A stretch of DNA of 35,320 bases. It comes from Mycobacteriales bacterium. GTDB taxonomy: Bacteria > Actinomycetota > Actinomycetes > JAFAQI01. Below, one piece after another: positions 1 through 35,320 of the stretch (positions within the stretch are counted from its first letter, which is position 1; each line of letters starts with the position of its first letter). The notes under the pieces are model-generated. The model was not told the origin of the DNA, ran no database searches, and saw nothing but the letters and a program-made list of their open reading frames with translations. The stretch lies in NCBI GenBank assembly GCA_035550055.1, contig DASZRO010000008.1:1-35320 (forward strand). The letters run 5' to 3'. The position numbers were made by a program, and so were the translations under genes.

Positions 1-939
1 AGCCTGGGCCACCGGGGACGCGAGAGCGCCGACCTGGTGGTGATGGCCGCGTCGGCGATCGAGACCGCCCGGCTCGCCCACCTCTCGCACTTCCCGGACC
101 CGCACGACCGGCTCGGGCGCGACCTGATGTTCCACAACTTCATGGACGGCTTCGGGATCTTCCTCGACCGTCGCATGCACGCCTACCGAGGCCGCTCGAC
201 GACGAAGTGCATGGAGGACTTCGCCGATCCCGACTTCCCCGGCGCGCGCGTGTTCGCGAAGACGATGGGCCTGCCCTACTTCCGGGGCGGGATCTGCGAG
301 ATCGGCGGTAGCCAGGACGTCATCGCCGAAGCGCAGATCTACCAGTTCCTCCTCGACGCGCTGAGTGCCGTTCCCGGCGGCGCGGTGAAGCCGTTCGGCA
401 CCAACTTCAAGACCTTGATGCGCGCCAGCCTGCTCCGTGACCGGTTGTCCGGCATCTCCCACGTCGCCGAGGACCTGCCCTACGCGACGAACCGGGTCGA
501 CCTCGACCGCAAGCGCAAGGACTTCCGCGGCGTACCGATCCCGCGGATCACCTACTCCCCCGGCAAGCACGAGCAGGCGGCCATCCTGTTCTACGTGCCG
601 GTCATGACCGCCGTCCTGAAGGCCGCGGGCGCGGCGACGGTGAGCGCCGCGGTCCCGGAGTCGCTCGCCGACAGCCTGACCGGCACCGCGATTCCCCACG
701 GCGCGCACATCATGGGCGGGATGCGGATGGGCAAGAACCCGAAGACGTCGGTCACCGACGCGACCGGCATGGTCCGCGGGCTGGACAACGTCTTCGTGGC
801 CGACGGCTCGGTCTTCCCGAGCAGTGGAGCGCAGAACCCGACCCTGACCATCATGGCGACCGCTCTGCGCAACGCGACCAAGAACTTCGGCCACGGGCAC
901 GCCCACCTCGGCCGCGACCACGAGGAGGGCGCACCCTGA
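1..939 (+). CDS. GMC family oxidoreductase, C-terminal part (5' end outside window)
   Basis: This is a flavin-dependent alcohol oxidase or dehydrogenase of the glucose-methanol-choline family. The frame is open from base 1, so the N-terminal FAD-binding half lies upstream; 312 residues are visible. An early segment VMAASAIETARL resembles the GMC signature just after the FAD-binding region. Near the end, HGAHIMGGMRMG carries the probable catalytic His, GLDNVFVADGSVFP is the C-terminal FAD contact, and QNPTLTIMATA supplies the partner Asn. All are typical of the GMC C-terminal domain. The TGA stop overlaps the ATG of the next gene, a zinc alcohol dehydrogenase, so the two are probably translationally coupled and act on the same or successive alcohol groups. 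The substrate cannot be read from this part. A GTG at 37 is only the first possible start inside the window, not the real one. Confidence 0.9.
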   Translation, partial: SLGHRGRESADLVVMAASAIETARLAHLSHFPDPHDRLGRDLMFHNFMDGFGIFLDRRMHAYRGRSTTKCMEDFADPDFPGARVFAKTMGLPYFRGGICEIGGSQDVIAEAQIYQFLLDALSAVPGGAVKPFGTNFKTLMRASLLRDRLSGISHVAEDLPYATNRVDLDRKRKDFRGVPIPRITYSPGKHEQAAILFYVPVMTAVLKAAGAATVSAAVPESLADSLTGTAIPHGAHIMGGMRMGKNPKTSVTDATGMVRGLDNVFVADGSVFPSSGAQNPTLTIMATALRNATKNFGHGHAHLGRDHEEGAP

Positions 940-2159
940 TGCGCGGACTGATCTTCGGGGTGAGCACCACCCCGGGGGACCCGCTCCCCGACGACGCGCT
1001 GCCGGCCGAGAAGGCGCTCGCGACGGTGCCGATGGACCTGCGCGAGATCCCGGACCCGGCGCTGCCTGCGGACGACTGGGTGATCCTGGAGACCAAGATG
1101 TGCGGGATCTGCGGATCCGACGCCAAGCAGGTCTTCATGGACGGCGACGGCGACAACGCCATGACCTCGCTGATCAGCTTCCCGCAGGTCCTGGGCCATG
1201 AGGTGATCGGCGAGATCGTCGAGGCCGGCGCAGCATCCGGGCGCCGGGTCGGCGAGCGCGTCGTACTCAACCCGTGGCTGTCCTGCGGACCGCGCGGCAT
1301 CTCCCCGCTCTGCCCGTCCTGCCAGGCGGGCGAGTTCAACCTCTGCCACCACTTCACGGAAGGCCATCTCGCCCCGGGCATCCACACCGGCAACTCCTCG
1401 ACCGCGAGCGGCGGCTTCGCCGAGCTCGTCCCCGCGCACACGTCGATGGCCATCCCGTGCCCCGACGGCGTGCCGGACGAGGTGGCCGTGCTCGCCGACC
1501 CCTTCTCGGTCGCGCTGCACTCCGTGCTGCGCAATCCCCCACAGGCCGGCGGCAAGGCGCTGGTGTACGGCATCGGCGCGCTCGGCCTGTCGACCCTCGC
1601 CGTGCTGGCCAAGCTGCACCCCGACGTCGAGGTCGGCGCGGTCGTGAAATGGCAGCACCAGGCCGACGCCGCGGCCCGTCACGGGGCGAAGGCGTTCTTC
1701 CACGACCCGAGCTCGGCCTTGGTCGACGCGGTCGCCGACTGGTCGCAGGGCACCCTCTATCACCCGTGGGAAGGTCTGCCGATGACCTTCCCGGGTGGGG
1801 TCGACATCGTGTACGACACGGTCGCGGCGCCGTCGACGATGGAGGTCGCGGTCCGCGTGCTGCGGGCCCGTGGCCGGCTGGTGATGACCGGGGTGAGCCA
1901 GGCCGGCCGGTTCGAGTGGAGCCCGTGGTACTTCAAGGAGCTCAACCTGATCGGGTCCAACGCGTTCGGGGTCGAGGAGATCGGCGGCGTCCGCAAGCAC
2001 GCCATCGCGCACTACCTCGACTGGGCCGCGACCGGCGGGATCGACGTGAGCGACATGCTCACGCACACCTTCCGGCTCGACACCTGGCGCGACGCGTTCG
2101 GCGCGAACGCCCGGCAGGGCGAGACCGGCACGATCAAGGTGGCGTTCGACTACCGATGA
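939..2159 (+). CDS. zinc-binding alcohol dehydrogenase (MDR family) with altered structural-zinc loop
   Basis: A medium-chain NAD(P)-dependent alcohol dehydrogenase of 406 residues. A GroES-like domain carries catalytic-zinc ligands in CGICGSD (Cys58) and GHE (His87, Glu88). A Rossmann fold follows, with YGIGALG as the nucleotide-binding glycine motif. The structural-zinc lobe is unusual: the four Cys (116, 125, 128, 136) are present, but six extra residues separate the first two compared with the usual C-x2-C-x2-C-x7-C spacing. The ATG at 939 overlaps the stop of the GMC oxidoreductase, and the next alcohol dehydrogenase starts 19 bases after this stop. With two dehydrogenases and a GMC enzyme in a row, stepwise oxidation of a polyol or hydroxylated substrate is the likely role. 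The family is certain; the substrate is unknown. Confidence 0.9.
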   Translation: MRGLIFGVSTTPGDPLPDDALPAEKALATVPMDLREIPDPALPADDWVILETKMCGICGSDAKQVFMDGDGDNAMTSLISFPQVLGHEVIGEIVEAGAASGRRVGERVVLNPWLSCGPRGISPLCPSCQAGEFNLCHHFTEGHLAPGIHTGNSSTASGGFAELVPAHTSMAIPCPDGVPDEVAVLADPFSVALHSVLRNPPQAGGKALVYGIGALGLSTLAVLAKLHPDVEVGAVVKWQHQADAAARHGAKAFFHDPSSALVDAVADWSQGTLYHPWEGLPMTFPGGVDIVYDTVAAPSTMEVAVRVLRARGRLVMTGVSQAGRFEWSPWYFKELNLIGSNAFGVEEIGGVRKHAIAHYLDWAATGGIDVSDMLTHTFRLDTWRDAFGANARQGETGTIKVAFDYR

Positions 2160-2178
2160 GCCGACACCGGGAAGTGGC

Positions 2179-3219
2179 ATGAGGGCGGCCGTGATCGAAG
2201 GGCCCGGGCGGCTGGCCGTCCGGGACGTCGACCGTGCCGAGCCGGGACCGGGCGAGGTGCTGGTCCAGGTCGAGTACTGCGGGATCTGCGGCACCGACCT
2301 GCACGGCGCGCTGGAGGGCTGGATGCCACCCGGCACGATCCCCGGACACGAGTGGTCGGGCCGGATCGCGGCGACCGGGCCGGACGTCACGGACTGGTCG
2401 GTCGGCGATCTCGTCGTCGGCGGCCCGCCGTGGTGCGGCGAGTGCGAGTGGTGCCGTGCCGGCCGGCCGGCGCTGTGCGTGGCCGACCCGATGCGCGGCG
2501 ACAGCGTGAACCACGCCGGATCCGACGTCGGCGGCGCGTTCGCGGAGTTCCATCTCGCAACCGCACGCTCGCTGCACGCCGTACCGGAAGGCCTCGACCT
2601 ACGCGTCGCCGCGCTGTCCGAGCCGCTGGCGGTCGCCCTGCACGGGATCACGGCGGCGAGGCTGCCGGACGGTCCCAAGGGCCTGCGGATCCTGGTCAGC
2701 GGCGGCGGCCCGCTTGGCCAGCTGGTCGCGGCGGCGCTGCTCGCTGACGGCGCGGACGAGGTCACGGTGAGCGAGCCGGCCGCGTCCCGACGCGACCGGG
2801 CGAAGGCGATCGGCGCCCACCACGTCGTCGCACCCGACCAGCTGCCCGCCGTACCCGAGATGCCGACCCAGGCGCACCAGGACGGGTACGACGTCGTCAT
2901 CGAGACCTCGGGAGTGGCGGCCGCGATCACCACGGGTCTCGGCCTGCTGCGCCCGACCGGGACCTTGGTGCTGCTCGGGACCGGTGCGATGAGCGTGCGG
3001 CTCGACGCGATCCGTATCCTGCTCAACGAGCTCGTCGTGACCGGCGCCTACTGCTACGACGCAGGCGGCATAGACGCCGCATTGGCGCTGCTCGCGTCGG
3101 GAAGGCTTCCGACGCAGGCCCTCGTGTGTCCCGACGACGTCGGGCTGGACGACCTGCTGAACACGATGCGCCGGTTACAAGCCGGCGAGATCCCGACGAA
3201 AGCGTTGGTGCGGCCATGA
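2179..3219 (+). CDS. zinc-binding alcohol dehydrogenase (MDR family), second copy
   Basis: A 346-residue medium-chain dehydrogenase/reductase, probably acting on a secondary alcohol or polyol with NAD(P). The catalytic-zinc site is CGICGTD (Cys37) with GHE (His57, Glu58). The structural-zinc lobe is complete, with Cys86, 89, 92 and 100 in the standard C-x2-C-x2-C-x7-C spacing, unlike the preceding paralogue. SGGGPLG is the Rossmann glycine motif. It resembles threonine/butanediol/sorbitol dehydrogenases in length and layout, but nothing visible decides the substrate. The TGA at 3217 overlaps the ATG of the VOC gene, and the previous gene ends 19 bases upstream, so it sits inside one transcription unit. 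It is not a recent duplicate of its neighbour: the two differ in length, N-terminus and metal lobe. Confidence 0.9.
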   Translation: MRAAVIEGPGRLAVRDVDRAEPGPGEVLVQVEYCGICGTDLHGALEGWMPPGTIPGHEWSGRIAATGPDVTDWSVGDLVVGGPPWCGECEWCRAGRPALCVADPMRGDSVNHAGSDVGGAFAEFHLATARSLHAVPEGLDLRVAALSEPLAVALHGITAARLPDGPKGLRILVSGGGPLGQLVAAALLADGADEVTVSEPAASRRDRAKAIGAHHVVAPDQLPAVPEMPTQAHQDGYDVVIETSGVAAAITTGLGLLRPTGTLVLLGTGAMSVRLDAIRILLNELVVTGAYCYDAGGIDAALALLASGRLPTQALVCPDDVGLDDLLNTMRRLQAGEIPTKALVRP

Positions 3220-3665
3220 CCGAGGCGAAGACGAAGGACCATCCGCGGTTCAACCACGTCGCGATGACCGTGCCGGCCGACCTGCTCGACGAGGCGGGCC
3301 GCAAGGCGATCCTCGACTTCTACGGAGAGGTGTTCGGCTGGCAGGAGCTGCCAACCGAGACGATCGACCGCAAGCGCCTGGTGATGATGGCGTACGAGTT
3401 CGGGCAGTTCGTCTTCATCGAAGCCGACGACAACCCGATGACCGCGACCACCGTCGACCACTACGGGATGTCGGTGTCCACCCTCGCCGAGCTCGAGGAG
3501 TTCTACGCCAGGGCCAAGGCCTACAGCGAGCGCGACCCCCGGACGGTGCTCGAGGAGAAGATGCTCGACGACTTCGGGGTCCTCGAGCTGCACGCCTTCT
3601 ACGTCCGGCACATCCTGCCGCTGAAGGTGGAAGTGCAGTACTTCGACTGGAAGCCGCAGCAGTGA
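3216..3665 (+). CDS. VOC-superfamily protein (glyoxalase/dioxygenase fold)
   Basis: A 149-residue protein of the vicinal oxygen chelate superfamily. The N-terminal strand RFNHVAMTV with His14, the middle HYGMSV with His82, and the final EVQYFDW with Glu139 are the positions at which VOC proteins hold their divalent metal. The sequence could therefore be a metal-dependent dioxygenase, isomerase or lyase subunit. The ATG at 3216 overlaps the stop of the alcohol dehydrogenase (ATGA), and this start gives the normal VOC N-terminus; the frame is open further upstream but reads as unrelated sequence. Its own stop overlaps the GTG of the TetR gene. The exact reaction is unknown; position suggests it processes an intermediate of the alcohol-oxidation pathway encoded around it. 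Confidence 0.8.
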   Translation: MTEAKTKDHPRFNHVAMTVPADLLDEAGRKAILDFYGEVFGWQELPTETIDRKRLVMMAYEFGQFVFIEADDNPMTATTVDHYGMSVSTLAELEEFYARAKAYSERDPRTVLEEKMLDDFGVLELHAFYVRHILPLKVEVQYFDWKPQQ

Positions 3666-4375
3666 GCCGCTCCCCGTCCAGGCCGACCTCCGCCGCAGCG
3701 CGCGGCGGTGCCCCGGCCCAGGAGCGCGAGCTCCGGGCGCAGGGGCGCAAGACCATGCAGCGGCTGCTCGCCGCGGGCCGGTCGGTGTTCGAGGCGCAGG
3801 GCCTGCACAACGCCCGGGTCGACGACATCGTCAAGGCCGCGAAGACCTCCCACGGCACCTTCTACCTGTACTTCTCCAACAAGGAAGACCTGTTCAAGGC
3901 GCTCGCGCTCGACGCGGCAGCCGACATGGAGCGGCTCGCCGCCTCGCTCGGCCCGATCACCCCGGACGAGGAAGGCCGGGAGGCGATCCGGGAGTGGGTC
4001 ACCCAGTTCGTCGACACGTACGCCGCGCACGGCAGCGTGATCCGCGCCCAGACCGAGTGGGAGTTCTCCGACCGCGACCTCGGCAAGCGCGCACACGGCA
4101 CCCTCATCCAGATCTCGGGGGCGCTCGCCGCCCGGATCCACGAGGTCCGTCCGCTCGACGACCACGGCCTGGCCGAAGGGCTCGCCTGCCTGTCGATGCT
4201 GGAACGCTTCAACTACTTCCGGCAGTCGCACCAGGTGGAGGTGTCGCGCGAGGACGCGATCGACACGCTGACCCGTGCGGTGTTCGAGGGCTTCTTCGTG
4301 CCCGACCGCGGTATCGCGCGGCGCCGCGCCCGGACCGTCACCTCGCGGCCGCGCCGGGTCCGCAAAGCCGGCTGA
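3662..4375 (+). CDS. TetR/AcrR family transcriptional regulator embedded in the catabolic operon
   Basis: A 237-residue TetR-type repressor. After a basic, low-complexity N-terminal extension (about residues 1-30) comes the usual DNA-binding domain: RVDDIVKAAKTSHGTFYLYF (about residues 52-71) is the helix-turn-helix with the characteristic T.YxYF motif, then NKEDLF. The remainder is the helical ligand-binding domain. It starts at a GTG that overlaps the VOC stop by four bases and lies in the middle of a same-strand run of catabolic genes, so it probably controls that run in response to a pathway CoA ester or alcohol. There is no separate promoter region for it here; the operator would be upstream of the window or elsewhere. 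C-terminal residues are Arg/Lys-rich. Confidence 0.9.
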   Translation: MSRSPSRPTSAAARGGAPAQERELRAQGRKTMQRLLAAGRSVFEAQGLHNARVDDIVKAAKTSHGTFYLYFSNKEDLFKALALDAAADMERLAASLGPITPDEEGREAIREWVTQFVDTYAAHGSVIRAQTEWEFSDRDLGKRAHGTLIQISGALAARIHEVRPLDDHGLAEGLACLSMLERFNYFRQSHQVEVSREDAIDTLTRAVFEGFFVPDRGIARRRARTVTSRPRRVRKAG

Positions 4376-4400
4376 GCGGGCGTGGGCGAGAATATGCGGC

Positions 4401-5339
4401 ATGTCGGAGGCTGACGCCGCCGTCAGGGTGGAACCCGGCGGCCTGGCGCATGGACCGGACGAGCACGACGTCCCCAAGGGCGGCCGCAGCGGGTTCACCG
4501 TCATCGGCGGCCGGCAGGTCCACTACCTCGAGTGGGGGCCCGCGTCGGCCCCTGCCGTCCTCGCCATGCACGGCGGCGGGCAGACGGCGTACATGTTCGA
4601 AGACATCGGCTACACGCTGCGCGAGCGGTTGCACGTCATCGCGATCGACCTGCCCGGCCACGGTGAGTCCGGCTCGCTGACCGAGGAGGGCGTGTCCCGG
4701 CAGGCGTTCGCCGAGACGCTGCCGCCGCTGCTCGACGACTTCGGCGTGCGGCCCGTGGCGATCATCGGCGCCTCACTCGGCGGCATCATCGGGCTGACCC
4801 TCGCCGCGGCGCACCCCGAGCTGGTCTCGGCCCTCGTGATGATCGACGTCGGGCACAAGCTGGAGCCGGCCGGCGTACAGCGAATCATCGACTTCATGAC
4901 CAAGCACGAGTCGTTCGGGTCGTTGGAAGAGGCGGCCGCAGCGATCGCGGAGTACCTGCCGAACCGCAAGCCGTCGCCACCCGACCGGCTCAAGCGCAAC
5001 CTGCGGCAGCGCCCGGACGGCCGGTGGGTGTGGAAGCACAGCCTGGGCCGGATCAGCCGCGAGCGGCTTCGAGACGTCAACGTGAACTGGGAGAACGACA
5101 TCCTGATCGGCCTCGGCGAGGAGGCCGCGACCGTCACCGTCCCGGTCCTGGTCCTGCGGGGCGCATCGAGCGACGTGCTGTCCAGCGACGGCGCGAACGA
5201 GGTGACCTCGATCCTGCCCAACGCTCGCCTCGCGACGATCAGCTCGGCAGGTCACCTGGCGGCCGGCGACAACCCGGCGTCGACCGCCAACCTGATCAAG
5301 GACTTCTTCGACGAGGTCCTCCCCACCACAACCAACTAG
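4401..5339 (+). CDS. alpha/beta hydrolase
   Basis: A 312-residue serine hydrolase of the alpha/beta fold, cytoplasmic (no signal peptide). The oxyanion segment is MHGGGQ (about 56-61). The nucleophile elbow is GASLGG with Ser125; the likely acid is Asp258 in GASSDV and the base His285 in AGHLAAGD, giving a full triad. DLPGHGES is the typical strand after the oxyanion loop. The ATG at 4401 is preferred because the protein then begins shortly before the fold and 25 bases after the TetR stop; the frame is open upstream only inside the TetR gene. It may hydrolyse an ester, lactone or C-C bond in the pathway of its neighbours. Haloalkane dehalogenase or epoxide hydrolase activity is unlikely because the nucleophile is Ser, not Asp. 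Confidence 0.88.
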   Translation: MSEADAAVRVEPGGLAHGPDEHDVPKGGRSGFTVIGGRQVHYLEWGPASAPAVLAMHGGGQTAYMFEDIGYTLRERLHVIAIDLPGHGESGSLTEEGVSRQAFAETLPPLLDDFGVRPVAIIGASLGGIIGLTLAAAHPELVSALVMIDVGHKLEPAGVQRIIDFMTKHESFGSLEEAAAAIAEYLPNRKPSPPDRLKRNLRQRPDGRWVWKHSLGRISRERLRDVNVNWENDILIGLGEEAATVTVPVLVLRGASSDVLSSDGANEVTSILPNARLATISSAGHLAAGDNPASTANLIKDFFDEVLPTTTN

Positions 5340-5370
5340 CCGCAACAGCGCAAACGAAAGGTCACATGTC

Positions 5371-6279
5371 ATGGGTCTGCTCGACGGCAAGGTCGCCATC
5401 GTCACTGGCGCTGGCCGGGGTCTCGGGAGGGCCCACGCCCTGCTCCTCGCCTCGGAAGGCGCCCGGGTCGTGGTCAACGACCTCGGCGGCGAGTGGGACG
5501 GCCAGGGGACGGACAACCGTCCAGCCGCAGAGGTGGTCGAGGAGATCAAGGCGGCCGGTGGCGACGCGGTCGCCAACTACGACAGCTGCTCGAGCTTCAA
5601 GGCCGCCGAGAACCTGATCAGCCAGGCGGTCGACACCTTCGGCGGCCTCGACATCCTCGTCAACAACGCGGGCATCCTGCGCGACAAGATGAGCTACAAC
5701 ATGTCGGAGGAAGACTGGGACTCAGTCATCGACGTACACCTCAAGGGCCACTTCGCCACGACCCACTTCGCCGGCGCCTACTGGCGGTCGCGGTCCAAGG
5801 CCGGTGACGAGGTGTACGGCAGGGTCATCAACACCAGCAGCGAGTCCGGCCTGTTCGGCAACGCCGGCCAGATGAACTACGCCGCCGCGAAGGCGGGCAT
5901 CGTGGCAATGACCTGGGTGACGGCACGCGAGTACGCGAAGATCGGCGTGACGGCCAACGCGATCGCACCCCGCGCGCGTACCCGGATGACCGAGCTCACC
6001 TTCGCGGGCTTCGGCTCCACCGAGGAGGGCGCCTTCGACGCGTTCGCGCCGGAGAACGTCTCCCCCGTGATCGGCTGGCTGGCCAGCCCCGCAGCCGCCG
6101 ACGTGTCCGGCCAGGTGTTCGTCGTGTGGGGCAGCGAGGTGCAGGTCGCCCGCGGCTTCAGCCTCGGCGGCTCGATCGACGCAGGCGGCAAGGCGTGGAC
6201 GGTCGATGGCCTGATCGACGCGGCGCCCACGCTGTTCGCCAAGCACGACTCCGGCGTGCCGCCGTTCCAGCTGCTGTAG
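5371..6279 (+). CDS. short-chain dehydrogenase/reductase resembling the (3R)-hydroxyacyl-CoA dehydrogenase domain of MFE-2
   Basis: A 302-residue NAD(P)-dependent SDR. The cofactor motif TGAGRGLG lies at residues 12-19, NNAG at 98-101, and the catalytic Ser157-Tyr170-Lys174 are all present. The pattern VNDLGG after the second strand and the long C-terminal extension with AP..A resemble the dehydrogenase domain of peroxisomal multifunctional enzyme type 2 and the actinobacterial enzymes that oxidise 3-hydroxyacyl-CoA with bulky side chains. It starts at an ATG at 5371 preceded by AAAGG (5357-5361) as ribosome-binding site, 31 bases after the hydrolase. The acyl-CoA ligase begins 15 bases downstream, which supports a CoA-ester substrate. 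A simple alcohol dehydrogenase role cannot be excluded. Confidence 0.88.
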   Translation: MGLLDGKVAIVTGAGRGLGRAHALLLASEGARVVVNDLGGEWDGQGTDNRPAAEVVEEIKAAGGDAVANYDSCSSFKAAENLISQAVDTFGGLDILVNNAGILRDKMSYNMSEEDWDSVIDVHLKGHFATTHFAGAYWRSRSKAGDEVYGRVINTSSESGLFGNAGQMNYAAAKAGIVAMTWVTAREYAKIGVTANAIAPRARTRMTELTFAGFGSTEEGAFDAFAPENVSPVIGWLASPAAADVSGQVFVVWGSEVQVARGFSLGGSIDAGGKAWTVDGLIDAAPTLFAKHDSGVPPFQLL

Positions 6280-6294
6280 GACGCACCGCTTCAC

Positions 6295-7770
6295 ATGGCG
6301 CTGATTCCCGACCAGCTGCGCTGGGTCGCCGAACGCATCCCGGACGAGGCTGCGTTCGTCGTCGACGGCATCGGCTCCATCACCTACGGCGAGTGGCACG
6401 CGAACTCCTCGCGGCTGGCACACGGCTTGATCGACGCCGGGGTGACGGCCGGGGACCGCGTGGCGGTGGTGCTGCGGCCGGAGGACGGGCTCGCGTTCGT
6501 GCAGACCTACTCGGCGATCCACAAAGCTGGTGGCGTCGCCGTGCCGGTCAACGTCCGCATGGCGGCGAACCTCGTCGGAGGGGTGCTCGAGCACTGCGAA
6601 CCGGCCGTCACCATCGTCGCGCCCGAGCTGGCCCACCTCGCACCGCGCGGGGTGGGCTGGGAGAGCCTGCTCACCGACGACGCCGAGGACGTGCAGGTCG
6701 ATCGTGACCCCGACGACCTCGCGGAGATCCTCTACACGTCGGGCACCACTAGCGCGCCGAAGGGCGTGGCGATCCGGCACAGCAACTCCGCGATGATCAT
6801 CACCGCCGAGCCGGAGTGGACCGGGCGGCCGTGGCTGCACGCCTGCCCGATGTTCACCTTCTCCGGGATGACGTTCGTCTACCAGCCGATGCGCATGGGG
6901 ATGTACACGCTCTACCTGCCGAAGTTCGCCACCGCCGACTGGCTGCGGCTGATCGAGTCAGCCAAGCCGAAGTGCGTGTTCCTCGTCCCGGCGATGGTGG
7001 AGCTGCTGCTCGCCGATCCCGCCATGGCTAGCTCCGACTGGTCGAGCGTGGAGATGGTCTCGGTCGGCTCGGCCCCGATCGCCCCGGCGACCCTGCTCGC
7101 GCTGCAAGAGCTGGTCCCCGACGCGATGGTGACCAACTCGTACTCGATGACCGAGGCAGGGACGGCGTACTTCTTCATGCCGAAGGGCGAGCTCGTGAAG
7201 CGTCCCGGCTCGGTCGGGCTCGCGGTCCCGCCGGCCAAGGTGCGGATCGTGGACGACGAGGACGCCGAGGTCCCGGTCGGCGAGATCGGCAACGTGCAGG
7301 TGAAACCGGCCGGCAAGCTACGCGAGTACTACAAGGTGCCGGCCGAGGCGCAGGAGATGTTCCACCCGGACGGCTGGTTGCGCACCGGCGACCTCGGCAA
7401 GCTCGACGATGACGGCTACCTCTACATCGCGGGCCGGGCCAAGGACGTCATCATCCGCGGTGGGCTCAACATCCACGCCACCGACGTGGAGTCCGCGCTC
7501 TACGAGCACCCGGGCGTGCGCGAGGCGGCCGTCGTGGGCGTCGAGCACCCAGTCCTCGGCGAGGACGTGGTCGGCTTCGTCGTACTCACCGAACCGGGCG
7601 CCGCGACGGTCGAGGACCTGGTCGCGTGGTGCCGGCAGCGGGTCGCCGACTACGCCGCGCCGCGGCGGATCTACCTGGTCGAGGAGTTCCCGAGGAACGC
7701 GACGGGCAAGGTCCTCAAGCGTGAGCTCCAGCACCACCCCCTGCTGAAGACCCCACCCTCCGCTCGATAA
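6295..7770 (+). CDS. acyl-CoA synthetase (AMP-forming, ANL superfamily)
   Basis: A 491-residue ligase that would activate a carboxylic acid with ATP and CoA through an acyl-adenylate. The phosphate-binding loop YTSGTTSAPKG is at 147-157, the A5-like motif NSYSMTEAG is in mid-protein, the hinge region reads GWLRTGDLGKLDDDGYLYIAGRAKD, and the catalytic C-terminal lysine is Lys472 in NATGKVLKREL. Length is somewhat short for long-chain FadD proteins and fits a stand-alone medium-chain, aromatic or steroid/terpenoid-acid ligase. There is no carrier or condensation domain, so it is not an NRPS module. It is the last gene of the leftmost operon, ending 28 bases from the convergent acyl-CoA dehydrogenase. 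It links the oxidising enzymes upstream to the beta-oxidation genes that follow. Confidence 0.92.
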   Translation: MALIPDQLRWVAERIPDEAAFVVDGIGSITYGEWHANSSRLAHGLIDAGVTAGDRVAVVLRPEDGLAFVQTYSAIHKAGGVAVPVNVRMAANLVGGVLEHCEPAVTIVAPELAHLAPRGVGWESLLTDDAEDVQVDRDPDDLAEILYTSGTTSAPKGVAIRHSNSAMIITAEPEWTGRPWLHACPMFTFSGMTFVYQPMRMGMYTLYLPKFATADWLRLIESAKPKCVFLVPAMVELLLADPAMASSDWSSVEMVSVGSAPIAPATLLALQELVPDAMVTNSYSMTEAGTAYFFMPKGELVKRPGSVGLAVPPAKVRIVDDEDAEVPVGEIGNVQVKPAGKLREYYKVPAEAQEMFHPDGWLRTGDLGKLDDDGYLYIAGRAKDVIIRGGLNIHATDVESALYEHPGVREAAVVGVEHPVLGEDVVGFVVLTEPGAATVEDLVAWCRQRVADYAAPRRIYLVEEFPRNATGKVLKRELQHHPLLKTPPSAR

Positions 7771-7798
7771 CGACACCTACCCGTCGGGCGCTGCGCTG

Positions 7799-8902
7799 TC
7801 AGGCGGGGATTGTGCCAAGGATGAGATCGGCGACGCGGTGGCGTTGCCAGCCTTGCTTGCCGAGCATGAGGTCGGTGGCCTTGGCCCGCTTGTAGTAGAA
7901 GTGCGCGGGGCACTCCCAGGTGAACCCGACCGCGCCATGGATCTGGATGCTCGTGCTGGTCACCGCGATCGCCGCCTCGGGTGCGTACGACTTGGCCATG
8001 CTCGCCGCCAGCTCGCGGTCGTCGTCATCGACGTCGGAGCACCAGGCGGCGTAATGGGTGATGACGCGCGCGAGGGTGAGCTCCTGCAGCATCTCCGCGG
8101 CCAGGTGCTTCACCGCCTGGAACGTCCCGATCGGGCGGCCGAACTGCACCCGCGCCTTGGAGTACTCGGCCGCGAGCTCGAAGGTGGCTTCCGACGCCCC
8201 GATCAGCTCGGCACAGAGCATCACCGCCGCGTCGTCGACGATGCGCCGCAAGAGCCCGGTCTGGTCGCCCGCGGGACCGAGCCGCCGGGCGGTCGTGCCG
8301 GACATTGCGAGCCGCCCGAGCTGCCGCGTCGGGTCGAGACCGGGGACCGGCTCGATGTCCGCACCCTCGACCAGGAAACCTGCGAGCCCGTCGCCGTCGT
8401 GCGCGACGACGATCACCCAGTCCGCGGTGGGCCCGTCCGCCACGGCCGGTTTGAGCCCGTCGAGGACCCATCCGCCGCCGTCCCTGGTCGCCCGGGTGCG
8501 TACCGACACGAGCGGGTCACCGGCGACCGCCATCTCCTCGACCGCGACCGTCCCCCGCTTCGCGCCCGACGCAAGGTCGGCGAGCAGCTCGTCGGCGCCG
8601 AGCCGCAGGGCCGCCGATGTCGCGAACACCGCCGACGAGAAGTACGGGCCCGGCAGCGGGACCCGGCCCATCTCCTCGCAGACGACCGTCATGTCGACCA
8701 GGCCGAGGCCGAGCCCGCCGTGCTCCTCCGGGATCAGCAGGCCGGGCCAGCCGAGGTCGGCGATCTGCCGCCACAGCCCGTCGGGCATCCGGCCGCCCTC
8801 GCCCACCATCGCAAGCATCTCACCCGCCGGGACCATGCCCGCGAGGGCATCCCGGACAGCCTCGCGGAGGGCCTTCTGGTCGTCGTTGAAGTCGAAGTCC
8901 AC
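7799..8902 (-). CDS. acyl-CoA dehydrogenase (FadE-like, small-subunit type)
   Basis: A 367-residue flavoprotein of the acyl-CoA dehydrogenase family that would introduce the alpha-beta double bond in an acyl-CoA. Near the N-terminus EHGGLGLG is typical; near the C-terminus are RVQFGRPIGTFQAVKH and HGAVGFTWECPAHFYYKRA, patterns characteristic of FadE partners that form heteromers in actinobacteria. I chose the GTG at 8902 because the protein then begins directly with the conserved DFDFNDDQKALRE and AGGA sits about 10 bases upstream. A longer frame reaches 8968 but runs through an operator-like dyad and adds unrelated residues. It is divergent from another acyl-CoA dehydrogenase at 8989. No Glu is seen in the classical C-terminal catalytic position, so it may need a partner subunit. 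Confidence 0.9.
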   Translation of the reverse strand: MDFDFNDDQKALREAVRDALAGMVPAGEMLAMVGEGGRMPDGLWRQIADLGWPGLLIPEEHGGLGLGLVDMTVVCEEMGRVPLPGPYFSSAVFATSAALRLGADELLADLASGAKRGTVAVEEMAVAGDPLVSVRTRATRDGGGWVLDGLKPAVADGPTADWVIVVAHDGDGLAGFLVEGADIEPVPGLDPTRQLGRLAMSGTTARRLGPAGDQTGLLRRIVDDAAVMLCAELIGASEATFELAAEYSKARVQFGRPIGTFQAVKHLAAEMLQELTLARVITHYAAWCSDVDDDDRELAASMAKSYAPEAAIAVTSTSIQIHGAVGFTWECPAHFYYKRAKATDLMLGKQGWQRHRVADLILGTIPA

Positions 8903-8926
8903 GCCGACATCCTGCGGGTTCGACAA

Positions 8927-8946
8927 CCCTGACGCAAATGTCAGGG
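8927..8946. promoter_or_regulatory. operator-like perfect dyad, copy 1
   Basis: CCCTGAC-GCAAAT-GTCAGGG is a perfect 7-bp inverted repeat with a 6-base spacer. It lies between the divergent acyl-CoA dehydrogenase genes, 24 bases from the GTG at 8902 and 42 bases from the ATG at 8989. The same core, CCTGAC-N6-GTCAGG, recurs at 15423 and 19098, also between divergent genes. Position and symmetry fit a dimeric repressor such as a TetR-type protein. A terminator is unlikely in a divergent gap, and there is no T-run. Confidence 0.75.
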
Positions 8947-8988
8947 AACGCTGCCGGCTGCACCCCACGGCGCGATAGGTTCGGCACC

Positions 8989-10182
8989 ATGGATTTCGCG
9001 TACACGCCCGAGGACGAGGCGTTCCGCACCGAGCTGCGGGAGTGGCTCGAGAAGAACCTCGCGGCCTTCGACGAGCAGCCGATCCCCGAGGTGCCGGGGA
9101 TGACCAAGCTGTACGCGAAGCGGCAGGCCTGGCAGAAGGTCATGGCCGCCGGCGGCTGGGCCGCCATCAACTGGCCCAAGGAGCTCGGGGGCCGCGAGGC
9201 GACCCTGATGCAGAACGTCATCTACTCCCAGGAGATGGCGAAGGCGAAGGCGCCGGGCATCTTCAACACCAATGGCATCTGGCAGATCGGCCCGATGATC
9301 ATCCGCTGGGGCACCCAGGAGCAGAAGGACCGCTGGCTGCACGGCATCCTCTACGCCGACGAGCACTGGTGCCAGGGGTTCTCCGAGCCCGAGGCCGGCT
9401 CCGACCTGGCCAACCTGCGGCTGCTCGCGATCCGCGACGGCGATGACTACGTCCTCGACGGCCAGAAGATCTGGATCACCACCGCGCACATCGCCAAGTG
9501 GGGCCTGTTCCTGGTGCGCACCGACCCGACGGCGATGGAGCGCGGCGCCAAGCACGACGGCATCACCGCGTTGATCGTCGACATGGAGACCCCGGGCATC
9601 ACCGCGACACCGATCACCGACATCGTCGGCGAGGACTCGTTCTGCCTCGTGACCTTCGACCAGGCCCGCATCCCCGCCGACTTCTCGCGGCTGGGCAACG
9701 AGGGCGAAGGCTGGATGGTCGCGATGGGCACCCTGACCAACGAACGGGTCGGTACGGCGGGGCTGTCGATCACCATGAAGTCCGAGCTCGACCGCGCCGT
9801 GGACTGGGCGCGCGAGAACAACCCGGGCGCTCTCGCCGACCCGGACCTGCGGGACCGGCTGGCGCGGGCGTACACCCAGATCGAGATGACCAGACTGCTC
9901 AACATGCGGGCGCTGTCGAAGGTGCTCAAGGGCGAGAAGGGCTGGCCAGAGGTCCAGATCGCCAAGCTCCAGTGGAGCCATCTCGCCCAGACCCTCGCCG
10001 CGCTGCAGGTGGACCTGCTGGGTACGGCGGCACTGCTGGCGCGAGGCGGGCCGGATGCGGTCGACAAGGGCAACTGGTCGCGGCTGTACAGCTACCAGCG
10101 CTACACCTCGATCGGCGCCGGCACCACGCAGGTGCAGAAGAACATCATCGCCGACCGCGCGATCAAGCTGCCACGCAAGTGA
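8989..10182 (+). CDS. acyl-CoA dehydrogenase (FadE-like, large-subunit type)
   Basis: A 397-residue flavin-dependent acyl-CoA dehydrogenase. QGFSEPEAGSDLANLR in the beta-domain and GQKIWITTAHIAKW are the FAD-contacting signatures; NERVGTAG precedes the C-terminal helical domain. At the site where short- and medium-chain enzymes carry the catalytic Glu (YEGT), this protein reads GAGTTQVQKN, so the base is missing or supplied from elsewhere. This is common in FadE proteins working as heterotetramers. The ATG at 8989 gives a normal N-terminus (MDFAYTPEDEAF); TAGGTT at 8976-8981 could be a -10 element, making the message leaderless or nearly so. It is divergent from the FadE gene at 8902 with the dyad between them, and is followed 15 bases later by an SDR. 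Confidence 0.92.
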   Translation: MDFAYTPEDEAFRTELREWLEKNLAAFDEQPIPEVPGMTKLYAKRQAWQKVMAAGGWAAINWPKELGGREATLMQNVIYSQEMAKAKAPGIFNTNGIWQIGPMIIRWGTQEQKDRWLHGILYADEHWCQGFSEPEAGSDLANLRLLAIRDGDDYVLDGQKIWITTAHIAKWGLFLVRTDPTAMERGAKHDGITALIVDMETPGITATPITDIVGEDSFCLVTFDQARIPADFSRLGNEGEGWMVAMGTLTNERVGTAGLSITMKSELDRAVDWARENNPGALADPDLRDRLARAYTQIEMTRLLNMRALSKVLKGEKGWPEVQIAKLQWSHLAQTLAALQVDLLGTAALLARGGPDAVDKGNWSRLYSYQRYTSIGAGTTQVQKNIIADRAIKLPRK

Positions 10183-10197
10183 CAAGGGGCTGACGTC

Positions 10198-11019
10198 ATG
10201 CCAAAGCCGAAGAACACGCTGCAACTGGCCGGCTCCGCGATCCTCGTCACGGGCGCGTCCACCGGCATCGGCGCCGCGACCGCCCGAGCACTCGGTGCCG
10301 CCGGCGCCCGAGTCGGCCTCGTCGCCCGCCGCAAGGAGCTGCTCGACCAGGTCGCCCAGGAGACCCGCGACGCCGGCGCTCCCGATGTCGAGGTATGGGC
10401 CGCGGACCTTTCCGACTTGCCGCTTGCCGAGAAGGTCGCCCTCGAGGCGTGGCAGCGCTTCGGTGCGATCGACGGGCTGGTCAACAACGCCGGCGCGCCG
10501 AAGCGCAAGCACGTCACCCGGCTGACCGCGCAAGAGGTCGAAGAGATCATGACGCTCAACTACTTCTCACCGGTCCGGATGACGCTCGCGCTCCTGCCGT
10601 TGATGCGAGAGCGCGGGAGCGGGGTCGTCGTCAACGTGGCGAGCCTCGCGGGCCGCGTCGCGCCGCCGCGGGAGTCGGCGTACGCCGGCAGCAAGTTCGC
10701 GCTCAACGGCTTCAGCGAGGTCATGGCGGTCGACCTCTACGAGGAGAACATCCACGTCCGCGCGATCCAGCCGGGACCCATCGAGACCTCGATCTGGGGC
10801 GACGTGCCCGGCAACGAAAAGGCGGCGTACGACGGAGAGTTCTTCCCGCCGGAGGACTGCGCGGCCGCGATCCTCGACGCGCTGACCGGCGATGGCTTCG
10901 AGCGCTACATCCCCGAGTCGCTCGGCGACGTCGTGAAGCTGAAGGCGCAGGACGTCGACGGCTTCATCGCCGGCAGCGCGGCCTTCGCCAAGAACCCCGA
11001 AGCCGTCGAGAAGGTCTGA
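10198..11019 (+). CDS. short-chain dehydrogenase/reductase
   Basis: A 273-residue classical SDR. The cofactor motif TGASTGIG is at 18-25, NNAG at 96-99, and the catalytic residues are Ser149, Tyr162 and Lys166. PGPIETSIW follows as in family members with broad hydrophobic substrates. The ATG at 10198 has AAGGGG (10184-10189) at good spacing, and the gene follows the acyl-CoA dehydrogenase by 15 bases, so the two are co-transcribed. It would therefore share the operator at 8927. A role as a hydroxyacyl-CoA or hydroxysteroid dehydrogenase fits the context, but the sequence alone supports only an NAD(P)-dependent oxidoreductase. The following SRPBCC gene is convergent, 15 bases away, with no obvious terminator in the gap. 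Confidence 0.9.
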   Translation: MPKPKNTLQLAGSAILVTGASTGIGAATARALGAAGARVGLVARRKELLDQVAQETRDAGAPDVEVWAADLSDLPLAEKVALEAWQRFGAIDGLVNNAGAPKRKHVTRLTAQEVEEIMTLNYFSPVRMTLALLPLMRERGSGVVVNVASLAGRVAPPRESAYAGSKFALNGFSEVMAVDLYEENIHVRAIQPGPIETSIWGDVPGNEKAAYDGEFFPPEDCAAAILDALTGDGFERYIPESLGDVVKLKAQDVDGFIAGSAAFAKNPEAVEKV

Positions 11020-11034
11020 CCCCTCTCCGCGGTT

Positions 11035-11499
11035 CTAGTGGGCGGCGATCCCCCGGCCGCGCTCACCTGACTCCATCAGGCGGGCGATCTCAGCAACCTC
11101 GGTGGCCACGGACTGGGCGAACCAGCTCTTCGTGGTGAGGTCCCACAACTTGCCGAACGGGCGGCGCATCGCGATCTCCTCGACGTGTCGCACGAACGCC
11201 CCGCCGTCGCGGTCTTCGATCTCGAACCACGCATGCATGTACGCCGCGACGCCGTGCTCGAGGACGACGTCGATCGAGTGCGGCGGCAGCCACCGGTAGC
11301 GGGTGATGACCGAGCCCGGGAACTTGCCCAGGAACTTGCCGTCCTCACGGGCGATCATGCCGTCGTCGGTGTCGGCAAGCTTCGTCACGCCGACCACCTT
11401 GAGGTCGGCCTTCGAGTACTGAGCCGGATCCAGCACGAAATCGAAGATGTCCTGAGCCGTCACGCCGGCGATGAACGCTGAGCCCTCACCTCGGATCAT
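11035..11499 (-). CDS. SRPBCC (START/polyketide-cyclase fold) protein
   Basis: A 154-residue cytoplasmic protein that reads as a helix-grip fold ligand-binding protein. The N-terminal strand is followed by AQDIFDFVLDPAQYSKAD, the usual 'p..vw..l.d...y..w' element. A middle strand series contains FEIEDRDGGAFVRHVEEIAM, and the long C-terminal helix begins near WDLTTKSWFAQSVATEVAEIARLME. Such proteins bind or modify hydrophobic small molecules; no catalytic residues can be assigned. It is transcribed alone, toward the SDR gene and away from the membrane protein at 11553, with 53 bases between the divergent starts. The ATG at 11499 is the only reasonable start. Confidence 0.75.
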   Translation of the reverse strand: MIRGEGSAFIAGVTAQDIFDFVLDPAQYSKADLKVVGVTKLADTDDGMIAREDGKFLGKFPGSVITRYRWLPPHSIDVVLEHGVAAYMHAWFEIEDRDGGAFVRHVEEIAMRRPFGKLWDLTTKSWFAQSVATEVAEIARLMESGERGRGIAAH

Positions 11500-11552
11500 G
11501 CGGGCATCTTGGCACGCGCCGGGGCCTGGCCGGGCTCATCTACGGTGGGCAC

Positions 11553-11954
11553 GTGCCGGTGGCCTTCCAGAACGCCTCACGCAAGCGTGCGGCTGCCGCC
11601 GTCGCGGCGTACGGTGTGGTGCTGGCAGTGATCGCCGGCCTGCTGTTGCCGCCGGTCGCCGTCGTACCGGTGGTGCTGGCCACAGCATGGGCGGTGTGGC
11701 GCAACCTGATCGGTGGCGTGTTCGTCACCGACGATCGGGTGCTCGTCCGCAACCTGTCCCACACGATCCGGCTGCCACGCACCGAGGTCACCGACGTCAC
11801 CGTCATCGCAGGAGCGCACGACACGACCGGCGCGGGATACGTCTGCGTCATCACCGAGGACGGCAGCTGCCACCAGGCGACCGGGCTGCGCCGGGACCCG
11901 CTGCGCGCCGAGGCGTTGGCCGCCGCGATCCGGCAGGCGATCGCGGCGCGCTGA
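11553..11954 (+). CDS. small membrane protein with PH-like domain
   Basis: A 133-residue protein with two hydrophobic segments at about residues 13-33 and 35-48, the second ending in AWAVWRNL. A soluble part follows, GGVFVTDDRVLVRNLSHTIRLPRTEVTDVTV, which has the pattern of bacterial PH-domain membrane proteins (often annotated PH domain-containing protein). It probably sits in the cytoplasmic membrane with the beta-rich part in the cytosol. The start is a GTG at 11553 with only a weak purine-rich upstream sequence. It ends 10 bases from the convergent DUF3224 gene. Function is unknown and nothing ties it to the catabolic genes. Confidence 0.7.
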   Translation: MPVAFQNASRKRAAAAVAAYGVVLAVIAGLLLPPVAVVPVVLATAWAVWRNLIGGVFVTDDRVLVRNLSHTIRLPRTEVTDVTVIAGAHDTTGAGYVCVITEDGSCHQATGLRRDPLRAEALAAAIRQAIAAR

Positions 11955-11964
11955 CCGCGGCGCG

Positions 11965-12345
11965 CTAGCCGAGATCGATCTCGAAGTACGCGCCGTCGTC
12001 GTCGTGCTGGATGCGCGCCGAGCCGGTCCAGCTTGCGAAGTCGCCGGTGCCGGCGTTCGGCACGATGTGCCCGAACCAGGTCGAGGGGTCTGACTCCAGC
12101 CCGCCGTGTTGTACGACGAACGTGCCCTCCTCGCCGGTATCGGTCCGGCCGCGGATCTGCTCCGTCGCGACGTAGGAGCGGGACCCCTCCTCGGTCCCGG
12201 CTGACATGAACAACGTGGTGGCCGACCCCACGATCCCGGAGCTGAACGTCTTGGAGAACACGAGCATCCCGACCCAGTCGGCGTCGAGCCCGCTCGGGGT
12301 GGTCGGCTCGGCCTTCGTCACGGCGAATCGCGCGATCAACGTCAT
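11965..12345 (-). CDS. DUF3224 domain-containing protein
   Basis: A 126-residue protein matching the DUF3224 pattern: a middle FSKTFSSGIVGSATTLFMSAG, then SYVATEQIRGRTDTGEEGTFVVQHGG, and a final IVPNAGTGDFASWTGSARIQ. The family is a small beta-barrel, compared by fold to allene oxide cyclase-like proteins; its biochemical role is not known. There is no signal peptide. Transcription is away from the DUF429 gene, with 44 bases between the two starts, and the ATG at 12345 begins just before the first conserved strand. The protein is full length for the family. Confidence 0.8.
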   Translation of the reverse strand: MTLIARFAVTKAEPTTPSGLDADWVGMLVFSKTFSSGIVGSATTLFMSAGTEEGSRSYVATEQIRGRTDTGEEGTFVVQHGGLESDPSTWFGHIVPNAGTGDFASWTGSARIQHDDDGAYFEIDLG

Positions 12346-12389
12346 GCCCGCATCATGCCCAATCGGCTCACCCTCGCTACCGTGCCGGG

Positions 12390-13166
12390 GTGATCACCGT
12401 CGGCGTGGACCTCGCGGCCGAGCCCAAACGCACGGCGGTCGCGATGCTGGAGTGGGACCACGAGGGGGTCCGCCTGGTCGAGCTGCTCGCCACCGCCGAC
12501 GACGAGCAGATCCTCGAGCTGGCAGTTCAGGCGGACAAGACCGGCATCGACTGCCCACTGGGCTGGTCCGACGACTTCGTCGCGTTCGTCAACGAGCACC
12601 ACGCCGGCAACGTCGCGTCGACGCCGGTCGACGCCGCGGCGCGGGTGCCGCTGCGCTATCGCGCGACCGACCTGTTCCTGATCGAGGAGAAGCTAGGCCG
12701 CCCGCTCAGCGTGTCCTCCGACCTGATCGCCGTCCCGGCGATGCGGGCGGCGGGCCTGCTGGCCGCGATGGCGCGCGCCGGGATCGAGGTCGACCGGGCG
12801 GGGGTGACCGGCGGGGTCGCCGAGACGTATCCGGCGCTCGCGATCCGGCACTGGAAGCTCGACGGCGGCAAGTACAAGGGCGCCGGCAACGAGGGCGGCC
12901 TGTCCGCGATGGCCGACAAGCTGCGCAGGGGCTTCCGCGGCCGGCTCGACCTCGGCGAGCACCGCGCGGCGGTTCGCCGATCCGACGACGCCTTCGACGC
13001 GCTGATGTGCGCACTGGTCGCCCGGGCGACGATGGTCTATCGGGGTACGGCGCAGATCCCGCGCGGGCTGGTGCAGCGCGCCCGGCGGGAAGGTTGGATC
13101 GCCGTACCGACCTGCCGCCTCGACGAGCTCATCGCCCCCGTCGAGTACGACCCCAGCGCCTCGTGA
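12390..13166 (+). CDS. DUF429 domain-containing protein (RNase H-like fold)
   Basis: A 258-residue protein whose N-terminus, ITVGVDLAAEPKRTAVAML, is the first strand of the DUF429 family with the conserved Asp7. This is followed by IDCPLGWS, VSSDLIAVPAMRA, GVAETYPALAIR and SDDAFDALMCALVARA, the remaining conserved blocks. The family is predicted to have an RNase H-like fold with acidic active-site residues, so a nuclease has been suggested, but the function is not established. It starts at a GTG at 12390; the more upstream reading in this frame is poor. It ends 10 bases from the convergent thiolase. No defence, repair or mobile gene is nearby that would specify a role. Confidence 0.8.
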   Translation: MITVGVDLAAEPKRTAVAMLEWDHEGVRLVELLATADDEQILELAVQADKTGIDCPLGWSDDFVAFVNEHHAGNVASTPVDAAARVPLRYRATDLFLIEEKLGRPLSVSSDLIAVPAMRAAGLLAAMARAGIEVDRAGVTGGVAETYPALAIRHWKLDGGKYKGAGNEGGLSAMADKLRRGFRGRLDLGEHRAAVRRSDDAFDALMCALVARATMVYRGTAQIPRGLVQRARREGWIAVPTCRLDELIAPVEYDPSAS

Positions 13167-13176
13167 CAGCCAGGGA

Positions 13177-14355
13177 TCAGGCGAGGCGCTCGATCACTGT
13201 GACGTTGGCCTGACCGCCGCCTTCGCACATCGTCTGCAAGCCGAGCTTGCCGCCGGTGTCCTCGAGGAAGTGGAGCATCGTCGTCATCAGCCGGATGCCC
13301 GAGGCACCGAGCGGGTGACCGATCGCGATCGCGCCGCCACGCGGGTTGAGCTTCTCAGGCTCGGGCTTGAACTCGCGCTCCCACGCCATCGTGATCGACG
13401 CGAACGCCTCGTTGACCTCGATCGCGTCGAAGTCCGCCGTCGTCAGGCCGGTCTTGTCGTAGAGCTTGCGGGTCACCGGGTTCGGCGCGGTCAGCACCCA
13501 CACCGCGGAGTCGGCACCGACCGCGAAGTGGCGAAACGCCGCCCGCGGGCGAAGCCCGAGCTTGTCGGCCATCGCCGGTGAGGCGATCAGCATGGCCGCG
13601 GCGCCGTCGTTCATCTGCGAGGAGTTGCCGGCAGTGATGTCCGGCGCGTCCTCGGGCTTGAAGTGCGCACTCGGCAGTGCCGCCATCTTCTCCGCCGACG
13701 TCTCGTGACGGATCCCCTCGTCGTCGGTCATGACGACGCCGGTGTCGTTGCCCTCCTCGTCACGCAAGGTGATCGGCACGATCTCGCGCTTGAAAGCGCC
13801 GGCCCGCTGCGCCTGCGACGCGCGCCGGTGCGACTCGATGGCGAACGCGTCCATCTCGGCGCGGGTGATACCCCAGTCGTTGGCGATCTTCTGCGCCACC
13901 TCGAACTGCATCTTCAGCTGGTTGTCGCAGGCCGCGATGAACGCCGGGGAGAACGGGCCGGTGCCGCCGCGCGCGTTGGACGCCATCGGCGCCCGCGTCA
14001 TCGACTCCACGCCACAGGCGATCACCAGGTCGTAGGCGCCCGCCATCACTCCCTGCGCGGCGAAGTGGACGGCCTGCTGCGACGAGCCACACTGCCGGTC
14101 CACGGTCGTGGCCGCCACGGTCTGCGGCAGGCCCGCCGCCACCCAGGCGTTGCGGGTCACGTTGGTGCCCTGCTCGCCACTTTGCGTCACGCACCCGCCG
14201 ATGACGTCGTCGACCGTCGCGGGGTCGATGCCGTTGCGTTCGACGAGCGCGGACAGGACGTGCCCGAGCAGGTCCGTCGGGTGCCAGCCGGCCAGCGCCC
14301 CCTTGCGCTTGCCGATCGGCGTACGGATCGCGTCGAGGATGACCGCCTCGCCCAT
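13177..14355 (-). CDS. thiolase (acetyl-CoA C-acyltransferase)
   Basis: A 392-residue catalytic thiolase that cleaves 3-ketoacyl-CoA with CoA, or condenses two acyl-CoAs. The nucleophilic Cys89 lies in DRQCGSSQQAVHFAAQG, NEAFA is in mid-C-domain, GHPLGASG carries His347, and CEGGGQAN carries the second catalytic Cys377, so all active-site residues are intact. The ATG at 14355 overlaps the stop of the 2-hydroxyacid dehydrogenase, implying coupled translation; the frame is open further upstream but only as antisense reading of that gene. Being downstream of the hydroxyacid dehydrogenase, it probably belongs to the unit controlled by the dyad at 15423. It would perform the last step of the beta-oxidation cycle supported by the acyl-CoA dehydrogenases and hydratase around it. 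Confidence 0.93.
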   Translation of the reverse strand: MGEAVILDAIRTPIGKRKGALAGWHPTDLLGHVLSALVERNGIDPATVDDVIGGCVTQSGEQGTNVTRNAWVAAGLPQTVAATTVDRQCGSSQQAVHFAAQGVMAGAYDLVIACGVESMTRAPMASNARGGTGPFSPAFIAACDNQLKMQFEVAQKIANDWGITRAEMDAFAIESHRRASQAQRAGAFKREIVPITLRDEEGNDTGVVMTDDEGIRHETSAEKMAALPSAHFKPEDAPDITAGNSSQMNDGAAAMLIASPAMADKLGLRPRAAFRHFAVGADSAVWVLTAPNPVTRKLYDKTGLTTADFDAIEVNEAFASITMAWEREFKPEPEKLNPRGGAIAIGHPLGASGIRLMTTMLHFLEDTGGKLGLQTMCEGGGQANVTVIERLA

Positions 14356-15329
14356 CACAGCACCTCCGGGTTGACGCAGTTCGTCGGCTTCTCGCCATTC
14401 AAGACCGCCTGGATGCCCCTGGCGATCAGCAGCGAGTGGTTTGCCTCGGTGTCGTAGGTCGCGCCGCCGATGTGCGGGGTCAGGACGACGTTCTGCAGCG
14501 CGGCGAGATCGCTCGTCGGGTCGAGCCACTCATGGTCGAAGTGATCCAGCCCGGCGCCGCCGAGGTGGCCCGACTTCAGCGCCTCGACCATCGCGTCGGT
14601 GTCGTGCAGCGCGGCGCGGGCGGCGTTGAGGTAGAGGGCGCCGGGCTTCATCGCGGCGAACTCGTCCGCGCCGATCATGCCGCGGGTCGAGTCGAGCACG
14701 GGTGCGTGCATCGACACGATGTCGGCCTCGGCGAGCAGGTTTCCGAGCGAGTACGTCGCCTCCGCGACATAAGGGTCGTAGGCGATCACCTTCATGCCCA
14801 GCCCCTGCAACCGCCACTCGAGGGCTCGGGCGACGGCGCCGTAGCCGACCAGCCCGACCGTCTTGCCCGCCAGCTCCCACGCCCGGAAACGCTGGTACGG
14901 AATGGTCCCGTCACGGTAGATGTCGCCCTGCCGGCACTCCTTGTCCGCGACGACGACACCGCGCGCCACGGCGAACAGCAACGCGACGCAGATCTCCGCG
15001 ACGCCGTCGGCGTTGCGGCCGGGTGCGCGCAACACCGGGATCCCGGCCTTGGTGGCGGCCTCGACGTCGACGTTGTTGGGGTCGCCGCGGGTGCAGCCGA
15101 TCACCTTCAGCGGCTGCTCCATGACCGGACCGTTGACGTTGTCCGACTCGCACACCAGCACGGTCGCACCGACTTCGGCGAGCTTCGCCGCGAGGTCCTC
15201 AGCCTTGTAGAGCTTGACCGGCTGCTGCTCGATCCACGGCTCGTAGACAATGTCGCACAACGACTCCAGGATCTCCTTGCCTTCGCCACGCAGCGGCGCG
15301 AGCACAAGGGCACGTGGACGGTCGGGCAT
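14355..15329 (-). CDS. D-2-hydroxyacid dehydrogenase (phosphoglycerate dehydrogenase-like)
   Basis: A 324-residue NAD-dependent dehydrogenase of the D-isomer-specific 2-hydroxyacid family. The Rossmann motif is GLVGYGAVARAL (159-170), followed by YDPY. The catalytic triad is Arg238 (NAARAAL), Glu267 (GLDHFDHE) and His286 (TPHIGG), matching the Arg-Glu-His order of phosphoglycerate dehydrogenase. There is no C-terminal ACT domain, so it is a catabolic or short form. I chose the ATG at 15329 because GAGGGAGG lies just upstream and the protein then begins with the expected MPDRPRALVL; the frame continues to 15386 without homology. It is the first gene of a unit with the thiolase and is divergent from the FGGY kinase, with a regulatory dyad between. 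The substrate is probably a sugar-derived 2-hydroxy or 2-keto acid. Confidence 0.88.
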   Translation of the reverse strand: MPDRPRALVLAPLRGEGKEILESLCDIVYEPWIEQQPVKLYKAEDLAAKLAEVGATVLVCESDNVNGPVMEQPLKVIGCTRGDPNNVDVEAATKAGIPVLRAPGRNADGVAEICVALLFAVARGVVVADKECRQGDIYRDGTIPYQRFRAWELAGKTVGLVGYGAVARALEWRLQGLGMKVIAYDPYVAEATYSLGNLLAEADIVSMHAPVLDSTRGMIGADEFAAMKPGALYLNAARAALHDTDAMVEALKSGHLGGAGLDHFDHEWLDPTSDLAALQNVVLTPHIGGATYDTEANHSLLIARGIQAVLNGEKPTNCVNPEVL

Positions 15330-15422
15330 CGGGCCTCCCTCACGGAGCACAACGCGGGTGAGGCTCCAGTGATGCCTCCCCATCACACCCCGGGGGGCGC
15401 TACGTTCAGAGTATCGGGAAAC

Positions 15423-15440
15423 CCTGACGCGCGTGTCAGG
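15423..15440. promoter_or_regulatory. operator-like perfect dyad, copy 2
   Basis: CCTGAC-GCGCGT-GTCAGG, a perfect 6-bp inverted repeat with a 6-base spacer. It lies 26 bases upstream of the FGGY kinase start (15467) and 93 bases from the divergent hydroxyacid dehydrogenase start (15329). The core is identical to the dyads at 8927 and 19098. The spacer GCGCGT differs from the other two, so only the arms are conserved, as expected for recognition by a dimeric protein. Confidence 0.75.
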
Positions 15441-15466
15441 TCCGGGCGTACGAAGGGTGGGCGTCG

Positions 15467-16780
15467 GTGTCGTCGGGGATCACGGTCGGGATCGACATCG
15501 GCACCACCTCCGTCAAGGCGCTCGCGGTCGACGGCGATGGCACGATCGTCGCCCGCGCCCGGGTCCCCCACGACATCCACGCGCCGTCGGTCGACGTCTT
15601 CGAGCACGACGCGAAGCAGGCGTGGGTGGACGGACCGCGCAGAGCGCTCGACGAGCTCGCGGTGGCCGACTTCGACGGGCTCGCGATCGCGACCATGGTG
15701 CCGAGCTTCACCGCGGTGGACGAGTCCGGTACGCCGTACACCCCGGGCCTGCTCTACGGCGACCACCGCGGCCGAGCGGGACGCAACGAGGCGGACCTGC
15801 TCAACTCGCGAGAGTTCCGCTCGATGCTGGAGTGGACCGCCAAGCAGGCGCCCGGCGCCCACGGGTACTGGACCGCACCGGCGGTCGCGGCCGCAGCGCT
15901 CGGCGGAGTGGCCGCGGTCGACTACGGCACCGCCTTCGCCCTCGCGCCGCTGTGGGACGGGGTGTGGCAGGCCGACCCGCTGGCCGAGCTCGGGATCACC
16001 CCGGAACAGCTCCCGGTCGTGGTCGCCGACGACACGGTCACGGGCACGATCAGGGGCGCCGCGAGCGGGGCCGGGATGGCTGACGCGTGGGCCGAGGCGA
16101 CCGTCGCCGGGATCAACTCCCCCGGCGACGTCATGGTGATCTGCGGTACGACGCTGATCGTGTGGTGCGTGCTCGGCGCGCCCGCGATGGTTCCCGGCAT
16201 GTGGTCGATCCCTCACCCGCTCGGCGAGCTGAGCATCCTCGGCGGCGCGAGCAACGCGGGCGGCATGTTCGTCAACTGGGTACGCCGGGCCGTCGGGGCG
16301 CCTACCGCCGCGGTCGACCCGGCCAACGTCCCGCTGTTCGTGCCCTATCTCAAGGGCGAGCGCACGCCGGTGCACGACATCTCGCTGCGCGCGTCGATCC
16401 ACGGGCTCGACATCAGCCACGACGGCGGCGCGATCATGCGCGCGGCGTACGAGGCGTCGGCGTTCGTCGCCCGGCGACTCATCGAACTCAGCGCAGTGCC
16501 GAAGACCCGGATCGTCGCGAGCGGCGGCGGCACCCACGACGAGCTGTGGATGCAGGCGCTCGCCGACTGCACCGGTCTTGCGGTCGACCTCGTCGCCGTC
16601 CCCGAAGGGGCCGCGCTCGGGGCGGCCTGGCATGCGCGGGTGCTGGCCGGTCTCGACGCGAAGTCGGACGTGGTGCGGTGGTCGGGACACGGCTGCCGCT
16701 TCGAGCCGGCCCCGGCGTGGTCCGGGCCGTGCGAGGAGCGCTACCAACGATGGCTCGCGCTGGCCGCGGTGGGGCACTGA
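15467..16780 (+). CDS. FGGY-family carbohydrate kinase
   Basis: A 437-residue ATP-dependent sugar or polyol kinase. The N-terminal phosphate-binding motif GIDIGTTSVKAL is at about 8-19. The probable catalytic Asp is in LLYGDHRG, and the C-terminal ATP site includes ASGGGTHDELWMQALADCTG followed by EGAALGAAW. It is shorter than many FGGY kinases (about 500 residues), chiefly in the C-terminal part, but both actin-like domains are present. The start is a GTG at 15467 with AAGGGTGG upstream at 15453-15460. It is divergent from a 2-hydroxyacid dehydrogenase/thiolase unit and shares its regulatory gap. The substrate (xylulose-, glycerol- or autoinducer-2-like) cannot be told. Its presence among fatty-acid-type genes is unusual. 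Confidence 0.85.
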   Translation: MSSGITVGIDIGTTSVKALAVDGDGTIVARARVPHDIHAPSVDVFEHDAKQAWVDGPRRALDELAVADFDGLAIATMVPSFTAVDESGTPYTPGLLYGDHRGRAGRNEADLLNSREFRSMLEWTAKQAPGAHGYWTAPAVAAAALGGVAAVDYGTAFALAPLWDGVWQADPLAELGITPEQLPVVVADDTVTGTIRGAASGAGMADAWAEATVAGINSPGDVMVICGTTLIVWCVLGAPAMVPGMWSIPHPLGELSILGGASNAGGMFVNWVRRAVGAPTAAVDPANVPLFVPYLKGERTPVHDISLRASIHGLDISHDGGAIMRAAYEASAFVARRLIELSAVPKTRIVASGGGTHDELWMQALADCTGLAVDLVAVPEGAALGAAWHARVLAGLDAKSDVVRWSGHGCRFEPAPAWSGPCEERYQRWLALAAVGH

Positions 16781-16889
16781 GTCTGCTGCAGGCGATGCTG
16801 GACAACCTCGCGCGACTGCGGGAGCAGGGCCTCGACCTCATCGAGGACTAGAGCGGATGTGCCATCCGCCAGGTCGGGGGGCCAGGGCC

Positions 16890-16907
16890 AGGTCAGGTCA
16901 GGTCAGG
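16890..16907. repeat. short tandem repeat of AGGTC
   Basis: Three consecutive copies of AGGTC plus a partial AGG. They lie in the gap between the convergent FGGY kinase and the fused acyl-CoA dehydrogenase, and overlap the TGA of the latter (16903-16905 on the plus strand). Another AGGTC stands at 16871. The repeat is probably a replication-slippage product; the gap shows no stem-loop with a T-run. Confidence 0.6.
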
Positions 16908-19080
16908 CGTCGCGGGGCAGGCCGAGCAGTCGCTCGGCGATGACGTTGCGCTGCACCTCGCTGGTGCCGCCCGCGATCGTCAGGCAGCGCGTCGCGAGGA
17001 AGCCGGCTCCCCACATGTGCGCGTCGCCGGTCAACGTCGCGCCTTCACCGGCCAGCAGCTGCATCCCGAACTCCTGCACCCGCTGCTCGTGCTCGGCGGC
17101 GAAGAGCTTGCGCAGGCTCGACTCGGAGCCCTTCTCACCGCCCGCGAGGACCCGCATCGTCGAGCGCACGCCGAGCAACGCCAGGGACTGCGCCTCGGCG
17201 ATCAGCTGGCCGGTGTGGTCGAGGGTGACCTGGTCGGCCTCCCGGTGCTCCAGCAGCCGCAGGATGGCCTCGACCCCGACCCCGAAGGCCGATCCGCTCG
17301 CCATCGAGACGCGCTCGTTCGCCAGCGTCGTACGCGCCAGCCGCCAACCGCCGTCGACCTCGCCGACCAGGCAGTCGGCCGGGACGAACACCTTGTCGAG
17401 GAAGACCTCGTTGAACATCGCCTGCCCGGTCAGCTCGCGCAGCGGCCGGATGTCGATCCCCGGGGTCGACATGTCCAGCAGGAAGTAGGAGATCCCGTGA
17501 TGGCGGTCGCCGTCCTTGCCCGCCGACGTGCGCGCCAGCAGGATGCCATGCGTCGCCTGCTTCGCCAAGGATGTCCAGACCTTCTGGCCCGTGATCAGCC
17601 AGCCGCCCTCGGTCGGCTCGGCCTTCGTCGACAGCGAGGCGAGGTCTGACCCCGCGCCCGGCTCGCTGAACAGCTGGCACCAGGTGATCCGGCCGTGGAA
17701 GGTTTCCGGCACGTACTTGGCCACCTGCTCGGCACTGCCGTGCTCGATGATCGTGGGGAGCGCCCACGCCGCGATCGACAGGTGCGCGCGGCGGACCTTC
17801 GCCTTCTTGAACTCCTCGTCGATGACGACCTGCTGGACCGCCGATGCGTCCTTGCCCCACGGCGCCGGCCAGTGCGGCGCGAGGTAGCCGGCGTTGGCGA
17901 TCTCGACCTTGCGGGCCTCGTCGTCCAGACCGTCGAGACTCGCGAGGAACGCGCGCACCTCGCTGCGGTAGTCCTCCGCTTCGGGCGGCAGCTCCACGTC
18001 GAGCCGGCGGCGTACGCCGTCGAGGGCGAGCTTCGCCGCCGCAGTCCGCCAGGCGGTGGTGGGGCCGATCAGCTGGCGCACGCCGACCGCACGCTTGAGA
18101 TAGAGGTGCGCGTCGTGCTCCCAGGTGAAGCCGATGCCGCCGAGCATCTGCACGCAGTCCTTGGCGGCGTGCACCGCACCGTCGAAGGCGATCGCCGCCG
18201 CGGCACAAGCCGCAAGGCGCCCTTCGCCGTCGTGCGCCTCGCTGCGCGCGGCGTCCCACACCGCGGCGCGCATCAGCTCGACCAGGACCAGGAGATCGGC
18301 CGCGCGGTGCTTGATCGCCTGGAACGCCCCGATCGGGCGACCGAACTGCACCCGCTCCTTCGCGTACGCCGAAGCGGTGTCGAGACACCACCCGGCGACG
18401 CCGCACGCCTCGGCGGCGTAGAGGGTCGCGCCGATCGCGTAGGCGTCATGGCTGTCCAGCGACAGCTGGCGCTCGGCCGGGACGACGACGCCAGTGACGT
18501 CGATCTCGGCGAGGCGACGCGTCGCGTCGAAGCTGTCGATCGGCGTGACCGACAGCCCGGCGGTGTCGAGGACGCACCAGACGACCCGGTCGCCGACCTT
18601 GGCCCGCAGTACGACGAGCCTGGCCAGCGCACCGCCGACCACCGGACGACTCACCCCGGACAACGTCAGCCCGTCGGGACCTTCGGTGGCGGCGACCGCC
18701 GGGGCGCCGAGCGCGACCGTCGCGGGCGTCGAGCCGTCGGCCAGGGCGGGCAGCAGCTCCTTGGCGAGCGCCCCGCCCGACCGGGCGATCACCGCCGCCG
18801 CATGAACGGTGGGCAGGTAACCGCCGGGCCCCATCGCCCGGCCCAGCTCCTCGACGACGACCGCTTGTTCGAGCAGCCCGAACCCGGCCCCGCCGTACTC
18901 CTCGGGCAGGTGCAGGCCGAACCAGCCGAGCTCGGCGGCGGGACCCCAGTACGCCGGCAGCTCCGTCTCCGCCGCCGCCTCCAGCGCAGCGCGCGGGGCA
19001 GCCGGCGGACAGTGGCGCACGAGCACGTCACGCGCCGACTCGCGCAGTGCCTCGTGGTCCTCGGTGATCCCGATCGGCAT
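16903..19080 (-). CDS. fused two-domain acyl-CoA dehydrogenase (FadE34-like architecture)
   Basis: A 725-residue protein made of two acyl-CoA dehydrogenase domains in one chain. The N-terminal half (about 1-350) runs from ITEDHEALRESARDVL through EEYGGAGFG and RVQFGRPIGAFQAIKH to GGIGFTWEHDAHLYLKRA. The C-terminal half (about 370-725) contains CQLFSEPGAGSDLASL, GQKVWTSLAKQATHG, LANERVSMASG and IAGGTSEVQRNVIAERLL. At the classical catalytic Glu position the C-terminal half has Gly. This arrangement is known from the actinobacterial steroid-side-chain enzyme FadE34 (ChsE3), in which a single chain replaces the two subunits of other FadE heteromers; orthology is not claimed. The ATG at 19080 has GGGAGAG just upstream. 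It is divergent from the enoyl-CoA hydratase with a dyad 17 bases from its start. Confidence 0.92.
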   Translation of the reverse strand: MPIGITEDHEALRESARDVLVRHCPPAAPRAALEAAAETELPAYWGPAAELGWFGLHLPEEYGGAGFGLLEQAVVVEELGRAMGPGGYLPTVHAAAVIARSGGALAKELLPALADGSTPATVALGAPAVAATEGPDGLTLSGVSRPVVGGALARLVVLRAKVGDRVVWCVLDTAGLSVTPIDSFDATRRLAEIDVTGVVVPAERQLSLDSHDAYAIGATLYAAEACGVAGWCLDTASAYAKERVQFGRPIGAFQAIKHRAADLLVLVELMRAAVWDAARSEAHDGEGRLAACAAAAIAFDGAVHAAKDCVQMLGGIGFTWEHDAHLYLKRAVGVRQLIGPTTAWRTAAAKLALDGVRRRLDVELPPEAEDYRSEVRAFLASLDGLDDEARKVEIANAGYLAPHWPAPWGKDASAVQQVVIDEEFKKAKVRRAHLSIAAWALPTIIEHGSAEQVAKYVPETFHGRITWCQLFSEPGAGSDLASLSTKAEPTEGGWLITGQKVWTSLAKQATHGILLARTSAGKDGDRHHGISYFLLDMSTPGIDIRPLRELTGQAMFNEVFLDKVFVPADCLVGEVDGGWRLARTTLANERVSMASGSAFGVGVEAILRLLEHREADQVTLDHTGQLIAEAQSLALLGVRSTMRVLAGGEKGSESSLRKLFAAEHEQRVQEFGMQLLAGEGATLTGDAHMWGAGFLATRCLTIAGGTSEVQRNVIAERLLGLPRDA

Positions 19081-19097
19081 GACGCTCTCTCCCACTC

Positions 19098-19115
19098 CCT
19101 GACACCGACGTCAGG
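19098..19115. promoter_or_regulatory. operator-like perfect dyad, copy 3
   Basis: CCTGAC-ACCGAC-GTCAGG, a perfect 6-bp inverted repeat with a 6-base spacer, 17 bases upstream of the fused acyl-CoA dehydrogenase start (19080) and 74 bases from the divergent enoyl-CoA hydratase start (19190). The arms are identical to those at 8927 and 15423. This is the copy nearest to a start codon and should overlap the promoter or transcription start of the dehydrogenase. Confidence 0.75.
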
Positions 19116-19129
19116 TCCCTGATCCGAGG

Positions 19130-19159
19130 TTACTGACGTGATCAGTCGCTCGCTACGGT
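19130..19159 (+). promoter_or_regulatory. possible promoter of the enoyl-CoA hydratase with a weak dyad
   Basis: TTACTG (19130-19135) and TACGGT (19154-19159) are separated by 18 bases and could be -35 and -10 elements, placing the transcript start about 24 bases before the GTG at 19190. A 5-bp dyad, ACTGA-CGTGA-TCAGT (19132-19146), covers the -35 and spacer. Its spacing differs from the CCTGAC-N6-GTCAGG dyads, so it may be a separate or degenerate site. Assigned by eye. Confidence 0.35.
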
Positions 19160-19189
19160 GTACCGAGCATCCACGACGAGGGGAACAAC

Positions 19190-19957
19190 GTGAGCGACGA
19201 GGTCCTGACCGAACGGCGCGACAACGTGCTGATCATCACGCTGAACCGGCCTGAGGCGCGCAACGCCGTGAACGAGGGCCTGGCAAAGGGCGTCGCTGCC
19301 GCGATCGACGAGCTCGACGGAGACGACAGCCTGTTCGTCGGGATCATCACCGGCGCTGGCGGCACGTTCTGCTCCGGGATGGACCTCAAGGGGTTCCTCA
19401 GAGGTGAGAATCCGACGGTCGACGGCCGCGGCTTCGCCGGCCTGACCGGCGCGCCCCCCAAGACCCCGCTGATCGCCGCCGTCGAGGGCTGGGCGCTGGC
19501 CGGCGGCTGCGAGATCGTGCTCGCCTGCGACTTGATCGTCGCCAGCCGCGAGGCGAAGTTCGGCATTCCCGAGGTCAAGCGCGGCCTGGTCGCCGGCGCG
19601 GGCGGCCTGCTGCGGCTGCCCAAGCGGATCCCGTACCACCTGGCGATGGAATTCGCGATCACCGGCGAGCCGGTCGACGCCGAGACCGCGAAGAGCTACG
19701 GCCTGGTGAACCGGCTGACCGAGCCGGGCAAGGCACTCGACGGCGCGCTCGAGCTCGCCTCGCTCGTGTCGGCCAACGGGCCGCTCGCCGTCGCCGCCAC
19801 GAAGGAGATCGTGCGCCGGGCCTCGTCGGACTGGACCGAGACCGAGGCCTGGCAGAAGCAGGGCGAGATCCTGCCGGCGGTCTTCGCCTCCGAGGACGCC
19901 CGCGAAGGCGCGACGGCGTTCGCCGAGAAGCGGCCGCCGAACTGGAAAGGCCGCTAG
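19190..19957 (+). CDS. enoyl-CoA hydratase/isomerase (crotonase family)
   Basis: A 255-residue crotonase that would hydrate an alpha-beta unsaturated acyl-CoA, the product of the acyl-CoA dehydrogenases nearby. The oxyanion hole is formed by FCSGMDLKG (60-68) and EGWALAGGCEIVLACD (99-114). Both catalytic glutamates of hydratases are present: Glu128 in IPEVKRGLVAGAGG and Glu154 in LAMEFAITGE. This favours true hydratase activity over isomerase or hydrolase activity. The start is a GTG at 19190 with GAGGGG (19179-19184) in good position. It is divergent from the fused acyl-CoA dehydrogenase across a 109-base gap with at least one operator-like dyad. No hydroxyacyl-CoA dehydrogenase domain is fused to it. 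Confidence 0.93.
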   Translation: MSDEVLTERRDNVLIITLNRPEARNAVNEGLAKGVAAAIDELDGDDSLFVGIITGAGGTFCSGMDLKGFLRGENPTVDGRGFAGLTGAPPKTPLIAAVEGWALAGGCEIVLACDLIVASREAKFGIPEVKRGLVAGAGGLLRLPKRIPYHLAMEFAITGEPVDAETAKSYGLVNRLTEPGKALDGALELASLVSANGPLAVAATKEIVRRASSDWTETEAWQKQGEILPAVFASEDAREGATAFAEKRPPNWKGR

Positions 19958-20005
19958 CGCCACCGTTCACCCGTTCAGGCCTGTTGCGATTCCGGCTGAA
20001 CCTGG

Positions 20006-20051
20006 GCAACATTGCGCCGAAGCAAACGTTGCTCGAGCCAGCAAACAATGG
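20006..20051. promoter_or_regulatory. cluster of GCAA/TTGC dyads upstream of a secreted protein gene
   Basis: Two small perfect dyads lie 15 bases apart centre to centre or closer: GCAA-CA-TTGC (20006-20015) and AGCAA-ACG-TTGCT (20021-20033). A third, half-like site GCAAACAATGG follows at 20041-20051. They fill the gap between the crotonase stop and the start of the beta-propeller gene at 20069. They may form an operator array or an AT-richer promoter zone; no clear -35/-10 pair can be named. Confidence 0.4.
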
Positions 20052-20068
20052 GTCGTGAGGGAGCGGGC

Positions 20069-21118
20069 ATGCGAATCCGGGTCGCAGCAGTATCGGTTGC
20101 CGCCGCGGCGTTGACGGTGGGTACGGCGGCGGCGATGCCGCTGGCGAACGCGGGCCCGTCCGCGCCCCCACCGCCCACCGCCACCAACGGTCGGACCGTG
20201 GAGCTCGTCGCGTCCGGACTCAAGACGCCGACCTCGTTCGCGTTCGGTCACGGCGCCGTCTTCGTCGGCGACGGCGGCAACTCCGAGGGATCCGCGCCGC
20301 CGAACGGCGGGCTGTACGTGCTCAAGGGCGGCGGCGCGGTGAAGGTGCCCTCGCCGCTGAAGTTCGTCGGCGGCCTGGCCTGGCACGACGGTGCGCTCTA
20401 CGGCAGCGGCGGCGTGCTGACCGCGACCGGCCCGTCGTGGCGGCTGTTCAAGTGGACCGGCTGGAACGGCACCACCTTCGCGCACCGCGCCAGGATCTAC
20501 ACGGCCCCCAAGAAGCTCGACGGCCTGAACGGGATCGGGTTCGGCGCGAACGGCCGGCTCTTCGTCGGCGTGGACGTCGGGCTCACCGACGGCAACGACC
20601 ACGGCCCCGCGTCGACGTCGACCGACCTCTACGACATCTTGTCGATGAAGCCGAACGGCACCGATGTCACCGTGTTCGCGCGCGGCATCCGCCAGCCCTG
20701 GCAGTTCGCCTTCCCGGCCGGCTCGAGCTCGCCGTACGTCACCGACCTCGGCCAGGACAAGGGAGCGAAGAACCCGCCGGACTTCATCCTGCGGGTGCAC
20801 GCCGGCGACAACTACGGCTTCCCGAAGTGCAACCAGACAGTTGCGAAGGCCTGCGCTGGCTACACCAAGCCGTGGCGGACCTTCAGCCCCCACCTCGACC
20901 TGATGGGCATCGGACTGTCCGGCGGGCGGCTCTACGTGACGTCGTTCACCGGCAAGGACGGCAAGGCCGGTGAGGTGTTCTCGCTGGCGCGTCGCGGTGG
21001 CGTGCTGCAGCCGGTCATGACGGGTTTCGTCGCCCCGACCGTCGGGCTCGGCGTCAACAAGGGCTACGTGTACGTCGGCGAGCTGACCGGGCAGGTGTTC
21101 CGGCTGCGGGTGTCATAA
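20069..21118 (+). CDS. secreted beta-propeller protein (sugar/sorbosone dehydrogenase-like)
   Basis: A 349-residue exported protein. Residues 1-27 form a signal peptide (MRIRVAAVSVAAAALTVGTA, then AAMPLANA). The mature part reads as a six-bladed propeller of the soluble glucose/sorbosone dehydrogenase type: LVASGLKTPTSFAFGHGAVFVGD near the start, GIGFGANGRLFVGVDVG in the middle, FARGIRQPWQFAFPAGS, then HAGDNYGFPKCNQTV and a C-terminal GYVYVGELTGQVFRLRV. In PQQ-dependent members, 'NYGWP' near this region helps bind cofactor; here it is NYGFP. Two Cys (KCNQT and KACAG) could form a disulfide. The ATG at 20069 is chosen because GAGGGAG lies directly upstream. Enzymatic activity is uncertain; many homologues are only structural or binding proteins. 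Confidence 0.75.
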   Translation: MRIRVAAVSVAAAALTVGTAAAMPLANAGPSAPPPPTATNGRTVELVASGLKTPTSFAFGHGAVFVGDGGNSEGSAPPNGGLYVLKGGGAVKVPSPLKFVGGLAWHDGALYGSGGVLTATGPSWRLFKWTGWNGTTFAHRARIYTAPKKLDGLNGIGFGANGRLFVGVDVGLTDGNDHGPASTSTDLYDILSMKPNGTDVTVFARGIRQPWQFAFPAGSSSPYVTDLGQDKGAKNPPDFILRVHAGDNYGFPKCNQTVAKACAGYTKPWRTFSPHLDLMGIGLSGGRLYVTSFTGKDGKAGEVFSLARRGGVLQPVMTGFVAPTVGLGVNKGYVYVGELTGQVFRLRVS

Positions 21119-21160
21119 TCGCCGGACTGGCTGCACGTCCGCACCTCTGAAGGACCGCCG

Positions 21161-21583
21161 ATGCAAAAGCTCGCCGTGTGCGCAACCTTGGCTGTCGCGA
21201 TCGGCGGGGCGGGCCTGACGGCTGCGTCCGCGGCAAACGGCGCAACCGCCGGCTCGTGCGGCCCGGCACACCGCTACATCGACGCCCGCAGCGCGACGGT
21301 CGAACCGGACGACGTGACCGTCGTGCGCGGGCGATCGGCGACGTTGCGGTGCGGCGGTGACGACGACTCGTCCTACGTCCCCGGCGCGAAGCTGACCTTG
21401 ACGCTGACGAGCGCCGCCACCGTGACGGTGTGGAAGATGCCGGAAAATCCCGCCGCCGGTACGCGCACCGTGCCCGCCACGAAGCTGCCCACGTGGCTGC
21501 ACAAGAACCGGGCCGAGCCGATCTACAAGATCACCGGGAGCAACGGACACGTGACGAAGCTCGTCGAGGAGTGGCACCCCTAG
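21161..21583 (+). CDS. small secreted protein of unknown function
   Basis: A 140-residue protein with a clear signal peptide (MQKLAVCATLAVAIGGAGLT, cleavage expected after TAASA). The mature part of about 115 residues has two Cys, in SCGPAHR and LRCGGDD, suited to a disulfide. It reads as beta-rich, with VTVVRGRSATLRC and KLTLTLTSAATVTVWK. The ATG at 21161 has GAAGGA upstream at 21149-21154. It follows the propeller gene by 42 bases on the same strand, so the two may be exported together. Its stop overlaps the stop of the convergent MerR gene by two bases. I do not recognise the family. Confidence 0.7.
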   Translation: MQKLAVCATLAVAIGGAGLTAASAANGATAGSCGPAHRYIDARSATVEPDDVTVVRGRSATLRCGGDDDSSYVPGAKLTLTLTSAATVTVWKMPENPAAGTRTVPATKLPTWLHKNRAEPIYKITGSNGHVTKLVEEWHP

Positions 21584-22362
21584 GGCGCAGCGACCTTCTG
21601 CTTGCGCTCGATCATCGTCCAGCCGGTCCAGCCGCGCTCCTCGAGCAGCTCCAGCAGCCGCCGCGCGCCCGGGAACCAATCGAGGAACGCCGCGTCGAGC
21701 AGGGCGACGAGGTCGTCGCTGAGCGCGACGTCTGTCGTACTGCCCGGGTCCGCAGCGTCCGCGGCGGCGTAGAGGAAGGCCTCCATCCGGTCCGCGAGCT
21801 CGGTCAGCCGCGGGTCGTCTGCCCCGCAGTCGAAGTACTCGCCGAGATCGATGAAGAGCTCCCGCATCTTCGGGTCCTCGATCTGTTGGCGTTTGAGTGC
21901 CATCAGCTGCGGGATCTGCTCGGGCACCTGCGCGGCGATCAGGATCCAGCTGTCCCGCTCGACGGTGATCACCCGCTCGTTCACCCCGAACTCACGGCAC
22001 CGGTCGAGATAGCCCACCACCTCCGGCGGCAGGGCGAGGCTGTCGCCGGCCGCGAGCTGGGCGACGCGCTCGCGGTGGCGCTGCCGCTCGCGGATCTCCT
22101 CCCGCAGCCGAGCGTCGATCTCGGCGACCGCCGCCGCGAACTCCTCCGGGCCTGCGTCGAGCAGCTCACTGACCCGCGACAGCGGCACGCCGGCGTCGGC
22201 CAGGGTCCGGATCCGGATCAGCTCCACGACCGCCTGCGCGTCGTAGCGCCGGTAGCCGGAGTGGTCGCGCGGCGGCTCCGGCAGCAAGCCCTTCGCGTGG
22301 TAGTGGCGCACCGTGCGGACTGTCACGCCGGCGTACGACGCGAGCTGGCTGATCGTGAGCAC
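21580..22362 (-). CDS. MerR family transcriptional regulator
   Basis: A 260-residue regulator. The N-terminal winged helix is canonical: MLTISQLASYAGVTVRTVRHYHAKGLLPEP followed by GYRRYDAQAV. Next come RIRTLADAGVPLSRVSELL and a charged dimerisation helix (about 80-115). The C-terminal domain of about 140 residues has no cysteine pair for metal binding and probably senses a small molecule. It is the third gene of an operon with the ABC ATPase and permease. The start is a GTG at 22362 with a strong AAGGAGG (22372-22378 on the plus strand) that overlaps the stop of the permease gene. The dyad at 23941, before the first gene, is its probable site, so it would regulate its own operon. The transported compound is likely the inducer. 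Confidence 0.9.
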   Translation of the reverse strand: MLTISQLASYAGVTVRTVRHYHAKGLLPEPPRDHSGYRRYDAQAVVELIRIRTLADAGVPLSRVSELLDAGPEEFAAAVAEIDARLREEIRERQRHRERVAQLAAGDSLALPPEVVGYLDRCREFGVNERVITVERDSWILIAAQVPEQIPQLMALKRQQIEDPKMRELFIDLGEYFDCGADDPRLTELADRMEAFLYAAADAADPGSTTDVALSDDLVALLDAAFLDWFPGARRLLELLEERGWTGWTMIERKQKVAAP

Positions 22363-22377
22363 GCTGCGCGGCCTCCT

Positions 22378-23154
22378 TCAGGCGACCCTGCGACGGTACG
22401 TCGCGCTCGCCAGGACGTAGGCCACCGCGAGTGTGCCCACACACCAGGCGATGGCGATCCACACCTCGCCACCGACCGGTCGCTGGGCGAGCAGCCGGCG
22501 GATCGTGTCGACGATCGCGGTGACCGGCTGATGCTCCGCGAACCACCGCACCGGCGCCGGCATCGTCCCGGTCGGAACGAACGCCGAGCTGACGAACGGC
22601 AGGAACATCAACGGGTAGGAGAAGCCGCTGGCACCCTCGACGGACGTGGCGGTCAGGCCAGGCAGCACCGCGAGCCAGGTCAGGGCCAGCGTCGCGAGCA
22701 GCAGGATGCCCGCAACGGCGAGCCAGGCCGCCACTCCCGCCCCCGAGCGGAAGCCCATGGCCACAGCCACCGCCACGACGAGAACCATCGCGACGAGGTT
22801 GGCAGCCAGCGACGTCAGGACATGGGCCCACAGGATCGCCGGTCGCGAGATCGGCATCGACTGCAGCCGCTCCACCATGCCGCTGCGCATGTCGGTGAAC
22901 AGGCGCAAGGCGGTGTAGGCGACACCCGATGCGATGGTGATGAGCAGGATGCCCGGAAGCAGGTAGTCGACGTAGCTGCCGGTGCCGGTGCCGGTGCCGG
23001 TGCCGGTGCGAATCGCGCCACCGAACACGTACCCGAACATCAGCATCATCGCGATCGGCATGACGGAGGTCGTCACGACGGTGTCCACGCTTCGCGTGAC
23101 GTGGCGCAACGAGCGACCCAGCAGAACCGTCGTGTCACGAACGAAGTCGGTCAT
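22378..23154 (-). CDS. ABC-2 type transporter permease (DrrB-like)
   Basis: A 258-residue integral membrane protein. Hydrophobic segments are seen at about residues 25-45, 62-82, 110-135, 140-165, 175-190 and 228-250, the usual six of ABC-2 permeases. VERLQSMPISRPAILWAHV matches the conserved cytoplasmic loop of DrrB-type daunorubicin exporters. The ATG at 23154 overlaps the stop of the ATPase gene (ATGA), and the frame upstream of it is only antisense to that gene. Residues 50-59 are a Thr-Gly dipeptide repeat encoded by five copies of GCCGGT; it falls in the first external loop. With its ATPase it probably exports a hydrophobic or toxic compound. Confidence 0.9.
   Translation of the reverse strand: MTDFVRDTTVLLGRSLRHVTRSVDTVVTTSVMPIAMMLMFGYVFGGAIRTGTGTGTGTGSYVDYLLPGILLITIASGVAYTALRLFTDMRSGMVERLQSMPISRPAILWAHVLTSLAANLVAMVLVVAVAVAMGFRSGAGVAAWLAVAGILLLATLALTWLAVLPGLTATSVEGASGFSYPLMFLPFVSSAFVPTGTMPAPVRWFAEHQPVTAIVDTIRRLLAQRPVGGEVWIAIAWCVGTLAVAYVLASATYRRRVA
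22978..23007. repeat. hexanucleotide microsatellite (GCCGGT)5 inside the permease gene
   Basis: Five perfect tandem copies of GCCGGT encode the Thr-Gly run at residues 50-59 of the ABC permease. Because the unit is six bases, gain or loss of copies would keep the reading frame and only change loop length. Confidence 0.9.
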
Positions 23155-23924
23155 CGGTCGCTGCCCACCAGTCGGTCGCCCACCACCGCGAAGAAGACCT
23201 CCTCCAAGGTGGGCTGCTTCTCGACGTACTCGACCTTCGCCGGTGGCAACAGCGCCTTGAGCTCGGCCAGGGTGCCGTCGACCACGATCCGGCCTTCCCG
23301 CAGGATCGCGATCCGATCCGCCAGCTGCTCGGCCTCCTCGAGGTACTGGGTGGTGAGCAGGACGGTGACGCCGCCGTCGGCGAGCGCTTTCACGGTGCGC
23401 CACACCTCGACCCGCGCCTGCGGGTCGAGGCCGGTCGTCGGCTCGTCGAGGAAGATCACCGCCGGGCGCGCGACGAGGCTCATCGCGATGTCGAGGCGCC
23501 GCCGCATCCCACCGGAGTACGTCGCGACCCTGCGATCGGCAGCATCGCCGAGGGAGAACCGGTCGAGCAGGTCCTCGGCCGTCCCGACCGGGTCGGCGAG
23601 CCTGCGCAGCCTCGCGACCAGGACCAGGTTCTCGCGCCCGGTGAGGATGTCGTCCACCGCCGCGAACTGCCCGGTCAGGCTGATGGCGCGCCGTACGCTC
23701 GCCGGCTCGCTCGCCACGTCGTAGCCGTCGACCCGGGCCGAGCCGGAGTCCGCGCCGATCAACGTCGCGAGGATCTTGACGAGGGTGGTCTTGCCGGCGC
23801 CGTTGGGACCGAGCAACGCAAAGATGCTGCCCCGCGGCACGCTCAGGCTGACCCCACGCAGGACTGCATGATCGGCGTAGGACTTGGTCAGGGAGACGGC
23901 CTCGATGGCCGGTGCTGTCGTCAT
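23151..23924 (-). CDS. ABC transporter ATP-binding protein (DrrA-like)
   Basis: A 257-residue ATPase. The Walker A motif GPNGAGKTT is at 39-47, the signature YSGGMRRRLD at 136-145, Walker B VIFLDEP at 156-162, and the switch His is replaced by Gln in LLTTQYLEEAEQLADR, exactly the DrrA-type sequence. It lacks most of the C-terminal extension of full DrrA proteins (about 330 residues). The ATG at 23924 is chosen because the family N-terminus follows at once (IEAVSLTKSYADHAVL); the frame upstream runs through the MerR-type dyad. It is the first gene of an overlapping operon with the permease and the MerR regulator. The substrate is unknown; drug, antibiotic or lipid export is typical. Confidence 0.93.
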   Translation of the reverse strand: MTTAPAIEAVSLTKSYADHAVLRGVSLSVPRGSIFALLGPNGAGKTTLVKILATLIGADSGSARVDGYDVASEPASVRRAISLTGQFAAVDDILTGRENLVLVARLRRLADPVGTAEDLLDRFSLGDAADRRVATYSGGMRRRLDIAMSLVARPAVIFLDEPTTGLDPQARVEVWRTVKALADGGVTVLLTTQYLEEAEQLADRIAILREGRIVVDGTLAELKALLPPAKVEYVEKQPTLEEVFFAVVGDRLVGSDR

Positions 23925-23940
23925 GCCTGACAGCGTGGAA

Positions 23941-23959
23941 CCCTGACGCTGCGTCAAGG
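23941..23959 (-). promoter_or_regulatory. probable MerR operator upstream of the ABC transporter operon
   Basis: CCCTGACGC-T-GCGTCAAGG is a 19-base dyad with 9-bp arms and a single mismatch. It lies 16 bases upstream of the ATPase ATG. On the minus strand TTGACC overlaps its far arm as a possible -35, though no good -10 is visible. MerR regulators bind long, nearly unspaced dyads of this kind inside elongated promoter spacers, and a MerR gene is third in this operon. Confidence 0.6.
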
Positions 23960-23982
23960 TCAAGCGGCGTTTTCGATTGCGG

Positions 23983-25143
23983 CTAGACCCACATTCCGTT
24001 CTCGGCACTCAGGCCCAGATCGGGCCACTCGCCGACCGCCATCGTCTCGACATTGGCGAAGCCTTCGCCGCCGCCCACGGGGTCCTCGACCCGGCAGAGC
24101 ACGTCACGCAGCTGGTGGACCTGCCGCGCCACCTGCGGGGTGTCGAGCCCGCTGAGGTGCTCCCCGTCGACGACCAGCGGTCCCGCCCACTGGCCGAGCA
24201 TCCGGCCGTTCCACCCGAAGTAGCCGGCCGTGCCGAGTGCGAACCCGGTGTCGCTGACCGGCGTGACGGTGAGCGGTCGCGGACGGCCCGACGCATCCAG
24301 CAGCGTGATCGTGCCGCCGGTCAGCCGGCGGGTGTCGTCGCGGAAGGTGAGCTGCTGGGTCGCCGCGGCGTACCTCGTCACCGTGCCGTCGGCGAGTACC
24401 TCCTCGCCCTGCGAGCGCACCTCGAGCAGGCCGGGGCCCTCGCGGTGCTGCAGGAAGGCGAACAGCGAGTACGCCGACCCGTCCGGCCGGTGCAGCAGCA
24501 TCGGCGCCCAAGTGACCAGCGCCTTGTGCGCCCGCGGCCCGCGCGGCAGCCCCGGCGTCGGCTGGCCGACGTCGGGCCGGATTCCCCAGGAGTGGTCCCG
24601 CACCGAGAACGACGTCTCGGGTGAGAGCTCGCTGCGCTGCCCGTCGACCTCGATCCAGCCTTCCGCCACGCCCGTCTGGTGGTAGCGCAAGGCGTCATGG
24701 GTGACCCGATAACCGTCGGGCGAGCGCTCCGGCCACGGTTCCTCGAGTGAGGGCGGCACGGCGCCCCGCCAGGTGAGGTCGAAGGCGATTGGGGCGTGGT
24801 CGTTGGGTTCGAGCACCGCGCGCACCGCTCGAAGCGGCTCGACCACCTCATAGCGCAGCGGTCCGGCGACCGTGCCGTTCGGGTCGTGGGAGAGCGTCCG
24901 GCTGGCGCGTACCGTCCACTGCTCGGTGCCCCGCGAAACGCCGCCCGCGCTGTCGTACACGCCCCGGTTGACGTACTTGCCCAGCCCGAAGCAGGCCTGG
25001 ATCGAGCCGTCCCGCGCGTGCACGGTCATCCAGACCTTCTCGGTCCAGCCCGGATCCGAAGACGCGACCGAACCGAAGGTCGCGACGATCTGGTGAGTGA
25101 GGAACTCGTCCGCTGGGACCAGCGGGCCGAGGTTGCTGCTCAC
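23983..25143 (-). CDS. CrtC/AttH-like lipocalin-fold protein (DUF7064/7065-type)
   Basis: A 386-residue cytoplasmic protein. The first half contains EKVWMTVHARDGSIQACFGLGKYVNRGVYD, then LRYEVVEPLRAVRAVLEP. A central SFSVRDHSWGIRPD is a hallmark of the proteins grouped with hydroxyneurosporene synthase (CrtC)/AttH-like domains, and the second half repeats beta-rich segments (TWAPMLLHRPDGSAYSLFAFLQH, GTAGYFGWNGRMLGQWAGPLVVDG). Members are thought to bind or hydrate hydrophobic polyenes or terpenoids, but most are uncharacterised. I chose the GTG at 25143 since GAGAGG lies just upstream and the gene then follows the amidohydrolase by 7 bases. Co-transcription with an amidohydrolase is its best functional clue. 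No catalytic residue can be assigned with confidence. Confidence 0.7.
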   Translation of the reverse strand: MSSNLGPLVPADEFLTHQIVATFGSVASSDPGWTEKVWMTVHARDGSIQACFGLGKYVNRGVYDSAGGVSRGTEQWTVRASRTLSHDPNGTVAGPLRYEVVEPLRAVRAVLEPNDHAPIAFDLTWRGAVPPSLEEPWPERSPDGYRVTHDALRYHQTGVAEGWIEVDGQRSELSPETSFSVRDHSWGIRPDVGQPTPGLPRGPRAHKALVTWAPMLLHRPDGSAYSLFAFLQHREGPGLLEVRSQGEEVLADGTVTRYAAATQQLTFRDDTRRLTGGTITLLDASGRPRPLTVTPVSDTGFALGTAGYFGWNGRMLGQWAGPLVVDGEHLSGLDTPQVARQVHQLRDVLCRVEDPVGGGEGFANVETMAVGEWPDLGLSAENGMWV

Positions 25144-25150
25144 GCGCCTC

Positions 25151-26362
25151 TCAGTTGATGCCGGAGGTGGTGACGTCGGTCGCCTGTGCGCGCAGCGCAC
25201 CGACCGTCGCCTGCTCCTTCGGGATGTGCTTGAAGGGGTCGTAGTTGAACGCCCGCATCGCGTTGAGGTGGGAGATCTTGTTGATGTCCTCGTCAGAGAC
25301 GGTGTCGTCGAAGTGCTTCGCGAGTGCCTCCGGCGCCTGCGGCCACATCGAGTCGGAGTGCGGGTAGTCGCACTCCCACGTGATGTTGTCGATGCCGATC
25401 AGGTGCCGGTTCTCCACCCCCGCCTTGTCGTCGATGAAGCAGAAGGTGAAGTTGTCGCGTGCTCGCTGGCTCGGCAGCTGGTCACCGAAGTCCTGGCCGG
25501 TCCAGTAGTGGTGACGCTGGTAGACGTAGTCGATCCGCTCGAGGAAGTACGGCAGCCAACCGATGCCGCCCTCGGACAAGGCGAACTGCAGCTTCGGGAA
25601 GCGCTTGAGCGCCGGCGACCAGATCAGGTTCGACGCGGTCTGGAACAGGTTCATCGGCGTCAGCGTGATCATCACGTCGATCGGGGCGTCGTCAAGCATC
25701 AGCAGCTGCGACGACGAGCCGATGTGCAGCGCGATCGTCATCTCGTTGTCGACGCACGCCTTCCAGAACGGGTCCCAGTGCTCGTCGTGCAGGGACGGCC
25801 AGCCGAGCTTGGCCGGGTCCTCGCTGAAGGTGACCGAGTTGCAGCCCTTCGCCTTGACCCGCACGACCTCCTTGGCCATGAGCTCGGGGTCCCAGATCGG
25901 CGGGAGCGACAGCGGGATGAAGCGGCCCGGGTAGGAGCCACACCACTCGTCGATGTGCCAGTCGTTGTAGGCCTGGAGCATCACGAGGCCGAGCTCCTTG
26001 TCCTGGGCCCGGCTGAACAGCTGGCCGCAGAACTGCGGGAACGACGGGAAGCACATCGAGCCGAGGACGCCGTTGACGTTCATGTCGCGGACCCGCTCGT
26101 GGATGTCGTACGTGCCCTTGCGGACCTGGCTGTACGACGTAACGTCCATGTCGTAGTCCTCGGGCGGACGGCCGGCGACGGCGTTGAGCCCGATGTTCGG
26201 GATCTCGTTGCCTTCGAAGACCCAGACCTCGTGGCCCTCGGGCTTCTTGACGCTCTTCGGCGCCTGGTCCCGCCACTTCTCGGGGACGTGGTTGTCGAAC
26301 ATGTTCGGCGGCTCGACGACGTGGTCGTCGACACTCACCAGGATCATGTCTTCAACGCGCAT
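25151..26362 (-). CDS. amidohydrolase family 2 (ACMSD-like metal-dependent hydrolase/decarboxylase)
   Basis: A 403-residue TIM-barrel protein of the amidohydrolase-2 family. VDDHVVEP (residues 11-18, with His14 and Glu17) is the degenerate first metal motif, ALHIG supplies His213, and ECDYPHSDSMWP supplies Asp332 together with a conserved His. These are the positions that bind the catalytic metal. Family members decarboxylate or hydrolyse carboxylated ring compounds, and many actinobacterial paralogues of this length accompany fatty-acid, steroid or terpenoid genes without a known substrate. The ATG at 26362 is used; a second Met lies five residues in. It is divergent from the nitroreductase across 119 bases and is followed 7 bases later by the CrtC/AttH-like gene. 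Confidence 0.88.
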   Translation of the reverse strand: MRVEDMILVSVDDHVVEPPNMFDNHVPEKWRDQAPKSVKKPEGHEVWVFEGNEIPNIGLNAVAGRPPEDYDMDVTSYSQVRKGTYDIHERVRDMNVNGVLGSMCFPSFPQFCGQLFSRAQDKELGLVMLQAYNDWHIDEWCGSYPGRFIPLSLPPIWDPELMAKEVVRVKAKGCNSVTFSEDPAKLGWPSLHDEHWDPFWKACVDNEMTIALHIGSSSQLLMLDDAPIDVMITLTPMNLFQTASNLIWSPALKRFPKLQFALSEGGIGWLPYFLERIDYVYQRHHYWTGQDFGDQLPSQRARDNFTFCFIDDKAGVENRHLIGIDNITWECDYPHSDSMWPQAPEALAKHFDDTVSDEDINKISHLNAMRAFNYDPFKHIPKEQATVGALRAQATDVTTSGIN

Positions 26363-26481
26363 GCGACTGCCTCACTCACCCTCGACTGGGACGCTTCTGG
26401 TCTCACCTTAGAGCCTCTTGGCCCGCTGGGGAATCCCCTGTACGTTTTCCGAGAACATCATTACCAGAACGGGGTTCGGCT
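26363..26481. promoter_or_regulatory. divergent promoter gap between amidohydrolase and nitroreductase
   Basis: This gap must drive both genes. It contains a near palindrome GGGG-AAT-CCCC (26428-26438) and a 13-base dyad GTTTTC-C-GAGAAC with one mismatch (26444-26456). The AT-richer stretch at 26440-26465 is a likely promoter region for the nitroreductase. No -35/-10 pair can be assigned with confidence, and the CCTGAC-N6-GTCAGG dyad is absent. Confidence 0.35.
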
Positions 26482-27135
26482 TTGAGTGCTCCGCCATTTG
26501 ATCTTGCCGAAACCGACCGTTTGCTCTCGACGACGCGCGCGGTCCGCAAACGCCTCGACCTGGAGCGTCCGGTCGAACGTGAGGTGATCCTGGACTGCCT
26601 GCGGCTCGCCGTACAGGCACCGACGCAGAGCAACTCGCAGACCTGGCGCTGGATGGTCGTCACCGAGTCGGAGAAGAAGGTCGTGATCGCCGACGCCTAC
26701 CGCAAGGTGGGCATGCGATACCTCGAGATGGCGGCCGGGTCGGAGAAGGATCCGCAGACGCAACGCGTCTACGAGAGCGCGGTGTCACTCGCGAAGCTGC
26801 TCGAGCAGGTCCCCGCGATGGTCATCCCATGCGTCAAGAAGGACTTCGACCCGTCGCACGGCAACGCGGTCGCCGCGAGCGTCTACGGCTCGATCATCCC
26901 CGCGACGTGGAGCTTTCAGCTCGCGCTGCGCTCACGCGGCCTCGGCTCGGTGTTCACGACGCTGCACCTGTTCCAGGACGCAGTCGTCGCCGAGGCGCTC
27001 GGCATCCCGGACGACATCCTGCAGATCGCGCTGCTGCCTGTGGCGTACACCATCGGGACCGAGTTCAAGCCCGCCGAGCGACCGCCGGTCGAGGACATCA
27101 CCTACTGGAACCTTTGGGGCGAAACCGGTTTGTGA
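26482..27135 (+). CDS. nitroreductase family protein (FMN-dependent)
   Basis: A 217-residue flavoprotein. TTRAVRKRLD (about 17-26, with Arg19) is the phosphate-binding start of the fold, and QAPTQSNSQTWRWMVV is the FMN-contacting segment. SVYGSIIPATWSFQLALRSRGLGSVF is the long dimer helix, and GIPDDILQIALLPVAY is the conserved strand near the end. Substrates of such enzymes range from quinones and nitro compounds to flavin destruction and enone reduction. The reading frame offers a TTG at 26482 as start, with GGGG about ten bases upstream; no ATG or GTG gives the conserved N-terminus. It is divergent from the amidohydrolase and followed by an SRPBCC gene 55 bases later. An inverted repeat begins at its stop codon. 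Confidence 0.88.
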   Translation: MSAPPFDLAETDRLLSTTRAVRKRLDLERPVEREVILDCLRLAVQAPTQSNSQTWRWMVVTESEKKVVIADAYRKVGMRYLEMAAGSEKDPQTQRVYESAVSLAKLLEQVPAMVIPCVKKDFDPSHGNAVAASVYGSIIPATWSFQLALRSRGLGSVFTTLHLFQDAVVAEALGIPDDILQIALLPVAYTIGTEFKPAERPPVEDITYWNLWGETGL

Positions 27136-27174
27136 ACCGCTAGGGACAGCCGGCTGTACGCAGCAGTTCACAAA
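27129..27174. repeat. inverted repeat TTTGTGAAC/GTTCACAAA with an inner palindrome
   Basis: Perfect 9-bp arms (27129-27137 and 27166-27174) enclose 28 bases. The loop holds a perfect 12-bp palindrome, ACAGCC-GGCTGT (27146-27157). The left arm overlaps the nitroreductase stop codon and the right arm lies 16 bases before the SRPBCC start. It may be two operator half-sites, an mRNA cruciform that protects or separates the two messages, or a weak attenuator. No T-run follows, so a plain rho-independent terminator is unlikely. Confidence 0.6.
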
Positions 27175-27190
27175 TCGCGGAGGGGCACGG

Positions 27191-27721
27191 ATGCAGAGGT
27201 TCGAGACGGTCTTCGAGGTGGACGCGGCTCCCGCGAAGGTATGGGGGCTGCTGCACATGCCTCCGCCCGCTGATGCGCCGAGCCCGCGGAAGGTGGAGTA
27301 CCCGGGCGGCCACATGGAGATCTGGTCGGAGGGTGACTCCAAGGGCGAAGGCCTGGTCCGGACCTGCGTCTTTCGGGTGCCGCGATACCTGCTCTCCGGC
27401 GGCAAGGCGCGGTCGTGGGAGGTGGTTTGGAAGGTCGTGCCGCTGGAGCGCGCGCACTACCGCGGCGTCGGCAAGCCGCTGTGGTCGCGCGGCGAAGGCT
27501 GGCACGAGCTGGAGTCCCTCGACGGCGGTACGCGGACGCGGCTGACGTTCGTCGAGACCTACCACGTGATGAGCCCGATCCTGCGGCCGTTGCTGGAGAA
27601 GCGGGTGCACGAGTTCATCTCGCGCGACAACCACAAGCTCTATCTGAAGCTGCTGTCCTATCTCGGGCCGGCGCAAGAGATCAGCAGCAAACGAGACAAG
27701 CTCCCCAATCCCGCCGACTGA
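27191..27721 (+). CDS. SRPBCC (START-like) family protein
   Basis: A 176-residue helix-grip protein. It opens with RFETVFEVDAAPAKVWGLLHMP, the usual first strand and helix of polyketide-cyclase/dehydrase-like proteins. WKVVPLERAHYRGVGKPLWSRGEGWHELE and TRLTFVETYHVMSPILRPLLEKRVHEFISRDNHKLYLKL provide the later strands and the long C-terminal helix. The family binds hydrophobic ligands in a central cavity; no catalytic residue is evident. The ATG at 27191 has GGAGGGG upstream (27179-27185). It is on the same strand as the nitroreductase but separated by an inverted repeat, so co-transcription is possible but not certain. It is convergent with the S41 protease gene. Confidence 0.75.
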   Translation: MQRFETVFEVDAAPAKVWGLLHMPPPADAPSPRKVEYPGGHMEIWSEGDSKGEGLVRTCVFRVPRYLLSGGKARSWEVVWKVVPLERAHYRGVGKPLWSRGEGWHELESLDGGTRTRLTFVETYHVMSPILRPLLEKRVHEFISRDNHKLYLKLLSYLGPAQEISSKRDKLPNPAD

Positions 27722-27761
27722 CTCCGCACCGCCTAGCGAAGCAACCCGCGTCTGGGGCGCC

Positions 27762-28877
27762 TCAGTCATCCGATTTGCGCCCACCGAGGCGCTGTGCGAT
27801 GTGCGCGCACGCGACAAGCACCACAAGGCTGATGCTCGTCCACACGACCGAATCTCGGTTCCCCCTAGACGGGTTGGTCCACGCCACAGCGGCGGTCAGT
27901 GTTTGGTCGACATCGGACCGGGCTGGCCACATGACAGTGTCGGGGGGTATCGGCCCGATATAGGCGCGCTCGAATCTGTCCACGTCATATGCGGAGGACA
28001 TCTCTAGCACCCGACGGCCGGCGAGCGGGTACCTACTCACGGCAACCGCCTCACCCGCGGTGGCAAGCCCGAAAGTACGCGTGTCGGGCCGACCGTGAAG
28101 AGCGACGACCACCGCCTCCCCGGAGCTAACCGTCTCGGGTCCGACGAGAAGAGCTACTCGAGCATTCGCGGGAATCTCCGGCTCGGCGACCGGTGCTGCC
28201 ATGACGCGCTTATCGCCGACATAGAGCGCGCTGTCGCGGTAGCCGATCCACGTTGTTGATCCCGACCGGTCACGGAAACCAAGGACTCGGTCTCCGTCGA
28301 GAAGTCCTCCAATTGCCAGCAGCATCGGGAAGATGTCGCCGCCTCCATTGAGGCGAAGGTCGACCACCCATCCCTTGGCCCCACGCCGATACAAAGAGCG
28401 CACTAGCGCCTCCCCGCGGGAGGCGTAGCGGACTGCGTTCGCCGAGCCCGGCTGAGCCGTCGTGGCGGGGAGCGACAGATAGCCGATCTCGCCCGCCAGC
28501 ACCCGCCCGTATGGAATCGTCAACGACGATGACGGCCCGGGCCGCTGTGCTGTCTTGGTCACGATGTATCCGTGACGGTCGCCGATATCGGACAGAGCCT
28601 GCTCGATCAAAGAGTCAGCGGTGCCGATCGTTGGACTGCGTTCAAACCGACGGCTCAGGCTTCGCCATTCGACCGCCCATCTCACCCGCTCGGCGAATAT
28701 GTCCCGTTGCTCGATCAGTGTCAGTGCTCTTCGCAAGTAGGCATGCGCTGCAACCGATGCAGTCGACTCGCCACCACGCCCTGCTGCCATGGCCTGTGTG
28801 CTGACGACGCCCCAACCGGCCCAACTGGCGGTGACGAGAAGCGAGCCGACCAGGACTCTTCGGCCATAGGCGAGCAC
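27762..28877 (-). CDS. membrane-attached S41 family (C-terminal processing-type) serine peptidase
   Basis: A 371-residue exported protein. An N-terminal hydrophobic stretch (about 9-31, VLVGSLLVTASWAGWGVV) is a signal peptide or anchor. The S41 domain contains GEIGYLSLPA, GWVVDLRLNGGGDIFPML (169-186), and the nucleophile region VGPETVSSGEAVVVAL with Ser251/Ser252. FGLATAGEAV follows, where tail-specific proteases usually carry the catalytic Lys; no Lys is seen here, so a tricorn-like mechanism or loss of activity is possible. A second hydrophobic segment (about 344-362) near the C-terminus suggests both ends are in the membrane. No PDZ domain is visible. The start is a GTG at 28877 with a weak ribosome site. 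Base composition here is visibly lower in GC than in neighbouring genes. Confidence 0.75.
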   Translation of the reverse strand: MLAYGRRVLVGSLLVTASWAGWGVVSTQAMAAGRGGESTASVAAHAYLRRALTLIEQRDIFAERVRWAVEWRSLSRRFERSPTIGTADSLIEQALSDIGDRHGYIVTKTAQRPGPSSSLTIPYGRVLAGEIGYLSLPATTAQPGSANAVRYASRGEALVRSLYRRGAKGWVVDLRLNGGGDIFPMLLAIGGLLDGDRVLGFRDRSGSTTWIGYRDSALYVGDKRVMAAPVAEPEIPANARVALLVGPETVSSGEAVVVALHGRPDTRTFGLATAGEAVAVSRYPLAGRRVLEMSSAYDVDRFERAYIGPIPPDTVMWPARSDVDQTLTAAVAWTNPSRGNRDSVVWTSISLVVLVACAHIAQRLGGRKSDD

Positions 28878-28992
28878 ACCGCTAAGGATCCCACCCGCGA
28901 TTGATGAACCGCATACAGTCGAGCAGCCGTGAGAAGCCTTGCTCGTGAGGCGCGGGCCGTCGCCGGCGCTATGTACGGCGGTAATTCAGTCG

Positions 28993-29385
28993 TCAGTCGC
29001 TGTCGAGGAGGTCCGTCGGTGCGCGCATGTGCCACGCATCGGTCACCAGCTCCCGCAAGCGGGTGACGCTGACCTTGCCCAGGTGCAGCAAGACGTACGG
29101 CCAGCCGTCCCAACCTGGTGGAGCGGAGAACACCTCGGGCTCACCCAGCACCAGTGCCTGCTTCTCGGCCTCGTCGCCGACATAGAGCACCGCGATGTCG
29201 AGCCGGATCACCCGTGCCTTTCCAGGACGGCGCTCGGGATAGGACCAGATGAAGCCCTTGTTGCCGACTCGGAAGTCGACGCCGTCACTGTCGATCTCAA
29301 CCGCGTGAGGAAGTCGCCGCGCGATCCGTCGAACATCCTCCGCGGTGGCCACGCGGCTGACCGTAGCGTCCGAGCAGGACACCAC
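28993..29385 (-). CDS. MmcQ/YjbR family DNA-binding-fold protein
   Basis: A protein of up to 130 residues with the YjbR pattern. It starts with ATAEDVRRIARRLPHAVE, then FRVGNKGFIWSYPER, VLYVGDEAEKQALVLGEPEVFSAPPGWDGWPYVLLHL, and ends with VSVTRLRELVTDAWHMRAPTDLL. The family is a double-wing fold resembling CyaY and is widely annotated without known function. Three in-frame GTG codons near the 5' end (29385, 29382, 29352) make the exact start uncertain; none has a strong ribosome site, and the conserved part begins after the third. It is transcribed away from the D-aminoacylase gene, with 35 bases between the longest start and that gene. Confidence 0.75.
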   Translation of the reverse strand: MVSCSDATVSRVATAEDVRRIARRLPHAVEIDSDGVDFRVGNKGFIWSYPERRPGKARVIRLDIAVLYVGDEAEKQALVLGEPEVFSAPPGWDGWPYVLLHLGKVSVTRLRELVTDAWHMRAPTDLLDSD

Positions 29386-29420
29386 TTGCTCGGGTTGCGT
29401 CGGCCCGAAAGGATGACGGC

Positions 29421-31145
29421 GTGGCTCACGACCTTGTGATTGTCGGCGGCACCGTCGTCGATGGGACCGGCGCCGACGCGCGGTTTGCCGACATCGTCGT
29501 CGACGAAGGGCGGATCACCGCGGTCGTCGAGCCGGGTTCGGTCGTTGACGCAGCCGAACAGATCGATGCCACCGGCCTGTTGGTCACGCCTGGGTTCGTG
29601 GACATTCACACCCACTTCGACGGCCAGGCAACGTGGGACGACGAGTTGACCCCGACCTCTTGGCACGGCGTCACGACCATCGTGATGGGCAACTGCGGCG
29701 TGGGGTTCGCACCGGTCGAGGACGGCAAGCAGGACTGGCTGATCGGCCTGATGGAGGGCGTCGAGGACATCCCTGGAACCGCGCTGGCCGAAGGCATCGA
29801 CTGGCAATGGGAGACCTTCCCGGAGTACCTCGACGTGCTGGCGAGACGGCGGTGGACCGTCGACGTCGGTGCGCAGATCGCGCATGGTCCAGTGCGCGCG
29901 TACGTCATGGGAGAGCGCGGCGCCCGCAACGAGCCCGCGTCACCGGAAGAGATCGAGCAGATGAAGGCGATCGTCAAGGAAGCGGTCGACGCCGGAGCGC
30001 TCGGCTTCACGATGTCGCGCACGATCGGACACATCGCGATCGACGGCGAACCCGTGCCAGGCACGTTCGCCGCGGAGGACGAGATCTTCGGGATCTGCGG
30101 CGCCCTCGGAGATCTCGGCAAGGGCATCGTCGAGCTCGCACCTACCGGATCGGCCGGCGAGGACATCGTCAACCCCGCCAAGGAAGTCGACTGGATGCGC
30201 CGGCTGTCGGCGGAGATCGGCCGGCCGGTGACCTTCGCACTCCTGCAGGTCGATGCCGCGCCGGACCTCTGGCGCGAGCTGATGGAAACCTCTCGCAAGG
30301 CCGTCGAGGAGGGCGCGGACCTGTGGGCTCAGGTCGCGGGCCGACCGACCGGCCTGCTCTCGGGTTTCCGTACGAGGTACTCGTTCTTCGACAACATCCC
30401 GGCGTGCGCCGCGGTCAAGCTGAAGCAACTTCCGTGGGATGAGCTCAAGGAAGTGGTGAGCGACTCCGAGTTCCGCGCCCGCATCGTCGGCAGCGAGCTG
30501 GACGAACCGACCGCGAGGCAGATCGCGCGAGCAAGCGCGCAGACCTTCGTCCTCGGCGATCCGCCCGACTACGAGCCCGGCCACGAGAAGTCGCTGGCTG
30601 CCATCGCGGACGCGACGGGACGCTCCCCGCTGGAGGTCGCGTACGACGCGATGCTGGACAACGACTGCGAAGGTCTGCTGTACGTGCCGATCCTGGGCTA
30701 CAGCAACGGCAACCTCGACCACGTTCGCGAGATGCTCACGCACCCGCGTTCGGCGGTCGGTCTCGCCGACGGCGGCGCGCACTGCAGCGTGATCTGTGAC
30801 GCGTCGATGCCGACGTACATGCTCACGCATTGGACCCGGGATCGTGACCGGGGCGAACGGCTGCCACTGGAGTTCGTGATCCGCAAGCAAACCCACGACA
30901 CCGCGCGGCTCTACGGCATGACCGACCGCGGCACGATCGAGCCCGGCATGCTGGCGGATCTCAACCTGATCGACTACGACCGGTTGCGCGTACTGCCGCC
31001 GGTCGTCGTCGATGACCTGCCCGCAGGCGGCACCCGGGTCGTGCAAGGTGCTGAGGGATACGTCGCCACCATCAAGCGCGGTGTCGTGACTTACCGCGAC
31101 GGCGAGCCGACCGGAGCCCGTCCCGGCGTACTCGTCCGCAGCTAG
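29421..31145 (+). CDS. N-acyl-D-amino-acid deacylase-like amidohydrolase
   Basis: A 574-residue metal-dependent hydrolase of the D-aminoacylase/dihydroorotase-type amidohydrolase group. The N-terminal beta-sandwich part is followed by VDIHTHFDGQATWDD with His63 and His65, and by NCGVGFAP with Cys92, the cysteine that binds zinc in D-aminoacylases. Later come AVGLADGGAHCSV with the conserved Asp, and a C-terminal IEPGMLADLNLIDYD that returns to the sandwich domain. It is longer than typical D-aminoacylases (about 480-530). The start is a GTG at 29421, with GAAAGGA (29407-29413) upstream. It is followed by a TetR gene with its own promoter, so it may be a target of that regulator or an independent unit. 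The real substrate could be another cyclic or N-acylated compound. Confidence 0.88.
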   Translation: MAHDLVIVGGTVVDGTGADARFADIVVDEGRITAVVEPGSVVDAAEQIDATGLLVTPGFVDIHTHFDGQATWDDELTPTSWHGVTTIVMGNCGVGFAPVEDGKQDWLIGLMEGVEDIPGTALAEGIDWQWETFPEYLDVLARRRWTVDVGAQIAHGPVRAYVMGERGARNEPASPEEIEQMKAIVKEAVDAGALGFTMSRTIGHIAIDGEPVPGTFAAEDEIFGICGALGDLGKGIVELAPTGSAGEDIVNPAKEVDWMRRLSAEIGRPVTFALLQVDAAPDLWRELMETSRKAVEEGADLWAQVAGRPTGLLSGFRTRYSFFDNIPACAAVKLKQLPWDELKEVVSDSEFRARIVGSELDEPTARQIARASAQTFVLGDPPDYEPGHEKSLAAIADATGRSPLEVAYDAMLDNDCEGLLYVPILGYSNGNLDHVREMLTHPRSAVGLADGGAHCSVICDASMPTYMLTHWTRDRDRGERLPLEFVIRKQTHDTARLYGMTDRGTIEPGMLADLNLIDYDRLRVLPPVVVDDLPAGGTRVVQGAEGYVATIKRGVVTYRDGEPTGARPGVLVRS

Positions 31146-31174
31146 GCCCGTGCCCCCGGGCCGAACAGATAACG

Positions 31175-31203
31175 TTGACACTCAGATAGTAGTGTTATTT
31201 GAT
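31175..31203 (+). promoter_or_regulatory. promoter of the TetR gene, probably leaderless
   Basis: TTGACA (31175-31180) is a perfect -35 hexamer; 17 bases later TTTGAT (31198-31203) can serve as -10. Transcription would begin around 31210, which is the first base of the ATG, so the message would have no leader. The stretch is AT-rich compared with the flanks. A dyad overlaps the -35 and the spacer. Confidence 0.6.
31178..31195. promoter_or_regulatory. probable TetR operator (autoregulation)
   Basis: ACACT-CAGATAGT-AGTGT is an 18-base dyad with perfect 5-bp arms. It overlaps the -35 hexamer and the spacer of the promoter directly before the TetR gene at 31210. This is the usual place for a TetR repressor to control its own synthesis and the ligase gene behind it. 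It is unlike the CCTGAC-N6-GTCAGG dyads elsewhere in the window. Confidence 0.6.
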
Positions 31204-31209
31204 CCAGAC

Positions 31210-31803
31210 ATGCGGCCGAGACTGAGCCGGTCCGAACAGGTCGAGCGAAACCGCAGCGCCCTGCTGGACGCAGCGCGCGAGGTGTTCCTCGAGTCCGGTT
31301 ACGTCGGCGCGACGATCGATGCCATCGCGGAGCGGGCTGGCTTCTCCACGGGGGTCGTGTACTCCCAGTTCGGCGGCAAGCCCGACCTCTTTCTCGCCTT
31401 GATCGAGCGACGCATCGAGGAGCGCGCCGCCGAACACGACCGCGTGACCGAAGGGCTCACGGGAGCCGCCGTCATCCATGCCCTGATCGAGGCGAGCGCC
31501 GCAGACGCGAACACGCATCCGGGCTGGACCGGGGTGCTCATCGAGTTCCGCGCCCTGGCCGCCCGGGACCCGCTGCTCAACAAGCGCTACGCCGAGTTGC
31601 ACCAAAGGACCGTCGAGCAGCTTGCGGCCGCCATGGCTCGCGGCAGCCGGTCGAAGAATGCATCGGACATGGTCGTGGATGCCGAGATATTGCTGGCGTT
31701 CGGAAGCGGCATCACGCTGGAGCGCGCGGCAAGGCCCGGCGCTGTGCCGCCCGGCAGCGACGTGACGGCGCTGTGCCGCGCAGTCGGGGTCTCCACACCA
31801 TGA
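31210..31803 (+). CDS. TetR/AcrR family transcriptional regulator
   Basis: A 197-residue TetR-type repressor. The DNA-binding part includes NRSALLDAAREVFLESGYVGATIDAIAERAG and the recognition helix FSTGVVYSQFGGKPDLF (about 45-61); Tyr-Ser-Gln-Phe replaces the usual YYHF. The C-terminal part is a helical ligand-binding domain. I place the start at the ATG at 31210 because a perfect -35 and a -10 stand at leaderless distance from it; a GTG at 31150 in the same frame would put the promoter inside the gene. The stop overlaps the ATG of the PaaK-like ligase, so the two are coupled and the ligase substrate or its CoA ester is the likely inducer. Confidence 0.9.
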   Translation: MRPRLSRSEQVERNRSALLDAAREVFLESGYVGATIDAIAERAGFSTGVVYSQFGGKPDLFLALIERRIEERAAEHDRVTEGLTGAAVIHALIEASAADANTHPGWTGVLIEFRALAARDPLLNKRYAELHQRTVEQLAAAMARGSRSKNASDMVVDAEILLAFGSGITLERAARPGAVPPGSDVTALCRAVGVSTP

Positions 31804-33164
31804 CTTGGGAGGACTACCGCGACCGGGTCAGCGCGGACGGCGTCGCCGCGCTCCCGCAACATGTGTTGCGGCTTCGAGCGGACGGTCCCGCGGTCGCGGC
31901 GTTGCAAGACGCCGGTCTGCGCCGACTGCTGGAGCGAGCAGAACGGTGCTCGGCTTTTCACCGCGAGCGACTCGCTGGCATCGACCTCGACCAGGTCACG
32001 CCGGACGACCTTTCGGCGCTGCCGGTCATGACGAAGGCCCAGATGATGGACGCGCTCGACGACGTCTTCACCGATGCGCGACTGACCCACGAGCGCGTCG
32101 AGCGCGCTCTCGCCGAAACTCACGACCTCCCGGTGCCGATCGACAACGAGTTCCTCGCGCTCGCGACGGGCGGAAGCTCTGGACGGCGCGCGATCATCGC
32201 CTACGACTGCGCCGGCTTGGTGGGCTACCTGTGCTGCCTCGCTCGACCCATGGCCGCCCGGCTGCAAGAGGTCGTCGGCGACGGGCCGTTGCCGACGCTG
32301 ACCCTCGCCATGGTCGCCTCGGCGTCTGCCAGGCACGCAACCCAGGCGATGTCCCACTTCGCGGCCGGAGCGTTGCCATTCCGGTTCAGCCACATCCCGG
32401 CGACGCTGCCGCTTCCCGAGATCGTCGCGCAGCTCAACGCCTCGCAGCCACCTGCGCTGATGGGCTATGCCTCGATGATCTACCGCCTCGCGGGCGAACA
32501 ACGGGCTGGCCGGTTGCAGATCGCCCCCCTTTCGGTATCGGCGACGAGCGAGACACTTGCGCCCGCGATGCGCGACGCGATCGCCGAGAGCTTCGGTGTC
32601 GCGCCGGTGAACACGTTCGGGTCAACCGAAGGCCTGGTCGGGGCAAGCTTGCCCGGTGGCGATGCGATCGTCTTCAATACCGATCAGTGCATCGTCGAGC
32701 TCGTCGACAACGACTACCACCCGGTGCCATACGGCGAACCGTCGACGCGGATTCTGCTGACGAACCTCTACAACCTCGCCCAGCCCTTGATCCGCTACGA
32801 GATCACGGATCGGTTCCAGCAGGTGCCCGATCCCAACGGCACTGGCCTGCTCAATGCGATCGTGCACGGCCGCGCGGAGGACATCCTGCAGTTCGGCTCG
32901 GTCGGGGTACATCCGCACGCCGTGACGACGGTGTTGGTGGGCGTACCGCAGGTCGTGGACTACCAGGTCCATCAAACGCCTACCGGGCTCCGTCTCGACG
33001 TCGTCGCCGACCCGACCTTGGAGGAGGCGGCGCTGGCGACTGCGCTGGTCGCGTCGTTGGTGCGGGCGGGACTCGACGACCCAACAGTCGAGGTCCGACG
33101 AGTCGACGAGCTCGAACGCAACGAGAAAACCGGCAAGGTCCGCCGCTTCATCGGCCTGCCTTAG
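31800..33164 (+). CDS. PaaK-like phenylacetate-CoA ligase family protein
   Basis: A 454-residue AMP-forming enzyme of the PaaK/CapK group. The ATP loop is LATGGSSGRR (121-130). The adenylate-binding motif VNTFGSTEGLVG is in the centre, LIRYEITDRF is the hinge region, and the final ERNEKTGKVRRF carries the C-terminal Lys446. The family activates aromatic acids such as phenylacetate as CoA esters, though relatives act in coenzyme F390 or surface-polymer synthesis. There are no other phenylacetate catabolic genes in the window, so the substrate is open. The ATG at 31800 overlaps the TetR stop by four bases (ATGA), which marks the true start inside a slightly longer frame. It ends six bases before the long terminator-like hairpin. 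Confidence 0.85.
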   Translation: MTWEDYRDRVSADGVAALPQHVLRLRADGPAVAALQDAGLRRLLERAERCSAFHRERLAGIDLDQVTPDDLSALPVMTKAQMMDALDDVFTDARLTHERVERALAETHDLPVPIDNEFLALATGGSSGRRAIIAYDCAGLVGYLCCLARPMAARLQEVVGDGPLPTLTLAMVASASARHATQAMSHFAAGALPFRFSHIPATLPLPEIVAQLNASQPPALMGYASMIYRLAGEQRAGRLQIAPLSVSATSETLAPAMRDAIAESFGVAPVNTFGSTEGLVGASLPGGDAIVFNTDQCIVELVDNDYHPVPYGEPSTRILLTNLYNLAQPLIRYEITDRFQQVPDPNGTGLLNAIVHGRAEDILQFGSVGVHPHAVTTVLVGVPQVVDYQVHQTPTGLRLDVVADPTLEEAALATALVASLVRAGLDDPTVEVRRVDELERNEKTGKVRRFIGLP

Positions 33165-33170
33165 TGCCAA

Positions 33171-33227
33171 TGATCTTGACGAAAAAGGCGCTATGACCGC
33201 CTCATAGCGCCTTTTTCGTCAAGATCA
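33171..33227. terminator. bidirectional terminator-like hairpin with perfect 26-bp arms
   Basis: A perfect inverted repeat: 26-base arms at 33171-33196 and 33202-33227 with a 5-base loop (CCGCC). The inner part GGCGCTATGA/TCATAGCGCC is flanked by AAAAA on the left and TTTTT on the right, so in either direction a GC stem is followed by a U-run. It sits between the convergent PaaK-like ligase and the DUF35-thiolase gene, as a shared terminator should. The arms continue beyond the T-run (TGATCTTGACG and its complement), which is longer than termination requires. Confidence 0.85.
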
Positions 33228-33232
33228 GCGCG

Positions 33233-34894
33233 TTACGTCGTGAGCAGGAAGGCTCCTCCGGGTACGCCGCCGCCGATGCCGCAGACCGCGACCTGGACGT
33301 CGTCGACCTGACGTTCGCCGGCGTGGCCGCGCAACTGCGTGACCGCCTCGTGCACGAAGCCGAAGCCATGCGTCCGACCGGCCGAGAGCTGGCCGCCGTG
33401 CGGGTTGATCGGCAGCTCTCCGTCGAGCGCGATCCGCTTGCCGCCCGCGACGAAGTCCTTTGCTTCTCCCAGACCGCAGAAGCCAAGGCCTTCCAGCCAG
33501 GCGACGGTGTTGAAGCTGAACCCATCGTAGAGCAGCGCGACGTCGACGTCCTCGCGGCTGACCGAGGCGCGGCTCCAGAGGTGACCGGCCGGTCCCCAGG
33601 CGTTGGGCAAGTGGGTCATCGTGCCCTGGTCCCAGGACTGCCGCTCGGTGATCTGGGTGCCCGCAGCGTCGACGAAGACCGGCGCCTGCCGGAGGTCCTT
33701 AGCGGTCTCCCGTGCCGACACGATGACGGCGACCGATCCGTCGCACGGCACATCGCAGTCGTAGAGCCCGAGCGGCGTCGAGATCATCCGCGCGGACAGG
33801 TAGTCGTCCATCGTCATCGGGTCGCGGTAGATGGCGAGCGGGTTGAGCCCGGCATTGCGCCGGTTGTTCATGGCGATCCAGCCGAGCATCTCGCGGTCGG
33901 CGCCGAACTTCGCGAAGTACTGCGAGGCCTGCATCGCGATCCAGTTGCCGGCGCTCGCCGCGCCGTACGGGATGCGCCACTGGAAGTCACCGCCCACCGC
34001 ACCACCGCGCGGCAGCGGGAGGCCGCCAGTGCGCAACAGCTCGGTGTGCGTCGCCTCCCAGACCGTCCGGAAGCAGAGCACGTGGCGGCACAGGCCGTTG
34101 GCGACGGCGAGCATCGCGTTGACGATCGCGCCGGTCTGCGCCGACTGCTCCAGCCCGCCGTTGTGCCACGTCGGATGGATGCCGAGGGCTTCCTCGAGGA
34201 CGGGTACGCCGCCCTCGCTGATCCCGCCGCCACCCGGCATCCCGCCGGGCCACGTCGCGAGACCGTCGATGTCGTCGAGCGTCAGCCCGGCGTCGGCCAC
34301 GGCTGCCTTCGCGGCCTCGACCGTGAGCGAGATCGGTGGCCGCATCAGCCGGCGACCGACCTGCGACATGCCGATGCCGGTGATCGCGACCTTGTGCTCG
34401 TAGCGGTCGGTCGACACCGGCGGCCGCGTCACGACGACCGGCGGTGGCACCAGATCGGCGACCGGCGCATCCGGTTCGTCGAGCGGTTCGAACAGCGGGA
34501 ACCAGATGCCCTCCTGCTCCAGGAAGCGCACCTTGACCCGCTGGCCGACCCGGATCTCGTCCTCGCCGACGCCGACCAGATTGGTGGTCAGCCGGACGTG
34601 CGGTGCCTCGTCGATGATCACGACCGCGATCACGTACGGCGGGTTGAAGCTCGGCATGAACATCTGGTGGTTCATGGTCACGCCGACGACCGTCGCCTTG
34701 CCACTGACGGGCGTCCAGGTCAGCTTCGACTCATGGCAGCGCGGGCACACGGTCTGCGACGGGTGCAGATAGCCACCGTCGTTGTCGCACTTCGGCAGCC
34801 GCAGCTCGCCGACCTCACCGCCGGTCCAGAAGGGTGAGTTCCAGGGACCGAGCTCCGGCTTCGGCCGATGCGCCTCGAGAACCGTCTCCGTCAT
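33233..34894 (-). CDS. DUF35 OB-fold/zinc-ribbon domain fused to SCPx/Ltp-type thiolase-like domain
   Basis: A 553-residue fusion. Residues 1-150 are a DUF35 (ChsH2-type) domain: a zinc-ribbon remnant with Cys36, Cys50 and Cys53 (the expected fourth Cys is Asp39), then an OB-fold ([22 protein letters not shown]). After a Pro-rich linker (about 145-165), residues 166-553 are a thiolase fold of the non-specific lipid-transfer/SCPx type, with [21 protein letters not shown] (His499) and VCGIGGG (Cys538). The usual nucleophilic Cys is missing; Ser251 (LEQSAQTGA) lies there, so it should not be an ordinary thiolase. In steroid catabolism Ltp2 acts as a retro-aldolase together with the separate DUF35 domain of ChsH2; this gene joins both. 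The ATG at 34894 overlaps the aldehyde dehydrogenase stop. Confidence 0.88.
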
Positions 34895-35320
34895 TCGGTT
34901 GCCGGCACCGCGTATGTCTTCGTTTCCAGGTACTGCTCGAAGCCCTCTTCACCGTTCTGCCGGCCGATGCCGCTGTTCTTGTAGCCGCCGAACGGTGAGT
35001 CCGCGCCGTACCAGATGCCGCCGTTGACGGTGACCGTGCCGGTGCGGATCCGCTTCGCGACGTTGAGCGCGCGGCCCTGGTCGGCCGAGGTGACCATTCC
35101 GGACAGGCCGTACTGGCTGTCGTTCGCGATCCGTACGGCGTCGTCGTCGTCCTCGAACGGGATGACGACCAGCACCGGACCGAAGATCTCCTGCTGCGCG
35201 ATCGTCATCGAGTTGTCGACGTCGGCGAACACGGTCGGCTCGACGAACCAACCCTTGGGCAGGTGCGCCGGCTTGCCGCCGCCGATGACGAGGCGGGCGC
35301 CTTCCTTGACGCCGGTCTCG
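34891..35320 (-). CDS. aldehyde dehydrogenase, C-terminal part (5' end outside window)
   Basis: The last 142 or so residues of an NAD(P)-dependent aldehyde dehydrogenase; the frame remains open to the window edge. Visible motifs are [11 protein letters not shown], the cofactor-binding EIFGPVLVV, the loop [11 protein letters not shown], and the oligomerisation end [27 protein letters not shown], all standard for the family. The catalytic Cys and Glu lie in the missing part. Its TGA overlaps the ATG of the DUF35-thiolase fusion, so the two genes form one operon. If the fusion is a retro-aldolase that releases an aldehyde or propionyl-CoA, this enzyme would be a natural next step, but that is inference. 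Confidence 0.93.

Follow-up and report, generated by a model that had tools for sequence, protein, structure and literature searches.

Three perfect inverted repeats with identical CCTGAC and GTCAGG arms occupy gaps between divergent genes in a 35,320-nucleotide stretch of actinobacterial DNA (the window), which is the entire contig C8 of a 3.5-Mb genome. Among named relatives, metagenome-assembled genomes of Frankiaceae and Frankiales stand closest to it. The repeats raise the question of which protein reads them and which genes it controls. An earlier note on this DNA had taken them for the operators of one dimeric repressor governing a local regulon, and had suggested that the cognate regulator may lie outside the window. 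We conclude that the dyads are, with high probability, operators of a TetR-family protein encoded at 3662–4375, a reading in which we infer the binding, the repression and the ligand.

Results

Three dyads in divergent gaps

The features of the window referred to below are listed by position and strand.

37–3665, plus strand: GMC oxidoreductase (truncated by the contig end), two zinc alcohol dehydrogenases (ADH) and a glyoxalase-like gene; upstream part of the TetR operon
3662–4375, plus strand: TetR-family regulator, proposed cognate repressor (TetR_N 1.3e-15; start from orthologues)
4401–7770, plus strand: alpha/beta hydrolase, SDR and acyl-CoA synthetase
4410–4427, no strand: probable weak operator with one mismatch, at the start of the hydrolase gene next after the TetR gene
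7799–8926, minus strand: acyl-CoA dehydrogenase (ACAD), small-subunit type
8927–8946, no strand: predicted operator dyad CCCTGAC-GCAAAT-GTCAGGG, between two divergent ACAD genes
8989–11019, plus strand: ACAD, large-subunit type (8989–10182; best PDB match 4x28 chain A), and SDR
13177–15386, minus strand: thiolase and 2-hydroxyacid dehydrogenase (2HADH)
15423–15440, no strand: predicted operator dyad CCTGAC-GCGCGT-GTCAGG, between the 2HADH and FGGY kinase genes
15467–16780, plus strand: FGGY-family kinase
16903–19095, minus strand: fused (two-domain) ACAD
19098–19115, no strand: predicted operator dyad CCTGAC-ACCGAC-GTCAGG, between the fused ACAD and enoyl-CoA hydratase genes
19190–19957, plus strand: enoyl-CoA hydratase

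Checked against the window sequence, all three dyads are exact and lie at the positions first reported for them, each inside its divergent gap; the first spans 8928–8945, or 8927–8946 when an extra C/G pair is included. The nearest start codons, previously placed at 17–26 bases, are indeed found at 25 (ACAD), 26 (FGGY kinase) and 17 bases (fused ACAD), using orthologue-supported starts (VDFDF for the ACAD and MPIGI for the fused ACAD). As the earlier note proposed, the sites behave like operators of one dimeric repressor. The description of the spacer as unrelated sequence did not hold, as the spacer has R-Y at both ends in all six exact copies in the genome, its outermost bases being R (position 7) and Y (position 12). 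The consensus site is CCTGACRYNNRYGTCAGG, with the half-site CCTGACRY, and the spacer is therefore not unrelated sequence. Sites of the 4410–4427 type also mark the start of the hydrolase gene on contig C116 and in genomes G001 and G002, a conservation that is less telling because the site overlaps or abuts coding sequence.

Enrichment, placement and conservation

The exact pattern CCTGAC-N6-GTCAGG occurs six times in the genome versus zero times for the reversed control. Under the R/Y spacer rule, exact counts for this genome and for three others of its family were 6, 5, 6 and 3, and the control, run with the looser N6 pattern, gave 0 in each of the four; with one mismatch allowed, the same genomes yielded 15, 16, 14 and 10 sites versus 3, 2, 2 and 2 for the control. 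Six was the sole enriched spacer length, and the motif was rare across the phylum (11 of 296 genomes). All 20 exact sites of the four genomes lie at gene starts, versus 20% expected (binomial 1e-14), as do 47 of 55 when one-mismatch sites are included, versus 20% of random positions. A site was counted at a start if it fell between −40 and +200 of the start codon, with the expectation taken from random positions in the same DNA; sites were fetched and mapped individually, and starts came from a simple codon-usage script, so that an individual distance may be wrong by a few codons. The motif is thus not as frequent inside genes as in promoter regions genome-wide. The regulon cannot be called local, as the earlier note had it: its sites are spread over many contigs and recur in another class.

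In four Frankiales genomes, all three gaps of the window still carry the dyad, or at least the inner five positions on both arms. In the ACAD/ACAD gap, the 18 bp are identical in the four genomes save for one G/A difference, while the flanks diverge; the 2HADH/FGGY gap preserves each arm over its inner five bases or more; and the gap at 19098–19115 keeps the inner arms CTGAC and GTCAG with differing spacers. The first two of these gaps bear the dyad in Acidimicrobiia too. The arms are therefore conserved at orthologous gaps of relatives. Chance palindromes in G+C-rich DNA could account for the counts at two mismatches, which in the genome of the window stand close to background (213 versus 166) and are too loose to be informative, but the exact-match controls contradict this explanation, and exact counts, placement, conservation and the co-occurrence described below oppose it, leaving it hardly credible.

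A TetR gene co-occurs with the motif

The TetR gene is the final gene of a run encoding GMC, ADH, ADH, glyoxalase and TetR proteins. Its start is at 3662, not at the called 3755, as the extra N-terminus is retained in orthologues; this GTG codon overlaps the stop of the preceding gene. The operon promoter is unseen in the window because the window begins within the GMC gene, and the promoter region bears a dyad in the C31 copy of the operon and in the same-genus genome G001, both of which preserve the gene order of 37–3665. A different gene precedes the TetR gene in G002 and G003, with a one-mismatch site upstream in G002. Orthologues of at least 66% identity are present in exactly the four family genomes that carry the motif, and none was found in eight family members without motif enrichment. 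The cognate regulator is thus very probably the TetR encoded at 3662–4375 in the same cluster, and its near-perfect co-occurrence with the motif speaks against a regulator outside the window.

The ADH-TetR gene set is present in up to three copies in the genome, at about 72–90% protein identity (window 939–8926; L018 on C116, 516–8461; and L016 with L114, at the end of C31), reflecting either paralogy or strain mixture.

Two other TetR proteins were rejected as common regulators. The one adjoining a site in G003 is matched in neither G000 nor G001, and in G002 at just 38%. The second TetR of the window (31210–31803) is without a close orthologue in G001–G003, and its matches are equally weak in motif-free genomes.

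Independent loci in Acidimicrobiia

Homology to the TetR alone retrieved 53 non-Frankiales loci, mostly from Acidimicrobiia. These contained 49 motif matches with at most one mismatch, 44 of them near starts, versus 0–2 for permuted-arm palindromes; in 24 such genomes, exact sites numbered 108 versus 1 for the control. In 28 of the 53 loci, the TetR gene has a dyad core no more than 320 bp away. Where the TetR gene follows a same-strand ADH gene, no adjacent site is present, as expected for an operon-embedded gene. The dyad thus adjoins the TetR gene in these 28 loci and stands upstream of its operon in G001 and in the C31 copy, the arrangement expected of an autoregulated gene.

Among 119 sampled Acidimicrobiia genomes, 31 carry the TetR, 30 the exact motif and 28 both, where carriers were defined by E at most 1e-35, a cut-off picked after viewing the table. 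The motif is thus present in 28 of 31 carriers versus 2 of 88 other genomes (Fisher 1.4e-21, a value that reports association and overstates independence because genomes share ancestry), and the sample holds 127 sites versus 2. No exact site was found in three of the 31 carriers.

These data bear on two further explanations. In RNA, the dyads could fold into a 6-bp stem closed by a 6-base loop, and might then act as attenuator or terminator hairpins rather than protein sites. However, they sit in divergent gaps just before starts and tolerate either orientation, their spacer is itself symmetric (RYNNRY), they are confined to carriers of one TetR, and within the window no T run follows them; we regard hairpins as highly unlikely. 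Alternatively, a different regulator travelling with the cluster could bind the dyads while the TetR binds elsewhere. Co-occurrence alone would not distinguish such companions, and the site-adjacent TetR gene of G003 lends the idea some support; yet the dyad follows the TetR of 3662–4375 across classes, into differing neighbourhoods and to a position beside the TetR gene itself, which makes this alternative improbable. The TetR of 3662–4375 remains our preferred regulator.

Many Acidimicrobiia genomes encode two or more TetR paralogues, which fall into three or more groups of a tree whose deep branches are weakly supported, so that a site in this class may be read by one paralogue or by several. 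Several paralogous TetR subfamilies might share one operator on which different inducers converge, as a multi-input catabolic switch. This reading, which we hold to be somewhat less probable than even, starts from a DNA-reading segment that stays fixed in both classes while the ligand domains have diverged, and from the presence of at least two copies in most Acidimicrobiia genomes with the TetR.

Several side observations came from the same loci. In seven Acidimicrobiia loci with the TetR after ADH (L149, L153, L161, L164, L165, L166 and L172), GTCAT replaces GTCAG in the right arm; in this group the operator may have evolved in step with the TetR subgroup. In Acidimicrobiia, a dyad directly downstream of the TetR gene often precedes a gene for a lipoprotein-like protein with a signal peptide and cysteine (L128, L131, L135, L137, L138, L148 and L154), perhaps an uptake part of the pathway. 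Two contigs titled as Bifidobacterium breve metagenome-assembled genomes (L139 and L176) encode a TetR of the same type; the titles look wrong because L176 and L177 (Actinobacteria bacterium IMCC26207) have the same adjacent sites.

Fold, ligand and proposed mechanism

The structure model of the TetR shows a confident nine-helix TetR fold (pLDDT 89), with FasR, EthR, PhlH, Bacillus FadR and BkaR as the best fold matches in the PDB. Across 37 TetRs, some as little as 36% identical to the window protein, the DNA-reading segment TSHGTFYLYF does not vary. Such constancy is consistent with an operator that has stayed the same, although part of it is selection because the loci had been retrieved through ARVDDIVK, a pattern close by. 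FasR and FadR are acyl-CoA-responsive. In the mechanism we propose, a TetR dimer would bind CCTGACRYNNRYGTCAGG beside start codons and repress both divergent genes, and would regulate its own gene via the operator of its operon. A pathway intermediate would release it, most likely an acyl-CoA thioester, as suggested by the fold likeness to FasR and FadR and by the presence of acyl-CoA synthetase, dehydrogenases, hydratase and thiolase in the regulon.

Regulon members and substrate

The motif probably defines a dispersed regulon of oxidation and CoA-dependent catabolic genes. It comprises GMC dehydrogenase and the corresponding subunit 3, alcohol dehydrogenases, acyl-CoA synthetase, paired and fused ACADs, hydratases and thiolase, as well as 2HADH, FGGY kinase, class II aldolase, amidohydrolases and copper amine oxidase. 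Among the members that recur elsewhere are the GMC/subunit-3 operon and a crotonase, together with class II aldolase, amidohydrolases and copper amine oxidase; P450 and substrate-binding proteins are likewise tied to the motif. In each of the two same-genus genomes, the copper amine oxidase gene lies well away from the main cluster and has a one-mismatch dyad nine bases before its start (L019, 5763–5780; L101, 4025–4042).

The large ACAD subunit matches 4x28 chain A best (3e-57), followed by 6wy8; the fused ACAD matches 6wy8 chains, and other ACADs score equally well. We take 4x28 and 6wy8 to be steroid side-chain enzymes (of the ChsE4-ChsE5 and Tcur3481-Tcur3483 type). The window protein at 33233–34894 resembles lipid-transfer/thiolase proteins at a score below the curated cut-off, and the GMC protein matches FAD glucose and fructose dehydrogenases most closely. 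Judged from these likenesses, the substrate might be a steroid- or terpenoid-like compound bearing a polyol or sugar-like moiety.

Discussion

To our knowledge, CCTGACRYNNRYGTCAGG is neither the KstR nor the KstR2 motif. The window TetR displays the general traits of TetR regulons, namely a TetR_N domain, an all-helical fold and a predicted palindromic operator, both at target promoters and at the promoter of the regulator itself. The KstR and KstR2 regulons of cholesterol catabolism in mycobacteria and relatives are likewise governed by TetR repressors at short palindromic operators (PMC4482099, PMC3920632), and they too are dispersed, CoA-dependent catabolic regulons with heteromeric and fused ACADs. 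Unlike them, the gene set described here includes an FGGY kinase, 2HADH, class II aldolase and GMC dehydrogenase, and neither KstR nor KstR2 was found among the 60 PDB sequence matches listed for the TetR.

BkaR, a structural neighbour of the window TetR that serves a branched-chain keto-acid operon in mycobacteria, is also an autoregulatory TetR repressor with a palindromic operator in divergent gaps, besides a distant target. However, its 16-bp core GTTA(N)T(N4)A(N)TAAC (PMC3920632) is unrelated to the dyad, and the two proteins are about 20% identical. FasR of Mycobacterium tuberculosis and Bacillus FadR, the best or near-best folds, are at about 20% identity as well, and the FasR, Bacillus FadR and MftR equivalogs all scored below the NCBIfam cut-off (37.4 against 200, 29.3 against 330 and 28.5 against 224.9 bits, respectively). 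Mce3R of Mycobacterium tuberculosis is another TetR-type regulator of lipid-related genes, but differs in being a double-TetR polypeptide with a non-palindromic operator (PMC11667970).

No described site with these arms or the degenerate consensus was found in the literature searched, which lay mostly outside the subscription journals; PMC3398298 has the dyad letters in primers only, and PMC4482099 reports 11 novel mycobacterial TetR motifs in the form of logo images. A KstR-like TetR regulon is of a known kind, and the TetR-operator pair is apparently new within the literature searched.

The finding provides a regulator, a predicted operator and a target list for catabolic genes of Frankiales and Acidimicrobiia, represented here mostly by metagenome-assembled genomes. 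The motif links scattered genes (GMC dehydrogenase, copper amine oxidase, amidohydrolases, P450 and substrate-binding proteins) into one circuit, and the predicted regulator-operator pair has been retained between two actinobacterial classes at 37–51% protein identity.

Follow-up and report, generated by a model that had tools for sequence, protein, structure and literature searches.

A perfect intergenic hairpin belongs to a dispersed palindrome family that brackets AbiEi-like/Vsr-type nuclease genes in Actinomycetota

The window (the whole 35,320-nt stretch of DNA analysed here) carries two convergent genes separated by 68 bp, with a perfect hairpin between them (Table 1). The 463-aa product of the plus-strand gene returned no Pfam family at E 1e-4 and is presumably an acyl/aryl-CoA ligase, judging by eye. 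The hairpin starts 6 bp past the stop of this gene and ends 5 bp short of the end of the convergent gene. Its 26-nt arms (33171–33196 and 33202–33227) are 100 % complementary around a 5-nt loop, making it the top-scoring of the 23 inverted repeats listed in the window; the longest perfect arm in the window is 26, vs 8–11 across 20 local shuffles. Folding of the plus-strand RNA gave −46.9 kcal/mol against a shuffle mean of −16.3 (z −11.3), and the other strand gave −47.4 kcal/mol (z −9.9). Rfam returned three matches, each far under its gathering score.

Table 1. Features of the palindromic element and its flanking genes in the window
Feature	Position	Strand	Basis
57-bp palindromic element, 26-bp perfect arms, 5-base loop	33171..33227	.	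Inverted-repeat listing, folds, genome copies
Left box TGATCTTGACG, kept across copies and genomes	33171..33181	+	Genome/relative searches, alignment
Right box, same 11-mer on the minus strand	33217..33227	-	Genome/relative searches, alignment
Variable core (15-bp stem arms and loop 33197-33201), differs from all other copies compared	33182..33216	.	Copy comparison
U-run past the inner stem GGCGCTATGA/TCATAGCGCC, possible terminator tail	33212..33216	+	Sequence
U-run (AAAAA on the plus strand), possible terminator tail, opposite direction	33182..33186	-	Sequence
Upstream gene of the convergent pair, 463 aa	31773..33164	+	ORF; Pfam
Convergent gene, 553 aa, ChsH2-type OB-fold and thiolase-like C-terminal domain	33233..34894	-	ORF; Pfam

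A preliminary description of this DNA had read from its letters a hairpin with perfect 26-bp arms and a loop of 5, a U-run on either side of a central stem and arms that reach 11 bases beyond the stem a terminator would need, the whole being AT-richer than its surroundings. The inverted-repeat listing bears out the perfect arms, and the other details hold as well: the U-runs come after an inner 10-bp stem, the arms continue for exactly 11 bp past them, and the G+C content is 27/57, vs 0.61–0.77 in non-overlapping neighbouring 57-bp blocks. As described below, those outer 11 bp are the portion that is conserved elsewhere.

Several other observations were made around this site. A second, imperfect palindrome lies at 27126–27177 (26-bp arms, 81 %) and did not match any of the nuclease-flanking boxes with which it was compared. 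The closest named relative (L020, thiolase 88 % identical) has a different downstream gene and no box in the stretch compared, and is therefore uninformative as to insertion at the window site. Long perfect hairpins of unrelated sequence also lie near thiolase homologues in other Actinomycetota (L025, L030, L098 and others). One contig from a metagenome-assembled genome labelled Bifidobacterium breve (L023) encodes a thiolase 62 % identical to that of the window and is probably mislabelled.

The preliminary description had suggested a REP-like dispersed palindrome or a site bound by a protein, to be checked by searching the genome and its relatives, and had allowed for an ordinary terminator should the hairpin prove unique with only its central stem conserved. 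That search supports the first proposal: there are 18 copies in the genome of the window (G000) and more in related genomes, and it is the outer 11 bp that is conserved while the central stem varies. The 3.5-Mb genome contains 39 occurrences of the 11-mer box TGATCTTGACG (reversed control, 0). Defining a copy as two facing boxes exactly 35 bases apart with at most 3 mismatches over 22 positions, we counted 18 copies of the 57-bp palindrome, 15 of them without mismatch (control, 0). A variable-gap search (gap 20–50) returned 17 matches, all of them 57-bp copies having exact inner 10-mers, so that no other length exists within that range of gaps in G000, and no facing boxes were found at gaps of 5–34. 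At least two of the lone boxes appear by eye to be truncated half-elements (L162, L176).

The family extends beyond this genome, with the proviso that the genomes compared are largely draft assemblies. The one other genome of the genus that was compared has 10 copies with the same box and length and a different core. The palindrome is carried by 5/12 genomes of the family, 5/13 of the order and 10/393 of the class sample, three of these ten belonging to a single other family. The box is the same in all of them, and the paired cores are species-specific; G005 has 15–18 copies. Most copies read were 57, 58 or 68 bp long. A single viral contig was odd in that it has the palindrome pattern with a core that by eye is not palindromic. 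Gene context was read for 67 copies using crude gene calls: they lie outside genes, at a median distance of 14 bp from a gene 3′ end, with 23 between convergent genes, 34 between co-directional genes, 8 between divergent genes and 2 at contig ends.

One gene in the genome of the window is itself placed between two copies of the palindrome (G000:C43:43301-44182), lying between hisG and infC (Pfam HisG and IF-3). Homologues of this gene were found in 13/13 genomes of the order; in G000, G001, G006 and G010, a gene for a protein of ~290–340 aa is bracketed by two copies, and that of G010 is at a different location from that of G000. Pfam assigns AbiEi and DUF559/MTES_1575 domains to the bracketed proteins, and PADLOC returns AbiEi. 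In an AlphaFold model (pLDDT 94), residues 4–188 resemble AbiEi (6y8q, Z 12.7, rmsd 5.9, 176 residues aligned; 1zel, Z 9.5), while residues 193–294 resemble the homing endonuclease I-Bth0305I (3r3p, Z 12.6, rmsd 2.2, 93 residues aligned), with further matches of this half to 3hrl (Z 12.2) and Vsr (1cw0, Z 10.4, residues about 191–294). On its matches to 3r3p and 1cw0, the model has the EDxHD/Vsr catalytic fold. In an alignment of 52 homologues, E196 and G243 never vary, and conservation is 90 % or more at D229, E240 and R256. As modelled, the protein is a nuclease of two domains, a predicted AbiEi-like DNA-binding part and a Vsr/I-Bth0305I-like endonuclease part corresponding to DUF559.

In G000, palindrome pairs also enclose an adenylate-cyclase-like gene and a helicase-like gene (the latter by eye). 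Further pairs lie around HTH/DUF397-like genes in G179 (L229, L230; names by eye). We considered a cassette in which palindrome pairs carry cargo genes and rejected it, as the enclosed genes vary in G000 and G179; only the nuclease recurs across genomes. Separately, a dispersed palindrome at L162:1838-1894 (G000 C18) bears the box found at L252, the locus of another nuclease of the same genome, so that at least two such families coexist in G000.

To gauge how regular the bracketing is, we took 92 nuclease loci, of which 77 were complete (220 aa or more, with 250 bp of sequence to either side); for seven loci, the coordinates came from the search match instead of the HMM row. A matched palindrome pair was present at 34/77 loci and missing from 43/77. 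By group, there were pairs at 28/54 loci of the order, 3/6 of the plasmid-collection records and 3/17 from other families (14/17 without), and a few of the counted pairs are weak (L304, L296, L280). The same test applied to control genes gave 0/101 away from elements and 4/205 overall, those four lying beside known copies; the control set holds some genes twice on account of overlapping loci (e.g. L180/L195).

The flanking palindrome is alike on both sides of a nuclease and usually differs per nuclease lineage (GTTGAGTGCGACG in G003, G004 and G006; CGGTGATCATGAC in G001). On the tree, nucleases related to each other tend to have the same box, and box similarity correlates weakly with protein similarity (rho 0.21; 1/1000 permutations was as high). 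In G006 (L215/L240), the TGATCTTGACG box surrounds a nuclease of a distant clade, with 26 % identity to that of G000; the palindromes at these loci are 68 bp long, exceeding 57 bp by roughly a helical turn. Similar neighbours were present for 5 of 22 pairs of related nucleases, and the other 17 had none on the sides open to comparison. The homologue in G005 is split over two reading frames, has no palindromes and is nearest to a type with another box.

If palindrome and nuclease belong together, a bracketed homologue is to be expected in distant genomes that have dispersed copies. We looked at five genomes of this kind and, for contrast, at seven others. The expectation held for G179, a genome of another family that has 13 copies: its best homologue lies between palindromes whose core is that of the dispersed copies in the same genome; G240, G032, G045 and G125 carry the palindrome pattern, and no bracketed homologue was found in them. 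All three components (a nuclease, a palindrome pair around it and dispersed copies) recur in two further organisms, where the boxes are of unrelated sequence. Tsukamurella tyrosinosolvens has a DUF559 gene (WP_170181047.1) between two 64-bp palindromes, and this palindrome occurs at 20 places in 8 records (a palindrome may count on both strands), with 6/7 of the copies read lying between convergent genes. Arthrobacter sp. StoSoilB13 has a bracketed nuclease with 57-bp palindromes, present at 13 places in 2 records. Among 72,556 records, neither palindrome was in those of any other organism, and L279-type and L294-type nucleases had no match in the plasmid records. Some of the Tsukamurella ‘plasmids’ (NZ_LR134453-NZ_LR134468) carry ftsH, purB and similar genes and look like pieces of chromosome, and the Nonomuraea ‘plasmid I’ (NZ_LT559118) is 11.85 Mb long.

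The way in which the copies change is informative. We aligned 56 copies, each 57 bp long, from five genomes: the columns of the box hardly vary, and those of the core differ between genomes, with both arms changing in step. Pairing is retained in 88.7 % of cells, and 265 cells changed on both sides vs 109.7 when shuffled, a measure that is inflated by relatedness and that falls to 45–91 when the partner is shifted by 1–3 columns. Judged from these sequence patterns, base pairing of the palindrome appears to be under selection. Five loci have a copy in G000 as well as in G001; at these, the boxes are 95–100 % identical and the core stems 51 %, beside coding DNA that is 79–87 % identical (three loci measured). 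Inside a genome, core stem identity is 86 % (G000) or 66 % (G001), and the nearest core is in the same genome for 55/56 copies; thus, copies in one genome change together. The exception is the window copy, which seems to have escaped homogenization: its core matches no other copy and has as its sole likeness the loop CCGCCTCAT, common to the hisG-side copy of the nuclease locus. At two further loci, the palindrome is occupied in one sister species and empty in the other; neither comparison revealed a target-site duplication or a clean empty site, the alignments being too diverged to show the ends.

These data establish a dispersed family with a constant box and a species-specific, self-complementary core, copies of which bracket a nuclease gene, in a layout repeated in many relatives. 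Our favoured reading, which we hold to be probable, is that the window hairpin is a dispersed non-autonomous copy of the nuclease-bracketing palindrome, generated in a nuclease-driven selfish cycle reminiscent of homing elements and REPtrons. The broader proposal, to which we give slightly better than even chances, is that Actinomycetota harbour a class of selfish elements in which a Vsr/homing-type endonuclease with a fused AbiEi-like DNA-binding domain acts on the palindrome particular to its lineage, by copying or converting it; the many DUF559 genes would be the engines and the gene-end hairpins their footprints.

In such a cycle, the AbiEi-like half would bind both boxes of the palindrome, with one monomer per arm, as AbiEi biology suggests. 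AbiEi reportedly binds pairs of 23-bp inverted repeats that are 3 or 13 bp apart (PMC7319586), a paired-repeat layout near that of these palindromes in size. The Vsr/I-Bth0305I-like half would then cut or nick at the palindrome, and repair from another copy, or copying, would spread and homogenize the palindromes. We infer such copying or gene conversion from the presence/absence of copies and from their concerted evolution. Copies would persist at gene 3′ ends, where they might be nearly harmless and could provide stop codons or terminators.

Alternatively, the palindromes could be immobile binding sites of the AbiEi-like protein, serving as an operator pair at its own gene and as a fixed gene-end regulon elsewhere, with the protein acting as a regulator or as a termination or nucleoid factor. 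AbiEi proteins autoregulate through promoter inverted repeats (PMC7319586), and both the 14-bp median distance to gene 3′ ends and the five sites common to two species would suit this explanation. Against it, the second palindrome of each pair is downstream of the nuclease gene, the nuclease residues E196, D229, E240 and R256 are conserved, sites have been gained or lost between sister species at two loci, the cores turn over in concert and most of the compared nuclease relatives are at unrelated loci. We therefore regard a fixed regulon as unlikely.

More doubtful still is the notion that another transposase spreads the palindromes and that nuclease genes are just frequent neighbours of them. 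Transposition by the nuclease is something that we infer, and the 43 homologues without a pair leave room for another agent. However, the two palindromes of a pair match and have a box that is usually specific to that lineage of nuclease, none of the 101 control genes lying away from elements had a pair, and organism-specific dispersed copies share the box that brackets the local nuclease. In the loci that were read, we came across no transposase gene with this palindrome on its two sides.

It is very improbable that the hairpin is solely a bidirectional intrinsic terminator between convergent genes, even though it is strong, sits between tightly convergent genes and has a stem followed by a U-run on each strand. 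The outer arm of a terminator needs no sequence identity, yet the 11-bp box is common to 18 copies and many genomes; on account of this conserved outer box, we rejected a plain terminator as the single origin. The bidirectional terminator of the preliminary description is plausible for the window copy, the 15-bp core of which has a U-run per strand after the inner stem, and does not carry over to the other aligned copies, which by eye lack U-runs. From its sequence, the window copy may therefore double as a bidirectional terminator, a role plausible for this copy alone.

Membership of a known REP/RAYT or CGTC-REP family, with which the palindromes share a like architecture and gene-end habitat (PMC2817692, PMC3733652), is scarcely credible given the lack of an unpaired GTAG/CGTC tag, a length of 57 bp rather than 20–40 bp and an enzyme of a different fold.

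Should nuclease-driven copying be proven, the palindrome/nuclease system would deserve a class of its own, and the REP/RAYT lifestyle would, if our reading is true, have arisen a second time with an unrelated enzyme. Nuclease/recognition-box pairs from many lineages would then also be useful for studying the evolution of new DNA specificities. The system offers a testable function for DUF559/MTES_1575-type proteins, so far annotated only as domain-containing proteins, and accounts for a set of unusually perfect gene-end hairpins in Actinomycetota; since all copies in a genome change in concert, the idea that a site-specific nuclease drives gene conversion is open to direct test. The open-licence PMC literature yielded no account linking DUF559 or AbiEi nucleases to palindromes; of the 14 papers there that mention DUF559, none has palindromes as a subject in its title or the opening of its abstract.

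Each half of the protein has a known counterpart. The catalytic domain has the fold of Vsr-like (EDxHD) homing endonucleases such as I-Bth0305I (3r3p, Z 12.6); unlike that type, the nuclease was not seen in an intron, is fused to an AbiEi-like domain and has cognate palindromes on both sides as well as in dispersed copies. The N-terminal two-domain fold is that of AbiEi from the AbiE type IV toxin–antitoxin system (6y8q, 1zel; PADLOC AbiEi models). Unlike AbiE, the protein carries a fused nuclease domain, and the G000 C43 gene has no DUF1814 toxin gene beside it, its neighbours being hisG and infC.

CGTC-tagged REPs (Di Nocera et al. 2013, PMC3733652) are likewise short dispersed palindromes without an attached HUH transposase; they have 8–9-bp stems and an unpaired CGTC end, whereas here CGTC is part of the 26-bp stem. 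The PMC3733652 text contains none of the words Actinobacteria, Frankia and Streptomyces. The closest likeness is to REP/RAYT systems (REPtrons; Nunvar et al. 2010), for which PMC2817692 describes a gene between two palindrome copies, dispersed genomic copies, co-variation of enzyme lineage and palindrome, species-specific sequences and location at gene 3′ ends. The palindrome copies here share with them a position outside genes, mostly downstream (n=67). REPs are 20–40 bp long with an unpaired GTAG at one end and number in the hundreds, whereas the palindromes here are 57–68 bp long and number in the tens, and the 57-bp window copy has the same paired box TGATCTTGACG at both ends. The REP/RAYT enzyme is an HUH tyrosine transposase; here, it is an AbiEi-like protein with a DUF559/Vsr-fold nuclease. 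By analogy, the system is best read as REP/RAYT-like, with a Vsr-type nuclease probably standing in place of the HUH transposase; it would work in the manner of REP/RAYT, with a new enzyme.
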